From Thermoanaerobaculia bacterium (GTDB taxonomy: Bacteria > Acidobacteriota > Thermoanaerobaculia > Multivoradales > Multivoraceae), in assembly GCA_022826745.1 (NCBI GenBank), contig JAJDUI010000025.1, positions 1 to 64,000 of the forward strand: a stretch of 64,000 nucleotides of DNA, written 5' to 3'. The notes beneath the pieces were generated by a model that saw only the letters and a program-made list of their open reading frames with translations, had not been told where the DNA came from and searched no databases. A program made the position numbers and the translations under genes. Positions 1 through 64,000 of this stretch are shown one piece after another (the stretch's first letter is position 1; each line of letters starts with the position of its first letter).

Positions 1-255
1 AAGCCAAACTCGAGCTGCGACGAAGTACACTCTGTCTTCACGGGTCTCTCTCCTGTGGATCTCCCAAGTACTTGTGAATACTTGGATTATCCGCCGGAAG
101 AGACCCGATCTCAAATCCCCGGTGAGATATCCGGGCTAGCCGTCCGCTTCGCCCTCGACCGCAGCCCTGCCCGTGCCCGGACCCTCTTCCTCGGATCCCT
201 TGTCGCTTTGCCGCTGATCTGGATTGTTCTCGTCGCCGGCCACGCGACCCTGTAG
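1..255 (+). CDS. possible 3' end of an unrecognised membrane protein
   Basis: The frame is open from the left edge to a TAG at 253-255 (84 residues visible). The last 25 residues are hydrophobic (LFLGSLVALPLIWIVLVAG) and would make one membrane segment. I recognise no family and see no ribosome-binding site for the internal GTG at 55. It may be the tail of a gene entering from the left, or a chance open frame in GC-rich DNA. Confidence 0.2.
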   Translation, partial: KPNSSCDEVHSVFTGLSPVDLPSTCEYLDYPPEETRSQIPGEISGLAVRFALDRSPARARTLFLGSLVALPLIWIVLVAGHATL

Positions 256-272
256 ACGCACGGGGGTTGCTT

Positions 273-420
273 TCTGCTGGGTGCGCGGGTCTTCTGACCC
301 GCTGCCGCCGCAGGCGGCTTCCGGAATCGTCGCCGGCCTCCGGCCGGCGGCTACTTGCTCGGGCACCACCGCTTCGCGGCGGCGCCCGGGGCGGGTCAGA
401 AGACCCGCGCACCCAGCAGA
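273..420. repeat. 148-bp palindromic intergenic repeat
   Basis: Two perfect 30-bp inverted arms (273-302 and 391-420) flank an 88-bp centre that holds further GC-rich hairpins, for example gccgccgcaggcggc. Each arm contains a smaller palindrome around gcgggtcttctgacccgc. It ends a few bases before the stop of the minus-strand CoA transferase, so it could also act as a bidirectional transcript end. No coding function or transposase is visible. It looks like a REP/MITE-type mobile repeat; copy number cannot be judged from one window. Confidence 0.85.
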
Positions 421-427
421 GCGACCT

Positions 428-1555
428 CTATGTTGTTCTGAACTCGGCACGGATCGCCGCGCCGTGCTCATCGAGTTCAGGCACGGGCGGCAGACGCCTT
501 CCCGGTTCGTTGGGCGTCGCGGCTGGCGCCGCGATCTCGATCTCGCCGCCGGGCGCGGGTAGCCGGGCGCGCCTGAGTTGCGGGTGCTCCGACAGGCCGG
601 CGAGATCGTTGAGGAATCCGTAAGCGATGCGTCCGTCGTCGAGCGCGGTGCGGATCGAGTTTCGGTCGTGCCTGCGGAACACCTGATCGATCGCGGCCTC
701 GACCTCGGCGCGGCCGGCGGCACGGTCGACGTTGCGCGGGTAGGCCTCGGCGAGTTCGGGCCGTGCCAGGACCTGGCAGCAGAACCGCTTCCACTCCCGA
801 TCGTTCTGGATCCCGATCAGCACGGAATCGCCGTCGCCCAGTTCGAACGCGCCGTAAGGGACGATGCTCGGATGGCCCAAGCCGACCCGCGGCCAGTTCT
901 GGCCGAGTTGTTCGAACCGCAGCAGGGGTACCGCCATCCAGTCCGCCATCGTGTGGAACAGGGTGGCTTCGACACAACGGCCGGCGCCGGTGCGCCCGCG
1001 CTCGATGAGCGCCTCCAGGATGGCTGAGTAGGCATAGATCCCGGTCGCGAAATCGCAGATCGAGACACCGACGCGCCCCGGTTCGGCCGGTGAACCGGTG
1101 ATCGAAGCGACACCGCTTTCGGCCTGGACCAGCAGGTCGTAGGCGCGCATCTCACGGTACGGCCCGCCCTCGCCGTAGCCTGAGATGTCGCAGGTGACGA
1201 GGCGGGCATGTCGGCGGCGCAGGTCCTTCGAGCCGAACCCTGCGCGGGCGGCGGCGCCCGGAGCCAGGTTCTGGACGAAGACGTCGGCCCGGGCGACGAT
1301 CCGCTCGAGCAACTCGCGGTCCCCCTCGTCCTTGATGTCGATGACGATCGACTCCTTGCCCCGGTTGAGCCAGGCGAAGTAGGAGGAGATGCCGCCGGCC
1401 GCCCGGTCGTAGCCGCGGGCAAAGTCGCCGCCCTCGCGCTCCACCTTGATCACCCGGGAGCCGGCGTCGGCGAGCCGGCAGGTGGCCAGAGGCGCGGCCA
1501 CTGCCTGCTCGATGGAAACGACAAGCGTGCCGTCGAGGGGTCGGGCGGCGGTCAC
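428..1555 (-). CDS. CaiB/BaiF family CoA transferase
   Basis: 375 residues, GTG start 4 bp after the Nudix stop. It is a class III CoA transferase (family: formyl-CoA transferase, CaiB, alpha-methylacyl-CoA racemase), moving CoA between carboxylic acids. Visible hallmarks are the N-terminal segment LVVSIEQAVAAPLATCRLAD, then VIKVEREGGDFARGYD (CoA-binding region), the block AYDLLVQAESG containing the expected catalytic Asp, and the C-terminal segment with HPQLRRARLP. Length fits the family. It is the last gene of a minus-strand run with a Nudix CoA-diphosphatase-like protein and an LLM oxidoreductase, suggesting catabolism of a CoA-activated acid. The substrate is not readable from the sequence. 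Confidence 0.9.
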   Translation of the reverse strand: MTAARPLDGTLVVSIEQAVAAPLATCRLADAGSRVIKVEREGGDFARGYDRAAGGISSYFAWLNRGKESIVIDIKDEGDRELLERIVARADVFVQNLAPGAAARAGFGSKDLRRRHARLVTCDISGYGEGGPYREMRAYDLLVQAESGVASITGSPAEPGRVGVSICDFATGIYAYSAILEALIERGRTGAGRCVEATLFHTMADWMAVPLLRFEQLGQNWPRVGLGHPSIVPYGAFELGDGDSVLIGIQNDREWKRFCCQVLARPELAEAYPRNVDRAAGRAEVEAAIDQVFRRHDRNSIRTALDDGRIAYGFLNDLAGLSEHPQLRRARLPAPGGEIEIAAPAATPNEPGRRLPPVPELDEHGAAIRAEFRTT

Positions 1556-1559
1556 GGCG

Positions 1560-2240
1560 TCAGCGCCAGGCGAAGACGGGCTGCTCGTAGTGGGCGACCC
1601 GCACGTCGTTGCCGCGGAGCACGACCTCGAGCATCTGGTAGACGATCGCCGCGGTCGGCGAGTGGACGAGACCGCCGCGGATCGGCATGGAGAGCACGGG
1701 GTTCTCGCTCTCCGGTATCTCCCGCAGCACCGGCACGTCCGGACGGTCCAGGTCGATCAGCGGGATCCGGTAGGCCCTGTAGACCTCGGCCGGATTTGGC
1801 TCGAGCTCGCGATAGTCGTCGCACCAGAAGACGACCGGCGTGATGACGAAGCCGGAGCGGGTGCCGAAATCGTCGAGCCGCCCCAGGACGGCAGAGGCGT
1901 CGAGGTCCAGGCCGACCTCTTCGTGGAGCTCGCGGAGCGCCGCCTGCTCGGGTGTCTCCGACTCGTCGATCCGGCCGCCCGGGAGGGCCCACTGGCCGCG
2001 GTGCCGCCGCAACCGTAGCGATCGCCGCGTCAGCAGGAAGCAGCCGCGGCCGCCCTGGTCGGGCAGCAGCGTAACGGCGACCGCGGCGTGCGCGTTGGCC
2101 GGCGCCGCGCCGGTGTGGCCGGAAGCCTCCGCGGCCCGCGCCGCGGCGGTTTCCGGGTCGAGCGCACGCTGCTCGAAGCGCCCCAGGTTCCGCTCGGCGT
2201 GCGCGAGGAGTTCCGCGCTGTGCCGTGCCGGGAAGCTCAT
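1560..2240 (-). CDS. Nudix hydrolase, CoA pyrophosphatase-like
   Basis: 226 residues. The Nudix box is complete (GRIDESETPEQAALRELHEE, then VGL), giving the metal-binding REx2EE core. Just upstream, LLTRRSLRLRRHRGQWALPGG matches the extra motif typical of CoA-diphosphatases (UPF0035/NudL type), which split CoA into 3',5'-ADP and 4'-phosphopantetheine. Its ATG overlaps the stop of the upstream oxidoreductase (ATGA, 2237-2240) and its own stop lies 4 bp from the CoA transferase start, so the three genes are probably translated together. Substrate assignment rests on the motif and on the CoA-handling neighbour; another Nudix substrate is possible. Confidence 0.88.
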   Translation of the reverse strand: MSFPARHSAELLAHAERNLGRFEQRALDPETAAARAAEASGHTGAAPANAHAAVAVTLLPDQGGRGCFLLTRRSLRLRRHRGQWALPGGRIDESETPEQAALRELHEEVGLDLDASAVLGRLDDFGTRSGFVITPVVFWCDDYRELEPNPAEVYRAYRIPLIDLDRPDVPVLREIPESENPVLSMPIRGGLVHSPTAAIVYQMLEVVLRGNDVRVAHYEQPVFAWR

Positions 2241-3292
2241 TCGGCCGGGGACGTCTCCTCGCGGACCAACTCCAGGAACCGGCCCAGGGTGTCGAGCCGC
2301 TCGCTGACGGTGCCCCCGGCGGGGTTGAGACGCAGCGTGGTGACTCCGGCGTTCCGGTAGGCGCGGATGCGCTCCCGCACGCGGGCTTCGTCGCCGATCA
2401 GGGTGTTGCCGAGCACCATTTCGTCCGGAACCCGCGCCGCGGCTTCCTCCCGCTTGCCGGAGATCCAGAGAGCCTGCACCTCGCGGGCGGTTTCGATGAA
2501 GCCGGCGCGGCGGTAGGCGTCGTTGTAGAAGTTCGTCTGGGCCGAGCCCATCGCGCCCAGGGTGAAGGCCATCGCCGGCTTGCGGCGGGCGGCCATCCGC
2601 TCCAGGTCGTCGCCGAACTCGACGTCGCCGCCGACCTGAATGTCGATGTCTCCGAACGACCTGCCGGCGCGCTCGGCGCCGGCGCGCATCGACGGGAAGA
2701 AGGCGTCCGTGTGTTCCGGGATGAAGGACGTGCCCAGCCAGCCGTCGGCGACCTCGCCCGTGTACTCCAGGGACTTCGGACCGAGGGTGGCCAGGTAGAT
2801 CGGCAGTTCGGGTCGCGGGGGCTGCGACATTCGGATTGCCTTGCCTTCGCCTCCCGGCCGGGGCAGGGTGTAGTGCTTGCCGTCGTATGCGACCTTCTCG
2901 CCCGACAGCGCGATCTTCAGGATGTCGACGTACTCGCGCAGGCGGCCCAGCGGCATGGCGAAGGGCACGCCGTGCAGGCCCTCGACGACCTGAGGGCCGC
3001 TGACGCCGAGGCCGAGCACGAAGCGGTCCTTCGAGATCGATGCCAGCGACATCGCGGTCATGGCGGTCATCGACGGCGCCCGCGCCGAGATCTGCATGAT
3101 GCCGGTGCCGAGACGGACCCGCTCGGTTCGTCCGGCGAGAAAGGCGAGCGGAGTCACCGCGTCGGTGCCCCAGGCCTCGGCCGACCAGACGTCGTCGATG
3201 CCCATGCGGTCCGCCTCGACGACGTACTCCGCCAGGGCGTCCCAGTTCGTTCCGGAGGCGTACGCACTCCCTATGCCGATCGCTGTCCGCAT
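2237..3292 (-). CDS. LLM class flavin/F420-dependent oxidoreductase
   Basis: 351 residues from ATG 3292, chosen because caaggag lies about 9 bases upstream and the homologous N-terminus begins MRTAIGIGSAYASG; the reading frame stays open further upstream, but that part looks non-coding. It is a luciferase-like TIM barrel (bacterial luciferase / F420 mer-type family). Visible family blocks are DRMGIDDVWSAEAWGTDAV, the segment LGTGIMQISARAPSM, and RFVLGLGVSGPQVVEG, which form the cofactor pocket. Such enzymes oxidise or reduce small organic substrates with F420H2 or FMN; the substrate is unknown here. First gene of the Nudix/CoA-transferase run. Confidence 0.9.
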   Translation of the reverse strand: MRTAIGIGSAYASGTNWDALAEYVVEADRMGIDDVWSAEAWGTDAVTPLAFLAGRTERVRLGTGIMQISARAPSMTAMTAMSLASISKDRFVLGLGVSGPQVVEGLHGVPFAMPLGRLREYVDILKIALSGEKVAYDGKHYTLPRPGGEGKAIRMSQPPRPELPIYLATLGPKSLEYTGEVADGWLGTSFIPEHTDAFFPSMRAGAERAGRSFGDIDIQVGGDVEFGDDLERMAARRKPAMAFTLGAMGSAQTNFYNDAYRRAGFIETAREVQALWISGKREEAAARVPDEMVLGNTLIGDEARVRERIRAYRNAGVTTLRLNPAGGTVSERLDTLGRFLELVREETSPAE

Positions 3293-3327
3293 CTCTCGTT
3301 GCTCCTTGTGTGTTCGGCTTGGCGGCG

Positions 3328-3882
3328 CTACTGAACGGCGGTGGCGCGGACGAAGTAGTTCTTGCGCACGTCCGGCCGCGGTTGCTGCGCCACGCGGCCG
3401 AACCGGGTGAGCACCAGGTCTTCGCCGTTCTTCGAGATCTGCCACGACTGTTCGATGTCCGCCTCGAAGGGGAACCGGATGGTGTAGGAGACGGAGAGCC
3501 TCTTCTTCCGCCACCTGGCCCGCACTTCCCGTGGGGTGCCGTTGTCGATATCGGGCACCGGGTTCGGCTTGTTGTCGGTGACGTAACGGACCGTGTTCGT
3601 TTGGGGCGTCGGCCAATCCCCTCGCCGACTCGTGAAGACCATCACGACGTCTTCTCCGTCCAGGCTGATCTCCACCTCGACATCGGCAGCGTTCGGCAGC
3701 CTCTGGTCGTGCCGGTGCGGCCAGTCGGCATCGCTCCGTTCGAGGTCCTTCTGCCAGATGCCGACGATCCGTTCGTCCTGAGCCGCTGCCGGGGCGGCGG
3801 CGAGTGTCGTCGCAGCGAAAGCGACGGTCAGGATGACGGCGAAGGCAGTGGAGGTCGAAGGTCTGCTGGCGATCGGTCTCAT
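3328..3882 (-). CDS. small secreted protein of unknown function
   Basis: 184 residues from ATG 3882, preferred because AGGAGG ends 8 bases upstream; the in-frame ATG at 3888 would be too close to it. A signal peptide is evident: basic N-terminus, hydrophobic core AFAVILTVAFAATTLAAAP, and a cleavage site near AAAQ-DE. The mature part begins GIWQKDLERSDADWP and is rich in beta-type segments ending in FVRATAVQ, which resembles a lipocalin-like or other small beta-barrel, but I do not recognise the family. It probably acts in the periplasm or outside the cell. It lies alone between the oxidoreductase gene and uxs. Confidence 0.8.
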   Translation of the reverse strand: MRPIASRPSTSTAFAVILTVAFAATTLAAAPAAAQDERIVGIWQKDLERSDADWPHRHDQRLPNAADVEVEISLDGEDVVMVFTSRRGDWPTPQTNTVRYVTDNKPNPVPDIDNGTPREVRARWRKKRLSVSYTIRFPFEADIEQSWQISKNGEDLVLTRFGRVAQQPRPDVRKNYFVRATAVQ

Positions 3883-3957
3883 GGACATCTCCTCCTGGCT
3901 GGTTCTGTCCATCGTGGCGGCCTACGGGGATCGCCTGATCCTACAGGCCGCTGCCTT

Positions 3958-4917
3958 CTACGGCGCAAGCTCCTGGTCGCCGAGGAGGTCCGCGAAGTAG
4001 CGGATCGTCTTTTCGAGGCCGGCCTCCAGGTCTACCCGGGGCTCCCAGTCAAGCAGGCCGGTGGCTCGGCCGATGTCGGGCTGGCGCGTCTTCGGGTCGT
4101 CGACCGGCAGGGACTGGAACTCGATCTCGCTGCGGCTCCCGGTCAGGCTCCGGATCACGCGGGCGAACTCGAGCACGGTCATCTCGCGGGGGTTGCCCAG
4201 GTTGACCGGGTCGGTCTCTGAGGAGTTGAGAAGCCGCCAGACTCCTTCGACCAGGTCGTCGATGTAGCAGAAAGAACGCGTCTGGCTGCCGTCGCCGTAG
4301 ACGGTCATCGGTCTGCCGGAGAGGGCCTGGCGGATGAAGTTCGGCACGACGCGGCCGTCGCGAAGCCGCATCCGCGGTCCGTAGGTGTTGAAGATGCGGA
4401 CGATCCTGGTGTCCAGGCCGTGGATCCGGTGGTAGGCCATGACCATCGCTTCCGCGAAGCGCTTCGCCTCGTCGTAGACGCCGCGGGGACCGACCGGGTT
4501 CACGTTGCCCCAGTAGGACTCCGACTGCGGGTGGACCAGGGGATCGCCGTAGACCTCCGAGGTCGAGGCGAGCAGGTAGCGGGCACCGTGGTGCTTGGCC
4601 AGGCCGAGCGAGTTGTGGGTGCCGAGCGATCCCACCTTGAGCGTCTGGATCGGGAGCTCCAGGTAGTCGACCGGGCTTGCCGGCGAGGCGAAGTGGAGGA
4701 CGTTATCGACGTCGGGGCCGACGTAGACCGGCTTGCTGACGTCGTGCTCGATCAGGGTGAAGCGCTCGTTGTCGCGCAGATGCTCGATGTTCGCCGGGCT
4801 GCCGGTGATGAAGTTGTCGACGCAGTAGACGCGGTGGCCCTCGGCGAGCAGCCGCTCGCAGAGATGGGAGCCGATGAAGCCGGCGCCGCCGGTGACGACG
4901 GAGAGCGGTTGGCTCAC
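3958..4917 (-). CDS. uxs: UDP-glucuronate decarboxylase (UDP-xylose synthase)
   Basis: 319 residues. It is an extended SDR sugar-nucleotide epimerase/decarboxylase. The Rossmann motif [11 protein letters not shown] sits at 8-18, the UXS-type block [15 protein letters not shown] at about 117, and the catalytic YDEAK at 148-152; [11 protein letters not shown] follows. It converts UDP-glucuronate to UDP-xylose using bound NAD+. Its start overlaps the stop of ugd by 4 bp, so UDP-glucuronate made by Ugd feeds straight into it. The product is used for capsule, exopolysaccharide or LPS sugars. A dTDP-glucose dehydratase is the main alternative, but the Ugd partner argues for UXS. Confidence 0.92.
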
Positions 4918-6245
4918 GAGGCCTTCACTCCCGGAACGATGGCGGCCGGAACGGCGTCGGCGCGCCCGAGCGAGGAGTATCTGAGGCCGGCGTCCGCCAC
5001 GCGCTCAGGCTCGTAGAGATTGCGCAGATCGAGAATCTGCGGCTCGCGCAGCAACTGCCTCAGCCGCTCGAACTCGAGCGCCCGGAACTGGTTCCACTCG
5101 GTAAGGATGACCAGCAGGTCGGCGTCCTCGGCCACTTCGTACGGGTCGCTGCAGTAGACGGCCTCCGGGCGAATGCGGCGGGCGTTGTCCATCGCCGCCG
5201 GATCGTAGACCCGGACCGTCGCGCCCCGCGACAGGAGGTTCTCGAGCACGAACATGGCGGGAGATTCACGGATGTCGTCCGTGTTGGGCTTGAAGGACAG
5301 TCCCAGCAGCGCCACCTTCCGACCCTCGGGATTGCCGAGCACGGACTCGATCCTGGCGAGCATCCGTTCCTGGATTCGATGGTTGACCTGAAGCGTTGCT
5401 TCGACGATTTCGGCCCGGGCGCCGGCGTCGCGCGCCATGGACACCATGGCCCGCGTGTCCTTGGGAAAGCATGACCCGCCGAAGCCCGGCCCCGGGCGCA
5501 GGAACAGCGGTCCGATTCGGCGATCCAGGCCCATGCCATGGGCAACGACCTGGACATCGGCCCCGGTTCGCTCGCACAACTCCGCGACTTCGTTGATGAA
5601 GGAGATGCGGGTGGCCAGGAAGCTGTTGGAGGCGTACTTGATCATCTCCGCGGTCTCGACGTCGGTGACCACGATCGGCACGCCACGCGCGCGGAGCGGC
5701 GAGTAGATCTCGAGCATGATGTCGGTGGCGCGCTGGTCGCGGCTGCCGATGACCAGCCGGTCCGGGCGCATGAAGTCCTCGATCGCCGAGCCCTCGCGCA
5801 GAAACTCGGGGTTGCTGACCACGGAGAACGTGTGCCCGCGGCCGATGATCTCTTCGATCATTCGGCCGGTGCCGACCGGCACGGTGCTCTTGGTGACGAT
5901 TGCCTTGTAGCTGTTGAGCCTTCCACCGATTGCCTGGGCCACCTCGCGCACGTAGCGGAGATCCGAAGAGCCGTCCTCGCGGGGCGGCGTGCCGACGGCG
6001 ATGAAGACAGCTGTCGCGGCTTCAAGAGCCGGTCCCAGATCGGTCGTGAAGCTCAGGCGTCCGGCTTCCTCGTTCTTGGCGACCAGGGTCGCCAAGCCTG
6101 GCTCGTAGATCGGAATCCGGCCCGCCTGCAACTGGGCGATCTTCGTCTGATCCTGGTCGACGCAGACGACGTCCATGCCGAAGTCGGCGAGGCATGCACC
6201 CGTGACCAGGCCGACGTAGCCGGAGCCGACGACGCAAATTCTCAT
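4914..6245 (-). CDS. ugd: UDP-glucose 6-dehydrogenase
   Basis: 443 residues, usual length. The N-terminal NAD domain begins [20 protein letters not shown], with YEPGL at 47-51. The catalytic region has [10 protein letters not shown] (145-154) and the nucleophile Cys259 in [13 protein letters not shown]; the C-terminal UDP-binding domain contains [16 protein letters not shown]. It oxidises UDP-glucose to UDP-glucuronate in the cytoplasm with two NAD+. It forms a two-gene operon with uxs (4-bp overlap). About 200 bp separate it from the divergent SEC-C gene. Confidence 0.95.
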
Positions 6246-6452
6246 GCCAGCCTCGGCTTGCGTGTGGCGGTCATATCGTCCGGGCTGCGGATCGTCCGGG
6301 GGCGCGCTGCCGGTCGGCCATTGCCGGCCTCGCCCGGGGACGGTACGGCTGCTATGTTACAGGGATCGGAGCGTTCCGTTTTGCTCGGCTGCGGCCGGCG
6401 GCGCGAACGAGAACATGCGAAGGACCGACAGACGAAGGGCCACGGTGAGTCG

Positions 6453-6689
6453 ATGAAGGGCGGACGAAGGCTGAGCAACGCGATCTCGACCCGCAAGTCG
6501 GTGGTTACCGCGCCGCGGCGCTTCAGCAAGGTGCAGCGCAACGAACCCTGCCCCTGCGGCAGCGGCAGGAAGTACAAGGACTGCTGCTTCAACAAGGGCG
6601 AGGCGTTCCTGCGAAAGCTGGAACGCCAGCGTTACAAGGAGCAGCTCAAGGTCGACGGAGCGCCCTGGTACGTTCGCTGGCTGACTTGA
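6453..6689 (+). CDS. SEC-C motif mini-protein
   Basis: 78 residues from ATG 6453. The open frame continues far upstream, but there it is antisense to ugd and not protein-like. The core EPCPCGSGRKYKDCC (residues 31-45) is the zinc-binding SEC-C motif otherwise found at the C-terminus of SecA and in many small proteins. The flanks are strongly basic (RKLERQRYKEQLK) and the protein ends PWYVRWLT. The role is unknown; a zinc-stabilised nucleic-acid or ribosome-associated accessory protein is a reasonable guess. It stands alone, divergent from ugd. Confidence 0.8.
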   Translation: MKGGRRLSNAISTRKSVVTAPRRFSKVQRNEPCPCGSGRKYKDCCFNKGEAFLRKLERQRYKEQLKVDGAPWYVRWLT

Positions 6690-7018
6690 GTCCTCTGCCC
6701 TGGTTCGGATCCGCGGGCCTCCCCGAAAGACAGCGGGCTGCATGGAACGCCGCCGCTCCCGGGGTTCTCGAATAGCCTAGGGAAGGGCCATGGCGCGCCG
6801 CCGCGGCTTGCCGTCAAGAGGGCGCACCGTTGAGTTCGGGCGGGTCTGAGGTGGCTCTTGCGGCCTCGAATCGCCTTGACTAGGCTATGCGCCACTTTCC
6901 GGGTCGGCGCCTCGGTCCCTGCATCGATGAGGCGCTTCACACGCCGCGGGCACGCTGATCGTCTCGCGAAACGCTCGGAGCAACCAGGTTGCCCCGCGTT
7001 TCAGGAGGCGTGTTGCCC
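6690..7018. other. intergenic stretch without a recognisable gene
   Basis: 329 bp between the SEC-C gene and the Calx-beta giant. I see no open frame with coding character, no tRNA and no strong hairpin. A TTGACT at about 6875 could be a -35 element, but no matching -10 is clear. The ribosome-binding site of the next gene (AGGAGG, 7003-7008) is at its right end. Confidence 0.5.
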
Positions 7019-10000
7019 ATGCAGTTCCCGGATCCGTCGGCGACGAAGATCGTTCGGCCGTCATCACTGTTTCTTCTGATTCTGAGTGTCGCGGGCGGCG
7101 CCGCGGCGCAGCAGCCCGGCGGCGGTGCTTCGCTTGGCTTGGCGGGCAGCGCGACGCTTGAAGGAGCGACCACCGACGTGGTCCCGGAGGCCGGCGTCGC
7201 TGGGCCCTTCGCGCCGGCGCCCGAAGGCGAAGACGTCGCGTTCGAGGTCTCCCTCGTGCCGGCGCCCGCGGCAGTCGTTGAGGTCAACGTGCTGGTCAGG
7301 GAGGAGGCCTTCTCCAACTGGCTGCCCGAAGCTTACAGAGGACGGCGGAAGGTGAGCGTCGACTCGAGCGGTACGGCGACCTACAGGATTCCCACGACCG
7401 ACAACACGGTCTGGGACGGCGGCCCTGGCGGCGTTGTTGTCGAAGTCCTGGCTGGCGACGGCTACGTCGCGGGGAGAGCGGCGATCGCTGTTGGGGAGAT
7501 TGCAGACGACGAGCCGGAGCCTCTGACACCGGTGGTGATCGTTTACGCCGGCGGCCAGGGGCAGGAGGGCCGGGTGGGCGCCGACTTCGTCGTGGAGGCC
7601 CGCCCGCTGCCGGCGACGGACCTGGACGTCGACCTCGGAGTGACGGAGACAGGCGCGGGGAACTTCGTGCCGCAGGCTGACGAGGGATTGAAGACGGCGA
7701 CGATCTCGGGCGGCGTTCGGATAGGCAACTACACGATCGATCTTCGTGACAACGAAGTTGACGAGCCGGACGGCGAGGTGCAAGTGGCGCTCGTCGCCGG
7801 GCAGGGCTACACCCTGGGGCCCACGCGCGGCCGCTCGGCGCGAGTCGGCCTGGTTGACGACGAGCCGACCATGGTTACGGTGTCGTCCGCCGACGGCGCG
7901 GCTGTCACGGAGGGCGCGAGCGCGACGTTCACGATCGAGACCGGACGCCGGCTCATCTCTTCCGAGAGCTTGACGTTGACGCTGGCCACGACAGGCACGG
8001 CTGAGTACGCGGACGACTACGCCCTGTCCTCGTCCGACGCCGGCGTTGCCTTTGCCGGCGATGGACGGGCCGAGCTGACCCTTGTCGGCGGGCTGGCGCC
8101 GCGGCGGGTGACGGTAACGCTGGCAGCGCTCACGGACCGAAAGGTCGAGCCGGACGAGGACGTCGCGATCGGGATCCTGTCGATGGACGATGCGGCGCTC
8201 GGTGGCGGCGCCGAGGCGTCCGGTCTGGCGTCGTTCTCTCTCGTCGAGGTTCCTCCGCCTGTTCTCGTCACCTTCCCGGCCGACCTGACCCAGGACCGGG
8301 CGACGGCGGGTGATCTGCTGCTCTTTGTGCTGGAGGCGGACCCCGTTCCGTCGGAGGACCTCCATGTCCTCGTGGATGTGTCGGAAAGAGCGGGTTCGGA
8401 TTTCGTGCCGCCCGGCGAGGAGGGGATGAGAACCGTAACGATCCCGGCGAATCTGGGCAGCGAGGGGTTGTACGTGCAGACGGAGGGTTTCGACGTCATC
8501 CAGCCGGACGGGGCGGTGAAGGCAACCGTGTTGAATTCCGCCGGCTACCTGCCGGGCGAGCCCGCCTCGGCCACCGTGATCCTCCGGGACGCTCTGCCGA
8601 GAGTCACCATCGCGCCCACTGCGGCGGATCCGGTCGAGGAGGGGAATCCGGCGAGCTTCACGCTGACCGCGACGCCCGTGCCGACGGGTCCTCTGACGGT
8701 GAACGTTCGGATCGGCGAGGACATCGGTCTTGGTCAGGACTACGTCGCGCCGTCGGAAGAGGGAAGGAGGACGGTTTCCCTGTCCGGCGGCACGGCCACC
8801 TTCACGGTGGACACGATGAATGACGACGAGGATTCCAACACCGGTCAGGACGAGTGGATCGGCAAGGTGATCGCGGCGGTGGAGCCCGGAGAGGGCTACA
8901 AGCCTGGCTATGCGTCCGGTGCCTTCGTCACGATGCACGACAACGAACGCACGATTGACTACGTGTTCTCGTCACTGGGCGTGGAAAGGGCCGAGCCGCT
9001 CGATAGGGTAGTGCAGGATTGGGGTCTGCCTGAAGACGGCGGCAGGGTGAATCTGCTGCTCGACATCGGTCCTCTGCTGCCTCCGGGTCACGACAGTCTG
9101 CCCGCCGGGCAGATTCTGGAATGGGGGTTCGATGTTCGGGGCGGCACGCTCGGCGCTGACCTGACGCTGGGTCTGAAGCCCGGCGAGTCGAGCCCCGGCG
9201 TGGATTGGCTCACCTCCGCTCCCTACAGTTCGTCGGTGCCCGGCGTGCGCTTCACGGGAGGGCCGGGTGTTCGCTTCGCCATGCTTGAAGCCGTGGCTGT
9301 GGACAACGACACGAAGCAGACGCCGCAGAGGCGGATCACTGTCAACGCTCTCCCGCCCCGGCCCCACAACCTTGACAGGTTGTTCGGCCGCGGGGGCGGC
9401 GCCCTTTCGTTGGTTGGATCGACGATCTCCATCGAGGACGACGAGAATCTGGGAGCGGTCACGGTCGGCTTCACTCGTGGCAGCTTTTCGCAAAGCGAGC
9501 AGATCATGCGCGAGCTACTTGCTCCAGTTCTCATCATTAGCCGGAGCCTGGCGCTACCGATCACGGTTCCTGTCCGCTTCACGGGCGACGAGGACCCGAG
9601 ATTCACCGCCACCCCTGGGGTGCACTTCCATCCTCTGGCGAACCCTGTCCTCAGTTCCGGACGTCTGACGGATAGCTTCGATGTCCTGCTTCCTGACGAT
9701 GACGAGGTCGGGCCGGCCAGAACATTCGGCATGACCATCGATTTCGATCAGCTCCGGCTGGACTATCCGGACTACGACTGGCAGCCTGGGGTTCACGCGA
9801 GCGCTGTCGTGACGATCCACAACAACGACCCGGTCCGGGTGGTCCTGTCCACGCCGGACGCGCAGGCCGAGGAGGGGAGCGCGACCGACGGGGCGGCGAT
9901 CAACGTGGCCGTGGCGCCCGCGCTGAAGTCAGGCCAGACCGTGACCGTTCCCCTGATCTTTCGGGCGGGGCCGGATCCGTTGACGCCGCCCTTTACCGCC

Positions 10001-11716
10001 TTCACGGTCTCGCTTGTGGGCGATCCCGCCGGAGTCGCTTACGATGCGAGCGCGAGCGAGGTCATCTTCAGCGGGCCGGGCGCGAGCGAGGCAACCCTTG
10101 CCCTGACGGCGCCGAAAGACGGCAACTCCGACCATCAGCGATTTGTGGTCAGCATCCCGGCAACGACCAGTGGCGCCCCGGCTCTGGCGACGACAGGGAT
10201 CGACATCGATCCGTTCCTGACGGCTGCCGTGGGCAGCCGCGAAGGCGACGGCGTCATCGACATCCGGGATCCGGAAGGTCCCAGGCAGCCCGAGGTTCGT
10301 CTGGAGGTTCTTGACGACAGTGTGCCGGAGGGGGAGTCCGTGATCGTCAAAGCGAGCCTCACGGAAGCGCTGTCCGTTGCCGTGACGATTCCCATCGTCC
10401 TGACCGCGGGCACGGCGGAGGACGGCGACTTCGGCGAACTCGCGTCCATCGAGATCGGCGCGAACCAGACAGTGGTGGCCGGGGTCGTCACGACCGTGGA
10501 TGATGCGGATTCCGCCCACGAGACCTTCACGGTGGCGTTTGGGGATCTGCCCATCGAGGTCCTGAAGGGGAGTCCCGCCGAGGCCGGAGTGACGATCATC
10601 GACAGCACGCAACGGAAGGCTGTGGTCTCTTTCTCCTCCGCCGGGCAGCGAGCGAACGAACGGTCCGGCGGGCGGAACGTGAGGTTGCAGCTCGCTCCGC
10701 CGCCGGCAGCCGACGTCATGATTGGTTTCTCCCTGGGCGGCACGGCGGTGGAGGGCGAGGACTACTCGATCCCGGGCGTGTTGCCCGGATCGGGCGCGCT
10801 GCCGGTGCTGGCCGGCGAGGCCTGGGTCGACCTGCCGCTTCTGCTCGTGGCCGACCAGATGGACGAAGGCGATGAGACGGTGGTCGTCGTTCTCGGGGAC
10901 AGCGATCACTATGGAGTCGGCGCCAACCGGGTCCACACGCTGACGATCACCGAAGGTGGCGGCGGTGGCGGCGGCGGCGGTGGTACGCCTCCGCCTGCTC
11001 CGCCCGAAACGCCCGATCCGACGCCGCCAACGCCGCCAACGCCGCCAACGCCGCCACCACCGCCCGCCGGTCCGCCGAAGGCCAGTTTCGTTCTGGCCGG
11101 GGTTCCGTGCCCGGACGATCTGTGCTCGGTCCGCACGGGAGAGCAGGTGATGCTCCAGGACACCAGCACGGGCGCCGTGGCGTCCCGCGTCTGGGAAACC
11201 GGTGACGGCGCCACCTCGGGCGCGGGCGTCTTCCACCACGCCTGGTCCGATCCGGGCTACTACCGGGTGACGCTCCGCGTCAGCGCGTCCGACGGCGCCA
11301 CGGACGAGGCGCGACGCACCGTGCTGGTGCGTCCGGCCGCGCCCGCCGGAACCTGTACGCCGGGGACCGACGTCCTTTGCCTGCTGGACGAGCGTTATCG
11401 GGTCGAGGCCGTGTGGTGGGTCGAGGGCGGCGCCGGGAGGAAGGCAGCGGAGGTCGTCCGCGAAGGCACGAACGACTCCGGCGTGTTGCGGTTCTTCAGC
11501 GCGCAGAACTGGGAGATCCTGGTCAAGGTGCTGCACGGCTGCGCGATCAACCGTCACGTCTGGGTGTTCGCCGCCTCGACAACCGACCTCGGCTACGAGA
11601 TCACCGTGACGGACACCGCGGGCGCCGACCCGCCGCGGGTCTATCGGAACGAACCGGGCATGCCCGCTCCGGCCATCAACGACTCGAGGGCCTTCCCGAA
11701 CGGCTGCACACTCTGA
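7019..11716 (+). CDS. giant secreted Calx-beta/PKD repeat protein
   Basis: 1565 residues from ATG 7019, picked because AGGAGG lies 10 bases upstream; an in-frame TTG at 6989 is less likely. A signal peptide ends near GGAAAQQPGG. Residues 30-1312 hold about ten divergent Calx-beta-like modules, each with an opening such as VEEGNPASFTLTATPVP and a closing acidic turn (DDE, DNE, NNDP). A run of glycines (about 1313-1320) and a Pro/Thr linker follow, then one PKD-type domain (about 1354-1437, WETGDGATSG). A C-terminal domain of about 120 residues (CTPGTDVLCLLDERYRVE ... VLHGCAINRHVWVFAAS) resembles a module I associate with secreted Acidobacteriota proteins. Probably an adhesin or surface protein; the ligand is unknown. 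Confidence 0.85.
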   Translation: MQFPDPSATKIVRPSSLFLLILSVAGGAAAQQPGGGASLGLAGSATLEGATTDVVPEAGVAGPFAPAPEGEDVAFEVSLVPAPAAVVEVNVLVREEAFSNWLPEAYRGRRKVSVDSSGTATYRIPTTDNTVWDGGPGGVVVEVLAGDGYVAGRAAIAVGEIADDEPEPLTPVVIVYAGGQGQEGRVGADFVVEARPLPATDLDVDLGVTETGAGNFVPQADEGLKTATISGGVRIGNYTIDLRDNEVDEPDGEVQVALVAGQGYTLGPTRGRSARVGLVDDEPTMVTVSSADGAAVTEGASATFTIETGRRLISSESLTLTLATTGTAEYADDYALSSSDAGVAFAGDGRAELTLVGGLAPRRVTVTLAALTDRKVEPDEDVAIGILSMDDAALGGGAEASGLASFSLVEVPPPVLVTFPADLTQDRATAGDLLLFVLEADPVPSEDLHVLVDVSERAGSDFVPPGEEGMRTVTIPANLGSEGLYVQTEGFDVIQPDGAVKATVLNSAGYLPGEPASATVILRDALPRVTIAPTAADPVEEGNPASFTLTATPVPTGPLTVNVRIGEDIGLGQDYVAPSEEGRRTVSLSGGTATFTVDTMNDDEDSNTGQDEWIGKVIAAVEPGEGYKPGYASGAFVTMHDNERTIDYVFSSLGVERAEPLDRVVQDWGLPEDGGRVNLLLDIGPLLPPGHDSLPAGQILEWGFDVRGGTLGADLTLGLKPGESSPGVDWLTSAPYSSSVPGVRFTGGPGVRFAMLEAVAVDNDTKQTPQRRITVNALPPRPHNLDRLFGRGGGALSLVGSTISIEDDENLGAVTVGFTRGSFSQSEQIMRELLAPVLIISRSLALPITVPVRFTGDEDPRFTATPGVHFHPLANPVLSSGRLTDSFDVLLPDDDEVGPARTFGMTIDFDQLRLDYPDYDWQPGVHASAVVTIHNNDPVRVVLSTPDAQAEEGSATDGAAINVAVAPALKSGQTVTVPLIFRAGPDPLTPPFTAFTVSLVGDPAGVAYDASASEVIFSGPGASEATLALTAPKDGNSDHQRFVVSIPATTSGAPALATTGIDIDPFLTAAVGSREGDGVIDIRDPEGPRQPEVRLEVLDDSVPEGESVIVKASLTEALSVAVTIPIVLTAGTAEDGDFGELASIEIGANQTVVAGVVTTVDDADSAHETFTVAFGDLPIEVLKGSPAEAGVTIIDSTQRKAVVSFSSAGQRANERSGGRNVRLQLAPPPAADVMIGFSLGGTAVEGEDYSIPGVLPGSGALPVLAGEAWVDLPLLLVADQMDEGDETVVVVLGDSDHYGVGANRVHTLTITEGGGGGGGGGGTPPPAPPETPDPTPPTPPTPPTPPPPPAGPPKASFVLAGVPCPDDLCSVRTGEQVMLQDTSTGAVASRVWETGDGATSGAGVFHHAWSDPGYYRVTLRVSASDGATDEARRTVLVRPAAPAGTCTPGTDVLCLLDERYRVEAVWWVEGGAGRKAAEVVREGTNDSGVLRFFSAQNWEILVKVLHGCAINRHVWVFAASTTDLGYEITVTDTAGADPPRVYRNEPGMPAPAINDSRAFPNGCTL
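11021..11056 (+). repeat. 9-bp coding tandem repeat in the Pro linker
   Basis: Four perfect copies of acgccgcca encode Thr-Pro-Pro steps in the linker between the Calx-beta array and the PKD domain. A preceding ggcggcggt-type run encodes the glycines. Slippage here would change linker length in 3-residue steps without breaking the frame. Confidence 0.9.
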
Positions 11717-11753
11717 ACCCCGGCGGCCTGTCGCCAACGGGAGCCACGGACTG

Positions 11754-12662
11754 CTAGACCGGCGTCGGCTCCGCCCCGGCGTCGACCGCCGCGTCGTGGT
11801 CCTGCTTCGCCTTGAGAAGCTGCGGCATGATCAGGTCGATGTCGCGGTTGTCCCACATGCCGTCCTTGCTGAACTTCCGGATCACCTTGGGCTGCTGCAT
11901 GATGCCGACCCAGCCGCGCATCACGTCGATGATCTGGGCGGTCATGTCCGCGCCCGCGTCGGATGCCAGCCAGGCGCAGACCGGCGCGATCTGATTCGGG
12001 CTCTGCTCCGGGGCGTCCTCGTCGATCTCCATGCCGCGGCCGGCTCGCAGCTCGGCCGTCATGCGCGTCGTCGCGCCCGGCGAGATCGTGTTCACGGTGC
12101 AGCGGTACTTGGCCAGCTCCAGGGCCAGAACCCGGGACAGACCGGCGATCCCCGCCTTGGCGGCGGCGTAGTTGGACTGGCCGAAGTTGCCGTAGAGGCC
12201 GGAGACGGACGAGAAGTTGATGATCCGGCAGTCCGGGCGGTTCGTCTCGCGGATGTAGCGGGCGAACGGCCGGCTGCAGCAGTAGTGGCCCTTCAGGTGG
12301 ACGTCGAGCACGGCGTCCCAGTCGGTCTCTTCCAGGTTGAAGATCGTCCGGTCGCGCAGGATGCCGGCGTTGTTGACGAGGATGTCCAGACCGCCGAACG
12401 AGTCGATCGCCGTCTGAAAGATGTTCTGACCGCCCTCGACCGTGGCGACCGAGTCGTAGTTCGGAACCGCCGAACCGCCGGCGCTCCGGATCTCCTCGAC
12501 CACCTCGTCGGCGATCCGTGAACCGCCGGTGCCGTCGGTCGCGCCGCCCAGGTCGTTGACCACGACATTGGCGCCCTCTTCCGCGAACTTGATCGCGATT
12601 CCCTTGCCGATGCCGCGGCCGGCGCCGGTAATGATCGCCGTTCTTCCGTCGAGAATTCCCAT
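11754..12662 (-). CDS. SDR family 3-hydroxyacyl-CoA dehydrogenase-like oxidoreductase
   Basis: 302 residues; aggaagag precedes the ATG. Classical SDR with TGAGRGIG at 12-19, the NNAG motif at 97-100, Ser151/152 in NFSSVSG, and Tyr165-x3-Lys169 in NYAAAKAG. The sequence, especially VVVNDLGGATDGTGG after the second strand, resembles the dehydrogenase part of the eukaryotic multifunctional enzyme type 2 (HSD17B4). Such enzymes interconvert (R)-3-hydroxyacyl-CoA and 3-ketoacyl-CoA with NAD(P). The neighbouring MaoC hydratase gene would supply the other half of MFE-2 chemistry. The C-terminal tail (about residues 250-302) is longer than in minimal SDRs. Confidence 0.88.
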   Translation of the reverse strand: MGILDGRTAIITGAGRGIGKGIAIKFAEEGANVVVNDLGGATDGTGGSRIADEVVEEIRSAGGSAVPNYDSVATVEGGQNIFQTAIDSFGGLDILVNNAGILRDRTIFNLEETDWDAVLDVHLKGHYCCSRPFARYIRETNRPDCRIINFSSVSGLYGNFGQSNYAAAKAGIAGLSRVLALELAKYRCTVNTISPGATTRMTAELRAGRGMEIDEDAPEQSPNQIAPVCAWLASDAGADMTAQIIDVMRGWVGIMQQPKVIRKFSKDGMWDNRDIDLIMPQLLKAKQDHDAAVDAGAEPTPV

Positions 12663-12710
12663 CTCTTCCTGTCTCCGTCGGTTGTTCCTGTGGTGGCCGG
12701 GGCCGGTACT

Positions 12711-13586
12711 TTACGCGACGATGGCCACGCCCTGGCTCACGGCCTCCTGACCCTCCGCGTTGAGGACCCGGAAGGCGACCTGGACCGCGCCGCTGTCGGC
12801 CTCGCCGGCGGGAGCGTGCTCCACCACGATCGAGGTGCCGGGTATGACCATCGCGCTGAATCGGCCATGGAGGCGCCTGAGCCGCCGGGGGTCGCCGCCG
12901 CCGTAGGCGCGCAGCACCTCGCGGCCGGCGAGAGCCCAGGTCGCCGTGCCGTGGAGGATGATGTCGGGCAGACCCGCGGCCAGCGCCACCTCGCGCTCCG
13001 TGTGGATCGGGTTCCAGATCCGGGCGCATTCCGTGTAGACGTGGGGCATCTCGCGCGGTACGAAGATCTCGCTTTGGCGCCGGCCGTTCTCGCCGAAGGC
13101 AAGCCGGGGAGTTTCGGGCGCCGGCTCCGTCTCGGCGTTGGGGCCGGTCGTGTCGACGCCGCGAAAGATCGAACGCGACCAGGAGGTGGTGACCGGCCGG
13201 CCCTCCCCGTCGACGGTGTCGAGCCGGGTGGTCAGGAGGACTCCGGCGCGGGTGCTCCGGATGCCGACGTAGCGGCCGCGCGTGGTCAGAGAGTCGCCGG
13301 GGCGGATCGGACGGTGGAAGTGGGAGTCCTGGCTGGCGTGGACGCCGCGCCTCAGTTCCTGCGGCTCGCCGCCCAGGAGATCCGACCCCCGGCCGCGGCT
13401 GACGACGGGCCACTCGAGCGAGACGCAGTACGAGGGCGGCGCCGCGACGCCGCCGTTTCGGGCGTCGTCGAACACGGCGTCGCAGGTGTCGCCGATGCCG
13501 GCCGCGTAGGCGAGCACCTCGCGGACGGTGACCTCCATCGTCGAGGGCGTGAGTTCGCTGCCGGCGGCGGCGGTCGACAGGGGCAT
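12711..13586 (-). CDS. MaoC-type double hot-dog (R)-enoyl-CoA hydratase
   Basis: 291 residues with an N-terminal FAS1-like dehydratase half and a C-terminal MaoC half. The hydratase-2 block reads ARIWNPIHTEREVALAAGLP followed by DIILHGTATWAL. The His of NPIH is present, but the residue two before Asn is Ile rather than the Asp seen in classical hydratase-2 enzymes. It probably hydrates trans-2-enoyl-CoA to (R)-3-hydroxyacyl-CoA, the stereoisomer used by PhaC. It lies 48 bp upstream of the SDR gene on the same strand. The start is uncertain: no clear Shine-Dalgarno precedes 13586, and ATG 13538 is an alternative. Confidence 0.82.
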   Translation of the reverse strand: MPLSTAAAGSELTPSTMEVTVREVLAYAAGIGDTCDAVFDDARNGGVAAPPSYCVSLEWPVVSRGRGSDLLGGEPQELRRGVHASQDSHFHRPIRPGDSLTTRGRYVGIRSTRAGVLLTTRLDTVDGEGRPVTTSWSRSIFRGVDTTGPNAETEPAPETPRLAFGENGRRQSEIFVPREMPHVYTECARIWNPIHTEREVALAAGLPDIILHGTATWALAGREVLRAYGGGDPRRLRRLHGRFSAMVIPGTSIVVEHAPAGEADSGAVQVAFRVLNAEGQEAVSQGVAIVA

Positions 13587-13608
13587 CGCGTCGCGCGTCC
13601 GGGGCCGG

Positions 13609-14229
13609 TCAGTCGGGGGTGTCCGTGAGGCGGCGCTCGAGATCGTGAAGCCGGTTCTTCAGGTCATCGAGTTCGGCGCGGGTGGCGCTGCCGCCGTCCT
13701 CGCGCGTGGATGCGGCCGTGGGTGGAGGAGCCGGCGGCTCCTGAGCCTTGTCGCTTCGGCCGGCGCCGCCGCCTCTGCCGAACACTCCTTCCATCTGCCG
13801 CGTCATCTGGGTGTGCATCTCCTCCGCCATGGCGCGAGGGTCCCAGAGGCGCATCCAGGACGGGTCCGGCGCGAACGGGCTTCGCTGCATCGTTTCGCGG
13901 ACCCGTTCGTAGACCTCGCCGGCGCTCTTCAGGTACCACTGGAAGAAGTCCCGGCCCGCCTGGTCCCGCGCCCGCACCAGGTCGCGGAGGAACTCGAGCG
14001 GCGGTCCGTGCTCGGGGTCCTTCGCGCCGTCGACGATGATCTGGGTCAGGACGTGGCGGGTGACGTCCTCTCCCGTCTTCGAGTCGACGACCTGGATGTC
14101 CCGTCCGCCGCGGACGAGTTCAGCGACGCCGTCGAGGTTCACGTAGCGGCTGCTGTGCGTGTCGTACAGCCGGCGGTTCTCGTACTTCTTGATGACGATC
14201 GGCGACGGCGACTTGCGGGAGCTACTCAT
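13609..14229 (-). CDS. phaR: PHA synthesis transcriptional repressor PhaR
   Basis: 206 residues from ATG 14229; the frame is open to 14319 but that extension would read through the putative operator. The N-terminal PHB/PHA accumulation regulator DNA-binding domain is clear (IVIKKYENRRLYDTHSSRYV, about residues 11-30, then LVRGGRDIQVVDSKTGEDVT). A PHB_acc region follows (FQWYLKSAGEVYERVRETM), then a Pro/Ala linker and a C-terminal coiled coil (ELDDLKNRLHDLERRL). PhaR family proteins bind PHA granules and TGC-rich DNA, and repress phasin genes and their own gene until granules form. It is divergent from the phasin gene with an inverted TGC repeat between them. Confidence 0.93.
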   Translation of the reverse strand: MSSSRKSPSPIVIKKYENRRLYDTHSSRYVNLDGVAELVRGGRDIQVVDSKTGEDVTRHVLTQIIVDGAKDPEHGPPLEFLRDLVRARDQAGRDFFQWYLKSAGEVYERVRETMQRSPFAPDPSWMRLWDPRAMAEEMHTQMTRQMEGVFGRGGGAGRSDKAQEPPAPPPTAASTREDGGSATRAELDDLKNRLHDLERRLTDTPD

Positions 14230-14288
14230 GTCACGGGTGCCTGAATCAAGCCGCGAGGATTCGGTCATGCGGAGGGGGGTTGACACGG

Positions 14289-14318
14289 TGCAGCATATTG
14301 TGCAGCATTCTTGCTGCA
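14289..14318. promoter_or_regulatory. putative PhaR operator between phaR and phasin genes
   Basis: The heptamer tgcagca occurs directly at 14289-14295 and 14301-14307, and inverted (tgctgca) at 14312-14318. The last two form a perfect 7-bp palindrome with a 4-bp spacer. Known PhaR sites in Paracoccus are TGC-rich (CTGC-n3/4-GCAG type). A TTGACA at 14280-14285 would be a plus-strand -35 directly before it, so bound PhaR could block phasin transcription; the -10 is weak. The position 60 bp from the phaR start also allows autoregulation. Confidence 0.7.
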
Positions 14319-14440
14319 TTGCACAAGACGGGCGCTATCGAATGAAGCGACCGTCACCGTTGCAACCGTCGAAACAGGCTTGTAAGCCAAGACCATGTGG
14401 GCCATCCGGGCAACGGATCGTACCACTCAGGAGACCTCAG

Positions 14441-14776
14441 ATGACGACCAGCACAACCACGGCGACGAAGAGCCCGAGCCAGGCCTGGCGCGGCCCGATG
14501 ATCGATGCCAACAGGCAGGCGCTCGACTTCCAGAAGCGCGTGTTCGACACGAACTTCGACATGGTGGCTTCCATGCAGGAGCGCCGCGAAGAGGCGATCA
14601 CCAAGTGGACCGAGAACTCCGAGCGGCTTCCGGCCGAGGCCAAGAGCCTGGTCCAGGAGTGGGTCCGGCTGTTCCAGGACGGCCGCAGTTCCTACCGCTC
14701 CGCGGTCGACGCGAGCTTCGGCCTGGCGAACAGCTACCTCGACTCGCTCACCGCGCAGGCGGAGGAGTCGGCGTAG
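14441..14776 (+). CDS. phasin family granule protein
   Basis: 111 residues, start 14441 with AGGAG 8 bases upstream. It is largely alpha-helical and amphipathic (AWRGPMIDANRQALDFQKRV, MVASMQERREEAITKWTE), with no Cys and no membrane segment, as in short phasins that coat PHA granules. It lies directly downstream of the putative PhaR operator and upstream of the PhaE-like and phaC genes, which supports a granule-surface role. The family call rests on size, composition and context more than on a signature motif. Confidence 0.78.
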   Translation: MTTSTTTATKSPSQAWRGPMIDANRQALDFQKRVFDTNFDMVASMQERREEAITKWTENSERLPAEAKSLVQEWVRLFQDGRSSYRSAVDASFGLANSYLDSLTAQAEESA

Positions 14777-14785
14777 GCTAGTCAG

Positions 14786-15202
14786 ATGGCCGACGATCGC
14801 CCGCCTCCGCAGCCGCCTGCCGACCCCTTCGCCGCCTGGCGTGAGTGGGTCACCCAGTCCGAACACCAGATGAACAAGGTGTTCAACGACATGATGGGGA
14901 CGGAGCAGTTCGCCCGCGCGTCGGGCGGCTGGGTCGAGGCGATGACCATGTTCCAGCAGACGATGAACGAGGGCGCGCAACGCTACTTCGAGGCGGTCAA
15001 CCTGCCGACGCGGAACGACCTCAGCGAACTCGCGGAGCGCCTGACCGCGGTCGAGGAGAGGCTGTTGCGGATCGAGGGACTGCTCGCGGAGGCGATCGGC
15101 AGGAAGAGCGAGGCGAGCCCGGCGCCGCGGCCCGCCCGCACCCGCCGTCCGCCGTCCGAGCAGAAGGCGGCCGCCCGGGAAGACGGGCCGGCGTCGAAAT
15201 GA
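14786..15202 (+). CDS. PhaE-like PHA synthase subunit (short form)
   Basis: 138 residues. The middle part is helical (WREWVTQSEHQMNKVFNDMM, then WVEAMTMFQQTMNEGAQRYF). The segment FEAVNLPTRNDLSELAERLT with ERLLRIEGLL after it resembles the C-terminal part of PhaE, the second subunit of class III PHA synthases, where it stimulates PhaC. A Pro/Arg/Ala-rich tail follows. It is much shorter than Chromatiaceae PhaE (about 350 residues). Its stop overlaps the phaC start (ATGA, 15199-15202), which argues for coupled translation and a physical complex. Confidence 0.72.
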   Translation: MADDRPPPQPPADPFAAWREWVTQSEHQMNKVFNDMMGTEQFARASGGWVEAMTMFQQTMNEGAQRYFEAVNLPTRNDLSELAERLTAVEERLLRIEGLLAEAIGRKSEASPAPRPARTRRPPSEQKAAAREDGPASK

Positions 15203-16326
15203 CGACGCCGGCCGCCGGCCCCTCGGCCCGCAGCGCAACGCCCGTACTGGACGCGACCGCAGGGGTCGCGAAGAGCGTGCGGCGAGAATTGCAGCGCACC
15301 TTCCGGCGGAGCGTCAAGGGCCTCGAGTACATCTCGACTGGCGATCCGGGAGTGGGCCTGACGCCGAAGGACACGGTTCACAGCCGGGGCACGCTCCGCC
15401 TGCACCACTACCGGACGCGGGTGGACGAGGTGTACCGGACACCGATCCTGCTGGTCATGTCCCTGATCAGCAAGCCCTACATTCTCGACCTGGCGCCGGG
15501 GCACAGCCTGATCGAGTTTCTGCTCGATCGCGGCTTCGACGTCTACATGATCGACTGGGGCACGCCCCGGCCGGAGGACAGCCGCCTGCGGCTCGAGGAC
15601 TACGTGCTCGACTTCATTCCCGAGTGCGTGGAGGTCGTCCATGAGCGCAGCGGCGAGCCCGGCGTGTCGATCGTCGCCTACTGCATGGGCGGGCTCCTGG
15701 GCGCGCTCTACGCGGCGCTTCATCCCGACGCCTCGTCCGGCGGTCGGCTGCGCAACCTGGCCTGCTTCACGACGCCGGTCAACTACGACGGGATGGGGCT
15801 CTTCAGGACCTGGACGGATCCCGCTCACTTCGACGTCGACCGGATCGTCGACCGGCTGGGCAACGTCCCGCCGCAGATGCTCTACGCCTCGTTCAACGCC
15901 CTGCGTCCGGCGTCCCAGGTGGCGGGCCGGGTGCGGCTCTGGGACAACATGTGGAACGACGAGTTCGTCACCTCGTACCGCCGTCTCCAGCGCTGGGCCG
16001 CCGACCAGATCCCCTTCCCGGGCGAGTGCTTCCGCCAGACGACGAAGGAGCTCCAGCAGCAGAACCTGCTGATGAAGGGCGAGTTCCGGCTCGGCGGCCG
16101 GGTCGTCGACCTGTCGAACATCAAGGTTCCCTTCATCCACGTCGTCGCGGAGCACGACCACATCGTGCCGTACGAGGCGGCCCGCGACCTGGTCGGGATG
16201 GTCGGCTCCGAGGACAGGCAGGAACTCGTTCTGAAGGGCGGCCACGTCAGCCTGGTCGCCGGGGGGAACGCGGTGCGCCGTCTCTGGCCGCGCCTCGATG
16301 AGTGGCTGGCCGAGCGCTCGGTCTGA
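15199..16326 (+). CDS. phaC: class III-like polyhydroxyalkanoate synthase PhaC
   Basis: 375 residues from ATG 15199, which overlaps the PhaE-like stop; the longer open frame is antisense-like noise. Alpha/beta hydrolase fold; the size matches class III (about 355-375) rather than class I. The catalytic triad is visible: Cys162 in VAYCMGGLLG, Asp320 in AEHDHIVP and His349 in KGGHVSL. The lipase-like box reads A-Y-C-M-G-G, with Ala where Gly is usual. YMIDWGTP and WDNMWNDEF also match PhaC. It polymerises (R)-3-hydroxyacyl-CoA on the granule surface. Together with phaR, phasin and PhaE-like genes this is a complete PHA storage locus. Confidence 0.93.
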   Translation: MTTPAAGPSARSATPVLDATAGVAKSVRRELQRTFRRSVKGLEYISTGDPGVGLTPKDTVHSRGTLRLHHYRTRVDEVYRTPILLVMSLISKPYILDLAPGHSLIEFLLDRGFDVYMIDWGTPRPEDSRLRLEDYVLDFIPECVEVVHERSGEPGVSIVAYCMGGLLGALYAALHPDASSGGRLRNLACFTTPVNYDGMGLFRTWTDPAHFDVDRIVDRLGNVPPQMLYASFNALRPASQVAGRVRLWDNMWNDEFVTSYRRLQRWAADQIPFPGECFRQTTKELQQQNLLMKGEFRLGGRVVDLSNIKVPFIHVVAEHDHIVPYEAARDLVGMVGSEDRQELVLKGGHVSLVAGGNAVRRLWPRLDEWLAERSV

Positions 16327-16339
16327 GAGGAAGGACGGG

Positions 16340-16978
16340 ATGGCGGACGAGAAGAACCAGGTCGCAGGGAACAGCCCGCTGTCGATAGCGCCCGCCGACC
16401 GGGTCGCTCGGCGGCTGAACGCCCGCGAACTGACGGTGCGGCCCATGGACGCGGACGACCGGTCGGCCGTTCTCGCTTTCGCCGACGGTCTGCCGGACCA
16501 CGATCTCCTGTTCCTGCGTCGCGACATCCGCGAGGCCGACGTGGTCGACGAGTGGATCGGCGAGATCGAGTCGGGCCAGATGACGACCTTGCTCGCCCTG
16601 GCGGACGGCGAGCTGATCGGCTACGCCTCGATCGACCGCAGCCAGTTGCAGTGGTCCTCCCACGTCGCCGAGATCCGGGTCGTGATCTCCGACTCCGCGC
16701 GTACCAGGGGCCTCGGCCGGCTGCTCGTCGAGCAGGCGTTCCAGGCGGCTGTCGCGGCCGGCATCGAGAAGGTCGTGGCGCGGATGACGCCGGACCAGAA
16801 GGGCGCCGTCGCGGCCTTCGAGGGGCTGGGCTTCCGCCCCGAGGGGCTGATGCGGAATCACGTCCGCGACCTGTCCGGCGAGAAGCACGACCTGCTCGTC
16901 ATGGGGCTCGACATCGTCGCCCTGCACGGGACGCTGGAAGGCTACGGTCTCGACGAGGCAGTGGCCGCCGCCGATTGA
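16340..16978 (+). CDS. GNAT family N-acetyltransferase
   Basis: 212 residues from ATG 16340, with gaggaagga a few bases upstream. GNAT fold: LTVRPMDADDR opens the domain, AEIRVVISDSARTRGLGRLL contains the acetyl-CoA pyrophosphate loop (R-x2-G-L-G), and AVAAFEGLGFRPEGLMRNHV is the C-terminal half of the site. An N-terminal extension of about 30 residues precedes the domain. It follows phaC by 13 bp and is probably co-transcribed. The acceptor substrate is unknown; protein or metabolite acetylation linked to acetyl-CoA state is possible. Confidence 0.88.
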   Translation: MADEKNQVAGNSPLSIAPADRVARRLNARELTVRPMDADDRSAVLAFADGLPDHDLLFLRRDIREADVVDEWIGEIESGQMTTLLALADGELIGYASIDRSQLQWSSHVAEIRVVISDSARTRGLGRLLVEQAFQAAVAAGIEKVVARMTPDQKGAVAAFEGLGFRPEGLMRNHVRDLSGEKHDLLVMGLDIVALHGTLEGYGLDEAVAAAD

Positions 16979-17049
16979 CACCGGGTGCGCCGGCGTCCTC
17001 GCCGGCATGAAGCGCGGTGCAGCGAAGCGGCGAGCCCGAGCCACCGGGT
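16979..17049. repeat. short hairpin element flanked by 8-bp direct repeats
   Basis: The octamer caccgggt occurs at 16979-16986 and 17042-17049. Between them lies a 55-bp GC-rich segment starting with a perfect 7-bp stem and 4-bp loop (gccggcg tcct cgccggc, 16989-17006). It begins immediately after the GNAT stop, so it may also work as a transcript end. The arrangement looks like a miniature insertion with a target-site duplication, but this rests on one example. Confidence 0.5.
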
Positions 17050-17105
17050 TGGCGGTACGATCCACCATTGCTGCTGCCCGCTGAACGCCCGAGGAGAAGG
17101 AACCC

Positions 17106-18644
17106 ATGCGAGACAACGTCGGACTCATCCTGACCAAGCGCGCCTCCGTGTCGCCGGACATGGAGGGCTTCGTCGACGTCGAGACGGAGCGCCGCTTCAC
17201 GTTCGCCGAGTGGAACCTGCGCTCGAACCGGACCGCCAACGCGCTCCGCGAACTCGGCGTCGGCAAGGGCGACCGCGTGGCGCTGCTGCTGATGAACAGC
17301 GTCGAGTACATGGAGACCTTCTTCGCGATCGCCAAGATCGGCGCCGTCTGCGTGCCGCTCAACTGGCGGCTGACGCCCGAGGAACTCTCCTTCATCATCC
17401 GTGACGCCGGCGCCGAGACGCTCGTCTTCGGCGACGAGTTCCAGGCCCAGGTGCTGGACCTGATCGCGCGCGGCGGCGGCGAGAACGGCACGAACGTGAC
17501 GCGGTGGGTCCACGTCGGCCCGGACGAGCAGCGGCCCGACGGCTGCCTTTCGTACCTCGACGCGACGACGGCGGCGGGCGACGCGGAGCCCGGGATCGGG
17601 GCCGTGGACGACGACCTGCTCTACATCATGTACACCTCGGGCACGACCGGGCTGCCCAAGGGCGCCGTTCACACCCACGCGTCGGCGCTGTGGGCGGGCC
17701 TGACGATCATGGCCAGCGCCGACACCCGCTACGGCGACCGCTACCTCGTCTCGTTGCCCCTGTTTCACGTCGGCGCCCTGACCCCGGCCACAGGCAACGT
17801 CCACCGCGGCAGCACCAGCGTCGTTCTGCGCGCCTTCGACCCGGTGCGCACCTGGCAGTTGATCGACGAAGAGAAGATCGACGTCATGCTGAAGGTGCCG
17901 GCGATGCTCAACTTCATGCTCCAGGTCTACGATCCCGAGCGCTGCAGGCACGAGCGGCTCCGCTGGTGCATGAGCGGCGCGGCGCCGGTGCCGGTCAACC
18001 TGATCGAGGCCTACGACAAGCTGGGCATCGAGATCCACCAGGTCTACGGCCTGACCGAGACCTGCGGCCCGGCCTGCCTCATCTCGCCCGAGGACGCCAT
18101 CCGCAAGGCCGGCTCGACCGGCAAGGCCTTCTTCCACACCTCCGTGCGCGTCGTCGATGGCGACGGCAACGACTGCGCCCCCGGCGAGGCCGGCGAGGTC
18201 CTGGTCGCCGGCCGCCACCTGATGAAGGAGTACTGGAACCGGCCGGAAGCCACGGCCGAGAGTCTCGTGGACGGCTGGTTCTACACCGGCGACGGCGCGG
18301 TGATGGACGAGGACGGCTTCGTCTACATCCAGGACCGGCTCAAGGACATGATCATCTCCGGCGGCGAGAACGTCTACCCCGCGGAGCTCGAAGAGGTCAT
18401 CGGCCGCCACCCCAAGGTGCTCGAAGTCGGCGTCATCGGCCGCGAGAGCGAGAAGTGGGGCGAGTCCCCGGTCGCGATCGTCGTCCGCTCCGATGAGAAC
18501 GTCGAAGGCGAGGAGATCCTCGAGTTCTGCCAGGACAAGCTGGCCCGCTTCAAGCAGCCGGTCGCCGTCCACTTCATCGACCAGTTGCCGCGCAACCCGT
18601 CCGGGAAGATCCTGAAGCGCCTGCTGCGCGAACAGTTCAACTGA
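17106..18644 (+). CDS. acyl-CoA synthetase (AMP-forming)
   Basis: 512 residues; gaggagaagg precedes the ATG. ANL superfamily: P-loop YTSGTTGLPKGAVHTH (about 178-193), adenine motif QVYGLTETCGP, GWFYTGDGAVMDEDGFVYIQ and the hinge region DRLKDMIISGGENVYPAELE, then catalytic Lys in NPSGKILKRLLREQF. It activates a carboxylic acid, most likely a medium- or long-chain fatty acid, to acyl-CoA via acyl-AMP. It lies after the PHA genes and could supply acyl-CoA to the MaoC/SDR route and PhaC. Chain-length preference cannot be told from sequence alone. Confidence 0.92.
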   Translation: MRDNVGLILTKRASVSPDMEGFVDVETERRFTFAEWNLRSNRTANALRELGVGKGDRVALLLMNSVEYMETFFAIAKIGAVCVPLNWRLTPEELSFIIRDAGAETLVFGDEFQAQVLDLIARGGGENGTNVTRWVHVGPDEQRPDGCLSYLDATTAAGDAEPGIGAVDDDLLYIMYTSGTTGLPKGAVHTHASALWAGLTIMASADTRYGDRYLVSLPLFHVGALTPATGNVHRGSTSVVLRAFDPVRTWQLIDEEKIDVMLKVPAMLNFMLQVYDPERCRHERLRWCMSGAAPVPVNLIEAYDKLGIEIHQVYGLTETCGPACLISPEDAIRKAGSTGKAFFHTSVRVVDGDGNDCAPGEAGEVLVAGRHLMKEYWNRPEATAESLVDGWFYTGDGAVMDEDGFVYIQDRLKDMIISGGENVYPAELEEVIGRHPKVLEVGVIGRESEKWGESPVAIVVRSDENVEGEEILEFCQDKLARFKQPVAVHFIDQLPRNPSGKILKRLLREQFN

Positions 18645-18712
18645 GTCGGCGCCCCCAGCTCCGCATAGGAGAGGACAACATCACCCCGTTCGGGCTCGAC
18701 ATTCACCACCCG

Positions 18713-20239
18713 GTGTTCGTCGTCTCGGCGGCCGTGATCGTTCTGTTCGTCTTCGGCACGCTGGTCTTCCAGAGCCAGGCCGCGCGGTTCTTCAGCTGGC
18801 TGCTCCCGGCGATCATCGGCGCGTTCGACTGGTTCTTCCTGTCGGCCGGCAACGTCTTCGTTCTCTTCGCCCTGCTGCTCGTGTTCCTGCCGGTCGGCAG
18901 GGTGCGGCTGGGTGGCCCGGACGCCAGACCGGAGTTCTCCTACCTGGGGTGGTTCGGGATGCTGTTCGCCGCCGGCATGGGAATCGGCCTGATGTACTTC
19001 GGCGTTTCGGAACCGCTGTCCCACTTCGGCGCCGCCCTGGACGGGCCGATGATGGACGGCGAGGGCCTGCGCAGCGACGCCGCGCCGCTGGGAGGCGCCG
19101 CCGGTAACGCGATGGCCGCGCGCGACCTCGCGATGGCGGCGACGATCTACCACTGGGGCCTGCACCCGTGGGCGATCTACGCCGTGGTCGCCCTGGCGCT
19201 GGCGTTCTTCGCCTACAACCATGGCCTGCCGCTTACCCTGCGCTCGGCCTTCTACCCGATTCTCGGCGACCGCGTGCGCGGCTGGTGGGGACACCTGATC
19301 GACGTCCTCGCCGTGTTCGCCACCCTGTTCGGCCTGGCGACGTCGCTTGGGCTGGGGACCACCCAGGCCCTGGCCGGGTTCAACCTGCTCTACGGCTGGG
19401 GTACGGGCGGTCTGGCCGCCGTGGTGCTGATCGGAGTCATCACGTTGCTCGCCGTCGTTTCGGTCGTGCGCGGCCTCGACCGCGGCATCAAGGTGCTGTC
19501 GGGGGTCAACATGACGCTCGCCCTGGCCCTGCTGCTAGCGGTCATCGCGATCGGCCCGACCGGCGAGATTCTGGTCACCGCCGCCAGGGGTGCGTTGGCC
19601 TACGCCTCGAACTTCGTGCCCCTGGCAATGCCGCTCGGCCGCGAGGACACGGCTTTCTCGCATGACTGGACCACGTTCTACTGGGCCTGGTGGGTGTCCT
19701 GGTCGCCGTTCGTCGGCATGTTCATCGCCCGAGTCTCCCGCGGCCGAACCGTGCGCGAGTTCGTCGTGTGCGTGATTCTCATCCCGACCCTGCTGTCGAT
19801 CGTCTGGATGGCGGCCTTCGGCGGCACGGCGATCTCCCAGACGATCGCGGACAGCACGGCGCCGGTAGCGTCCGCGGCCCAGGAGGTCATGCTCTTCCGG
19901 ATGGTCGAGCAGTTCCCGTTCAGTCCGGTTCTGTCGCTCGTCGGCATCGTCCTGGTGCTGGTGTTCTTCGTCACCTCGTCCGACTCCGGTTCGCTCGTCA
20001 TCGACACGATCACCGCGGGCGGCAAGGAAGACGTGCCGACCAGCCAGCGGGTCTTCTGGGCCACGCTTGAAGGCGTCGTCGCCGGGGTCCTGCTCGTCGT
20101 CGGCGGCACGGGCGCACTCGACGCCCTGCGGGCCATGACCGTGTCGACGGGCCTGCCGTTCACCCTGGTGCTGCTGGCGATGTGCTACTGCATCTGGGTC
20201 GGTCTGTGGGCCGCGGTGCGGGAGAGGAGGCGCGTCTGA
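18713..20239 (+). CDS. BCCT family transporter (betaine/choline/carnitine type)
   Basis: 508 residues from GTG 18713, but translation probably starts earlier. In frame, ATC at 18680 lies just after ggagagg and would add TPFGLDIHHP, which matches the usual N-terminus of this family; no ATG, GTG or TTG lies between. About 12 membrane segments are evident. The family signatures are present: GMGIGLMYFGVSEPLSHF near the third segment and WAWWVSWSPFVGMFIARVSR in the eighth. The transporter imports quaternary ammonium osmolytes with Na+ or H+. It lacks long cytoplasmic sensory tails. It marks the left border of the defence island. Confidence 0.9.
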   Translation: MFVVSAAVIVLFVFGTLVFQSQAARFFSWLLPAIIGAFDWFFLSAGNVFVLFALLLVFLPVGRVRLGGPDARPEFSYLGWFGMLFAAGMGIGLMYFGVSEPLSHFGAALDGPMMDGEGLRSDAAPLGGAAGNAMAARDLAMAATIYHWGLHPWAIYAVVALALAFFAYNHGLPLTLRSAFYPILGDRVRGWWGHLIDVLAVFATLFGLATSLGLGTTQALAGFNLLYGWGTGGLAAVVLIGVITLLAVVSVVRGLDRGIKVLSGVNMTLALALLLAVIAIGPTGEILVTAARGALAYASNFVPLAMPLGREDTAFSHDWTTFYWAWWVSWSPFVGMFIARVSRGRTVREFVVCVILIPTLLSIVWMAAFGGTAISQTIADSTAPVASAAQEVMLFRMVEQFPFSPVLSLVGIVLVLVFFVTSSDSGSLVIDTITAGGKEDVPTSQRVFWATLEGVVAGVLLVVGGTGALDALRAMTVSTGLPFTLVLLAMCYCIWVGLWAAVRERRRV

Positions 20240-20300
20240 CGGCCCTGTGCAAGTCGCCAAGGCAGTCGTTGGTTGTTCGAGTGCACACCGTGTACATTTC

Positions 20301-20332
20301 GCCAGTACTGGCCAAGCTCCGTGGCGGCCAGT
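20301..20332. promoter_or_regulatory. palindrome cluster upstream of the first island gene
   Basis: gccagtactggc (20301-20312) is a perfect 12-bp palindrome. Its second half, actggcc (20307-20313), is repeated in inverted form as ggccagt at 20326-20332. The cluster lies about 50 bp before the start of the first island gene at 20384 and about 60 bp after the BCCT stop. It could be an operator for the island operon or the end of the transporter transcript; no T-run follows. Confidence 0.4.
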
Positions 20333-20383
20333 GTCCGCGTCGTACGGACCTAGTCTTCAGAAACCGCCCCAAAGTCCCCACCG

Positions 20384-20761
20384 ATGCGCTACCGCGAGGA
20401 GCTTCCGCCAGGGTGTCCACCCGATGACGCCGACGAGGTCGAGGGGCCTCGCTCGATGTTCCGGCTCGTTCGGACGATTCCACCGACCGAAGACGACTTC
20501 AGATCCCAGCGAGCCGAGAAACCTGATCAAGTGTTTGCCGGTGTGACCGAGTGCCAAGTCCGCGGCCTGTCGGTCCATGCGGATCGCGCCGACTCCGAGC
20601 GGGTGCTGAAACTGCCGAAGATGAAAGGACGCCACGTCTGTAGACTGTCGTTGACGGCCGGGGCGGGTCGGGTTCAGCAGACCGGGCAGCGCTCCCATCA
20701 CACTTGGTGGCCGTTCGCTGATTACGACGTGTTGGCCTGTTGCGACGGTGACGTGCGATGA
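20384..20761 (+). CDS. hypothetical island protein (125 residues)
   Basis: No named family comes to mind, although short proteins with the pattern ELPPGCPPDDADEV, FRLVRTIPPTEDDFRSQRA, CQVRGLSVHAD and QQTGQRSHHTWWP recur next to defence genes as far as I recall. The conserved Cys, the SHHTWWP block and the compact size suggest a small globular domain. The ATG at 20384 keeps the ELPPGCPP block in the protein; ATG 20456 would lose it. The stop overlaps the start of the next gene (ATGA, 20758-20761), so the two probably act together. Confidence 0.72.
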   Translation: MRYREELPPGCPPDDADEVEGPRSMFRLVRTIPPTEDDFRSQRAEKPDQVFAGVTECQVRGLSVHADRADSERVLKLPKMKGRHVCRLSLTAGAGRVQQTGQRSHHTWWPFADYDVLACCDGDVR

Positions 20762-21903
20762 AGACCATCACCCACGAGGCGACCCTGTTCTGGTACGACG
20801 GGCCCCAGGTGTTCGAGGCGCGCGATGCGATCGGTGGCCACTACGTGGCGGTAGCCGTAGAACAACCACCCGGCGTGAGCCGCCATGTCGTCGTGGGTCT
20901 ACCGCCGGTGGAGCTGCACCGGCTCCGAGCCGGTGCGCTCGATCTGCGAGCGTGCCTGGTCGAGGCTGGTGCCGAGGAGTGGCACTTGACCCCTGTCGAC
21001 GCGGATTTGGCGGAGCCGGTTCCGCTCGACCTCCAAGCGGGCTCCCTTGAGGAGACGGGATTATTGCCGGACGAGGGCTTCTTTCTTCATCCCGATTCTC
21101 CGGACGAGTCGACGCTCGTCGAATCCCGGGCGCGCAACAGGCTGGTGATGGAACTGGCGGCCGAGCCTCCGGAGGCTGCCACCGAACATCGCATTCGACT
21201 CGATACGTACCTTGAGATTCTCGGCGAGGTCCAGACCCTGGTCAGGCATGCGTACAGGTCGGCGTGGCGGAAGCTGTCCAAGGACTATCGCGGCATGCTG
21301 GACCAGGACACGGGCCCCATGCTGGATGTTGTCGTTCCAGCGTCTGGCGGCTCGTTTCGAGTGCTTCTCGAGGCGACCCAGGCACCTAATCTGATTGGAG
21401 AGAGCGAGCTCGCCCGTGCCCTACGGCGGGTTGATGCGTTGTTCGAGGAAGTGGGGGAACCTGACAGGGCACTTGCGACGGTGCGGGAGCACAGGGGCCA
21501 CTTCGCGGGCTCTTATCTGAGGCTGCTCCGCGTTCTGGCAGAGCGCGAGACCAGCCTTCGGTACTCGTGGGCGGAGCCATCCGCAGACGGCGCATCACAC
21601 CGTTCGGTGACCTCAGCGGAGGCCGATCGACTCGTTCATGTGCTCTCCGAGGTTTCGAACCTGAGCACGGAGTCCGTCGAGTTGGTAGGCGATTTCGAGA
21701 AGTTCAACCGCGCTTCGGGTCTATGGGGGTTGCTCACGGAGGCAGGCAAAGTGCAGGGGAGGATCCGCGATGGCGGCCCGAGCTTGGACGGTTTGGAAGT
21801 CGGTGGCCGCTACAGATTCTCCTGCGTTGAAGAGATCGACCGGACCGAGGGTACTGGGCGAGAGAGAAGAACACTGTACTTGGAAGGGCACGATCCAGTC
21901 TGA
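20758..21903 (+). CDS. hypothetical island protein (381 residues), partner of the preceding gene
   Basis: I do not recognise a family. The N-terminal part (about 1-130) looks like a beta-rich domain (TLFWYDGPQVFEARDAIGGH, then YVAVAVEQPP) of the kind seen in small sensor or scaffold domains. The C-terminal half is mainly helical (YLEILGEVQTLVRHAYRSAW, ARALRRVDALFEEV) and ends with a segment resembling a small beta domain (GGRYRFSCVEEIDR). No nuclease, ATPase or membrane motif is visible. Tight coupling to the 125-residue gene suggests a two-gene unit, possibly a toxin-antitoxin-like or regulatory pair at the island edge. It is convergent with the helicase gene, 91 bp away. Confidence 0.75.
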   Translation: MKTITHEATLFWYDGPQVFEARDAIGGHYVAVAVEQPPGVSRHVVVGLPPVELHRLRAGALDLRACLVEAGAEEWHLTPVDADLAEPVPLDLQAGSLEETGLLPDEGFFLHPDSPDESTLVESRARNRLVMELAAEPPEAATEHRIRLDTYLEILGEVQTLVRHAYRSAWRKLSKDYRGMLDQDTGPMLDVVVPASGGSFRVLLEATQAPNLIGESELARALRRVDALFEEVGEPDRALATVREHRGHFAGSYLRLLRVLAERETSLRYSWAEPSADGASHRSVTSAEADRLVHVLSEVSNLSTESVELVGDFEKFNRASGLWGLLTEAGKVQGRIRDGGPSLDGLEVGGRYRFSCVEEIDRTEGTGRERRTLYLEGHDPV

Positions 21904-21994
21904 AGGTGCTGGTCGGCGAACCGAGCCGCTTGCCGGCAGTTCGGCGTCACTGCTATGACGGAAGAGAGGCCGTGGGCGCGCCGTTGTTCCGGCT

Positions 21995-24900
21995 TCAGCC
22001 GCGATCCAGTAGGTCCCCCAACGATCGCAGGTTCGTGCAGCCGGGATCAGCGTCGCTACGTTCATCCTCGTCTGCGTCCCACTCCGCCGGCTGAAACAGC
22101 GGGTTCCCCGGCGACCACAGCTCCACGCTCTCGGAATGCTCTTCGTAGTACGCCGGGTCGGTCGTCACCCGGAGCGCTTCCTTCATGCCCGGCGCGAGCA
22201 GGCTGTACTCGCGGGCGCCCATTGCGCCGACCTCGACGCCGGGCGACATGAGGTCGGGCCGCGAGATGACGCGGTCGAGGTCGGCCATAGTCACGGGCGA
22301 CTCTGGAAGCACGGGCATCTCCAAGTCCTCGTCGAGTACCTCGTCGAGATCGAAGCCGGCGCTCTCGGCCTCCTCTACGCGGTGCTGGAGTCGGTTGGCG
22401 AGAGACTGGGATGCGTCGCGGCCGGCGAGCACCTCCCCCGTGATCGTGCGCGGCAGTTCCGCCAGGATCGGTTGCAGGCGGCCGACGACGGCCTCGAACA
22501 GGCCGATTCGGTCGCGCAGCGCCTGGTACACGTCCGTCTCCACGGTGTCTTCGTAGTGCAGGTTGACGATCTGGATCGTCGCGCTCTGCTGGCCTAGCCG
22601 ATCTATGCGGCCGATGCGCTGCTCGACGCGCATCGGGTTCCACGGCATGTCGTAGTTGACGAGAGCGCCGCAGAACTGAAAGTTCAGGCCCTCCGATGCC
22701 GCGTCGGTGCATAGCAGGATGTCGGCGTCGCCGTCCCGGAAGCGTCGCTTGACTTCGTCGCGGTCGATCTTGCGCCAGTCGCCGCCGCCGGTTGGCGCTT
22801 CGCCGCCGCGGCCCGAGTAACACATCAGTCTGGCCGCGCCCCGGTCGGCGCCGAGCGACTCGCGCAGGAAGTCCATCGTGTCGGTGTACTGGGTGAACAC
22901 CATGACCTGCGCGTAGCCGTCGTCGCGGAGGCGGCCGAGTTCGGCCTTGAGCGCGGCGAGCTTGCTGTCGGGCGGGAGCCGCCGCGCCCTGCGGAGAAGG
23001 TCCGCGATGGCGCCTTGTTCCTCGGCCTGCAGGACGGCGCGCTCCTGCTCGGCCAGCTCGTCGGCGTCCCAGTTCTCGGTGCGGATCTCGTCCTCGAAGG
23101 CGTCCTCGTCCAGGCTGGTACGACGTTCGCGGCCGGCGTCCTTGGAGGCTTCCAGTCGGTCCTGGAGCGTGTTGCGGAGGGCCTGGAAGCTGCTCGCCAA
23201 GCGGCGGCGATAGGTGGTCATCACGAAGCCGACCGCGTTCCGGTCGCGGGCCTCGGCCCGGTTGTAGGTGCTGGAGATGTACTCCCCGACGGCTTCGTAG
23301 AGCTCTCGTTCCTCGGCGCTCATCGACACCATGCGGTCCTCGACGCGCCGAGCCGCGATTGCCGCGTCGACCATGCCGTGTTCCCTGTACTTCCGCAGCA
23401 GTTTGCGGGTGTGGCGCGAGACTCTGTGCCGGATGGGGGTGTTCGCTCGGGCGACGGCCACGGCGGCTCTTCGCTCCGGCGCCTCCAGCCGCCGCCGGGC
23501 GATGGATGAGGGGCTCCTCAGGGCTCTAAGCATCTTGCCGGCGCCGAGCGAACGAAGGCCGGAAGCGCGCTCCGCCACGGCACTCTCGGTGGCGCCGTAG
23601 CGAGCTTCGACCGCCCGGAACATCTCCGCGATCCGGTTCAGAGCCTCGTGTGACGGGTTCGGCGCTTCGACATCCTCGAAGAACTTCAGAAACCGCTCCT
23701 GGGTCCATTCGGGCGGCAGGCCGAGAAGAGACAGCAGATCCCAGACCTCCACCGGATGGACCTGCATCGGCGTGGCGGTCAGCAGGACCAGTCCTTCGGT
23801 CTTGTGCGCGATCCCCTGGAGCAAGCGGAGCATCGCGTTCGGCCGCTGCCTCCCCTGGCTGCTGCCGACCTCACGGCGGCGAGCGTGGTGGGCCTCGTCC
23901 ACGACGACCATGTCCCACCGCTCGGCATCTTCGAGCAGGCTCCGCGCGCGGTCGCTCCGGCGCATCAGATGGCTCGACACGATGACGGCGGGTTCCCGGT
24001 GCCAGTCGTTCCGGCCGACGTCGCGTTCGTTCGCGCCGCGGAGAGCCGGCGAGGGGTAGCGCACGATCCGCCGCCCGTCGTAGATCGGCCAGTTCAGGTT
24101 GAACTTCTCCCGCAGCTCGATCTGCCACTGCCGGCACACCGCTTTGGGCGCGAGGATGAGAATGCGCTTCGCGCGCCCGGCCAGCCAGGCCTGCCGGAGG
24201 AGCATGCCTGTCTGGATCGTCTTGCCCAGCCCCACCTCGTCGGCGATAAGCAGGCGCGGAGGCCAGTCAGCGTAGAGCCTCTCGAAGGCCCGGACCTGAT
24301 GCGGCCAAGGAGTGACTGCCGCGGTGGTTTCACCGACCCGCCGGCCGCCACCGGGCAGGGAGGGTGCCTGCTCGATGAAGGACCACACCCGGTCCCGCAG
24401 GTCCGGCGTCGGTTGGGCCGGCGACACCGACTCTTCGGCGACGGGAGCGGGCGGCGGTTCGTCGGGCGGCGTCGTCGCCTCGGCGCGCTTTAACCGGGCG
24501 GGTTTGTCTCTCTCCGGCATGAAACGCAGCAAATCCCGGCGCGCGGCCTCCGGCGCCTCCAGCACCACGACATGGGGCGATTCGTCGGCCCACAGGCGGT
24601 CGAAGTTCGCCTGCTCCCGCTGCACCCGCTCGGGCTCGGAGCCTTCGCCCCAACTCTTGTAGACACTGATGCTCTCCCAGTTCTGGCGCCAACCTGCCGC
24701 GGTTTCGTTGAGGCTGCCGGTCCAGGCGATCCGGTCGCCGACCCGGTCCTCGATCACGCCCGACTTCTCATGGAAGATCCCGTCGGACGGGATCGGCCGC
24801 CGATTGGCATTGCAGGGGACGGCAACCTTCACTTCGAGGTGGCCGCCCGCGACCATCCAGGCGAGCAGTTCCAGGGCGTCGGCCGACTCCTGGTCGGTGG

Positions 24901-25195
24901 GTTCAAGCGGTATGCTGCCGATACGCTGCTCGACCATGTCCCGCAGGCTCTCTCCGCGTTCGATCGCCTCGATCTCGGGCGGATCGAGGGTGCAGCCCAC
25001 GAGCAGCCTCATGCGCCCGGCGTTGCGGACGAGCCCCTCGATGCCTCGCGCCGCCAGGGTTAGCGCGCCGGCCTTGAAGTAGCCGGTCAGGCGGTCGTAG
25101 CAGGCCGCGTCCTCAAGCGCCGGGATATAGAAGACGCGAACTAGGTCGCCGTCCTCCGGCGTGTACTTAAGCCGCCAGTCGTGATCCGAGAGCAT
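21995..25195 (-). CDS. PLD-like nuclease domain fused to SNF2 helicase (defence)
   Basis: 1066 residues from ATG 25195. Residues 1-200 form a phospholipase-D-like domain with HEK at 142-144 and the GSLNETAAGW block (160-169). A Pro-rich linker (about 235-290) leads to a SWI2/SNF2 helicase: ADEVGLGKTIQ (318-328), DEAH (433-436), LLTATPMQ, and the C-terminal motifs LCTDAASEGLNFQ and VEQRIGRIDRLGQ. Such fusions occur in DISARM-like and related anti-phage systems, where the helicase moves on or remodels foreign DNA. Only one HxK motif is evident, so nuclease activity would need a dimer or may be absent. It is 4 bp from the methyltransferase stop and reads intact. Confidence 0.9.
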   Translation of the reverse strand: MLSDHDWRLKYTPEDGDLVRVFYIPALEDAACYDRLTGYFKAGALTLAARGIEGLVRNAGRMRLLVGCTLDPPEIEAIERGESLRDMVEQRIGSIPLEPTDQESADALELLAWMVAGGHLEVKVAVPCNANRRPIPSDGIFHEKSGVIEDRVGDRIAWTGSLNETAAGWRQNWESISVYKSWGEGSEPERVQREQANFDRLWADESPHVVVLEAPEAARRDLLRFMPERDKPARLKRAEATTPPDEPPPAPVAEESVSPAQPTPDLRDRVWSFIEQAPSLPGGGRRVGETTAAVTPWPHQVRAFERLYADWPPRLLIADEVGLGKTIQTGMLLRQAWLAGRAKRILILAPKAVCRQWQIELREKFNLNWPIYDGRRIVRYPSPALRGANERDVGRNDWHREPAVIVSSHLMRRSDRARSLLEDAERWDMVVVDEAHHARRREVGSSQGRQRPNAMLRLLQGIAHKTEGLVLLTATPMQVHPVEVWDLLSLLGLPPEWTQERFLKFFEDVEAPNPSHEALNRIAEMFRAVEARYGATESAVAERASGLRSLGAGKMLRALRSPSSIARRRLEAPERRAAVAVARANTPIRHRVSRHTRKLLRKYREHGMVDAAIAARRVEDRMVSMSAEERELYEAVGEYISSTYNRAEARDRNAVGFVMTTYRRRLASSFQALRNTLQDRLEASKDAGRERRTSLDEDAFEDEIRTENWDADELAEQERAVLQAEEQGAIADLLRRARRLPPDSKLAALKAELGRLRDDGYAQVMVFTQYTDTMDFLRESLGADRGAARLMCYSGRGGEAPTGGGDWRKIDRDEVKRRFRDGDADILLCTDAASEGLNFQFCGALVNYDMPWNPMRVEQRIGRIDRLGQQSATIQIVNLHYEDTVETDVYQALRDRIGLFEAVVGRLQPILAELPRTITGEVLAGRDASQSLANRLQHRVEEAESAGFDLDEVLDEDLEMPVLPESPVTMADLDRVISRPDLMSPGVEVGAMGAREYSLLAPGMKEALRVTTDPAYYEEHSESVELWSPGNPLFQPAEWDADEDERSDADPGCTNLRSLGDLLDRG

Positions 25196-25199
25196 GGAC

Positions 25200-28160
25200 T
25201 CAGTCGGCGTCTTGCTGCCAGATCGCGATCTGTTCCGGTTCGTCGATGCGGTCCGCGAAGGCGAACCGCCGGAGATTGTAGAGGGCCTCGAAATCACTGC
25301 TGGACGCGGCGATCTCGCCCTTCAGCGCGACGCCGGTGAACGTCGCGGAAACCGGGAGCACCTCGAGCACGGCCTCGAACGCGGCGAGGAAGAGCGGATC
25401 GTCGTCGATCAGCGCCCGCTCGAGCAGGTCGCGCGCCTCTTCCAGCGACCGGTTCCGCGCCATGTGGGCGGCGTGGTGAAGAGCGTCGATCATTCCCAAG
25501 GCGCCGTCCGCGGGTCCCAGAGCGCCGCGAGCCGCGCGCTTCTCGCTGTCCCAGAGTTGAACGTTGGCGCCCTTCTTCAGCGCCAGTCTGCCGACGATCT
25601 CGCGGTCGAGGTCGGCGCCGGTGGCGCGGGCAAGCCGCAGGGCCTCGTCGTACGAGAACACAGGAGCCTTGAAGGCGTCCCAGGCCAGAACGAAGAAGGC
25701 GGTCGCCGGGTCGAGGTCGACGTTCGCCTTCAGATGAGTCAACTGCTCCAGCCGCCACCGCTTCACTTCGCGCCGGGCGACGTCGAGCGCGTCCTCGGGC
25801 GTCACGGCGTAGGGGTCGTGTTCTTCCAGTTGGAGCGTTGTCTGGCGCCCTCGCCGCCTGGCGCTGGCGGGCTGTTCCCGGGGAGTGCCGCGCCGCAGTG
25901 GCCAGTGTTCGGAGAACCGCTGCAATGCCGGGCCGAAGCAGGCGAGGTACAGGTCGACGCCGCCGATTCCGGCCTCCTGAAACTCGCCGACCCGGGCTCG
26001 GACCGCCTTGGCGACTTCGGGTTCCACGTCTTCCCAGTAGGTTGCGCCGTCGCGGAGTTCCACCGCCTGCCGGTCGTCGGGTGGCCGACAGACGAGGAAG
26101 ATCGTGCTCTTGGCTGCCGCCTTGTCCTTGATGTGCAGGCTGCCGCCGGCCTCCGTGTTGATCGGCCAGGAGGCCGTGATCCGGAATCCGGCCGTCATCA
26201 GACCGGTGGTCAAGGCGTCTCAGGCACCGGTCGCCTTGTGGGTGAACATCAAGGTCATGATGCCGTCAGGCTTCAGGACTCGCCGACACTCCTTGAAGAT
26301 CGCCGCCATCCGCTCCTGGTAGTCGCGGCCAGCCAGCGCCTTCGCGCCCTTCTGGCCCTGGAACCGCGCCCGATTAGCGACCGCCTCGTTGTCCTTGTCC
26401 GTCAGTTGGCGGCGAAACAACTCCGGGAACACGTGCCCGGCGGTGCGCTTGAGCCAGACGTAGAAGAAGTCGGAGAGTTCGGCGTACATCACGTTGTCGT
26501 AGTAGGGCGGGTCCATGACGACGACGTCGATGGAGGCGTCCTCGATGTGGTCTAGGCTGTCGGCTGGTTTGCACGTGATCGTGGTTGGCGGGCGTTCTCT
26601 CTCGGCATTGGCCACAGGGAACGACTGGCGAGCGAACAGGGGGCCGTCTTCCAAACCGTGGTCCGGATCGACTAGTTGGGCCAGTTCCCTGATGCACTTG
26701 GTCGTCTTCGCGATGGCCCAGTCGTAGCCGACGCCGGCGACCAGCGGTGCCATCTCCGCGTAGGACTAGACGAAGGCGAAGTCGTGCCGGTCGAATATCG
26801 AACGCACTCGGCCCGTCGTGTTGTCCCAGCGCCCAGCCCGGTTGTTGTAGTTCAGCAGCGTGTCGAGCGTCAAAGCCAAGTAACCGTAGGCTGCTTTCTG
26901 GGTCTCGTCGAGTGACTTGGCCGAGCGGTCCGCTTCGAGCATCTCGCTGAAGACCTCGACGCTTGTGCCGTGGCAGAGCAACTGCCGGGGCGAGAACAGA
27001 TCGCGCCATCGTCTCATCCCGTACCGGTGAGGCTCAGCCGTCTTGACTCCGTCGGGGATCCGCTCGTTCGGCACGATGTCGAACGCCTCCCATACCGGCG
27101 TCTTTTCAGCCAGACGGCTGACGATCTCCGCCGAGTTGTCGTCCTCGGGCCGCGGCGCCCGGTAACCGCGCACCCACTTCTCGCGGATCTTCCCGGTCTT
27201 CGTCCGCGTCTCGACCCGCCGTTTACAGACGACGGCGTAGAGCTGTTCGCCCATGCGGCCAGCCTGCGCCTGCTCCTTGATCTCGTCGCCGTCGATCACC
27301 CGGCCGCAGTCGGGGAACGGGCACGTCCCATCCCCTCGCGCGACCGTCCCGGCGGACTGCTCGCCGGCCGACTCCACGATCTCGAACGAGCAGACCCGGC
27401 CCGCGGTTCCGGGACCGCCGGCAACTTCTGGTCGAAGCCGCACGCCCGTTCCGTCGGGCGCGAGCCGCCAGTTAGGCGAGAGCGGCACGAGGCCTTCGCA
27501 GTAGGGGCAGGAGACGGTGCGAGCCCAGAGGTAGCCGTCCGGGCGGCAATCGACTTCAGGTTCAATCGGGAAGATCCCCGCGAGCCGTTGACGTACTTCA
27601 TTCGCGAGCGTCTCTCCGAGTGCGTGGAAGCGCTCCAGGAGAGAGTTGCCGTACTCGTTCGGCCACTCAAGAGTTGCTCGAGTAACGAGAACTGCGACCG
27701 CATTTAAGTCGTTCGCCACGGTTGGGAGCCCAAGGCGGACTGACTCGAACGGAACGCTCCCGCCGCCGGCGGTCGGGTCGAGAATCTGTGGCAAGTCCCC
27801 AAGACTCTGGCCGATCCGTTGTCTCTCGCTGCTTGATGGTGTGTAGCCGAAAGCGCGTGGGTAGCCGTATGCGGCGGCTCCGAGCCGTGTACCGCTTCGC
27901 GTCGCAGCCGCGATTCGCTTGCGGGCTTCTACAGGATCGCCGTGAATCCCAAGTGCGTGAAGGAAGTAACCGCGGTCCGTGTCCTCCGGGAGCAGCGAGG
28001 CGAGCACCGCGGCGCGCGAAGCGACCAGGGGACGCCGGGCCCACCACACGTGCAAGCGGTTCGGCGCAGGAAACGGCGTCATCGGAGTCCGTTCCCGAAG
28101 GCTCTCGATCCCCAGTTCGGTTATCGGCAGCCACCGTTCGATCAGGCGCACGTCGGCCAT
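25200..28160 (-). pseudogene. DUF1156 DNA methyltransferase interrupted by two in-frame stops
   Basis: The whole 986-codon frame is collinear with DUF1156 adenine/cytosine-N methyltransferases, but it contains TAG at 26766-26768 (codon 465) and TGA at 26220-26222 (codon 647). Fragments are 26766-28160, 26220-26753 and 25200-26213, all in one frame. DUF1156 opens with RLHVWWARRPLVASRA; the SAM motif is DPTAGGGSVPFE (128-139). A Cys-rich insert (CPYC, CPFPDC) follows, and the catalytic DPPYYDN starts at 550, in the second fragment. Both stops stand where family members appear to carry Trp (FAFxWSYAEM; xWDAL). SAM-binding and catalytic motifs are therefore on different fragments. Either nonsense mutations, sequencing errors, or readthrough explain this. 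Confidence 0.88.
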
Positions 28161-28163
28161 CCT

Positions 28164-28931
28164 TCAGATCCACTCCTGCGGCTGCCGTGCGAGGATGCGC
28201 TCGCCCGCCGGCCCGAAGTAGGAACGGGACGTGGTGAAGAACGGTGCGAGTCGGCCGCGTTCGTCCGGCGTCAGGACGGTCCGGACCCAGGTGGTCATCC
28301 CGGGCTCGTTCAGGACGTCAGCGGAGACCTCCACTAGATCGTCCCACAGCCTACGCCGAGCGTGGCGAAGCCGGTTCGCGTTCAGGTTGAGCGTCTCAAT
28401 GGAGCGTCTGGCGTCTTCCGCCATAAGGCCAGTGGCGGAACAGGCCTTGTCGTCTGGCTGGATGAACCCGTCTTCCCGCACCTTGAGGATGGCGAGTGCC
28501 GGCGGAAGCTCCCGGGGGTCCAGGAACCCGCCCCACCATTGAGCGGCCTTGGCTTGGCCGCAGCTCTCGTTGCTTCCTCGGCTGCGCCTGGGCTCGTTGG
28601 CGGCAGGAACGGGCCCGGTGCGACCCCTTCGGGGACCGCCGACTCCGAGGCAGCAGGCGACCAGGTTCGAGATGTCGAGCTCCAGGGCTCTGCCCCGCGC
28701 CTTCTCGCTGCGCGGCACGACATGCTCGACCTGCCGGCGTTGAGCCGAGATCGAGGTCTCGCAGTAGGCGCAGAGGCCATGCTGGTTGGAAGTCCACGCC
28801 TCTACGAGTTCGCGGTACGCAGTGCCGGAGTCGTGGGATCGGAACTCGTCCCAGTACGCCTCGTCGCCAACAAGGCACAAGTAGTCCGCGAGCCCCCGCG
28901 GGGGCTCGTCGATCGCCCGGACCGCTTTCAC
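28164..28931 (-). CDS. ptuB: HNH endonuclease, PtuB-like (Septu)
   Basis: 255 residues. The HNH/zinc core reads GLCAYCETSI (Cys54, Cys57), QVEHVVPRSE (Glu69-His70) and NLVACC (Asn89, Cys93-Cys94), as in the TIGR02646/PtuB family. The C-terminal half is helical (ARRSIETLNLNANRLRHARR), also typical. In Septu, PtuB is the nuclease bound by the ATPase PtuA and it attacks nucleic acid on phage infection. The ATG overlaps the stop of the AAA ATPase gene by 4 bp. The gene is complete. It ends 3 bp before the start of the DUF1156 gene, showing how tightly this pair is nested in the larger system. Confidence 0.85.
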   Translation of the reverse strand: MKAVRAIDEPPRGLADYLCLVGDEAYWDEFRSHDSGTAYRELVEAWTSNQHGLCAYCETSISAQRRQVEHVVPRSEKARGRALELDISNLVACCLGVGGPRRGRTGPVPAANEPRRSRGSNESCGQAKAAQWWGGFLDPRELPPALAILKVREDGFIQPDDKACSATGLMAEDARRSIETLNLNANRLRHARRRLWDDLVEVSADVLNEPGMTTWVRTVLTPDERGRLAPFFTTSRSYFGPAGERILARQPQEWI

Positions 28932-30238
28932 TCGGACTCTGCCATCCGCTGGAGCATCTTCCGCTGGCGGATCTCCAGGTCTGCCCGGTTGAGCGCTTGG
29001 TCGTCGGGCGATTCGCCTTCCAGCTTCGCTCGCAACGCCAGAGCTTCCTCCGACTCTCCCTGATCGCTGCTCACCAGGCGGCGGTATGCGTTGAGCGCCG
29101 TCGTGTACCAGTTGTCCGGCCGTTCGTCGACGCCCATCACGGTGCTCAGGACGTCCCCCGCCTCCAGGCCGAACGTGCTCGCCGCCGGCGCTTTGGCCAC
29201 GATACGCCCGTCGTCGTCGACCAACTCCAGAATGTGCTTCGGCTCTACCGTGGTGAGCACGGGGGAACTGTGCGTGGAGACGATGAACTGCACGTTGGGG
29301 AACGTTCGGCGAAGGTCGCCCAGGATCCGCTGCTGCCAGGAGGGGTGGAGATGCAGTTCAACCTCGTCGATCAGGACCACCGCTTCAGATTGAAGCGGAT
29401 CTTCGAGATGCGGATTGCCCTGTGCCATTCGCCGCGCGAGGTCGGCTGCGAGGGTCAACACGGCGCGACAGCCTCCGCTCAGTTGGTTGATTGTCAGGTC
29501 TTCTGACCGACCCGAGTCATGCTCAAGGGTCACCACGAAGCGAAGGGGGTTTGCCTCGATTCTCGGGTCGTCAACGCCGCCGACCATGGACGAGATGGCG
29601 GTTCGTACGGCTCGAAGTTCGCGCGACGTGCTCTCCTGGCTCACCGCCGTTCCTTTGGCGGCGAGCCTTCGCAGTGCCCGGAGTTCTTCGTTCTCCTTGG
29701 CGTAGAACCACTGGAAGAAGTGCCGGAAGTCAGTTCGCGCGGAGAGCGCCCCGTGCCAGGCATCCACTCGGTCGAACCCCTTCTCGAAGCCGCGCCGTCG
29801 CTGAGGCACGTCGAGGACCACCCGGTCCGTGTCGTAGTAGGCCCCGATGGGCAGGTCCCGGGGTTCCGCCTCGTCGAGCGTCAGGCCAGCCTCGAACAAG
29901 AGTGCTCCCAGCCGTCTACCTGGGCCGTGCTTCTTCTCCGAGATTCGGGCAAACTGCCGCCCGGTCTCTTCGCGTTGCCACGACATGCCGTCGGTCGTCG
30001 TCACGGCGACGCGCATCGATTGAGGGCCGCCCCGGCGGTCGGTCTTCAGGAACCGAACGCGGTCGTCCTTCGGCCGCAAGAAGTTCTGGATCGTGCCCAG
30101 TCCCATGGCGATCCCGCTGAGGACGCTCGTCTTTCCGCACCCGTTCACGCCGAACAGGACGGTGAGCTCCGGGTCAGGCTCAAGCACCAAGCGCTCGATG
30201 GCCCGGTAGTTCTCGATTTCGACGGAGGTGAGTTTCAT
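28928..30238 (-). CDS. ptuA: ABC/SMC-type AAA ATPase, PtuA-like (Septu)
   Basis: 436 residues, RecF/SMC-like. Walker A GVNGCGKTS at 30-38, ABC signature region NQLSGGCRAVL, Walker B VVLIDEVELHLHP, then the H-loop STHSSPVL. The tail STFGLEAGDVLSTVMGVDER, followed by a helical C-terminus, is the pattern of PtuA and of retron-Ec78-type ATPases. PtuA forms a complex with PtuB, senses infection through nucleotide state and releases the nuclease. No reverse transcriptase or ncRNA is visible next to it, so a retron is unlikely. It is followed by ptuB with a 4-bp overlap and is divergent from vsr across 272 bp. Confidence 0.85.
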   Translation of the reverse strand: MKLTSVEIENYRAIERLVLEPDPELTVLFGVNGCGKTSVLSGIAMGLGTIQNFLRPKDDRVRFLKTDRRGGPQSMRVAVTTTDGMSWQREETGRQFARISEKKHGPGRRLGALLFEAGLTLDEAEPRDLPIGAYYDTDRVVLDVPQRRRGFEKGFDRVDAWHGALSARTDFRHFFQWFYAKENEELRALRRLAAKGTAVSQESTSRELRAVRTAISSMVGGVDDPRIEANPLRFVVTLEHDSGRSEDLTINQLSGGCRAVLTLAADLARRMAQGNPHLEDPLQSEAVVLIDEVELHLHPSWQQRILGDLRRTFPNVQFIVSTHSSPVLTTVEPKHILELVDDDGRIVAKAPAASTFGLEAGDVLSTVMGVDERPDNWYTTALNAYRRLVSSDQGESEEALALRAKLEGESPDDQALNRADLEIRQRKMLQRMAESE

Positions 30239-30510
30239 GCCCGTTCTCTGGTGGAGCGCGTCGCCCGGGGCTGCCCGAGGCCTGTCTTAGCGGCGGGCCG
30301 GGACGCTACCTGTTGCTGCCGGCGGGCGCGGCGAGGTTGGTGTGAGACGTTCCGCGTTGCAACTCTTCGGTCGAGGACCGTCCAGTAGCTCGCGAGTAGC
30401 GGCGCGGTGGAGAACCAAGTCACTGTGTGCGGAGAATAGCGGCTGTTCGGTGTTCAGCGGTTCTGCGTGGCAGACTCGGTCTGCTAATGCCGCTAGTGGA
30501 GGGGATGCGG

Positions 30511-30930
30511 ATGGCCGACACGTTGACGCCGGCGGCGCGCAGCGCTCTGATGGGCCGGATTCGGGGCAGGGACACTGGGCCCGAACTGGCCGTGCGGCGC
30601 GCGTTGCACGTCTTGGGTTACAGGTTTCGCACCCACGCCAGGGGAGTTCCTGGCCGGCCCGACATCGTCTTCTCTAAGCGCCGGGCCGCGGTGTTCGTCC
30701 ACGGGTGCTACTGGCATCGGCACGGTTGCTCCAAGACCTACACGCCCAAGTCGCGCCGCGGCTTCTGGGAGAAGAAGTTCGCGGCGAACGTCGAGCGGGA
30801 CGGCCGCGTTCGAGAGGCGTTGACGCGGGACGGCTGGCGGGTCTTCGTCGCGTGGGAGTGCGAGATCGAAAGCGACCCGACACTGGTGGAGCGGCTGACG
30901 GCGTTCCTGGGTCCGCCACGTATGCCGTAG
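30511..30930 (+). CDS. vsr: very short patch repair endonuclease Vsr
   Basis: 139 residues from ATG 30511, with ggagggg about 6 bases upstream; an ATG at 30505 is the alternative. Residues align one-to-one with E. coli Vsr: Glu25, catalytic Asp51 in RPDIVF, His64 and His69 in VHGCYWHRHGC, and zinc ligands Cys66, His71, Cys73. Position 63 is Val where E. coli has Thr. Vsr nicks 5' of T in T:G mismatches created by deamination of 5-methylcytosine. It stands before dcm on the same strand, as expected for a repair partner of that methylase. Confidence 0.93.
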   Translation: MADTLTPAARSALMGRIRGRDTGPELAVRRALHVLGYRFRTHARGVPGRPDIVFSKRRAAVFVHGCYWHRHGCSKTYTPKSRRGFWEKKFAANVERDGRVREALTRDGWRVFVAWECEIESDPTLVERLTAFLGPPRMP

Positions 30931-31035
30931 GCGCTTCGTGGGCTCGCCCGGCGGTCCCGGCCGTTCCGTGGGCTGATACGCTCCGTCGCCACGGCCAACG
31001 GCCGTTCGCCCGCGAACGACGGAACCGGGGGAGAC

Positions 31036-32082
31036 ATGATCCGCGCCTTCGACATGTTCTGCGGCCTGGGCGGAAGCAGTCGTGGCGCGGCTGCCGCTGG
31101 TGCGACCGTCGTCGGCGGCATTGACGCTTGGCCCCTGGCGACCGAGGTCTTCTCCCGGAACTTCCCCTCGGCAACGGTCTTTGCGTCCAAGACCCAGGAC
31201 CAGGATCCGGTGCACGTCGTGGCCGAAGTCGGTGCTGTAGACCTGCTCCTCGCTTCCCCCGAGTGCACGAGCCACAGTTGCGCCCGTGGGTCCCGGCCCC
31301 GCTGCGAGGACAGCAGGAACACTGCCTTCGAGGTTGTCCGTTATGCGAGAGCGATGGAACCCCGATGGGTTGTAGTGGAGAACGTGGTCAACATGCGGCG
31401 ATGGCCTAGGTACGAGGAGTTCCTGGCCGATCTGCGACGAGCGGGCTATCGGGTGGTGGAGCATGTGCTCGACGCGGCCGACTTCGGCGTGCGGCAGCGG
31501 CGGCGAAGGCTGTTCCTCCTGTGCGACCGAGATGCGGACCCACCGAGGCGTATCTCGAAGCGGCCAGGGCGTAAGCCTTCCGCCCGTGGGATTCTGGGTG
31601 CGCCGGGTAGCTGGCGGTGCCTACCGCTCAAGAAACCCGGAAGGGCGAAGGCCACGCTCGCGCGAGCCGAGCGCGCGGTAAAGGCGTTGGGTACGGACGA
31701 GTCTTTCCTGATCGTCTACTACGGAAACGACGGAGCGGGAGGCTGGCAGCCCCTCACTGTGCCGCTTCGGACCGTGACCACGCTTGATCGGTTCGGTCTG
31801 TGCGAGCCTGGCCCGGAGGGTCTCACGTTGCGGATGCTCCAGCCGGCAGAGTTGGCGCGAGCGATGGGGTTCGGCGAGGAATTGATCCTGGACCTTGGTT
31901 CCCGGCGGGACCGGATCAAGTTGCTCGGGAACTGTGTCTGCCCTCCGGTGATGGAAGCGGCGGTCGCGGCCTTGATCGGCGAGGCGGGGGCGGTTGGGGC
32001 ACCTGCCGTTTCCCGCGTCACGCCTGCGCTTGCAGAAGCTGAGAATGGAGATTCGGCGGTCGACGAGTTACTTGTGGCCTAG
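31036..32082 (+). CDS. dcm: DNA (cytosine-5) methyltransferase
   Basis: 348 residues; gggggag lies before the ATG. Motif I FDMFCGLGGSSRG (5-17); motif IV has the catalytic Cys77 in LASPECTSHS, so the usual PPC is PEC; motif VI is VVENVVN (113-119); motif VIII is QRRRRLF (154-160); motif X is GNCVCPPVMEA. The target recognition region is short. It methylates C5 of cytosine in an unknown target and is served by Vsr upstream. No cognate restriction enzyme gene is adjacent on this strand; the receiver/kinase pair converges on it with an 11-bp gap and may be part of the same functional unit. Confidence 0.92.
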   Translation: MIRAFDMFCGLGGSSRGAAAAGATVVGGIDAWPLATEVFSRNFPSATVFASKTQDQDPVHVVAEVGAVDLLLASPECTSHSCARGSRPRCEDSRNTAFEVVRYARAMEPRWVVVENVVNMRRWPRYEEFLADLRRAGYRVVEHVLDAADFGVRQRRRRLFLLCDRDADPPRRISKRPGRKPSARGILGAPGSWRCLPLKKPGRAKATLARAERAVKALGTDESFLIVYYGNDGAGGWQPLTVPLRTVTTLDRFGLCEPGPEGLTLRMLQPAELARAMGFGEELILDLGSRRDRIKLLGNCVCPPVMEAAVAALIGEAGAVGAPAVSRVTPALAEAENGDSAVDELLVA

Positions 32083-32093
32083 GCTCCGGGAGC

Positions 32094-33437
32094 TCACGCT
32101 GGCCGTATGGCCGGAGGTAGCCGGAGGACTCCAGGTCGTGAGAGGTAGCTGCCGGAGTGAGTGACAAGGTGCATGAGCAACTGCTCTCGAAGTCGGTAGA
32201 TCGGCCTCCAATCCACGACATCTTCCCGTGCTGCCACGACAGGAAAGCGCGCGCTGAACCGAAGCTCGAAAGGACCTTCATCGGAATGGCGGAGTAAGGC
32301 CGGGGACCTCCAGACGGACTCAGGCGGCTTGCCGCTTGAAGCGCCGTCCGGTACCTCCACGCCGAGCAGGTACGTGAGAGGGCCTGGGCGAGCCAGCACG
32401 TAGTCACACACAGCACCGATACGCACCAAGCGGGGGTTCTGGAGCGTGTCGGATCGCAGTTTGAACTCCTGCTGTGCGAGATGAGCCTGCTCGACGCCGA
32501 AGCGACTACGCAACTGCGCGTCGTCCTGCCACGCTTCGGGAAGGTCGACAACGGCACCCCAAGTGTCGGCGCCGAGGGCACCAGTCCCTGGCGCGAGATG
32601 GACCATGCGGTTGAGCTTTGCGTTGGCCTCGGGTTGAAGGCTTGAGCTATAGCTCCCGACCGTCGCTGCCTTCCATGATCCGGATTGCTGCTCAGGCGGC
32701 TCCCGATGGAGCACTTGGTCTGCAAGAAGTGGAACGAGCGCCGAACTGACCGCCGCGTGAGCGTCGCTCCGGGCCCTGTCCTCTCCAGCCGCCGCGGCTC
32801 CGAGATGTGCAAGAACGGTCCCGAGACCTCCGGCGACGTGCTCGATGGAGCGCTGGTCCTGGGGCACGCTCTCCGTGAGGGCGGAGAGCGTCGCCCCCGT
32901 TGCGGCCTGAACATCGGTCTCCCACTCCAGCAACGCGGCGAGCTGCGGCACGTCGTTGACGGCGTTCAGCAGCGCCTCGCGCAGCTCTCCCGCTGCTCCA
33001 GTGAGCAGCTCGCCGTCGGTCTTGCTGATGAATCGGGTCTTGGCCAGGGGGAGGATCTTGAGCGGGAGGGCGTGGGGTGCCGACGTACTGAAAGCCTGGT
33101 CGAGATACTGCCCGAGGTTTGCGACTTCTTCCTCGTGCGCCGTCCACACGACAAGGATGAAGGGGCCGCCTGTCCGGCTGATGTTGGTCTCAAGAAGCTC
33201 GGCGATGAGGGCGAAATGCCGAGCAGGATCGGTCGTGTAGAGAAGATCGTGGGTCAAGTGGAGATCGAGACAGAGGACTCGCACGCCTCTCAGATGGTCT
33301 TGAGCCCCGATGCCGGTTTCCTCGTTGTAGTGAATGCCTAGACAAGGTGCGCCAAGCTCTTGAAAGGCCCTCTGTAGCGCGATCAGATGGTCTTCGTTGT
33401 CATCCACGACCACGAATCTCGGTGCCGGGAAGATCAT
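32094..33437 (-). CDS. receiver-domain protein with unknown effector region
   Basis: 447 residues. The N-terminus is a response-regulator receiver: FVVVDDNEDH (Asp12, Asp13), the phospho-acceptor candidate Asp58 in VLCLDLHL, Thr99 in VVWTAHEEE, and Lys133 in LPLAKTRF. The remaining 300 residues match no output domain I know: a helical stretch (LLTGAAGELREALLNAVNDV) then an alpha/beta part ending in WRPIYRLREQLLMHLVTHSG. No helix-turn-helix, nuclease or membrane signature is visible. Its ATG overlaps the kinase stop (ATGA, 33434-33437). I infer that the kinase next door phosphorylates or otherwise controls it, and that the C-terminal part is the effector. Confidence 0.8.
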   Translation of the reverse strand: MIFPAPRFVVVDDNEDHLIALQRAFQELGAPCLGIHYNEETGIGAQDHLRGVRVLCLDLHLTHDLLYTTDPARHFALIAELLETNISRTGGPFILVVWTAHEEEVANLGQYLDQAFSTSAPHALPLKILPLAKTRFISKTDGELLTGAAGELREALLNAVNDVPQLAALLEWETDVQAATGATLSALTESVPQDQRSIEHVAGGLGTVLAHLGAAAAGEDRARSDAHAAVSSALVPLLADQVLHREPPEQQSGSWKAATVGSYSSSLQPEANAKLNRMVHLAPGTGALGADTWGAVVDLPEAWQDDAQLRSRFGVEQAHLAQQEFKLRSDTLQNPRLVRIGAVCDYVLARPGPLTYLLGVEVPDGASSGKPPESVWRSPALLRHSDEGPFELRFSARFPVVAAREDVVDWRPIYRLREQLLMHLVTHSGSYLSRPGVLRLPPAIRPA

Positions 33438-35608
33438 CGAGCTGTCCCTCTCGGAAACACCATGGCAAGTAGGGCGCCGTTGAAGTCGGTGGGCGTTTCT
33501 GACTGGCTGGCCGTTGGGAAGGACAGGTGGCCATCGGACAACTCCATCACGAGGTTCGCATAGTAGAGGCCCAGGCCCATGCCCTCGGGGCGCCGACTGA
33601 AGAACGGCATCACGATCTCGGACGGTTCGTCAACGAAGCCCGTGCCGTTGTCGGCAACGATTATGGCCGGCCCGCCGTCGAACTCCGGCTTGACGTCGAC
33701 GTAGAGCGCTCTGTGGCCGGCACTCTCGTCGGGCCAGCGGACCCTGAGCCAGTAGAACGAGTTGTCCAAAAGGTTGTTCAGCGCGCCGAGTGCGAGGCCG
33801 AACACGAAGGTCGACTCGATCTCGGCTGCGTCTTCGTTCAGCGCGTTGCAAACCAAGCGGACTTTGTGCTTGCGGAAGCGCACGCGATTGATGTCGCACA
33901 CTCGGCGGGCGAGCTTGGTGAGGCTGTTGGGCTTCCTGGGACCTTTGCGTAGGAGTTCCGTGAATCCCTCGAGGATCCGGGCCAGTTCCCGGGCCCGAAC
34001 GCGGATGACGCCGCGCTCACCCCCGGACTCGATCAACTCGCAGAGACCCCGTACACCATGTTCAACCTCGTGGAAGATCACGGCCAGGCCCACGCCCGAC
34101 AAGCCGGCTCTCAGCATGGAGTCCCTCAGCTCGTCGTATTCCTGCGCCACGTCGTCGATCAGAGGCGTCAACTCTTTTGCATGGCTGGTTCTCTGTGCTG
34201 CCGCTCTCAGCTTCTTCAGCGCGCCGCCGAGGCGCCGGGTTTCGTGAGTGCGTCCGGTGGAAGTGAGATCTCGAATCCTGCGCTTGTCCTTCGTGCGTTC
34301 GGCTTCAAGCGGTGTCAGCGCCGCGCGGACGATGCTCCTCAGCCGTTTCTGGACCGGGTTCTCGACGAAGCCCTCGCGGTTGGTCTTCTCTTTCAGACCG
34401 TCGCTGTCGGCGAGGGACAGGTCGATTGCGCCGACGACGATGTTCCGGCTGATACCCCGCCGGGGGCGGTTTACGCGACTCAGGTCCAGGCCCAGCCAGT
34501 CGTCCTCCGGCTCGCCGTACGTATAGACGCGGATGCCGTCTCGGTAGACTCTGACACCGCCGTTTCCGTCGAGGTACTGCTCCAGGAGATGACCCTCGGC
34601 CATCTTGCTCAACACTTCTCGGTCGCGATCGAACACGCGAAACTGGCCTTCGACTGGGCCGATCTCGTCCGCAATCGAAGCATCGGCTGTCACTTTACGA
34701 ACTCGCCTTAGTCGCCGTTTTTCCTTGCCGTCAAGTTCGTCCGGGTCGCGTTCAGACTCGACCAGGAGGGGCTGCGAGTGCGCACTGGCTGCTCTGGGTT
34801 CTAGCTGAATGCCGGGTACTCCCCGGAAGCTGTAGTCCCAGTCCAGCAGGCCGTCGACGAATTGAAAGCGGTAGCGCCAGGGGGCACGTTCCAGTAGCGT
34901 GGCCGCGTCGGGGATGTCATCGAGCCAGTCTTTGCCGGGCACGGCAAGGCGCGTCTCGAAACGGTCCGGTCGAGTTGCGTAGGGCGACGCGATAGTCGTG
35001 ACCTGCCGTTGCAGGCGGCGAACCTCGCCACGGGTCCACTTATCCCTTAGTTCGGATACGGTGATCTTGGTTCCGCTTACGTCGCCGGGGAAGACCTCCG
35101 GGTCTCGCGTAGCTACTTCGACCCGCGCATCGGCCAGTTCCTTTTCACTGATCAAGTGCCTCCAGTCGATCGAAACGACACATTCGAGTTGACCTGCAGA
35201 CCGCGTTACCAGTTCAATACGGTTGCCCAGCTTGTGCGCGGCGAACCGCCCGACGCCCTTCTCGCCCAGCGGGAGCCGGCCCTTCGGGGTGCGCTGCAGC
35301 GCCTTACGCTGGCGCTCCCGGTGGTCGTGGCCTGGAACGAGCCAGATGTTGCGTATGACGTTGAAGGACATGCCTTCTCCGTCGTCCTCCACGACGATAG
35401 ACGCGGTTGGTTTGTCTACTTCCTGGAGCGTCACAGTCACCGTCGTCGCGTCGGCGTCGTAGCCATTCTTGACGAGCTCGAATACCGCCAAGCGGGCCGA
35501 GCCGATTAGTTGGTCGCCGAGCAGCTGCAGCAGGCGTGCGCGAGGCCGGAAGGGGAGCTTCAGTGGCTTCGCGTCGGAAGAGCTCGATGTGGACGCGTCA
35601 GCGGTCAC
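33434..35608 (-). CDS. protein with two GHKL ATPase modules (HSP90/MutL-like plus histidine-kinase-like)
   Basis: 724 residues. The N-terminal module looks like HSP90/MutL/MORC: N-box ELVKNGYDADA (44-54), DDGEGM (75-80) and GEKGVGRFAAHKLG (115-128). The C-terminal module looks like a histidine kinase: an H-box-like IFHEVEHGVRG (511-521), N-box NNLLDN (611-616), ADNGTGF (652-658), MPFFSRRP and GMGLGLYYA (676-684). No membrane segments, so it is cytosolic. It is followed by the receiver protein with a 4-bp overlap. The N-terminal ATPase may sense DNA or protein and drive signalling through the C-terminal kinase; this is inference. Sensor kinases with an added HSP90-like module are unusual. Confidence 0.85.
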   Translation of the reverse strand: MTADASTSSSSDAKPLKLPFRPRARLLQLLGDQLIGSARLAVFELVKNGYDADATTVTVTLQEVDKPTASIVVEDDGEGMSFNVIRNIWLVPGHDHRERQRKALQRTPKGRLPLGEKGVGRFAAHKLGNRIELVTRSAGQLECVVSIDWRHLISEKELADARVEVATRDPEVFPGDVSGTKITVSELRDKWTRGEVRRLQRQVTTIASPYATRPDRFETRLAVPGKDWLDDIPDAATLLERAPWRYRFQFVDGLLDWDYSFRGVPGIQLEPRAASAHSQPLLVESERDPDELDGKEKRRLRRVRKVTADASIADEIGPVEGQFRVFDRDREVLSKMAEGHLLEQYLDGNGGVRVYRDGIRVYTYGEPEDDWLGLDLSRVNRPRRGISRNIVVGAIDLSLADSDGLKEKTNREGFVENPVQKRLRSIVRAALTPLEAERTKDKRRIRDLTSTGRTHETRRLGGALKKLRAAAQRTSHAKELTPLIDDVAQEYDELRDSMLRAGLSGVGLAVIFHEVEHGVRGLCELIESGGERGVIRVRARELARILEGFTELLRKGPRKPNSLTKLARRVCDINRVRFRKHKVRLVCNALNEDAAEIESTFVFGLALGALNNLLDNSFYWLRVRWPDESAGHRALYVDVKPEFDGGPAIIVADNGTGFVDEPSEIVMPFFSRRPEGMGLGLYYANLVMELSDGHLSFPTASQSETPTDFNGALLAMVFPRGTAR

Positions 35609-35683
35609 TTCGGGTCGAACCTCCGGGTTTGTGGCAACGGAGTGGCGAGTCGGGCCGGCGGTGGGCAGGCGGTCTCGTGTGCC

Positions 35684-36175
35684 TCACGCCCCAGGCTCCG
35701 TCAACAGCATTCGCAGGGCCGCCAGAACCCGCCTCGGTCGGCGCCTGTGCATCGCCATGCCCAGCCAGTAGGCGGCCTCCTCACGGTCCATCCGTTCGAT
35801 GCCTTCGGCGACGGCGCGCATCCGTTCCCGGCTTCGCATGGGGGCGAGTGCGCGGAACGTGAGACCCAGGTGGAGGGCGAGATCTTCGCTCAGGGGCAGG
35901 CCAGGCATCGGTTCGCCCGCGGGGCGGGCGAGCTTGACGCCGGCCTGGGCCAGTCGGCGGAGGACGCGGTGCTCGACCAGTTCCAGGTTGCGGCCCTTGA
36001 GGCCGGCGACGCGGGTTGGCGCGGCGATGTGCGGCGTTGCGGCGGCCGGAAGTTGCCAGACTTCGTACAGCGAGAGGGCCGCGCCCAGCCTGCGGACCCG
36101 TAACTCGTAGCTGGGCGCTGCGCGTCGCGGGTCGATTGTCTGGACCTTGGCCGTGTGTTGCGGATGCGGCGTCAT
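35684..36175 (-). CDS. small hypothetical protein linked to DUF499
   Basis: 163 residues; family not recognised. It has an N-terminal beta-type part (YELRVRRLGAALSLYEVWQL) and a helical C-terminal half (LHLGLTFRALAPMRSRERMR, then GIERMDREEAAYWLGMAMHR). No catalytic motif is visible. It is basic and Arg-rich at the end (HRRRPRRVLAALRML). Its start overlaps the stop of the DUF499 gene (ATGA, 36172-36175), so it is likely an accessory subunit of that ATPase. Confidence 0.75.
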   Translation of the reverse strand: MTPHPQHTAKVQTIDPRRAAPSYELRVRRLGAALSLYEVWQLPAAATPHIAAPTRVAGLKGRNLELVEHRVLRRLAQAGVKLARPAGEPMPGLPLSEDLALHLGLTFRALAPMRSRERMRAVAEGIERMDREEAAYWLGMAMHRRRPRRVLAALRMLLTEPGA

Positions 36176-39100
36176 TCCGCGTCTCCGCCGGTCTCAGGTC
36201 CATCGCTTGCCGGTGGCGGGTTCGCCGGCTTGGCCTGGGCCGATGCCGAGACGTGCGCGGCGCCTCCAGCAAACCGGGTGAGTTGGTCGGCGAGTTGCTC
36301 AGGCTCGTCGCCGTCCAGCGGCAGGCCGTCCGCGAACTCCAGAGTGAACGAGGCTTCGATGGTCGACGCGGCGGCGTCCCGGAACTGCGGCTGGAGGAAC
36401 TCGCGCACCGGTTGTGCGTCGGAGGGCGGGCCGCTGAACGCCAGCTCGAAGGAACCGTCTTCGCGGGTCTCGTAGCCGCCTTCGAACCGGATCGTCTTGG
36501 TCGCCCCGGCCACCGCGTTGACCGCGTTCACCATGGGGAAGGCGTCTCGCGCATCGAACATCCGGATCGTCAGGGCTGCGAGGGCATCAACCTGCCGGTC
36601 GCGCGCCTGCTCCCAGAGCTTGATCAGCGCCTCGCCGAACGGTCCCTCGGCGGAAAACTCGGCTGGCGCGGTCGGTCCGGTCGGGGCCGGCTTGAGCCAG
36701 GTCTCTCCGCCGGCGGGTGCCTCGGGGACTTCTCTGAGCGTGCTTGGTTCCGGTTCCTCCTTGCTCGGCCGGGGCCAGATCAGTTCGTTTCTGGCGTAGG
36801 CCATGGTGAAGATCATCGACTGCTCGTCGATCTCGATGGTCGGCGCCGGGTCGCCGGGGCCGAACAGGAGTTCGCCGCGCTGGTAGACGTACTCGCCGAG
36901 TTCCACGCCCCGGCGGATTCCGCGCACGAAGACGTCGTCGCCCGAGAGCATGGGAAGGCCCGGGTCGCGCCGGAACTCGTCGCGCAGCGCGCCGGTCGAG
37001 ATCTGCCCCTTCTTGAGCGGCGTTCGGTCGCGCACGTAGGCGGGGGAGTCGGGCTGGTCTTCCGACAGGCGGAGCTTGCCGAGGTCCCGCAGCGCGCGGA
37101 CGACCTGCCGCTGGCCGGCGCCGGGGCTCTCCGAGGACGACTGCATGTCGATGGCCGTGGTGCGCAAGGTCCACGAGGCGGCTTCCGAGGCGGTTGCGGG
37201 AGGGGTAGAAGACGTGCCGGTATGCCTGCTGGATGGCGACCGCCAGCTCCTGCTCGGAACGCCGGTGCTGCTCGCGTACCTGATCCTGCTGGTGATCGGC
37301 GAGTTCGGTCAGGCGCTCGGCCTTCTTCAGTTCGCGCAGCGCGAGGCGACGGCGGCTCCGGTCCTGCATGTTCGACTTGCGGGCTTCCTCGGCCGCGACG
37401 AACACGAGGTGATTGCGCAGGGCTCTGAGCGCGGCGCTTTCGGCGCCCTTGCGCGAGAAGATGCGTTCGGTCAGGTCGGGCGCCTCCTCGACCGTCGGCC
37501 CAACCGACACGGCGTCGTAGGACAGGACGACGAGCTTGGGCTTTCCGTCGCCCACTTCGTCCGGCACGTCGAACGGTCCTCCGGGGAAGGTGATCGCGTC
37601 GAAGACCGGGCCCTCGAAGATCCGGCGGATGCGATCGTTCAGTTCGGCGCGGGCCTCGGCGCCGTCGACGTGTTGTTCCTCACGCCGGATGATCTGGCTC
37701 AGGTTCGCTTCGGCCAGGAAGCGCAGCGGGGCGGCGGGGCGGTCGTCCAGGTAGGCGGACTCGGCAACGAACTTCTTGCGTGCGTCCTCGATGAAGCTGA
37801 TGTCGAGGGCCGGCCCGAGCATGGAGTAGCGGAGCCGGTCGGGTGCGAGCCCTTTGAGAGGCTCGTTGAATGCCAGCGTGTGCATGAAGATGGTGCGCGC
37901 CGCGTACTCCGCGTATGGCGGCAGGCCGCCGTGATGAGCTGCGTCGATTTCCTGGGCGAGCGACTTCTTGCCGGCAGGGCCGGCGACGTCGTTGGCGATG
38001 GCCGGGGCGTAGTTGTCCTGGCCCAGCCGGGTCAGGATCTCCTGACGGATCGGCTCGTGGCCCGGATCGATGTGGTGCAGGTGGACCGCCGTCGCGTCGC
38101 GGGGCCGTTCGGCCCAGAGTTGGCCGACCGTGCGCGCCAGCAGCCGAAGCATGCCGCGCACGCGCTGGAAGGTGGCGAGTGTCGCCGTTTTGCCGGTCAG
38201 GGTCTCCAGGACCTCGGGGTGCAGCGGGTAGCTCGCGCGTAGGGCCTCCACGCTTTCGGAGTGGTTGGCCGAAGCGGGGAGGGAGTCGGCTTGAGCGGAC
38301 CACAGTCTGCGGTAGTCGTCGGCGACCGAGGCGCCGGCATCCGCATCGATGCTCTCGAACAGGCGCCGCCGCAGCACCTGGATCGTTTCGTCGTCCGCGG
38401 TCGGGTTGAGCAGGGTCGCCTTGCGGGCGGAGACGCTCTCGGCTTCGGCCATCTGGTCGGCGATGAAGCGGTTCTCCTCGCTGTAGGCGTCCGGCGCGCC
38501 GCCGTCTCCCTTGCCGATCGCCAGCGTGTAGACGAGAGCCGCGTTCGGTGCGTTCTCGATCGCCTTGAACAGCGAGGTCAGGAAGGCGGTCAACTGGTCC
38601 CTTGCGTCGTCTACACGACGGACCTTGCGCAGATAGACGGAGAGTTCGTCGAGCAGGATGAGGGTCGGCTCACCACCGAACAGCTCCTGGAGGGTCCCTG
38701 CACCGGGTGCCGCTCGCATCTCGTCGCTGTTGTGTACACGCTCGTAGCCGGTGGCACCAGCGAGCGCGTAGGCGATCTCGCCCCATGGCGTGTAGGCGAG
38801 GATGCCGTCGCCGAGCGCCCGGCCGTTGGCCGGGTCGGCGTTCTCGCCGTCGAACGCCGCGACGCGAACCTTCCCGGCGGGCAGCAGGGCCGGGTCGACA
38901 AACTCGGAGGCGTCGGTAACGCCCTCCATCCCGCGCGCCGCGTGAACCAGCGCGATCAGTCCGTGGGTCTTACCGCCGCCGTAGGATGTGTCGAGGCGGA
39001 AGATGGCTGCGGCCTCGCCGCCGGCTCCGCTCAGGCGGCGGCAGACGTTCGCGAGCAGGCTCTGCAGCCCGCGAGTGGGGTATGTGTTGGCGAAGAACCG

Positions 39101-39238
39101 CGTCGGATCGACGTAGGCTGGACTGCCACCGCCGCTGACGACCGAGGCGAGATCGGCGGCGAAGTCGGCGTCGGCGACCGCTCCACGGAGGATGTCCTCG
39201 CGTGGTTGGCAGGTCTCGAAAATCGTGGGGGCGGCCAC
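36172..39238 (-). pseudogene. DUF499 AAA ATPase with a one-base frameshift
   Basis: GTG start at 39238. The N-terminal ATPase is clear: RLDTSYGGGKTHGL (Walker A, 87-91) and PTLILLDELSVYL (Walker B), then about 690 residues of DUF499-like sequence to HVFYPSRNRL. There the frame changes. After SRLVDLAH the reading frame becomes nonsense and runs on to 36587, while the natural continuation (TAIDMQSSSESPGAGQRQVV onward) is in another frame to 36172. Removing one G of the gg at 37159-37160 gives DLAHTAIDMQ and a 1021-residue protein. DUF499 proteins partner DUF1156 methylases in defence islands. As read, the product loses about 330 C-terminal residues. Confidence 0.87.
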
Positions 39239-39313
39239 TTCGGCGGAAGGATAGCGCCGTTGCTGCGCTTCGCCGCCTTGGCAGCCTGATCCGTTGGGTC
39301 TCTGCAGCCGGGC

Positions 39314-39595
39314 TTAGCGGTTTGCCGGCACCGGAAACTCCTCCAGGAACCAGAACTCGCCTTCAAGCGCGCCGGCCTCTTCGCCGACCGCGGCCGCCTC
39401 GGGCGTCGCCATGTACGCCTCGGCCCGTTCGCGGTCCTCGACGCCGAGGATGAAGAAGACCTCGTTCTCCCTATCGGCCGAGCGCCAGACGCGCTGGACG
39501 GACAGGCCCGCCGCCAGGCCGGCGGCTTCCTGCTCGTCGAAGACCTTCTTCCAATGTTCGATGTCCTTCACGCGGTTTCGGACCAGCAACAGCAT
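39314..39595 (-). CDS. small dimeric alpha/beta-barrel (antibiotic monooxygenase-like) protein
   Basis: 93 residues. The pattern MLLLVRNRVKDIEHWKKVFD, then AAGLSVQRVWRSADRENEVF, then FILGVEDRERAEAYMATPEA fits a single ferredoxin-like half of the dimeric alpha/beta-barrel superfamily, which includes cyclases, monooxygenases and DUF1330-type proteins. No catalytic residue can be assigned. It sits between the DUF499 gene and the toxin-antitoxin pair and probably does not belong functionally to either. Confidence 0.75.
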   Translation of the reverse strand: MLLLVRNRVKDIEHWKKVFDEQEAAGLAAGLSVQRVWRSADRENEVFFILGVEDRERAEAYMATPEAAAVGEEAGALEGEFWFLEEFPVPANR

Positions 39596-39648
39596 CGTCG
39601 CGGTTCTCCTTGGGCTCGGCAGCGATTCCGGGGTGTTGAAGGGGGGCG

Positions 39649-39993
39649 CTATCGCCCGAGGACGACATCGATGCCCGAAAGAAGAAGGTCGATCTTCGCT
39701 CGGGAAAGCCGCGACACGGCCTTTTCGAGCCTCCCCCGGTCAAGGGCGAGGAGCTGTGAGACGTTGGCCACCGAGTCCTCCGGAAGCTTCGTGGTTCGCG
39801 CTTTGAGCAGCACGTTTCCGGGCGCGTCCGCCCAGCGGAGATTCCGGGTCAAGGGCACACAGAGGGCAGTCTTCAGGCGGCTTCGGTTCAGGGCTTCACC
39901 CTGCACGACCACGACGGGTCGCCGATAACCGGGCTCCGATCCGATCGGAGGGCGAAGTTCAGCCCAGCAGACGTCGCCTTGCGCGATCACCAC
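39649..39993 (-). CDS. mazF: MazF/PemK-family mRNA interferase toxin
   Basis: 114 residues, GTG start. The PemK/MazF fold is recognisable from GDVCWAELRPPIGSEPGYRR and PVVVVQGEALNRS, then ALCVPLTRNLRWADAPGNVL and VANVSQLLALDRGRLEKAV. Such toxins cleave mRNA at short sequences. The conserved Arg of the GxRRP segment and the Thr of PLT are present. The start overlaps the antitoxin stop by 7 bp in a different frame, the usual antitoxin-first order. It lies at the right edge of the defence island. Confidence 0.9.
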   Translation of the reverse strand: MVIAQGDVCWAELRPPIGSEPGYRRPVVVVQGEALNRSRLKTALCVPLTRNLRWADAPGNVLLKARTTKLPEDSVANVSQLLALDRGRLEKAVSRLSRAKIDLLLSGIDVVLGR

Positions 39994-40223
39994 TCGACCC
40001 GGCGAAGAGTCTCCTCCGCTGCAGCCGTCACGAAGGGATCTTCCTGGCTGCCGACTTCATCGAGGACACGGTTCATGGTTTCGGTGACCTCGTCGGCGGC
40101 GTGGCGCGCTACGTACTCGTCGAGAGCGGCGGCATACACGTCGCTCCGCGACCGGCCGTCGCGTCGGGCGAGCAACTCGGCCCGCGCGAAGATGTCGTCC
40201 GGGATCGAAACTGCGGTCTTCAT
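39987..40223 (-). CDS. ribbon-helix-helix antitoxin partner of the MazF toxin
   Basis: 78 residues from ATG 40223; the frame is open further upstream but only as shadow sequence. The N-terminus MKTAVSIPDDIFARAELLAR is a typical RHH/MetJ-Arc strand followed by SRSDVYAAALDEYVARH, which gives DNA binding and autoregulation. The acidic C-terminal half (TMNRVLDEVGSQEDPFVTAA) would wrap the toxin. The 7-bp overlap with mazF couples translation. Confidence 0.88.
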   Translation of the reverse strand: MKTAVSIPDDIFARAELLARRDGRSRSDVYAAALDEYVARHAADEVTETMNRVLDEVGSQEDPFVTAAAEETLRRVEW

Positions 40224-40260
40224 ACCGAGAGTATAACCCGGCCCTGGGGGGGGACGGACG

Positions 40261-42006
40261 TTACTCTTCCTTCTCGACCCACCACGCCCGCGTACCCGGC
40301 ACGAACGCCGTGACCCCCGACGGCCCGAGTTCCACGCCGCGCATCCGCTTGCTGAAGCCCCAGGTCGTGCTGTAGTTCCACAGGAACAGGGCCGGCTGGT
40401 CGGCCTGCACATGGGCCTGCAGTTCGCGCAGCAGTTCGGCGCGGCGGTCGCGGTCGAGTTCCACGCGGGAGCGGTCGAACAGTTCGTCGACCTTCGGGTT
40501 GCTGTAGCTGTCGTAGTTGCGGCCGTTGTCGATCGCTTCGCTGTGGAAGAAGTTGCGCCAGATGTCCGGGTCGGCGAAGACCTGGTAGGTGTCGACGTGG
40601 GCGATCATCTCGTGCTGGATCAGCAGCGGCGAGCGGCTCGCGTTCTCCTGGATCTCCGTGTCGAAGGAGACGCCGATGCGGCGCAGGTCGTCGCGGTAGA
40701 TGTCGACCATGCGGCGGGCGTCGACGAAGGACTGGGGCAGGTTCATCATGAAGTGGAAGCGGACCTGCTCGCCGTCGATCTCCTTGTAGCGCCAGCCGTC
40801 GTCGGGGCTGGTGAGCCAGCCGGCCTCGTCGAGCAGCGCGGCGGCCTTCTCGAGGTCGTACTCGAGCGGCTTGACGTCGGGATTGTGGCTCCAGTGGCTG
40901 GGCGGGAACATCCCGTTGGAGCGCGTGTAGACGTTCCAGCTCACCTGCCGGAGCACGCGCTCGGCGTCGTAGGCGTGGGCCATTGCCCGCCGCACGCGGA
41001 CATCGCCGAAGAAGTGGTTGTTGCCGCCCTGCTGCCAGCCGATGTAGGCCTGCATCCAGCGCGGCCCCCAGGCCTTGACGCCGGCGGCGTGGAACTCCTC
41101 GTCGTTGGTCTGGCTGCCGTGCTGCTGGACGGTCAGCCAGATGTCGTCGAGCTGTCCCTTGCGGAACTGGAGCAGGGCGGCGTTGCGGTCGCTGTGGGTG
41201 GTGATCGCCTGGCGGCGGATCGGCGGCTTCTCGTGGTGGTAGTCCTCCCAGCGTTCGACGACGACGCGGTCGGCGTGGATCCACTCGACGAAGCGGAACG
41301 GCCCGTTGCCGATGCCGAGTTCCCGGAGGTAGCGGTTGTAGTAGGGGCTGGTGCGCAGCGTCGGATCGGCGGCGCGTTCCTCGGGGTTGTTCAGGATGTG
41401 CGCGGGAACGATTGGGAAGTAGAGGTTGTCGATGCGGAGCGCCGAGACCTGGCGGTGGACGACGTCGAAGGTGATGTCGTCGATGATGCGGATGTCCTCG
41501 ATCTCGGCCGCCTTGTACTTGTAGTCGACCGCCGGCACGTTGTCGTCGGCGATCGCCTCCCAGGTGAAGCGGACGTCCTCGGAGGTGACCGGCGCGCCGT
41601 CGTGCCAGCGCATGCCGGCATGAAGCTTGATGCGGTGGACGAGGCCGCCCTCCAGCTCCTCGACCTCGTCCACCATCGCCGGGTTCCATTCGGCGGTGAG
41701 GTCCGGGGCGCGGTGGGCGATCGGGTCGAACAGCAGGCGGTAGAGGAAGCCGTCCGTCCAGGCGCGGATGAAGAGGGGGTTCAGCGAGGTCGGCTGGTCG
41801 AGCGAATAGCGGTTGATCGTGGCCTCGGTGTCGGCCCGCGCCGGGTCGAACGGCGCGAACAGCGATTCCGGGTTGGAGATCGGATCGGCGCCCGGGTCGT
41901 AGTCGAACATCGCGCTCCGGGCCGGGGCGGCGGGATGGCCGAGGCAGCCCGTCAGCAGCAGGGCTGCCAGCGCCGCGAGTGCGGAGATGCCGAGCCGGGC
42001 GCTCAC
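40261..42006 (-). CDS. oligopeptide-type ABC substrate-binding lipoprotein
   Basis: 581 residues from GTG 42006; the much longer frame upstream is antisense-like to the thiolase. A lipoprotein signal is clear: LGISALAALAALLLTGC, so Cys21 would be lipidated. The SBP_bac_5 fold shows in TSLNPLFIRAWTDGFLYRLL, RWHDGAPVTSEDVRFTWEAI and GNGPFRFVEWI. It should bind peptides or similar solutes in the periplasm, but no permease or ATPase genes lie next to it. The start overlaps the thiolase stop by 4 bp. It may serve a transporter encoded elsewhere. Confidence 0.9.
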   Translation of the reverse strand: MSARLGISALAALAALLLTGCLGHPAAPARSAMFDYDPGADPISNPESLFAPFDPARADTEATINRYSLDQPTSLNPLFIRAWTDGFLYRLLFDPIAHRAPDLTAEWNPAMVDEVEELEGGLVHRIKLHAGMRWHDGAPVTSEDVRFTWEAIADDNVPAVDYKYKAAEIEDIRIIDDITFDVVHRQVSALRIDNLYFPIVPAHILNNPEERAADPTLRTSPYYNRYLRELGIGNGPFRFVEWIHADRVVVERWEDYHHEKPPIRRQAITTHSDRNAALLQFRKGQLDDIWLTVQQHGSQTNDEEFHAAGVKAWGPRWMQAYIGWQQGGNNHFFGDVRVRRAMAHAYDAERVLRQVSWNVYTRSNGMFPPSHWSHNPDVKPLEYDLEKAAALLDEAGWLTSPDDGWRYKEIDGEQVRFHFMMNLPQSFVDARRMVDIYRDDLRRIGVSFDTEIQENASRSPLLIQHEMIAHVDTYQVFADPDIWRNFFHSEAIDNGRNYDSYSNPKVDELFDRSRVELDRDRRAELLRELQAHVQADQPALFLWNYSTTWGFSKRMRGVELGPSGVTAFVPGTRAWWVEKEE

Positions 42007-43538
42007 ATGCACTCGGCGCCGCCGCCGCCGTCGAGCTGGACGGGTCGGCCGCAGAACTCCTGTTCGCACATGGCGGTCAGCGTGTCGGCGTCGTCTACGT
42101 TGGCCCATGCCCTCCGGCCGTCGGGCAATCGGCAGGCCAGGTGGGCGACGGACGGTTCGGCCGTCGGGGCGGCGCGCTTGCCGTACACCGAGCGGAACGA
42201 CTTCGTCGCCTTCGCGGCGCCGCCGCCGAACATGACCGCGTAGGACTCGATCTCGGCGGGACCTGAGTAGTCGGCCACGGCCTCGCGCTTCGGCAGCGCG
42301 TGGACTTCCGCGGTCAGGTCCTGGTGGCGGTAGGGCGTGGCCGGCTCGTCCGTGGAGTAGACCCCGAAGGAGTGCTTGGTCAGCATGCCGCCGTTCGCGG
42401 TCACCAGGGCCCGGCCGCCGTCCGTCTCCCGCAGCAACTCCGCGGTCCGCGCGATCGAGTGCATCACGTAGCTGTTGAGCGGTCCGCCGCCGAACGTCAG
42501 GCCGCCGGTGACGGAGAGCGGACGCTCGAGGTCGAGGCCGAGTTCCCGGGCCGCGACCTGCACGGCGCTGGGGAAGCAACTGTAGAGATCGATGAAGTCG
42601 AGGTCCGCGACCTCGACCCCGGCGAGTTCCAGGGCCCTCTGGCCCGCCAGCCGGATCGCAGGCGAGGAGTGGAGGTTGTCGCGCTCCGAGACGAAGTAGT
42701 GGTCGACGGCGTCCGTGCCGCTCAGGGGGAAGACCATCTTCGACTCCGGCACGCCGAGCGACCGTGCGAGATCGAGCGAGCAGAGGACGACCGCGGCCGC
42801 CATGTCGACCCGCATGTTCGCGTTCATCAGCTTCGTGTAGGGGTAGGTCACGGCGCGGTTGGCGGGCGACACCGTGCCGATGTCCCCGGCGGTCAGGGGC
42901 TTGCGGATCCAGGCGTTCGGGTTGCCCTGCGCCACACGGTTGAAGCCGGCCCAGAGTTCGGCGATACGGCCGCGGTGCCCCTCCACGGTCTCGCCGTTCC
43001 TGCGTCGCAGCGCGATCTCGAACAGGGAGTAGTACTGGACCGCCTGCTGGATGCCGCGGTCCATCTCCATCTCGTGCCGGGTCCAGCGGGTGTCGCCGTA
43101 GCTCGCGTCCGGGAGCTTCGGCGGATCGTCGTCCTCCAGCCAGTCGAGTTCCAGGCCCATCTTCGACGCCCGGCCCATCGTGCGGCCGCATTCCGCGGAA
43201 CAGAGGACAATCGCCTCGCGCCGGCCGCTCTGGATGTCGAGCGCGCTCTGGTTGAACACCGCCTGGACCTGGTTGCCGCTGACCACGGAGAGCCCGGTCT
43301 CCGCGCCACCGAGGTCGAGCGCCTCGGTCACCAGGAGCGTCGGATTCCGGTAGCCCCAGACTCCCTTCATCGCGCGCACCGAGTCGATCCGGTCGGGCAG
43401 GCCGGACGCCGCCGCGTCGCCGAGCGCCGAGTCCGCCGCCTCGATCATCAGTTCGATCGGGGAACGAGCTCCGGCCGGGTCGTCGGCGCGCTGAAGCACC
43501 TGGGCGATGCCGACGAGGACGGGAGTGCGTGGTTTCAC
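42003..43538 (-). CDS. thiolase family acetyl-CoA acetyltransferase
   Basis: 511 residues from GTG 43538, where KPRTPVLVGIAQVLQRADD begins as in SCP-x-like thiolases. Visible blocks: SVVSGNQVQAVFNQSALDIQ, VVLCSAECGRTMG, DFIDLYSCFPSAVQVAARE and TVTGGLTFGGG-type TGGLTFGGGPLNSYVMHSIA; NGGMLTKHSFGVYST carries the C-terminal active-site His. Such proteins often act on branched or steroid-like acyl-CoAs, though many are uncharacterised. A C-terminal extension of about 70 residues (from about 430) resembles a small OB-type domain. It is divergent from the TonB receptor gene. Confidence 0.87.
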   Translation of the reverse strand: MKPRTPVLVGIAQVLQRADDPAGARSPIELMIEAADSALGDAAASGLPDRIDSVRAMKGVWGYRNPTLLVTEALDLGGAETGLSVVSGNQVQAVFNQSALDIQSGRREAIVLCSAECGRTMGRASKMGLELDWLEDDDPPKLPDASYGDTRWTRHEMEMDRGIQQAVQYYSLFEIALRRRNGETVEGHRGRIAELWAGFNRVAQGNPNAWIRKPLTAGDIGTVSPANRAVTYPYTKLMNANMRVDMAAAVVLCSLDLARSLGVPESKMVFPLSGTDAVDHYFVSERDNLHSSPAIRLAGQRALELAGVEVADLDFIDLYSCFPSAVQVAARELGLDLERPLSVTGGLTFGGGPLNSYVMHSIARTAELLRETDGGRALVTANGGMLTKHSFGVYSTDEPATPYRHQDLTAEVHALPKREAVADYSGPAEIESYAVMFGGGAAKATKSFRSVYGKRAAPTAEPSVAHLACRLPDGRRAWANVDDADTLTAMCEQEFCGRPVQLDGGGGAECM

Positions 43539-43740
43539 GATGCGGCAGTCGGGTCGTCTGGTTGAAGAAGTGGCGGTGGACAGGCAGGTCAGTGTAGCTT
43601 GCGCGGCTCTCATCTGGCAGAATCTTCGGTGTTGGAACGCGCCCGACCACTCAAGTCCGTGGTTGGCCATGCCGCCCCCGCACTCCGGCCACTCGGCGTT
43701 CCGCGGAGTCGCCTTGGGCGGAGTCATCTGGAGTCTTCAC

Positions 43741-46572
43741 ATGCCCAAGTCCTTCGGTTCCCTGAAGCTCCCTGGCCGTCTGGCGCTGATCGCGCTCTTC
43801 GCGGCGGCGCCGGCGCTCGCCCAGCCGACGGGCCGGCTCGCCGGGCACATCGAGGATGCGGATCATTCGCCGCTTCCCGGCGCGATGGTTACGGTGACCT
43901 CGCCGTCGCTGATGGGCGCCCGGGTCGAGATCAGCGACGGCGACGGCGGCGTGAACTTCCACACCTTGCCGCCCGGCGTCTACACGGTGGACGTCGAGCT
44001 GGACGGCTTCGTTCCGCAGCGCCGGGAGGAAGTCGAGGTTCGGTTGAACCGGGTGACGGAGCTCCACATCGACCTCGAACTCGGCGACTTGTCGGAGGAG
44101 ATCACGGTGACCGCCGAGACCCCGGTCGTCGATTCGGAGCAGGTCTCGACCTCGCAGACCTTCACCTACGAGCATCTCCAGGAGTCTTCCGTGGGTTCGG
44201 TGAACCGGCGCTACTACAACGTGCTGGCCCAGGCGCCCGGCGTCGCCTCGACGCGGTCGCGCCGGAACACGGACGGGAGGATCTCGCCGGTGTCGGCGAA
44301 CCCCCGCGTTTTCGGATCGACCCAGGGCGAGAACGTCTACTACGTCGACAACATCGACTCGACCGACCCCGTGCGGGCGACGGTCGGCGTCCACCTGAAC
44401 TTCGACACGATCCAGGAGATCAACTTCGAGACGGGAGGCTTCGAGGCGCGTTACGGCCGGGCGACGGGCGGCGTGGTCAACGTGGTCACCAAATCGGGCG
44501 GCAACGACGTCTCCGGGACGTTCGACATTCGCTACCGGGACACGAACTTCAATACGAACGGCGAGCACTTCGACCGCGACGAGGACATCTTCGAGTACTC
44601 CGAGCCCTCGTTCACCCTGGGCGGCCCGGTCCGGCGCGACCGGCTCTGGTTCTTCAGTGGACTCTCGCGGATCAGTTCGAAGAACACGCCGACGGATTCG
44701 CCGACCACGCGCGACCTGGAGCGGGAGAACACGCTGGGCAAGCTGACCTGGCAGATGACCGATAGCTGGCAACTCATGGGACGGCACGTCGGCGATCGTC
44801 CGACGCTGCTGAATGCGAACGCCAGTCCCTTCACCAGCGCCGAGGCGACAAGCCGGGTCGATGGAGAGACAGAGATTCTGAGCGCGGACCTGCTCGGACT
44901 CTCCGCTTCGCGCTTCGAGTGGCGGCTTACCGCTTCCCGCTCCCGCAGCGTGTCGAACACCGTGCCCATGAGCGGCGACCTGAACACGAGCGGCCACATC
45001 GACATCGGCCTCGGCTACGCGGCAACCGTGAACGCTTCCCGCGTGTTTCTCACCGATCGGGACCGCGACGAAGCCTCGGCGAGCATCGCCTGGTTCAGCG
45101 GCCACCGCGTCGGCGACCACGAGCTCCGGTTCGGTGTCGACTACGGCGATGTTGGCTACGTGCGGCAGATCAACCTGACCGGCGGGGGCCTCTACTACGA
45201 CCTGACGGGCGCTCCGCACTCGTTCGTCGTGCGGCCGATCTACCCGCCGACTCCATCGGCGGGCGAACTCGTGACGACGTACCTGCAGGACACCTGGCGC
45301 CCGAACCACGATCTGACGCTCAAGACCGGTCTGCGCCGGGACGACGTGAGTTTCTCGAACGACGTCGGCGCCGAGATCGCGTCGCTGGCCAAGCTGCAGC
45401 CGCGGATCGGCGTGGCCTGGGACGTCAGGGGCGACGGCAAGCTGGCAGTCCGGGGGAGCTGGGGGCACTTCATGCACCCGAGCGCGCTGGGGCTGGCGAG
45501 CTTCGCCCGAGTCCGCACGACGCCGACGAACTACTACCGGTCGTGTTCCTCCTACTCCGTTTCCCGGCTGGGCGTGACACCGGAGCGGTGCATGGAGGCC
45601 GCGGCGGCGGACCGACAGATCGGCGGCAGCGGGTTCGGGGACGGTACGGTTCCCTTCTGGAGGCTCGATCCCCAGGGGCACGATCCGTTCGGTTGGTTCC
45701 TCACCTGGGCCTACAACAACGAGCCGAACCGGGTGCAGGACGGCCTGGAACCGACCTGGGCCGAGCAGACGATCCTCGGCGTCGAGATGGAGATCGCTCC
45801 GCTCACCTCGCTCGGGCTGACATGGGTCGACAAGGAGACGCTCGACATCATCGAGGACACTTGCAACGGCAACCTTCCCGTGCCGCGCGCTGGCGCCGCC
45901 TGCAGCCACTTCGTCCTGGCGAACCTGCCGCAGTTGACGCGGGAGTACCAGGGCCTCCTGCTGGACTTCGAGACCCGCTGGTCACGGAGAGCTCACATCA
46001 ACGCGTCCTGGGTCTGGTCGGAGTCCAAGGGCAACGTGGAGTACACCCGCTCCGTGGGCTCCGACTTCGACGTCTACCCCGCCCACTACGAGAACCGTTA
46101 CGGCTTCCTCGGAGATCATCGCGAGCACCGGGTCAAGATCCACGGGCACGCGAGCCTGCCGAAGCAGTTCATTCTGGGATTCGGCGCGACCTGGTCGTCC
46201 CCCTTCGTTTACACGCCGTGGCGCTGGGGCGTCCCCTACGGGCGGGTCTACGAGGCGCCGCGCGGAAGCCTTGAGGCGAACGAGAACCACCTGTTCGACC
46301 TGCAGGTGTCGAGAACCTTCCGGTTCGGCGCCGGCGCCGAGGAGGACGGCCACGACCATGACGAACACGACCACGGTCACATCCACCACCGGGAGCACGG
46401 ACACGGCCTGCGCGTCCGGCTGATGGCGTCCGTCTACAACCTGCTGGGCGACGAGCAGGTGGAGAGCGTCTGCACCCTGTCGAGCGGCTGTTTCGCGGGA
46501 ACCGGCGTGGGCGATCCGATTCTCTACCGGCAACCGCGGCGCTTCGAGGTAGGCGTGCGGCTGGAGTTCTGA
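43741..46572 (+). CDS. TonB-dependent receptor with carboxypeptidase-like N-terminus and His-rich insertion
   Basis: 943 residues from ATG 43741, signal peptide ending near APALAQP. Residues about 30-115 form a carboxypeptidase-regulatory-like domain (GRLAGHIEDADHSPLPGAMV), then a TonB-box-like EEITVTAETPVV, a plug domain (NVYYVDNIDSTDP, GATGGVVNVVTKSGG-type block), and a beta-barrel ending in Phe (RRFEVGVRLEF). Near the end (46348-46407) lies a stretch of alternating His, Asp and Glu. Such receptors import large or scarce ligands across the outer membrane. The histidine run suggests metal binding (Zn, Ni or Cu) in a loop, so a metal or metal-chelate ligand is possible. Confidence 0.9.
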   Translation: MPKSFGSLKLPGRLALIALFAAAPALAQPTGRLAGHIEDADHSPLPGAMVTVTSPSLMGARVEISDGDGGVNFHTLPPGVYTVDVELDGFVPQRREEVEVRLNRVTELHIDLELGDLSEEITVTAETPVVDSEQVSTSQTFTYEHLQESSVGSVNRRYYNVLAQAPGVASTRSRRNTDGRISPVSANPRVFGSTQGENVYYVDNIDSTDPVRATVGVHLNFDTIQEINFETGGFEARYGRATGGVVNVVTKSGGNDVSGTFDIRYRDTNFNTNGEHFDRDEDIFEYSEPSFTLGGPVRRDRLWFFSGLSRISSKNTPTDSPTTRDLERENTLGKLTWQMTDSWQLMGRHVGDRPTLLNANASPFTSAEATSRVDGETEILSADLLGLSASRFEWRLTASRSRSVSNTVPMSGDLNTSGHIDIGLGYAATVNASRVFLTDRDRDEASASIAWFSGHRVGDHELRFGVDYGDVGYVRQINLTGGGLYYDLTGAPHSFVVRPIYPPTPSAGELVTTYLQDTWRPNHDLTLKTGLRRDDVSFSNDVGAEIASLAKLQPRIGVAWDVRGDGKLAVRGSWGHFMHPSALGLASFARVRTTPTNYYRSCSSYSVSRLGVTPERCMEAAAADRQIGGSGFGDGTVPFWRLDPQGHDPFGWFLTWAYNNEPNRVQDGLEPTWAEQTILGVEMEIAPLTSLGLTWVDKETLDIIEDTCNGNLPVPRAGAACSHFVLANLPQLTREYQGLLLDFETRWSRRAHINASWVWSESKGNVEYTRSVGSDFDVYPAHYENRYGFLGDHREHRVKIHGHASLPKQFILGFGATWSSPFVYTPWRWGVPYGRVYEAPRGSLEANENHLFDLQVSRTFRFGAGAEEDGHDHDEHDHGHIHHREHGHGLRVRLMASVYNLLGDEQVESVCTLSSGCFAGTGVGDPILYRQPRRFEVGVRLEF

Positions 46573-46661
46573 GCCGGTGTCGGCGGGCGCCGACGCCTGG
46601 TTGCGTTCGGGTGCGGGTTCGCTGCGCTAACGTAGCCGGGACCAGGCACTGGAGCAGACGC

Positions 46662-48404
46662 ATGCTCACCAGGCTCACGATCCGCAACTTCAAGCGCTTC
46701 GAGGAGGTCGAGATCGAGCTCGGCAACCCGGTCGTGTTCGTCGGCCCGAACAACTCGGGCAAGACATCCGCCCTTCAGGCGCTGGCGCTCTGGGATCTCG
46801 GACTCAAGCGCTGGAACGAAAAGCGCGCCGGCCAGAAGACGCCGGAGAAGCGGCCCGGCGTGGCGGTGAACCGGCGCGACCTCACCGCGGCCCCGGTGCC
46901 GGTGGTCAACCTGCTCTGGCGGGACCTCCGCACGCGCAACGTTCGGGTGGAGAACGGCCTCCAGAGGACCGAGAACGTTCGGGTCGAGGTGATCGTGGAC
47001 GGGCGGGATGGGGGCGCTGACTGGTCCTGCGGGCTGGAGTTCGACTACGCGAACGCCGAGTCCTTCTACTGCCGCCCGCTCAGACTCGGCGCTGGGAAGC
47101 CGCAGAAGCGGATGTCCGTTCCGGAAGAGGCCGGCGCGGTGCGCCTCGCCTACCTGCCTCCGATGTCCGGCCTGGCAGCCAACGAAGCGCGCATCGATCC
47201 GGGCGCCGTCAACGTTCGGTTGGGGGAGGGGCGCACTTCCGAAGTGCTGCGCAACCTGTGCCATCGCCTGCACACGGAGCAGCCGGAAGCCTGGGAGTCC
47301 GTTGCCCGGACCGTCGAGAGGTTGTTCGGTGTCCGCGTCGAGTTGCCGCGCTACGTCGAGGATCGAGGCGAGGTCGCGATGGAGTACCGGGAGGGGCGAG
47401 CGCTGCTGGATCTGTCGTCGAGCGGCAGGGGACTCCAGCAGACGCTGCTCCTTCTTGCCTATCTGGCTCTGAATCCGCGGACGGTGCTCCTGCTCGACGA
47501 ACCTGACGCCCATCTGGAGACGTTGCGGCAACGCGAGGTCTATCGCCTGATTCGGGAAGCGGCCGAAGAACACGAAAGCCAGGTGCTCGTGGCCAGCCAT
47601 TCCGAGGCGCTGCTGAACGAAGCCGCGGGCGTGGATACGGTGATCGCCTTCGTGGGCAAGCCGCACCGGATCGACAACGGGGCCGGCCAGGTCGCCAAGG
47701 CACTGACCCGGATCGGTTTCAACCAGTACCTCCAGGCTGCCCTCGTGGGCTGGGTGCTGTATCTGGCGGGACCAACGGACCTGGCGATTCTCAGGGCCTT
47801 CGCCAGGTGTCTCGGCCACGAGGCGGCCGGGAGCGCGCTCGAGCGTCCCCTGGTTGAGTACGTCGGCGATCGGGTATCGAGCGTCGGGAGGCACTTTCGC
47901 GGTCTCCGTGAAGCCTGTCCGGGTCTTCGCGGCATTGCGCTCCTCGACAAAGTGCCTGAACAGGTGGGGACCGACGACGGGCTGGAGTGGCTTTCCTGGC
48001 GGAAACGGGGGGTCGAGAACTACCTGTGCTCGCCGTCGGCGCTTGAGGGGTGGGCCGCCGACGGCGCCCGCCGCGCGGCGTCTGGCCCGCTGTTCGAGGA
48101 GGCCGAGGCGGAACGTCGGGTGGAAGCGATGCGGGCGGCGGTGGCGGTGGTGGAGAAGACGATGGCCGATCGCGGCCAGCCGTCTCAGTGGAGCGGCGAG
48201 CCGGAGGCGGGCGTCGAGTTCCTGACGCTGTTGTTCGAGACCTTTGCCGCCAGGCTGGGCGAGCGGAACCGGATGGCGAAAGCTGGCTTCCACCGGCTGG
48301 TCGAGTTCGTACCGGAAGAGGCGACCGACCCGGAAGTCCTGGAGAAGCTGGACGCGATAGCCGCGACGGCGGCTCTTGCCGAGGTGGTTGCGGGGTCGTC
48401 GTGA
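46662..48404 (+). CDS. OLD-family-like ATPase with degenerate TOPRIM
   Basis: 580 residues from ATG 46662. The N-terminus LTRLTIRNFKRFEEVEIELG and Walker A VGPNNSGKTS (27-36), the signature DLSSSGRGLQQTLLLLA, Walker B VLLLDEPDAHL and the H-loop VASHSEAL place it among OLD/RecF-type ATPases. The C-terminal part looks like a TOPRIM domain (VLYLAGPTDLAILRAFARCL and IALLDKVP), but Ala369 occupies the place of the catalytic Glu. OLD proteins are ATP-driven nucleases in phage defence or repair; this one may have lost cleavage. It stands outside the island, alone between the TonB receptor and sulfatase genes. Confidence 0.85.
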   Translation: MLTRLTIRNFKRFEEVEIELGNPVVFVGPNNSGKTSALQALALWDLGLKRWNEKRAGQKTPEKRPGVAVNRRDLTAAPVPVVNLLWRDLRTRNVRVENGLQRTENVRVEVIVDGRDGGADWSCGLEFDYANAESFYCRPLRLGAGKPQKRMSVPEEAGAVRLAYLPPMSGLAANEARIDPGAVNVRLGEGRTSEVLRNLCHRLHTEQPEAWESVARTVERLFGVRVELPRYVEDRGEVAMEYREGRALLDLSSSGRGLQQTLLLLAYLALNPRTVLLLDEPDAHLETLRQREVYRLIREAAEEHESQVLVASHSEALLNEAAGVDTVIAFVGKPHRIDNGAGQVAKALTRIGFNQYLQAALVGWVLYLAGPTDLAILRAFARCLGHEAAGSALERPLVEYVGDRVSSVGRHFRGLREACPGLRGIALLDKVPEQVGTDDGLEWLSWRKRGVENYLCSPSALEGWAADGARRAASGPLFEEAEAERRVEAMRAAVAVVEKTMADRGQPSQWSGEPEAGVEFLTLLFETFAARLGERNRMAKAGFHRLVEFVPEEATDPEVLEKLDAIAATAALAEVVAGSS

Positions 48405-48481
48405 GACGACGATATGACCGTGAGAGAGCCGGCGTCCCGTGGGCGTGTGGCGGCGGCCGGCGCCGGGTTCGAAGGGGTCCG

Positions 48482-49999
48482 ATGGAGTTGCCCGGCGACG
48501 CGCGGGCGGCGATGGTGTTTGCCGTCGCGCTCCTGGCTCTGGGGCTCGCCTGTGCGCCGCGGGCGGTCAACGGGCCTGCCGGAGGAGCGGAGCCGCGTGA
48601 ACCTCGGCCGAACATCCTGTTCCTCTTCGCGGACGACCAGCGCGCCGACACGATCGGCGCCTGGGGCAATGAACTGATCGACACCCCGAACCTGGATCGC
48701 CTGGCAGCCGAGGGCTGGAGCTTCCGGCGCAACTACGTGTTCGGCTCGAACAGCGGCGCCGTCTGCGTCCCGAGCCGGGCGATGGTGCTGACCGGACGAA
48801 GCTGGATGCGTTCGCCGAACAGGATGGAGGGCGTGCCGACCCTGCCCCGGTTGCTCGAGTCGGCGGGCTACCGCACGTTCATCACCGGCAAGTGGCACAA
48901 CGGCGAAGAGGCGCTGCTGCGCGCCTTCGACCGCGGCACGGCGATCTACCTGGGCGGCATGGCGGATCACACCCAGACCGAAGTCCAGGACATCGAGAAC
49001 GGCGGCATGGTGCGCCGGAGGGTGGGGGAGAGGTTCTCCAGCGAGTTGTTCGCCGACGCGGTCATCGAGTTCCTCGACGAGCAGGCCGCGGCGGAGGCGA
49101 GCGGCGAATCGGAGCAGCCGTTCTTCGCCTACGTACCCTTCACGGCGCCTCACGATCCCCGCCAGCCGCCGCCCGAGTACCGCGAGCGCTACTACCAGCG
49201 CAACCTGCCGCTGCCCGCCAACTACAAGCCGCAGCACCCGTTCGACAACGGCGCCCTCATCCTCCGCGACGAGAACCTGGCCGCCTGGCCGCGCACCGAG
49301 GACGTGATCCGCGACCAGGTTGCCGAGTACTACGGCCTGATCACTCACCTTGACGACCAGGTGGGCCGCATCCTCGCCTCGCTCGACGAGAACGGCCAGG
49401 CCGGGAACACGATCGTCGTCTACGCCGCCGACCACGGCCTCTCGGTCGGCAGCCACGGCCTCCTGGGCAAGCAGAACCTCTACGAACACTCCATGCGCTG
49501 CCCGCTGATCATCCGCGGCCCGGGCATCCCGCACGGAACGACCGACGCCTTCACCTACCTCTACGATCTCTTCCCGACCCTGCTTGCACAGGGCGCCGTC
49601 GCGGAACCTCCGGGCATCGACGGCCGCGACCTGACTCCCCTCTGGTCGGGCGGCGACCCGACCTGGCGGAAGAGCCTCTTCCTGCCCTACCGTGACGTGA
49701 TGCGCGCGGTACGCGACGACCGCTACAAGCTGATCGTGTATCCCAACGTGAACCACCGCCAGCTCTTCGACCTCTCCGAAGACCCCGACGAACTGACGAA
49801 CCTCATCGCCGATCCCGAGCAGGCAGAGACCGCGGCCCGCCTCGAAGCCCTCCTCGAAGGCTGGCAAACCGCCATGGGCGACACCGTGCCGCTCTCCGTC
49901 TCCGACCCGGCGCCCTTACACCGAGACCTGACCGGCACCGCACGCGAACCCGATCGCTGGCAGCCGGAGTGGATCGTGGAGAAGTACTTCGACGGCTAG
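48482..49999 (+). CDS. sulfatase lipoprotein
   Basis: 505 residues from ATG 48482. The signal AAMVFAVALLALGLAC has a lipobox at Cys24. The sulfatase signature Cys95-Val-Pro-Ser-Arg (VCVPSRAMVLTGR) is present; the Cys would be converted to formylglycine. Metal ligands include Asp51-Asp52 in ADDQRADT and DHGLSVGSHGLLGKQNLYEH in the C-terminal region. It removes sulfate esters from organic compounds, probably carbohydrates, in the periplasm or at the surface. No maturase gene is in the window. It resembles iduronate-2-sulfatase-type members more than arylsulfatases. Confidence 0.93.
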   Translation: MELPGDARAAMVFAVALLALGLACAPRAVNGPAGGAEPREPRPNILFLFADDQRADTIGAWGNELIDTPNLDRLAAEGWSFRRNYVFGSNSGAVCVPSRAMVLTGRSWMRSPNRMEGVPTLPRLLESAGYRTFITGKWHNGEEALLRAFDRGTAIYLGGMADHTQTEVQDIENGGMVRRRVGERFSSELFADAVIEFLDEQAAAEASGESEQPFFAYVPFTAPHDPRQPPPEYRERYYQRNLPLPANYKPQHPFDNGALILRDENLAAWPRTEDVIRDQVAEYYGLITHLDDQVGRILASLDENGQAGNTIVVYAADHGLSVGSHGLLGKQNLYEHSMRCPLIIRGPGIPHGTTDAFTYLYDLFPTLLAQGAVAEPPGIDGRDLTPLWSGGDPTWRKSLFLPYRDVMRAVRDDRYKLIVYPNVNHRQLFDLSEDPDELTNLIADPEQAETAARLEALLEGWQTAMGDTVPLSVSDPAPLHRDLTGTAREPDRWQPEWIVEKYFDG

Positions 50000-50000
50000 G

Positions 50001-50774
50001 TCAGCGGGCGCCCTCAGCCTGCGCCCGACCGCGGGCGCGGATGCCGGCGAGTCGTTCGCCGACTTCTTCGGGCCTTGGCCCCCGGTACATGCGGTTGACC
50101 TCGACCTCGTAGTCCATCGCGTCGCCGAGGGTGAGGTCGAAGCCGCGGTCGATCATCCGCTTGTACTGGAACATCACGTCGCGCTGGCAGGTGAGCATGT
50201 CGGTCGCGAGCTCGCGGCAGGTGGGCAGGAGGTCCTCCCGCGGCACGATCCGGTTGACCAGGCCCCACTCGCAGGCACGCTCGGCCGAGAGGTAGTTGCC
50301 GGTGAGCGAGAGTTCCTTGGCCCGGCCGGGACCGATGGCCCGTGACAGACGCGCCGAGAGGCCCCAGCCGGAGAGCAGGCCGACGCGGGCGTGGGTGTCG
50401 GCGAAGCGGGCCTCCGGGGCCGCGATCAGCAGGTCGCAGGAGAGGGCGATCTCGAAGCCGCCGGTCACCGCGATGCCGTTGATCGCGCCGATCACGGGCT
50501 GATGGAGCGAGCGGAGCAGCTTCGGCGGGTCGGCGATGGCCTTGCGCTTGCGGTCCGGATCGCTCATCTCCTTCAGATCGAGGCCGGCGCAGAAGGCGCG
50601 GCCGGCGCCGGTCAGGATGACGACGCCGACCTCGTCGTCCCCGCGCAGGTCCTCGATCGTTCCGGCGAGGTCGTTGCGCAGCTCCTCCGAGAGGGCGTTC
50701 AGCACGCCGGGACGGTTCAGGGTGAGGGTGGCGATGCCGTCTGACTTGTCGACGAGAAGAACCGGCTCGGTCAT
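50001..50774 (-). CDS. enoyl-CoA hydratase/isomerase family protein
   Basis: 257 residues, crotonase fold. Oxyanion-hole segments GRAFCAGLDLKEM and NGIAVTGGFEIALSCDLLIA are present, with Glu in GGFEIAL at the first acid position. The second catalytic Glu of classical hydratases is not seen: the block reads FADTHARVGLLSGWG, a variant common in this family. The C-terminal part (EVEVNRMYRGPRPEEVGERL) is standard. It acts on a CoA thioester; hydratase or isomerase activity cannot be separated. It is convergent with the sulfatase gene (1-bp gap) and divergent from the GGT-like gene. Confidence 0.9.
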   Translation of the reverse strand: MTEPVLLVDKSDGIATLTLNRPGVLNALSEELRNDLAGTIEDLRGDDEVGVVILTGAGRAFCAGLDLKEMSDPDRKRKAIADPPKLLRSLHQPVIGAINGIAVTGGFEIALSCDLLIAAPEARFADTHARVGLLSGWGLSARLSRAIGPGRAKELSLTGNYLSAERACEWGLVNRIVPREDLLPTCRELATDMLTCQRDVMFQYKRMIDRGFDLTLGDAMDYEVEVNRMYRGPRPEEVGERLAGIRARGRAQAEGAR

Positions 50775-50857
50775 TACTCGAACTCTCCTTGTTCGTGGAA
50801 CGGGTGGGGCATCTTACGCGGTAACCTCTTCCCCTTACTTGCGCGAGGGAGGCTGCG

Positions 50858-52642
50858 ATGGGAAGAGGACTCGTTGAGGGGACGGACCTGACTCTGAATC
50901 GCCGGACCCTGCTCGCCGCGGCGGCTGGCGGCGCGGCGATGGCGATCGGCTGTGCTCCGGGATCGGAGCCCGGGGACTCCGCGCCGGCTGCCGTCAACGG
51001 CTGGACGCCGCCGGACGGCGAGGCGCGGCGGGCCCTGGTGACGACGGCGCGCTTCGGCCCGAAGCAGGCCGTCCGGAGCGCGAACGGCATCGCCATCTGC
51101 ACCCATCCGCTGGCGTCCGCCGCGGCGGCCGACATGCTCGCCCTGGGCGGCAACGCCTGCGACGCGGTGATGGCGGCGAGCATCGCCCAGGCCGTCGTCG
51201 AGCCGCACATGACGACCCTGTCGGGCTGCCTGTCGATGCTCTACTACGACGCCGCCTCCGGGGAGTACACCTACGTCAACGGCATGATGGCGGCGCCGCA
51301 GGCGGTGCCGGACGTGCGAAACATGGACGTGGCCGAGTTCGGGGCGTTGATGACGAAGACGGACGGCACGCTGTGTTTCGTGCCGGGCTTCTGGGGCGGC
51401 TTCGAGGCCGGCCTCGACCGCCACGGCCGGCTGCCGCGGGCCACCGTGATGGCGCCCGCGATCCACTACGCCCGCGACGGTTTCGAGATCCATCCCTTCC
51501 TCTGGGGCGAGATGTTCGTCGAGTCGGCGGTGCTGGGCCGGGAGCCCTTCAGCCGGGAGATCTACTTCGACGGCAACACGCTCCGCGACATCGGCGACAA
51601 GCTGGTGCAGAGCGAACTGGCCGACACGCTGGACCGGCTCGCCGAAGAAGGCGGCGACCACTTCTACCGGGGCGAGTTCGGCCGCCGGTACGCGGAAACG
51701 GTTCAGGCCAGGGGCGGTCTGCTCACCGCCGATGACATGGCGGCCTACGAGGCGTTCTGGGACGAGCCGGTGAAGGGCACGTACCGCGACTACGGCGTCG
51801 TCGGTTCGCCGGCGCCGGACTTCGGCGGCCAGGCCCTGGTCGAGATCATGAACATGGTCGAGCTGCTCGACCTCCAGCGGAAGGGCCCGGCGTTCGAGTC
51901 CGGCGAGACGACGCTCAAGATGATGCAGATCATCGGCCGGGTGTACGCCGACGCGGTGGGCGGGCGCTTCGACGGCACCCTGCCCGGCGTGGAGCGGGCG
52001 ATCTCGAAGGAGTACGCGGCGGAGCGCTTCGCCTCGCTCGACGGCAAGCCGGCCAGCCCGAACGACCGCTACGAGGCGCTGGGAGTGTTGCCGCCGCCTC
52101 CGCCGGGCTCGAACCACGTCACGGTGGTCGACGCGGACGGGAACGTCGCCACCGTGCTGCACTCGGTCATGTCGATGCCGTTCCGGACCGGCATCTACGT
52201 CGACGGCGTCTACGCCTGCGCCTCCGGCGTCCACCTCGGCTCCGGTCCGGTCGAGCCGGGAGGACGTGCGCACGCGCGCATCTGCCCGAACATCTTCACG
52301 CGGGACGGCAAGCCGGTGCTCGCCTCCGGCTCGCCGAGCGTGTCCCTGACCGAGAACATCGTCCAGAACTCGGTCAACCTGCTGGACTTCGGCCTCGATC
52401 TCGAGAGTTCGGTCCACAAGCCGCGATTCGGCGGTTCGTCGATGGGGGTGCCCGGTGCGCTGATCGTGGAAGCCGACCTGCCGGGTGATCCGGTGCGGCT
52501 GCTCGAGGAAGCCGGTCAGACGGTCGAGGTCGTGAACCCGTGGAACTGGCTCTGCGGCTCCTTCGAGGGCGTCCTGATCGAGGAGGATGGCGCCATCGCC
52601 TGCGGCGATCCGAGGCGGACGGCGCAGGCGGTCGCCGTTTGA
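50858..52642 (+). CDS. gamma-glutamyltransferase-like protein (Tat lipoprotein)
   Basis: 594 residues; gagggagg precedes the ATG. The N-terminus has a twin-arginine signal (NRRTLLAAAAGGAAMAIGC) with lipobox Cys32. The large subunit (MLALGGNACDAVMAASIAQA) and small subunit are both there. The usual maturation site TTH-x-SVVD reads SNHVTVVD: Ser418 takes the place of the catalytic Thr. Ser might still work as an Ntn nucleophile, or the enzyme may be inactive or have another role. GGT-type enzymes split gamma-glutamyl bonds, for example in glutathione, in the periplasm. The stop overlaps modA. Confidence 0.88.
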   Translation: MGRGLVEGTDLTLNRRTLLAAAAGGAAMAIGCAPGSEPGDSAPAAVNGWTPPDGEARRALVTTARFGPKQAVRSANGIAICTHPLASAAAADMLALGGNACDAVMAASIAQAVVEPHMTTLSGCLSMLYYDAASGEYTYVNGMMAAPQAVPDVRNMDVAEFGALMTKTDGTLCFVPGFWGGFEAGLDRHGRLPRATVMAPAIHYARDGFEIHPFLWGEMFVESAVLGREPFSREIYFDGNTLRDIGDKLVQSELADTLDRLAEEGGDHFYRGEFGRRYAETVQARGGLLTADDMAAYEAFWDEPVKGTYRDYGVVGSPAPDFGGQALVEIMNMVELLDLQRKGPAFESGETTLKMMQIIGRVYADAVGGRFDGTLPGVERAISKEYAAERFASLDGKPASPNDRYEALGVLPPPPPGSNHVTVVDADGNVATVLHSVMSMPFRTGIYVDGVYACASGVHLGSGPVEPGGRAHARICPNIFTRDGKPVLASGSPSVSLTENIVQNSVNLLDFGLDLESSVHKPRFGGSSMGVPGALIVEADLPGDPVRLLEEAGQTVEVVNPWNWLCGSFEGVLIEEDGAIACGDPRRTAQAVAV

Positions 52643-53397
52643 GGGTTGTCCCGGGGGTCATCCCGGCGCTGTTCCTGGCGGCGACCGGGGCCTTTGCCGG
52701 AGAAACGACGGTGGCGGTGGCGGCCAACGCCGCGGAGGTCGTCGAGACGCTCGCCGCCGACTTCGAGCAGCAGACCGGTCATCGGGTCACGGTTACCGTC
52801 GGCTCGACCGGCAAACTCTACGCGCAGATCCTCCACGGTGCGCCTTTCGATTTGTTCCTGGCGGCCGACCAGGAGCGTCCGCGGTTGCTGGTGGAACAGG
52901 GGCTGGCTGTTGAGGACTTCCGGCGGACCTATGCGATCGGACGGCTGGTCTTGTGGAGCCCGGATCCTGGGGTTGCCGTCGGCGCCGACACGCTGAGGGA
53001 CGGCTCCTTCCGCCGGCTCGCGATCGCGAACCCGGACCTGGCGCCCTACGGCGCGGCCGCCCGGGAGACGCTCCGTGAACTCGGCCTGTGGGAGAGCCTG
53101 CGGCCGAAGATCGTCCTCGGCGAGAACGTGGGGCAGGCCTTCGCCATGGCGGCTTCGGGAAACGCGGAACTGGGCTTCGTGTCGCTGGCCTCGGTGCTCA
53201 CTCCGCGCCATGGGCGTGACGGGAGCTACTGGGAGGTTCCAGAGCACTTCCACACGCCGATCCGTCAGGACTCGGTTCTGCTCGAGCGCGCCAGGGACAA
53301 CCCGGCCGCCCGCGACTTCCACGAGTTCCTCAACACCCCGGTGGCGCTGAAGACGGTGGAGTCGTTTGGCCTCGTCGTCGCCCGGGGTTCGCGATGA
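52639..53397 (+). CDS. modA: molybdate ABC transporter substrate-binding protein ModA
   Basis: 252 residues from a TTG at 52639 that overlaps the stop of the upstream gene (TTGA); no ATG or GTG gives a better N-terminus. Signal peptide: VVPGVIPALFLAATGAFAG. The type II binding-protein fold shows in TVAVAANAAEVVETLAADFE, VGSTGKLYAQILHGAPFDLF and the block LGENVGQAFAMAASGNAELG, typical of ModA. It binds molybdate or tungstate in the periplasm. It is followed by modB (4-bp overlap) and modC. The arrangement with a GGT-like gene in front suggests one transcript. Confidence 0.92.
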   Translation: MRVVPGVIPALFLAATGAFAGETTVAVAANAAEVVETLAADFEQQTGHRVTVTVGSTGKLYAQILHGAPFDLFLAADQERPRLLVEQGLAVEDFRRTYAIGRLVLWSPDPGVAVGADTLRDGSFRRLAIANPDLAPYGAAARETLRELGLWESLRPKIVLGENVGQAFAMAASGNAELGFVSLASVLTPRHGRDGSYWEVPEHFHTPIRQDSVLLERARDNPAARDFHEFLNTPVALKTVESFGLVVARGSR

Positions 53398-54071
53398 ACC
53401 TGCCCGAACTCGGCCCGCTGTGGCTCAGCCTCCAGCTCGCAGCGGCGGCGACCGCGGTGCTCCTGGTTCTCGGAACGCCACTCGCTTGGTGGTTGTCGGG
53501 TACTCGATCGCGGCTGAAGCCGGTGATCGAGGCGGTGACGGCGTTGCCGCTCGTTCTGCCGCCGACGGTGCTGGGCTTCTACCTGTTGCTGCTGATGAGC
53601 CCGCGATCCTGGCTCGGCGGTCTCTGGGTCGAGGTCACGGACACGACGCTCACCTTCTCGTTCACGGGCCTTCTGATCGCCTCCGTCGTCTACTCGCTGC
53701 CGTTCATGGTGCAGCCGCTCCAGGCCGCCTTCGAGTCGTTGGGGCGCGGTCCCCTGGAGGCCGCGGCGGCGCTCCGCGCCTCGCCTCTGGACGCCTTCCT
53801 GACCGTGGCCGCACCACTCTCGCTGCGCGGCTTCCTGACCGCGGCGGTCCTGACCTTCGCGCACACGATCGGCGAGTTCGGTGTCGTGCTCATGGTGGGC
53901 GGGAACATCCCCGGCAAGACACGGGTAATCTCGATCGCCATCTACGAGCACGTGGAGACCTTGCGCTACGCCGAGGCGCACACGCTTGCCGCCGGTCTGC
54001 TGCTGTTCGCCTTCGTCGTGCTGGTCTTCGTCTACGTCTTCAACCGGAGGCTGCCGGTTCATGTCGCCTGA
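53394..54071 (+). CDS. modB: molybdate ABC transporter permease ModB
   Basis: 225 residues, ATG overlapping the modA stop (ATGA). About five membrane segments. The permease EAA-type loop is EAAAALRASPLDAFLTVAAP, and ALPLVLPPTVLGFYLLLL matches the ModB core. HTIGEFGVVLMVGGNIPGKT near the fourth segment is highly typical of ModB. It forms the membrane channel for molybdate, driven by ModC. Confidence 0.95.
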   Translation: MNLPELGPLWLSLQLAAAATAVLLVLGTPLAWWLSGTRSRLKPVIEAVTALPLVLPPTVLGFYLLLLMSPRSWLGGLWVEVTDTTLTFSFTGLLIASVVYSLPFMVQPLQAAFESLGRGPLEAAAALRASPLDAFLTVAAPLSLRGFLTAAVLTFAHTIGEFGVVLMVGGNIPGKTRVISIAIYEHVETLRYAEAHTLAAGLLLFAFVVLVFVYVFNRRLPVHVA

Positions 54072-55248
54072 ACCTGACGCCATGGGCATGGCGGGGAGTA
54101 CCGGCAGCGGTTCCGTCGCCTCGCCAGCCTCGCCGCCGCCGGAAGCCCGGCTCGAAGTCGACGTTCAGGTCGCCTTCGACGGCTTCGATCTCCAGGTCGA
54201 GCAGGCGATCCCGGCGGCCGGCGTGACCGCGGTGTTCGGTCCTTCGGGCAGCGGCAAGACGACCCTCCTGCGGTCCCTGCTCGGGTTCGAGACGCGAAGC
54301 TCGGGCCGCATCGCCCTGAACGGCGACGTCTGGCTCGACAGCGAAGCCGGGGTCGCGGTACCGCCTCACCGGCGCCCCATCGGCTGCACCTTCCAGGACG
54401 GCCGGCTGTTCCCGCACCTCGATGTCGAGGGGAACCTCCGCTACGCGGATCGCCGGAGCACGCCGGCGCCCGGCGTCGCGGCGCCGATCACCCGCGGCGA
54501 TGTCGTCGACGCGCTGGACCTGGAGCCGCTGCTCGACCGGCGACCCAGCACGTTGTCCGGCGGTGAGCGGCAGCGGGCCGCGCTGGGACGGGCCCTGCTC
54601 AGCCGGCCGCGCCTGCTTTTGCTCGACGAGCCTCTGTCGGCTCTCGACCGCCGGCGCAAGGCGGAGATCATGCCGTACCTGCTGGCGCTGCATCCGCGTT
54701 TCGGCATTCCGACCCTCTACGTCAGCCACGCGGTCGACGAAGTGGCGCTGCTCGCGGACCGTGTCCTGGTGCTGGCCGACGGCCGGGTGCAGGCGTTCGG
54801 CGGCACGGTCGAGGTGCTGGAGCAGCTCGATCTGGCGCCGCTCACCGAGCGCTTCCAGGCCGCTGCCGTGCTGGAGGCTCGGGTCAGTGCACACGACGAC
54901 GAGTACCGGCTGACCTGGCTCGATCTGGACGGCCAGCGGCTTAGCGTGCCCCGGATCGAGCACCTGGCGGTCGGCGAGTCGGCGCGGCTGCTGGTGCGCT
55001 CCCGCGACGTCTCGCTTGCCACCGAACGCCCGTCGCCGACCAGCATCCGCAATGTCCTGTCCGGAGTCCTCGTGTCGCTGCAGCAGGACGAGTCGACCGC
55101 GTTCGCCGAGGCCACGGTCGATCTCGGCTCGCACCGGCTGCGGGCGCGGATCACCCGGGCGTCGGCGGCCGAACTCGATCTCACGGTCGGTTCTCCTGTG
55201 TTCGCGCTGCTCAAGAGCGTCAGCCTGGATACGCGGGCCGGACGGTAG
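54061..55248 (+). CDS. modC: molybdate ABC transporter ATP-binding protein ModC
   Basis: 395 residues from ATG 54061 (11-bp overlap with modB). It has Walker A GPSGSGKTT, the signature LSGGERQRAALGRALL, Walker B RLLLLDEPLSALDRRR and the H-loop His in LYVSHAVDE. A C-terminal Mop/TOBE domain (about residues 320-390, IRNVLSGVLVSLQQ) is the molybdate-binding regulatory part of ModC. A 35-residue Gly/Ser/Pro-rich extension precedes the ATPase core, so an internal start is possible, for example ATG 54082. It powers ModB. Confidence 0.93.
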   Translation: MSPEPDAMGMAGSTGSGSVASPASPPPEARLEVDVQVAFDGFDLQVEQAIPAAGVTAVFGPSGSGKTTLLRSLLGFETRSSGRIALNGDVWLDSEAGVAVPPHRRPIGCTFQDGRLFPHLDVEGNLRYADRRSTPAPGVAAPITRGDVVDALDLEPLLDRRPSTLSGGERQRAALGRALLSRPRLLLLDEPLSALDRRRKAEIMPYLLALHPRFGIPTLYVSHAVDEVALLADRVLVLADGRVQAFGGTVEVLEQLDLAPLTERFQAAAVLEARVSAHDDEYRLTWLDLDGQRLSVPRIEHLAVGESARLLVRSRDVSLATERPSPTSIRNVLSGVLVSLQQDESTAFAEATVDLGSHRLRARITRASAAELDLTVGSPVFALLKSVSLDTRAGR

Positions 55249-55392
55249 GGCCGGAGCACGCGGTTTCTGGGGCGTAGCCTTCCTGGCTGGAATGGAACAA
55301 TCGGAGCGCTCAGGCGTTACTACGTTCTACAGACCGACGTCCGAGGAGTGAACACGCCGAGCTGGTTTCGCCAGCCCCTCAGGAGAAGCACG

Positions 55393-58158
55393 ATGAAGCG
55401 AACGACGAAACTCGCCCTCAACCTGACCCTCTGCGTCCTCGCCTGCCTGGTGGCCGCGCTGCCGTTGGCGGCCCAGGACCTCCCCGACGGCGTGACCAGA
55501 GTGGCCTCGGTCGAGGGAATCACGGAGTACCAACTGGAGAACGGGCTCCGGTTCCTGCTCTTCCCCGACCAGAGCAAGCAGCAGGTGACCGTCAACATCA
55601 CCTACCTCGTCGGTTCCCGCCACGAGGGCTACGGCGAGACGGGGATGGCGCACCTGCTGGAGCACCTGGTGTTCAAGGGCACGCCGAACCACCCGGACAT
55701 TCCCGCCGAGCTGACCGAGCATGGGGCGTTCCCGAACGGCACGACCTGGTTCGACCGGACGAACTACTTCGAGACCTTCCCGGCGACCGACGAGAACCTC
55801 GAGTGGGCGCTCGACCTGGAGGCCGACCGGATGGTGAACTCCTTCATCTCGGCCGAAGACCTCGAGTCGGAGATGACCGTCGTGCGGAACGAGTGGGAGA
55901 GCGGCGAGAACCAGCCGATAGGCGTCTTGCGCAAGCGGGTCATGTCGGCCGCCTTCGACTGGCACAACTACGGCAACTCGACGATCGGCGCGCGGTCCGA
56001 CGTGGAGAACGTGCCGATCGAGCGCCTGCAGGCCTTCTACCGCAAGTACTACCAGCCGGACAACGCGATCCTGGTCGTCGCCGGGCGGTTCGAGGTCGAT
56101 CGGGCGCTGGAACTGGTCGCCGAGAAGTTCGGCGCGATCCCGCGTCCCGACCGCACGGGTGCGAACAGGCTGTTCGAGACGTACACGGCGGAACCGGCCC
56201 AGGACGGCGAGCGGACCGTGAGGCTGGAGCGGGTGGGAGACACCCAGTACGTGATGACCGTGTACCACGTGCCGCCGGGCGCCCACGAGCAGTACGCCGC
56301 GGTGGAGGTGCTCACCCACATCCTGGGCGTCGAGCCGGCGGGGCGCCTGTACAGGAACCTGGTCGAGCCGGGGCTTGCGGCCTCCGTCTTCGCCTCCAGT
56401 TTCCAGTTGAACGAGCCGGGCGTGCTGACCGCGTCGGTCGAGGTCCGTCAGGAAGACTCGCTCGAAGCCGCCGCCGAGGCGCTCTTCGCCGCCTTCGACG
56501 AGATGGCCGCCGAGCCGCCGACGGAGGAGGAGGTCGAGCGCGCCAAGACCGACTACCTCTCGCGGATCGAGCTTTCGTTCAACAACCCGCAGGGCATCGC
56601 TCTTCAGCTCAGCGAGTGGGCCTCGATGGGCGACTGGCGACTGTTCTTCCTGCACCGCGACCGCCTCGAGCAGGTGACCGCCGAAGGCGTCCACGAAGTT
56701 GCTCAGACGTACCTGCGCGACTCGAACCGCACGGTCGGCTACTTCCATCCGACGGACACAACACCGGAGCGGGCCGAGATTCCCGAGCCGCCGGACGTCG
56801 CGGCCCTGGTCGCCGACTACACCGGGCGCGAGGCGGTCGCCGAGGGCGAGGCGTTCGACCCGACCCCGGCGAACATCGATAGCCGCACGCGTCTCCTGAC
56901 CCTGTCCTCCGGCGCCAAAGTCGCGTTGTTGCCGAAGCAGAATCGCGGCGAATCGGTCAACGTGCAGTTCGCCTTCCGCCATGGCACGGAAGAGGGGCTG
57001 ACGGGCCGCGTCATCGCCGGCGATCTGGCCGGCGACATGCTGATGCGCGGTACGAAGAACCGCTCGCGCCAGGAGATCAGCGACGAACTGGATCGCCTCA
57101 AGGCCCAGGGTCGCGTCAGCGGCAGTGTGCTCGCCTCGAACGGCTCCCTGACCACGGTGCGCGAGAACCTCGTGCCGGTTCTGCGGCTGGCCGCGGAGAT
57201 CCTGCGCGAGCCCGCGTTCGACGCGAAGGAGTTCGACCTGCTGCGCGAGGAGCGGCTGGCGGCCATCGAGTCCCAGCGCTCGGAGCCGATGGCTCAGGTA
57301 CCGCAGGCGATGAGCAGGCACTTCAACCCATGGCCGGCCGATCACCCCCGCTACTCGCCGACGTTCGACGAACAGATCGAGCGCCTGAACGCGGCCACGG
57401 TAGAGGAAGCCAAGGCGTTCTGGTCTTCCTTTTATGGAGCGCGAGGCGGCACGATAGCGGTGGTCGGGGATTTCGACCCGGACCAGATCGCGGGCGAACT
57501 CGAGGCCTTGTTCGGCGGCTGGGAGGCGGCCGAACCGTACGAGCGGGTCGCCGATCCCTACCGCGCGGTGGAGACCGTGAGCGTCGACATCGAGACGCCG
57601 GACAAGACGAACGCGATGATGATGGCGGTGACGACGTTTGCGATGCGCGACGACGACGAGGACTACCCGGCACTGGTCATGGCGAACTACATGCTCGGCG
57701 GCGGCTTCCTGAGTTCGCGGCTGGCGACGAGGATTCGTCAGGAGGAGGGTTTGTCGTACGGTGTCGGTTCGCAGATCGCCGCGCCGCCGATCGATGACAG
57801 CGCGATCTTCCTGACCTTCGCCATCTTCGCGCCCGAGAACGCCGACAAGGTGGTCGTCGCCTTCCGCGACGAGATCGGCAAGGCGCTGGAGGACGGCTTC
57901 ACCGAGGAGGAGTTCGAGAGCGCCAGACGCGGTTATCTGGACGCGCAGAAGAACGGCCGATCCCAGGACCGGGCGCTCGCGGCGATGCTGAACAGCAACC
58001 TGTTCACCGGCCGGACGATGGCGTTCACGGCGGCCCAGGACCGGGCGATCGAGGAGATGACGCTGGACGAGGTCAACGCGGCGCTGCGGAAGGCCATCTC
58101 GCTTGATGGCATCTCGATCTTCCGCGGCGGGGACTTCGCCAACAGGCTGAATCAGTAA
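55393..58158 (+). CDS. M16 family zinc metallopeptidase
   Basis: 921 residues from ATG 55393, with caggag 7-8 bases upstream; an in-frame GTG at 55348 is less likely. Signal peptide ends near LPLAAQ-DL. The inverted zinc motif HLLEH (87-91) is in GMAHLLEHLVFKGTPNHP, and the third ligand is in the Glu-rich helix around ESEMTVVRNEWESGENQP. The C-terminal half repeats the fold without a zinc site (LLPKQNRGESVNVQFAFRHG), as in PqqL/pitrilysin-type proteins. It degrades oligopeptides in the periplasm. Confidence 0.92.
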   Translation: MKRTTKLALNLTLCVLACLVAALPLAAQDLPDGVTRVASVEGITEYQLENGLRFLLFPDQSKQQVTVNITYLVGSRHEGYGETGMAHLLEHLVFKGTPNHPDIPAELTEHGAFPNGTTWFDRTNYFETFPATDENLEWALDLEADRMVNSFISAEDLESEMTVVRNEWESGENQPIGVLRKRVMSAAFDWHNYGNSTIGARSDVENVPIERLQAFYRKYYQPDNAILVVAGRFEVDRALELVAEKFGAIPRPDRTGANRLFETYTAEPAQDGERTVRLERVGDTQYVMTVYHVPPGAHEQYAAVEVLTHILGVEPAGRLYRNLVEPGLAASVFASSFQLNEPGVLTASVEVRQEDSLEAAAEALFAAFDEMAAEPPTEEEVERAKTDYLSRIELSFNNPQGIALQLSEWASMGDWRLFFLHRDRLEQVTAEGVHEVAQTYLRDSNRTVGYFHPTDTTPERAEIPEPPDVAALVADYTGREAVAEGEAFDPTPANIDSRTRLLTLSSGAKVALLPKQNRGESVNVQFAFRHGTEEGLTGRVIAGDLAGDMLMRGTKNRSRQEISDELDRLKAQGRVSGSVLASNGSLTTVRENLVPVLRLAAEILREPAFDAKEFDLLREERLAAIESQRSEPMAQVPQAMSRHFNPWPADHPRYSPTFDEQIERLNAATVEEAKAFWSSFYGARGGTIAVVGDFDPDQIAGELEALFGGWEAAEPYERVADPYRAVETVSVDIETPDKTNAMMMAVTTFAMRDDDEDYPALVMANYMLGGGFLSSRLATRIRQEEGLSYGVGSQIAAPPIDDSAIFLTFAIFAPENADKVVVAFRDEIGKALEDGFTEEEFESARRGYLDAQKNGRSQDRALAAMLNSNLFTGRTMAFTAAQDRAIEEMTLDEVNAALRKAISLDGISIFRGGDFANRLNQ

Positions 58159-58166
58159 CCCTCCAG

Positions 58167-60104
58167 CTACAGGGTCGCGACGAGGGCGGCGATCGACTCC
58201 GGGTTCTGGAGCGTCCCGACGTTGACGGCGGTTTCCACCGGTTCGCCGGCGAGGATCCGCTTGATCGGCACCTCCAGTTTCTTGCCGGAGAGCGTCGTCG
58301 GTACTTCGGGGATCGCGCGGATCTCGTCCGGGCCGTGGCGTGGCGACAGCCGGGTGCGCAGATGCCGCCGAATGCGGTCGGCGAGCGCGGCGTCGAGCGC
58401 GGTGCCTTCCGCCAGCACGACGAACAGCCAGAGCTTGCCCTCGCGGTTCAGGCTGCCGGTGTCGACGATCACGCAGTCCTCGACTTCGGGCAACTCTGCC
58501 GCGGCGCGGTAGAACTCGGAGGTGCCCATCCGCACGCCGCCGCGGTTGAGCGTCGAGTCGGAGCGGCCGTAGATCACGGAGCTGCCGTCCTGGTCGAACT
58601 CGATCCAGTCGCCGTGACGCCAGACGCCCGGCCAGTGGTCGAAGTAGCTTTCCCGATAGCGCTCCCCCGACGGGTCGTTCCACAAGAAGAGCGGCATGGA
58701 GGGCAGCGGCTCGGTGATCACGAGCTCGCCGACCTGCCCGGTGACTCCGCGGCCGCTCTCATCGAACGCCTCGACCTTCGCGCCGAGCGAGCGGCATTGG
58801 ATACGGCCGCGGCGGACCGGCTGCAGCGGATTCGGGCCGACGAAGCCGGTGCACACATCCGTGCCGCCGGAGAGCGAACCGAGCCAGACATCGGACTTCA
58901 CCTGCTCGTAGACCCAGTCGAACCCTTCGGCCGGGAGCGGCGCGCCGGTCGAACCGATGGCCCGCAGGGCGTCGAAGTCGAACTGCCTGCCGGGTTCGAG
59001 GCCTGCCGCCCGGCAGGCCATCAGGAAGGGTGCGCTGACGCCGAAGCAGGTCACGGCCTCTTCGTCGGCCAGGCGGTACAAGGCGTACAGGTCGGGCCAG
59101 CCGGGCGAGCCGTCGTAGAGCACCACGGTCGTGCCCAGGAGAAGGCCGGAGACGAGGTAGTTCCACATCATCCAGCCGGTTGTCGTGTACCAGAAGAAGC
59201 GGTCACCAGGACCCAGATCCGTGTGCAGCGCCAGTTGCTTGAGGTGCTCGACCAGGATACCGCCGTGGCCCTGGACGATCGCCTTCGGCAGGCCGGTGGT
59301 TCCGGACGAGTAGAGAATCCAGAGCGGGTGGTCGAAGGGCACCGGCTCGAAGGCGAGCTCGCCGGCTTCGGCGGTGAGTTCGCTCCAGGACAGGCTGGCG
59401 GCCGCGCCGGTTCCGGAAGCCAGAACCGCGGCCTCGAGAGTCGGCAAGGAAGCAACGATCCGGTTCAGGTCATCGCTGCGGTCGAAGACCCGACCGTTGT
59501 AGTCGTAGCGATCGACTCCGATGAGCACCTTCGGCTCAATCTGACGGAAGCGGTCGAGAACACTCTCCACGCCGAACTCGGGCGGACAGCTCGACCACAC
59601 CGCGCCCAGACTGGCGGTGGCGAGGAAGGCGATCACGGCTTCTGTGCCGTTCGGCAGGTAGGCGACCACCCGGTCGCCACGGCCAACGCCGAGGCGGAGC
59701 AGACCGGCCCGGGCGGCCGCAACTTCCCGGCGCAGTTCGTCCCGGCTCAGTTCACGCCGCGGCTCCGCTTCGCTCCGGCAGACGAGAGCCGGTTCCGCAC
59801 CGCCGTGTGCCAGAGCATGTTCCGCGTAGTTCAGCGTAGCCCCGGGGAACCACTCGGTGCCGGGCATGGAAGTGCCGCCGATCACACGTTTGGCGGGGGC
59901 GTGGAATCGCACCTCGAAGTACGCGGCGATCGAACTCCAGAAACCCTCGAGGTCGGTTACCGACCAGCGCCAGAGTTCGTCGTAGCCGGCGAACCGGAGG
60001 CCGTGTTCCTTGTCAAGCCAGCGGCGGTAGGCGGTCAGTCGGCACCCTTCGACCTGCGCCGGCGACGGCTGCCAGAGAGTGTCCGGGTCGTTCGTTTGGC
60101 TCAT
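58167..60104 (-). CDS. acetoacetyl-CoA synthetase (acetoacetate-CoA ligase)
   Basis: 645 residues. ANL family: LWILYSSGTTGLPKAIVQGH (P-loop), the motif SLSGGTDVCTGFVGPNPLQP, then GRSDSTLNRGGVRMGTSEFY, and the catalytic Lys region TTLSGKKLEVPIKRILAGEP. The N-terminal RWLDKEHGLRFAGYDELWRW and VTDLEGFWSSIAAYFEVRF are characteristic of acetoacetyl-CoA synthetases. It makes acetoacetyl-CoA from acetoacetate, linking ketone-body or PHA-derived carbon to the thiolase reaction. It is convergent with the M16 gene (8-bp gap). Confidence 0.92.
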   Translation of the reverse strand: MSQTNDPDTLWQPSPAQVEGCRLTAYRRWLDKEHGLRFAGYDELWRWSVTDLEGFWSSIAAYFEVRFHAPAKRVIGGTSMPGTEWFPGATLNYAEHALAHGGAEPALVCRSEAEPRRELSRDELRREVAAARAGLLRLGVGRGDRVVAYLPNGTEAVIAFLATASLGAVWSSCPPEFGVESVLDRFRQIEPKVLIGVDRYDYNGRVFDRSDDLNRIVASLPTLEAAVLASGTGAAASLSWSELTAEAGELAFEPVPFDHPLWILYSSGTTGLPKAIVQGHGGILVEHLKQLALHTDLGPGDRFFWYTTTGWMMWNYLVSGLLLGTTVVLYDGSPGWPDLYALYRLADEEAVTCFGVSAPFLMACRAAGLEPGRQFDFDALRAIGSTGAPLPAEGFDWVYEQVKSDVWLGSLSGGTDVCTGFVGPNPLQPVRRGRIQCRSLGAKVEAFDESGRGVTGQVGELVITEPLPSMPLFLWNDPSGERYRESYFDHWPGVWRHGDWIEFDQDGSSVIYGRSDSTLNRGGVRMGTSEFYRAAAELPEVEDCVIVDTGSLNREGKLWLFVVLAEGTALDAALADRIRRHLRTRLSPRHGPDEIRAIPEVPTTLSGKKLEVPIKRILAGEPVETAVNVGTLQNPESIAALVATL

Positions 60105-60159
60105 CGCCGCGGCGGGTTAGGCTGTTTAGACCGCTCGAGAACGAAGGGAGGAACCGGTC

Positions 60160-60549
60160 GTGAGCCGCTTGCCAGTCGTCATGCGTGTCGTGCTGGGTCT
60201 CATCTTCGTGGTCTTCGGCGTGATCGGCGCGCTCTCCGGGGAGACCGACATGGGCGAGGAAGCGGATGCCTTCGTTTCGGCCATGAAGGATACGGGCTAT
60301 CTCTGGCCCCTGCTCAAGACGACCGAGATCGTGAGTGGCCTGCTGCTGATAGCCGGGTTCTTCGTGCCTCTGGCGCTTCTTCTTCTCGCCCCGGTGGTGC
60401 TCAACATTCTGCTGTTCCACGTGTTCCTCTCGCCCTCGCCGGGAGGACTGGCTGTCGCTGTCGTCGTGCTGGCTCTCGGACTTGGTCTGGCGCGCCAGTA
60501 CCGGTCGAGCTTCGCGGCCGTGTTGCGCCGCAAGGCGGTGCCGCACTGA
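60160..60549 (+). CDS. DoxX-like membrane protein, copy 1
   Basis: 129 residues from GTG 60160 with gggagg 8 bases upstream. Four hydrophobic segments: RVVLGLIFVVFGVIGAL, SGLLLIAGFFVPLALLLL, VVLNILLFHVFLSP and LAVAVVVLALGLGLA. The blocks GYLWPLLKTTEIVSG and APVVLNILLFHVFL are typical of the DoxX/DoxD family. Function unknown; DoxX proteins occur in membrane redox or thiol-stress complexes. It shares its layout and most key residues with the next gene, so the two arose by tandem duplication. Confidence 0.88.
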   Translation: MSRLPVVMRVVLGLIFVVFGVIGALSGETDMGEEADAFVSAMKDTGYLWPLLKTTEIVSGLLLIAGFFVPLALLLLAPVVLNILLFHVFLSPSPGGLAVAVVVLALGLGLARQYRSSFAAVLRRKAVPH

Positions 60550-60634
60550 TGCGGCTTATCCGCAGGCGGACCGGCATCGGACTAGGCTGGTGACCCGCCT
60601 CATGGGGAAGCGGGGATCAAGGAGGAGGTAGACG

Positions 60635-61015
60635 ATGAAACACCTTCCGCTCATTGCCCGCATTCTGCTGGGGCTGATGTTCGTGTTCGGCGGCGTGACC
60701 GGTCTGTTCCAACTCGTGGAGCAGCCCGAGGTGGGGGAGGAGGCGGCGGCCTTCATGGGCGCGATCATGGACAGCGGCTACCTGTGGCCGGTCATCAAGG
60801 TGACCGAGATCGTCTGCGGCGTTCTGCTGATCCTCGGGATGTTCGTGCCGCTGGCCCTCGTCGTGCTGGCTCCGGTCGTGCTCAACATCCTGCTCTTCCA
60901 CGTCTTCCTGGAGCCGTCGGGGATTCCCATCGGCCTGTTCCTTTTGGTGTTGGGTCTCTACCTTGCCCACCAGCACAGGGAGAGCTTCAGCGCCGTCCTG
61001 CAGCGCAAGGCCTGA
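60635..61015 (+). CDS. DoxX-like membrane protein, copy 2
   Basis: 126 residues; aaggaggagg lies just before the ATG. It is clearly paralogous to the preceding gene: ARILLGLMFVFGGVTGLFQL, SGYLWPVIKVTEIVCGVLL, APVVLNILLFHVFLEPSG. Four membrane segments. A single Cys in the second segment (EIVCG) differs from copy 1. The pair is separated by 85 bp and probably encodes two subunits of one membrane complex. Confidence 0.88.
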   Translation: MKHLPLIARILLGLMFVFGGVTGLFQLVEQPEVGEEAAAFMGAIMDSGYLWPVIKVTEIVCGVLLILGMFVPLALVVLAPVVLNILLFHVFLEPSGIPIGLFLLVLGLYLAHQHRESFSAVLQRKA

Positions 61016-61042
61016 GCGAACTGATCCGGCGCCCGGCGGGCG

Positions 61043-62398
61043 CTATGAGCCGGAGCCCACGGCGATCAGGTGCCGTCGTGCGCGGAAGTAGATGACTCCG
61101 TCCGAGATGGCCGGGGTCGCCATCAGGGTTTCGCCCAGTTCGTTGACGGCGATCTCGTTCAGTTCCGCTCCCGGTTCGATGACGTAGACGTCTCCGACCT
61201 CGCTGTTGAAGTAGATGCGGCCGCCGGCGGCGACCGCCGACGCGCTGAAGCCGGAGGCGCCGCGGCCCAGGCGTTTCTGGTTCAGGCGTTCGCCGGTCGT
61301 CCAGTCGACGACGGTGACGACGCCGTTGTCGTAGCAGAAGTAGGCGAGGTCGCCGACCACGATCGGCGTCTGCATGTAGTTCCCGAGCCGCTCGTGAAAC
61401 CAGACGATCGCGTCGTGGTCGGGATCGAGCTTGCCCTCGGCATCCGGATCGATCGCGTAGATCGGCTTCAGCCGGCCATGGGCGTTCGTGATCAGGATGG
61501 GACCGTCGCCGGCGCGGACCGGCGTTGGCACCGGGATGTCGCCGCCTCCTTCGAGGCGCCACAGTTCTTCGCCGGTGTCCAGGTCGTAGCCGCCGATGTG
61601 CCGGTAGCCGTTCAGCACGACCTGCTCGCGGCCGTCGGCGCGTCGAAAGACGGCGGGCGTGCTCCAGGTGGCTACTTCTTCCCTAGCCTTGCGCCAGACG
61701 TCCTCGCCGGTGGCTGCGTCCAGGACGGCGACGAAGGAATCGCTGAGGATGTCGACCTGGACGATCACCCGGCCGTCGTGGACCACCGGCGAGCTGGCGA
61801 ACCCCCACTCGTAGGTGGGGAAGTCGTAAGGGCCGGAGTCGAGGACGCCGAACTGCCGGTTCCAGAGCGGCTTGCCGTCCAGGTCGTAGGCGTGGAGTCC
61901 TTCCGAACCGAAGAAGGCGACGAGGACGTTTCCGTCGGTCGCGGGCGTCGAGTTCGTGTGCGACGCCTTCGTGTGCCGCTTGATCGCGGGCGTACCCTGG
62001 AACGCCGTTCGCTCCCACAGGAGTTCGCCGGTCCGCTTGTCCAAGGCCAGCACCTGGAAGCGCTGGGGCGGCTCGCCCTCGACCGGGGCGCCGTCGCCGT
62101 AGAGGCCCACCTTGAGCGATGCCTCGGCGCCGTCGGGCACCGCCGTGGTCAGGAACAGGAGGTCCTCCCAGATGACCGGGCTCGAATGGCCGAGGCCCGG
62201 AACGGGGACGCGAAACAGGATGTTCTCGCCGGTCTCGACGTTCCAGGTCGCGGGCGGCGAACCGGTGCCGGTGCCGTCCGCGCCGTTGCCGCGGAAGGAA
62301 GGCCAGTTGTCCGAGGCGGCCGAAGGCAGGGCCGTCGCGGCGACGAGAGCGGCCGACGTGGCCGCGCTGACTGCCAGTCTCCTGGAGGAAGTGGCCAT
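61043..62398 (-). CDS. secreted PQQ-type beta-propeller protein, copy 1
   Basis: 451 residues. Signal peptide ATSAALVAATALPSAAS-D. The mature part starts NWPSFRGNGADGTGTG, then repeats of the BamB/PQQ-like propeller type: VLALDKRTGELLWERTAFQG, HAYDLDGKPLWNRQFGVLD, VAVLDAATGEDVWRKAREEV, DLDTGEELWRLEG. About seven to eight blades are expected. No PQQ dehydrogenase catalytic residues are evident, so it is more likely a binding or scaffold protein in the periplasm. It lies 6 bp after its near-identical neighbour in the same direction. Confidence 0.9.
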   Translation of the reverse strand: MATSSRRLAVSAATSAALVAATALPSAASDNWPSFRGNGADGTGTGSPPATWNVETGENILFRVPVPGLGHSSPVIWEDLLFLTTAVPDGAEASLKVGLYGDGAPVEGEPPQRFQVLALDKRTGELLWERTAFQGTPAIKRHTKASHTNSTPATDGNVLVAFFGSEGLHAYDLDGKPLWNRQFGVLDSGPYDFPTYEWGFASSPVVHDGRVIVQVDILSDSFVAVLDAATGEDVWRKAREEVATWSTPAVFRRADGREQVVLNGYRHIGGYDLDTGEELWRLEGGGDIPVPTPVRAGDGPILITNAHGRLKPIYAIDPDAEGKLDPDHDAIVWFHERLGNYMQTPIVVGDLAYFCYDNGVVTVVDWTTGERLNQKRLGRGASGFSASAVAAGGRIYFNSEVGDVYVIEPGAELNEIAVNELGETLMATPAISDGVIYFRARRHLIAVGSGS

Positions 62399-62404
62399 CG
62401 TCGG

Positions 62405-63766
62405 CTACGAACCGCCGCCGACAGCGATCAGGTGGCGGCGCGCCCGGAAGTAGATGACGCCGTCCGAGATCGCGGGCGTCGCCATCAGGGTCTCGCCGAG
62501 TTCGTTGATCGCGATCTCGTTCAGCTCTTCGCCGGCCTCGATCACGTAGATGTCGCCGTCCTCGCTGTTGAAGTAGAGGCGAGCGTCCGCGGCGACGGGC
62601 GAGGCAGTGAAGCCGGAAGCGCCGCGGCCCAGGCGCTGCTGGGCGACCCGCTCGCCGCTCTTCCAGTCGAACACGGTGACGACGCCGTTGTCGAAGCCGA
62701 AGTACGCGAGGTCGCCGACCACGATCGGCGTCTGCATGTAGTTCCCGAGCCGCTCGTGGAACCAGAGCATCGCTTCGTGCTCGGAGTCGATCCCGCCTGC
62801 CGCGTCCGGATCGATCGCATAGACCGGACGCATCGGGCCGTGGGCGCTGGTGATGAGGATCGGACCGTCGTCGCCGGCGCGAATCGGCGTCGGCACCGGA
62901 ATGTCGCCGCCGCCTTCCAGCCGCCAGAGTTCTTCCCCGGTGTCGAAGTCGTAGCCGCCGATGTGCTGGTAGCCGTTGACGACGATCTGGCGGCTGCCGT
63001 CGCTCCGCGGGAAGACGGCGGGAGTGCTCCAGGTGGGGATCTCGTCGCGCTTGGTGCGCCAGATGTCCTCGCCGGTCGTCGCGTCGAGCGCCGCCAGGAA
63101 GGAGTCGTCCTGCACGTCGACCTGGATGATCACCCGGCCGTCGTGGACCAGGGGTGAACTCGCGAACCCCCACTGGGCCGTCTTGACCATGAAGAAGCCG
63201 GAGTCGAGCAGGCCGAACTGGCGGTCCCACAACGGATTGCCGTCCAGGTCGTAGGCGCGGAGGCCTTCGGAGCCGAAGAAGACGACGAGCACCTCGCCGT
63301 CCGTGGCCGGCGTGGAGTTCGTGTGGGAGGCCTTGGTGTGGCGCTTGACCGCGGGCGTGCCTTCGAAGGCCGTGCGTTGCCAGAGCAGATCGCCGTTCCG
63401 TTTGTCGTAGGCGAGGACGACGTAGCGTTGCGGCGGCTCGCCCACCACGGGCGCGATGTCGCCGTAGAGGCCGACCTTGAGCGAGGCCTCTTCACCCTCG
63501 GGCACGGACGACGTCAGAAACAGGCGGTCGCCCCAGATCACCGGGCTCGAGTGTCCGAGACCCGGCACGGCGACGCGGAAGAGAACGTTGTCGCCGGTCT
63601 CCACGTTCCAGGTGGCCGGCGGCGTTCCGCTGCCGTTGCCGTTCGCACCGTTGCCGCGGAATGACGGCCAGTTGTCCGACCCGGAGACCGGGACCGCGGT
63701 TGCGGCGACGAGCGCGACCGGAACGAGCAGGCGCCGGATCTTCGGCGCGGTGACTTGCATCTTCAT
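62405..63766 (-). CDS. secreted PQQ-type beta-propeller protein, copy 2
   Basis: 453 residues from ATG 63766; ATG 63760 is equally possible since no clear Shine-Dalgarno exists, and an upstream ATG at 63787 is directly next to gagg. Signal peptide LLVPVALVAATAVPVSGS. Blade motifs match copy 1 nearly one for one: VLAYDKRNGDLLWQRTAFEG, RAYDLDGNPLWDRQFGLLD, LAALDATTGEDIWRTKRDEI, DFDTGEELWRLEG. A recent tandem duplication is evident. Both copies are probably co-transcribed, copy 2 first. Confidence 0.9.
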   Translation of the reverse strand: MKMQVTAPKIRRLLVPVALVAATAVPVSGSDNWPSFRGNGANGNGSGTPPATWNVETGDNVLFRVAVPGLGHSSPVIWGDRLFLTSSVPEGEEASLKVGLYGDIAPVVGEPPQRYVVLAYDKRNGDLLWQRTAFEGTPAVKRHTKASHTNSTPATDGEVLVVFFGSEGLRAYDLDGNPLWDRQFGLLDSGFFMVKTAQWGFASSPLVHDGRVIIQVDVQDDSFLAALDATTGEDIWRTKRDEIPTWSTPAVFPRSDGSRQIVVNGYQHIGGYDFDTGEELWRLEGGGDIPVPTPIRAGDDGPILITSAHGPMRPVYAIDPDAAGGIDSEHEAMLWFHERLGNYMQTPIVVGDLAYFGFDNGVVTVFDWKSGERVAQQRLGRGASGFTASPVAADARLYFNSEDGDIYVIEAGEELNEIAINELGETLMATPAISDGVIYFRARRHLIAVGGGS

Positions 63767-63834
63767 GACTGGAGTATGTGCGATCATCCTCAAGATTACG
63801 TCCACACGGGAACAGAGTTCGTGGAGGCAGTGAG

Positions 63835-64000
63835 ATGAGTTCGCCGATGAGCGTCTTCTGGGATCCGCAGTGTGAGGTGCACACGGTACCAAGGGGCTTT
63901 CCGGAGCGGCCGGAGCGCCTGCAGTTGGCACTGCCGTACCTGAGGGAGCGGGGCTGGGACCTGGTGGAGGCTGGTTCGGACGGGCGGTCGGGCGGAATGG
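63835..64000 (+). CDS. histone deacetylase/AcuC-like family protein, 5' end only
   Basis: The first 55 residues are visible before the window ends. The start at 63835 has ggagg about 8 bases upstream. The segment HTVPRGFPERPERLQLALPY matches the conserved N-terminus of class II HDAC-like and acetoin-utilisation (AcuC) proteins, in which H-x-x-x-x-x-H/F-P-E-R-P-x-R-L is characteristic. Zinc ligands lie beyond the edge. It is divergent from the propeller pair. Confidence 0.8.
   Translation, partial: MSSPMSVFWDPQCEVHTVPRGFPERPERLQLALPYLRERGWDLVEAGSDGRSGGM

What the first reader, a model, noticed from the sequence alone, without database searches (positions are those of the whole stretch)
20384..21903. 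Unrecognised translationally coupled gene pair at the island edge
A 125-residue protein with the SHHTWWP and ELPPGCPP blocks overlaps by 4 bp a 381-residue protein of no known family, preceded by a palindrome cluster. It runs opposite to the rest of the island and has no known motif in either gene. This is the sort of cryptic two-gene unit that has often turned out to be a defence or toxin-antitoxin system.
Basis: partly seen in the sequence, partly recalled or inferred. Interest (0 to 1): 0.6.

Follow-up and report, generated by a model that had tools for sequence, protein, structure and literature searches.

The report
Divergent PD-T4-10-type toxin-antitoxin pair
Two overlapping genes at the edge of a bacterial defence island look like a distant cousin of PD-T4-10, a known toxin-antitoxin system that stops phages; the predicted antitoxin appears to have a fold usually seen in toxins and the predicted toxin carries an exchangeable killing end, which makes the pair more interesting than an ordinary member.

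Summary
The pair is real. Gene A (20384-20761 +, 125 aa) and gene B (20758-21903 +, 381 aa) overlap by 4 bp, have diverged under purifying selection, and keep a low GC3 beside high-GC3 housekeeping genes.

It is not of an unknown family. A matches PADLOC PD-T4-10_A, the antitoxin of the phage-defence toxin-antitoxin system PD-T4-10 (E 1.1e-8). B is a divergent DUF6575 protein, homologous over its length to DUF6575 proteins of Rhodococcus and Oscillatoria plasmids that also sit behind an A gene. In 63 of 63 opened loci where DUF6575 carries a further C-terminal part, an A gene lies directly upstream (two copies broken); two stand-alone DUF6575 genes have none.

Two points go beyond the known system. 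The predicted fold of A (pLDDT 91.6) resembles ADP-ribosyltransferases in all 50 structure rows listed, though profile comparison shows no sequence link. DUF6575 is a module: its C-terminal part varies between PDC-M63B-like (here), a prophage type and two helicase fusions.

Best reading: an abortive-infection toxin-antitoxin pair, A antitoxin and B toxin. Toxicity and phage protection come from the literature, not shown here.

The parts
20384..20761 (+). gene A, predicted antitoxin (125 aa), PD-T4-10_A relative, predicted ADP-ribosyltransferase-like fold
   Evidence: PADLOC PDLC04023 E 1.1e-8; pLDDT 91.6 model; structure rows
20462..20464 (+). Arg27 of A, in predicted strand 1
   Evidence: invariant in 24 of 24 aligned A proteins; strand E23-29
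20693..20713 (+). SHHTWWP block of A (residues 104-110)
   Evidence: His105, Thr107 and Trp109 invariant in 24 of 24
20758..20761 (+). 4-bp ATGA overlap of A stop and B start
   Evidence: same overlap in 44 of 47 viral loci
20758..21903 (+). gene B, predicted toxin (381 aa), divergent DUF6575 protein
   Evidence: Pfam DUF6575 E 0.019 here, 4.6e-4 and 1.3e-3 in same-genus orthologues; profile-profile match to DUF6575 proteins E 2.8e-12
20758..21087 (+). N-terminal DUF6575-like module of B (about residues 1-110)
   Evidence: P16, F19 and P104 invariant across 12 DUF6575 proteins; better-modelled part
21205..21693 (+). C-terminal region of B resembling PADLOC candidate PDC-M63B (residues 150-312)
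   Evidence: PDLC04749 E 5.9e-5; Arthrobacter relative 1.4e-8

Best explanation
The pair is a divergent PD-T4-10-type toxin-antitoxin module that acts by abortive infection. Translation of the two proteins is coupled through the ATGA overlap. A, a small protein with a predicted ADP-ribosyltransferase-like fold, keeps B silent, most likely by engaging B's N-terminal DUF6575 module. B's C-terminal part, a domain shared with PDC-M63B, is the harmful part. When a phage upsets A or its grip on B, B is freed and stops the cell before the phage can multiply. Shown here: the two genes, their homology to the PD-T4-10 family, their constant pairing and the modular build of B. Taken from the literature on PD-T4-10: B toxic, A neutralising, defence against T-even phages. 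Inferred: docking through DUF6575, the harmful part being C-terminal, and the trigger.
For: A against PADLOC PD-T4-10_A: E 1.1e-8. B orthologues against DUF6575: 4.6e-4 and 1.3e-3. Profile of B's clade against Rhodococcus/Oscillatoria DUF6575 proteins: 97.6 %, E 2.8e-12 over 337 columns; the reversed control gave E 0.08. Those plasmid proteins lie directly behind A homologues, and the Rhodococcus, Rahnella, Pantoea and E. coli B proteins match PD-T4-10_B over the DUF6575 part. Pairing: 47 of 47 viral loci fetched by B alone have A upstream, 44 of 47 with a 4-bp overlap. Stand-alone DUF6575 without effector: 0 of 2 has A. Purifying selection on both genes. Published function of PD-T4-10: PMC9519451.
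Against: P0002 itself matched no PD-T4-10_B model and DUF6575 only at E 0.019, below its curated cut-off. Its C-terminal part is not that of the PD-T4-10_B models as far as HMMER sees. PDC-M63AB, which shares that C-terminal domain, showed no anti-phage activity in its E. coli host (PMC12409345). In G363 A carries an in-frame stop and in L056 it is frameshifted while B stays open, which an essential antitoxin would not predict unless B is also dead or the assembly is wrong. The model of B is poor (pLDDT 45.9).
Confidence: 0.78

Rival explanations
1. Type VII-like variant of the same system: A is an active ADP-ribosyltransferase-fold enzyme that silences B by chemically modifying it, instead of only binding it.
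For: All 50 listed structure rows for A are ADP-ribosyltransferase-superfamily proteins by name or, for a few, by recall. R27, S63, T100, H105, T107 and W109 are invariant in 24 of 24 A proteins, more like an active site than a passive surface.
Against: Best Z is only 7.0, and the tool warns that Z under 8 can be a common arrangement. Foldseek best E is 0.61. Profile comparison with Tpt1 and RES families finds nothing (E 0.085-0.23). NAD+ binding is untested.
Confidence: 0.2
2. Roles reversed: A is the toxin, as ADP-ribosyltransferase folds in toxin-antitoxin pairs usually are, and B is the antitoxin.
For: Solved toxins with this fold (RES, ParT, MbcT) appear among the structure rows.
Against: In PD-T4-10 the second gene was toxic and the first could not be deleted. 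DUF6575 genes lacking the C-terminal part also lack A. A is always 5' of B, and is attached to DUF6575-helicases.
Confidence: 0.08
3. Not a toxin-antitoxin pair here but a regulatory pair serving the neighbouring Hma island.
For: In G001 the order AMP-binding gene, BCCT transporter, A, B, HmaA is the same, and A-DUF6575 is fused to helicases elsewhere.
Against: G011 has HmaA at the same place without A/B; G019 has A/B with no Hma match in the fetched flank; relatives in prophages show no Hma gene in the opened loci.
Confidence: 0.08

Closest known systems
PD-T4-10 (Vassallo 2022, PMC9519451)
   Same: Two overlapping genes; first gene matches PD-T4-10_A; second shares the DUF6575-type N-terminal region with PD-T4-10_B models through its relatives
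   Different: P0002 itself does not match PD-T4-10_B models; its C-terminal part resembles PDC-M63B; host is an Acidobacteriota genome, not a gammaproteobacterium
PDC-M63 (PADLOC candidate; tested in PMC12409345 without activity)
   Same: C-terminal region of B (residues 150-312)
   Different: No M63A match for A; the M63B models (309 positions) are matched only by B's C-terminal part, so the DUF6575 module is not part of the match
ADP-ribosyltransferase superfamily (Tpt1/KptA, RES toxins)
   Same: Predicted fold of A; Arg in the first strand
   Different: No sequence-profile similarity; by homology A acts as antitoxin, not as toxin or RNA-repair enzyme

Membership tests
PD-T4-10 toxin-antitoxin system | two-gene unit with overlapping ORFs, A before B | tested here: met
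   4-bp overlap
PD-T4-10 toxin-antitoxin system | first protein homologous to PD-T4-10A | tested here: met
   PDLC04023 E 1.1e-8, residues 9-117
PD-T4-10 toxin-antitoxin system | second protein homologous to PD-T4-10B | tested here: inconclusive
   no direct model hit; linked through DUF6575 relatives that do match PD-T4-10_B in the N-terminal part; C-terminal part unmatched
PD-T4-10 toxin-antitoxin system | B toxic alone and neutralised by A | not testable with these tools
   published for the prototype only
PD-T4-10 toxin-antitoxin system | phage protection by abortive infection | not testable with these tools
   published for the prototype only
DUF6575 (PF20215) | Pfam model over its curated cut-off (26.6 bits) | tested here: not met
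   P0002 14.8 bits, orthologues 18.6 and 20.1 bits; profile-profile homology to clear members E 2.8e-12: a divergent relative, not a filed member
ADP-ribosyltransferase superfamily (for A) | ART fold | tested here: inconclusive
   all 50 listed rows ART-like, best Z 7.0, rmsd 3.2, 92 residues; Foldseek best E 0.61
ADP-ribosyltransferase superfamily (for A) | sequence-profile link to a known ART family | tested here: not met
   hhalign against Tpt1 (6 sequences) and RES (12 sequences) E 0.085-0.23
ADP-ribosyltransferase superfamily (for A) | NAD+ binding or transferase activity | not testable with these tools
   none

The most novel reading that the evidence does not exclude
A family of two-gene defence units in which an ADP-ribosyltransferase-fold protein is the antitoxin and silences its partner by modifying or clamping the DUF6575 module. 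DUF6575 serves as a common socket onto which different effectors have been plugged: a PDC-M63B-like domain here, a different domain in enterobacterial prophages, and SNF2 or DEAD helicases in other Acidobacteriota.
Probability: 0.2. Interest if true: 0.8.

Novelty: new variant of a known kind. Interest (0 to 1): 0.5.

Why it matters
PD-T4-10 was reported with no predicted function for either protein. If its antitoxin family has an ADP-ribosyltransferase fold, a fold best known from toxins would be the guard and not the weapon, and simple mutants would test this. If DUF6575 is a socket for exchangeable effectors, the search for such systems can start from the A-DUF6575 signature and reach helicase-bearing systems that present models do not count as PD-T4-10.

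Tried and rejected
Chance ORFs: rejected by orthologues, dN/dS and the pairing census. Palindromes as a regulatory part: short and not kept in relatives. Promoter and terminator scan: 0 promoters; one terminator-like site, as many as in shuffles. HEPN motif in B: an R-x4-H (R243-H248) is kept in the genus but not in the Rhodococcus or Oscillatoria relatives (alignment); not pursued. Solved-structure sequence searches: no meaningful hit for A (best E 0.32) and none for B. B structure: model too poor for its C-terminal part; best Z 3.9 for the N-terminal part, so the fold of B is open. PHROGs and NCBIfam: nothing useful for either protein. PDC-M63B in 247 Acidobacteriota genomes: 0, and none in the control genomes either, so uninformative. 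Phage GenBank records: no match for A, for the Rahnella B or for an E. coli A. The prototype PD-T4-10 sequence itself was not obtained; PADLOC models stood in for it.

Rows dropped before counts: 41 Rhizobium plasmid records with weak matches to A (those listed E 0.07 to 0.6; annotated mostly glutamine amidotransferase, one opened); G307 (arginine- and serine-rich false match); a Salmonella plasmid fragment covering only the end of B at the edge of a 4-kb record. One shuffled-column control (shuffle 1) gave an absurd hhalign score over 2-3 columns and was set aside as a gap artefact. One of 13 RES sequences was left out because its translation held a stop.

Full report
WHAT IS THERE. The window holds two ORFs on the plus strand, A (20384-20761, 125 aa) and B (20758-21903, 381 aa), sharing ATGA. 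Upstream lie an AMP-binding enzyme and a BCCT transporter on the same strand. Downstream and convergent lies the SNF2-type helicase of an Hma-like defence cluster (HmaA), then a DUF1156 methylase (HmaB), Septu PtuB/PtuA, and further on a GHKL-ATPase protein and a DUF499 protein. GC3 is 0.71/0.73 for A/B against 0.96/0.93 for the two upstream housekeeping genes, which fits a later arrival.

ARE THE GENES REAL. Orthologous pairs in the same order occur in 4 of 21 genomes of the genus, own genome included (B next to A). Against the two closer relatives dN/dS is 0.166 and 0.145 for A and 0.159 and 0.160 for B (computed). In G001 the order AMP-binding, BCCT, A, B, HmaA is identical; in G015 and G019 the pair follows the AMP-binding gene directly, with no BCCT match between. 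In G011 the stretch between BCCT and HmaA holds another minus-strand ORF in place of A/B, so this edge of the island is an exchangeable slot.

WHICH FAMILY. A matches PADLOC PD-T4-10_A at E 1.1e-8 over residues 9-117; B matches PDC-M63B at 5.9e-5 over residues 150-312 and Pfam DUF6575 weakly at 0.019. The same-genus B proteins match DUF6575 at 4.6e-4 and 1.3e-3, still under Pfam's cut-off. A tblastn search of plasmids with A found three convincing records, Oscillatoria, Rhodococcus and Rahnella. In all three the next gene is a DUF6575 protein. The Rahnella, E. coli, Pantoea and Rhodococcus B proteins match PD-T4-10_B, always within the N-terminal 130 or so residues. A profile of the window's B clade aligns with the Rhodococcus and Oscillatoria B proteins over nearly the whole length (E 2.8e-12; reversed control E 0.08), but with the prophage-type B proteins only over the N-terminal half (E 5.2e-5). 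So B is a distant DUF6575 protein with another C-terminal half than the prophage type.

PAIRING CENSUS. Searching viral contigs with prophage-type B alone gave 47 loci. An HMM of A finds A directly upstream in 47 of 47: 44 overlap B by 4 bp, 1 by 1 bp, 2 are separated by 10 bp; one of the 44, L056, has A frameshifted. In 4 opened of 11 matching E. coli records the gene before DUF6575 is A, in prophage surroundings. On plasmids 5 of 5 full-length cases have A, including an unannotated one in Arthrobacter. In Acidobacteriota 7 of 7 do: window, G001, G015, G019, G026, G214, G363. In G363 A is interrupted by an in-frame stop. Together that is 63 of 63, two with a broken A; three plasmid cases and some of the Acidobacteriota were found through A and are not independent, and many prophage copies are near-identical (45 distinct A sequences). 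Two stand-alone DUF6575 genes of 134 and 160 aa, on a Mycobacteroides plasmid and a viral contig, lack both the C-terminal part and A.

MODULARITY. In G026 DUF6575 (residues 34-152) heads a 1230-aa SNF2 helicase that best matches PADLOC C3a139 (HKD+Snf2); in G214 it heads an 813-aa DEAD helicase encoded behind a type IIG restriction enzyme and A. Both have A upstream. Arthrobacter B matches PDC-M63B at 1.4e-8. The simplest view is that A goes with DUF6575 and the C-terminal part is exchanged; that DUF6575 is the docking site is inference.

FOLD OF A. The AlphaFold2 model of A from 24 sequences has pLDDT 91.6 and pTM 0.86. Aligned to 457 candidate chains by VIA-align 2, the 50 listed entries are Tpt1/KptA (Z up to 7.0, rmsd 3.2, 92 residues), RES toxins (5.5), ParT (5.1), bacterial and Rhs ADP-ribosylating toxins and PARP-type domains; for a few rows, such as IcmQ and Tse2, the ADP-ribosyltransferase-like fold is recalled, not stated in the row. 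Invariant residues in 24 of 24 include R27 in strand 1, S63 in strand 2 and H105, T107, W109 in a late strand. From the first aligned residues of several rows, R27 would fall at the position of the strand-1 arginine of arginine-type ADP-ribosyltransferases; this is inference from ranges and recall. Against it: no Z reaches 8, Foldseek's best E is 0.61, the viral library gives no E under 0.13 though several ADP-ribosyltransferases and PARPs are among its rows, and profile comparison with Tpt1 and RES from Acidobacteriota shows nothing. I put the fold at about 75-80 % and enzymatic action as antitoxin at about 20 %.

FUNCTION. For PD-T4-10 the second protein was toxic, the first neutralised it and could not be deleted, and loss of the toxin abolished T4 resistance (PMC9519451, passages read). 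The same paper lists DUF6575 among the domains found; that this refers to PD-T4-10B is my inference. PDC-M63AB, which shares B's C-terminal domain, showed no activity against the phages tested in its E. coli host (PMC12409345, passages read). By homology the window pair is read as toxin (B) and antitoxin (A) acting by abortive infection.

LITERATURE. In the held library 'PD-T4-10' and 'DUF6575' occur in one paper each, the same one; searches for an ADP-ribosyltransferase-fold antitoxin in this setting found nothing, and a wider search listed three papers, of which I saw only the listing. Subscription papers and preprints are not covered, so a later study may exist.

VERDICT. A new, divergent variant of a known kind. 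The unusual parts, an ADP-ribosyltransferase-like antitoxin and an exchangeable effector behind DUF6575, are predictions that simple experiments can settle.

Noticed in passing
window 25200-28160 -: HmaB (DUF1156 methylase) reads through in one frame but holds two in-frame stops, where the G001 homologue has tryptophan; the Hma cluster here looks decayed while A/B is under purifying selection.
   Followed up: partly
window 28164-30238 -: A Septu-type PtuB/PtuA pair sits between HmaB and the rest of the Hma-like cluster, a nested defence system.
   Followed up: no
L029:3131-3613 and L124:2944-3348: Stand-alone DUF6575 genes (160 and 134 aa) on a viral contig and a Mycobacteroides plasmid, without effector part and without A; possible decoys or counter-defence, untested.
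   Followed up: partly
L078:2268-3174: In G011 the slot between BCCT and HmaA holds a different minus-strand ORF, by eye with a DUF433-like C-terminal part, next to the start of what may be a truncated partner (family recalled, not searched).
   Followed up: no
L024:1476-5168 and L023:2814-5255: DUF6575 fused to an SNF2 helicase and to a DEAD helicase, each with an A gene upstream; the second stands in an operon with a type IIG restriction enzyme.
   Followed up: partly
L025:3885-4304: A of G363 has an in-frame stop although its B (389 aa) is open.
   Followed up: no
window 33434-35608 -: A 724-aa protein with a GHKL-ATPase domain and weak similarity to BbrUII/HgiDII-type restriction enzymes (E 2e-25, below cut-off).
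   Followed up: no

Follow-up and report, generated by a model that had tools for sequence, protein, structure and literature searches.

How does a gene for a DNA adenine methyltransferase come to carry two premature stop codons, and has the gene been lost, misread, or kept in use in pieces? The question arises from the window analysed here, a stretch of 64,000 nucleotides from a member of the genus to which Candidatus Multivorans belongs (Acidobacteriota). The original prediction described a 986-codon frame split by a TAG and a TGA at positions where tryptophan was expected, and offered decay after loss of selection, targeted mutation and systematic base-calling error as possible causes.

The methyltransferase gene and its two stop codons

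Translation bore out this layout: on the minus strand, from 28160 to 25200 (25200..28160), lie 986 codons and a terminal TGA, open except for a TAG at codon 465 (26766..26768) and a TGA at codon 647 (26220..26222). Read through both stops, the protein carries an N-terminal DUF1156 domain (PF06634, E 5.6e-15; 55.7 bits against a cut-off of 24) and matches the PADLOC HmaB profile (E 1.4e-72) and, below its cut-off, NF042963. The frame is a pseudogene of the DUF1156 N6-adenine methyltransferase (HmaB-like) family.

In an alignment of 85 sequences (80 GTDB loci plus same-genus copies), tryptophan occupies codon 465 in 78 and codon 647 in all 85; a few same-genus genomes entered twice, and with duplicates left out TGG is found in 75/82 and 82/82, respectively. 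The count at codon 465 is slightly biased, since one retrieval pattern (FVWSYAEM) includes that codon, whereas codon 647 lies outside all such bias. Relatives read FAFVWSYAEM or FSFKWSYGEM at the first site and WDAL at the second, so the motifs given in the original prediction were right, and with TGG as the codon in relatives each stop takes a single G-to-A change, as proposed. The great majority of relatives encode the enzyme in a single long frame. Here the SAM motif (motif I, DPTAGGGS) lies 5' of codon 465, whereas DPPYYD follows the TAG at about codons 550-554 and precedes the TGA; the TAG thus parts the two motifs, and no open protein holds both. The expected placement of these motifs on separate fragments was thus confirmed, and the separation of the catalytic motifs supports the view that the methylase would be dead.

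A third lesion and the organization of the operon

Both stops are present in the sequence, but the damage extends beyond the gene to which the original prediction had assigned it. The partner gene, for an HmaC-like DUF499 AAA+ ATPase (36172..39238, minus strand; PADLOC HmaC, E 2.1e-98), is a pseudogene as well. Its N-terminal part is in the frame 36587-39238 and its true C-terminal part in the frame 36172-37167; comparison with three sister genomes places a 1-bp insertion at 37153..37165 (~37160, minus strand), past which the annotated 883-aa frame is out of phase. An ab initio codon-usage scan puts the frame switch at 37169, and in the relatives G011, G001 and G016 the gene is one open frame of 1046-1159 aa. 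The core genes are therefore not all intact: the methyltransferase has two stops and the ATPase gene a frameshift. The third, encoding a PLD-like domain and SNF2-type helicase (21995..25195, minus strand; PADLOC HmaA, E 7.1e-60), the presumed restriction effector, is open, and its ATG lies 4 nt past the methyltransferase stop. PF13091 (PLDc_2) matches residues 168-236 of the helicase (E 5.6e-7); when searched for HxKx4D, the protein showed no canonical motif.

These three core genes lie in one operon, as in Hma and DUF499-centred BREX-related (BR) systems, and the order DUF499–DUF7680–slot–methyltransferase–helicase is kept in most of the 80 relatives. The second operon gene, which is open, encodes a small DUF7680 protein (35684..36175, minus strand; PF24728, E 1.9e-41) and was found in most of the 80 loci. 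DUF7680 is a small protein conserved in this branch, and it occupies the place of DUF3780 in Type-2 BR systems; our literature search found no paper on it.

The slot between DUF7680 and the methyltransferase measures between 0 and 9.7 kb in some 70 loci, and in the scanned genomes (L104, L107, L112, L154) it holds defence modules, for example PtuAB, NsnAB(C), an IrrE/RmrA-like gene or an HATPase cassette. In the window it comprises 30493-35608 and 28164-30238, with every cargo gene open and on the minus strand. The first part is a three-gene cassette, encoding an HATPase_c_3 protein with weak similarity to BbrUII/HgiDII-type restriction enzymes (33434..35608), an accompanying 447-aa protein (32094..33437) and a 323-aa protein (30493..31464). 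The cassette has a single syntenic relative, in a gammaproteobacterial operon of the same kind (L020), at 42-64% identity (48% for the 447-aa and 42% for the 323-aa protein), and this sharing suggests transfer. The second part encodes a Septu PtuA ATPase (28928..30238; E 1.5e-109) and, by profile matches, a PtuB HNH nuclease (28164..28931). A gene for a MazF/PemK-like toxin (39649-39993) and an overlapping frame with a weak RHH match (39987-40412) flank the operon. Past the helicase, a 381-aa plus-strand gene (20758-21903) weakly matches PADLOC PDC-M63B and stands beside the locus in G001 and G015 too.

The same locus in sister species

Within the genus we tracked the locus, which an AMP-binding/BCCT pair borders on one side and an SBP–thiolase cluster on the other, using one genome per species. 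Only in G016 were the DUF499, methyltransferase and helicase frames all seen open; in G011 the DUF499 frame is open and the contig stops within the methyltransferase. In G012 the DUF499 reading frame shifts twice, near codons 438 and 879, and a stretch inserted into the methyltransferase gene contains a TGA. The G001 methyltransferase is interrupted at codon ~243, where two contigs end; these ends bear GGGGCTTGCTGAA in inverted copies together with a CTAG duplication, while the ATPase and PLD-helicase frames remain open. The GGGGCTTGCTGAA end sequence occurs in 15 copies in that genome, mostly near contig ends, which fits a multicopy insertion sequence; judged from these contig ends (its interior is unassembled), the interrupter looks like such an element. 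Two further genomes keep scars. In G015, DUF499 codons 1-77 are fused to DUF7680 from codon 132 onward at an 8-nt microhomology, GAGGCCGC, with the helicase end kept; this scar is in-frame (L154:9480-9820). In G013 only the end of DUF7680 is left. No trace of the operon was found at the locus in five genomes (G009, G014, G017, G002 and G004).

Broken copies make up 3/4 of those readable in the genus, compared with roughly 4/75 elsewhere, where the count is uncurated (Fisher p about 0.002, a rough value). Recurrent loss of the operon in this genus seems the best explanation of these patterns.

Probable recent decay and its possible causes

Our reading, to which we assign a probability of roughly 0.88, is that the methyltransferase and DUF499 ATPase of a defence operon have recently been inactivated by ordinary mutations, and that loss of the operon is under way. 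Decay after loss of selection, one of the causes originally offered, is well supported by the third lesion in the partner gene, by the otherwise clean surroundings and by the independent breakage and deletion in sister species. Against it, the cargo and helicase genes are open, so degradation is not uniform, and G016 is the sole comparison copy that is fully open.

The inactivation of the methyltransferase is probably recent, because the ratio of nonsynonymous to synonymous change is not raised on its lineage (N/S 0.29 for the window against 0.31-0.38 for the other lineages). Pairwise dN/dS of the gene against same-genus copies is 0.14-0.32. A relaxed dN/dS on the broken lineage was looked for and not seen. 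The same genome keeps a second DUF1156/DUF499 locus with open frames (C11:192036-204465; L123:12036-15332 and the following genes), so redundancy may have relaxed selection on the operon in the window; cost is another conceivable cause.

A stronger form of the decay reading holds that selection favours loss because the system may carry an autoimmune cost or keep useful DNA out, so that breakage would be adaptive, not passive. The independent breakage of the copies in the window genome (G000), G012 and G001, the deletion scars in G015 and G013, and the apparently higher frequency of broken copies within the genus would fit such selection. Yet the genomes are few, the outside-genus count is uncurated and the cargo genes at the locus are still open, and relaxed selection predicts the same picture; we therefore consider adaptive loss unlikely.

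Alternative explanations

The lesions were read from the consensus of a multi-contig assembly, in which mixing of strains could in principle affect any single base, and on the plus strand each of the two substitutions reads as C-to-T. It might thus be argued that the stops are artefacts of modified bases or mixed strains and that the gene is intact in the organism. Our codon-usage scan of the window, however, found only the three lesions (the TAG, the TGA and the DUF499 insertion) in 57 kb of coding sequence; a TGA that it marked at 28164 is the boundary between the PtuB and methyltransferase genes. As a control we scanned a 400-kb sample of contig C11 from the same genome, with about 379 kb of coding sequence, which gave 11 nonsense-like and five shift-like candidates. 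On inspection of the peptides, the nonsense-like candidates look like adjacent same-strand genes in one frame, and, of the shift-like ones, the two strongest look like gene boundaries, the three weakest having offsets of at most 120 nt. No true lesion was recognised among the candidates inspected. General sequencing error is unlikely, because two substitutions and one insertion are confined to two genes of one operon. In sister genomes, moreover, the same operon is broken by other means, among them an apparent insertion sequence and deletions, neither of which base-calling could produce. Systematic miscalling at a modified base, as had been proposed, is likewise disfavoured: the contexts of the two substitutions share only CCA, which TGG forces, and the insertion would need explaining as well. 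Altogether, an intact gene behind an erroneous consensus is very unlikely.

The original prediction found two hits of the same type in one gene notable, and we looked upon the tryptophan sites as a possible signature. This was rejected: about 42 of the 79 sites in the methyltransferase at which a transition creates a stop are Trp codons, counting the two mutated ones (38/75 for the rest). With about half of such sites being TGG, two Trp hits would arise by chance with a probability of about 0.28 and are unremarkable, with no sign of a special process. GC→AT changes exceed AT→GC changes on nearly all lineages, broken or not. Targeted mutation is therefore not needed to account for the pair.

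It is hardly credible that a suppressor tRNA or a reassigned TAG or TGA lets a full-length methyltransferase be made: the frame does stay open past each stop and tryptophan is expected at both sites, but the counted genes of the window end in TGA (26), TAG (6) and TAA (2), the methyltransferase itself ends in TGA, the scan candidates elsewhere are gene boundaries rather than in-frame Trp stops, and the DUF499 frameshift would persist. Recoding was rejected on this stop-codon usage. Equally far-fetched is a functional split, in which fragments made by re-initiation would come together as an enzyme, whether active or regulated. An ATG (26753) does follow soon after the TAG and the fragments are co-linear, but the great majority of relatives have one long frame, none of those aligned departs from Trp 647, and the partner ATPase gene is broken as well.

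Predicted consequences of the lesions

If the operon works like its better-known relatives, the damaged gene would encode the self-marking methyltransferase of a BR anti-phage operon. From the BREX and BR literature, we infer that in working relatives methyltransferase and ATPase form a site-recognition complex, which would either methylate host DNA or send the PLD-helicase against unmodified DNA. In the window genome the methyltransferase would be cut into three pieces, with the SAM motif parted from DPPY, and the ATPase would be made without its C-terminal third; with these losses, both modification and restriction should be off. Translation of the helicase may also drop by polarity from the early stops, since only 4 nt separate the methyltransferase stop from the helicase start.

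Loss of modification need not be lethal if the methyltransferase itself is required to start restriction, as reported for BrxX. In Type I BREX, deletion of BrxX is not toxic, from which its authors infer that BrxX takes part directly in initiating defence (PMC11842806). The G001 copy, with a broken methyltransferase beside an open ATPase and helicase, fits this BrxX-type logic. We therefore put forward, tentatively and with the odds against it, that G001 is a natural knock-out in which loss of self-marking is non-lethal, that the methyltransferase probably acts in restriction as in BREX and unlike in classical type II systems, and that the cost of the system to these hosts is what drives the repeated inactivation of the locus.

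The nonsense pair is by itself ordinary, and decayed defence operons are common; the interesting part is the graded loss at one locus, where a single genus displays most stages: open, point-mutated, interrupted, scarred and absent. This loss series allows tests of how a BREX-related system dies and of whether loss of the methyltransferase is tolerated while ATPase and helicase remain. The series itself is useful, as is the methyltransferase-null copy that seems to be tolerated beside open ATPase and helicase frames. Presence calls made by profile search could score such a broken system as present.

Relationship to known defence systems

By its gene content the operon is Hma-like, that is, a DUF499-centred BREX-related system with a predicted anti-phage role. 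With Type I BREX it shares a site-specific adenine methyltransferase for self-marking (BrxX, or PglX), but that is a different subsystem, and the operon genes that we scanned gave no PglZ match. A 2026 study describes such operons as DUF499-centred BREX-related systems, with which it regards Hma as identical, and reports a standalone DUF3780 gene in 98% of Type-2 members (PMC12839542). The window operon shares with Type 2 the DUF499 ATPase and the DUF1156 N6-methyltransferase and resembles it by its PLD-helicase. Type-2 helicases carry an HKD/PLD region at the N terminus, for which the helicase here shows the PLDc_2 match but, in the search made, no canonical HxKx4D. DUF3780 gave no hit among the operon genes scanned, and we do not claim Type-2 membership, because DUF7680 stands where DUF3780 is expected. 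All three profiles of PADLOC Hma (HmaA helicase, HmaB methylase and HmaC ATPase) match the core genes, but the operon differs from Hma in its extra DUF7680 gene and cargo slot, in the N-terminal PLD-like domain of the helicase and in the damage to two of its three core genes. The NCBI models for an anti-phage DUF1156/DUF499/phospholipase-D set (NF042963, NF042962 and NF042964) likewise match all three core proteins, yet at scores far under their equivalog cut-offs (221/1000, 194/1200 and 390/1100 bits, respectively); the operon therefore represents a divergent branch.
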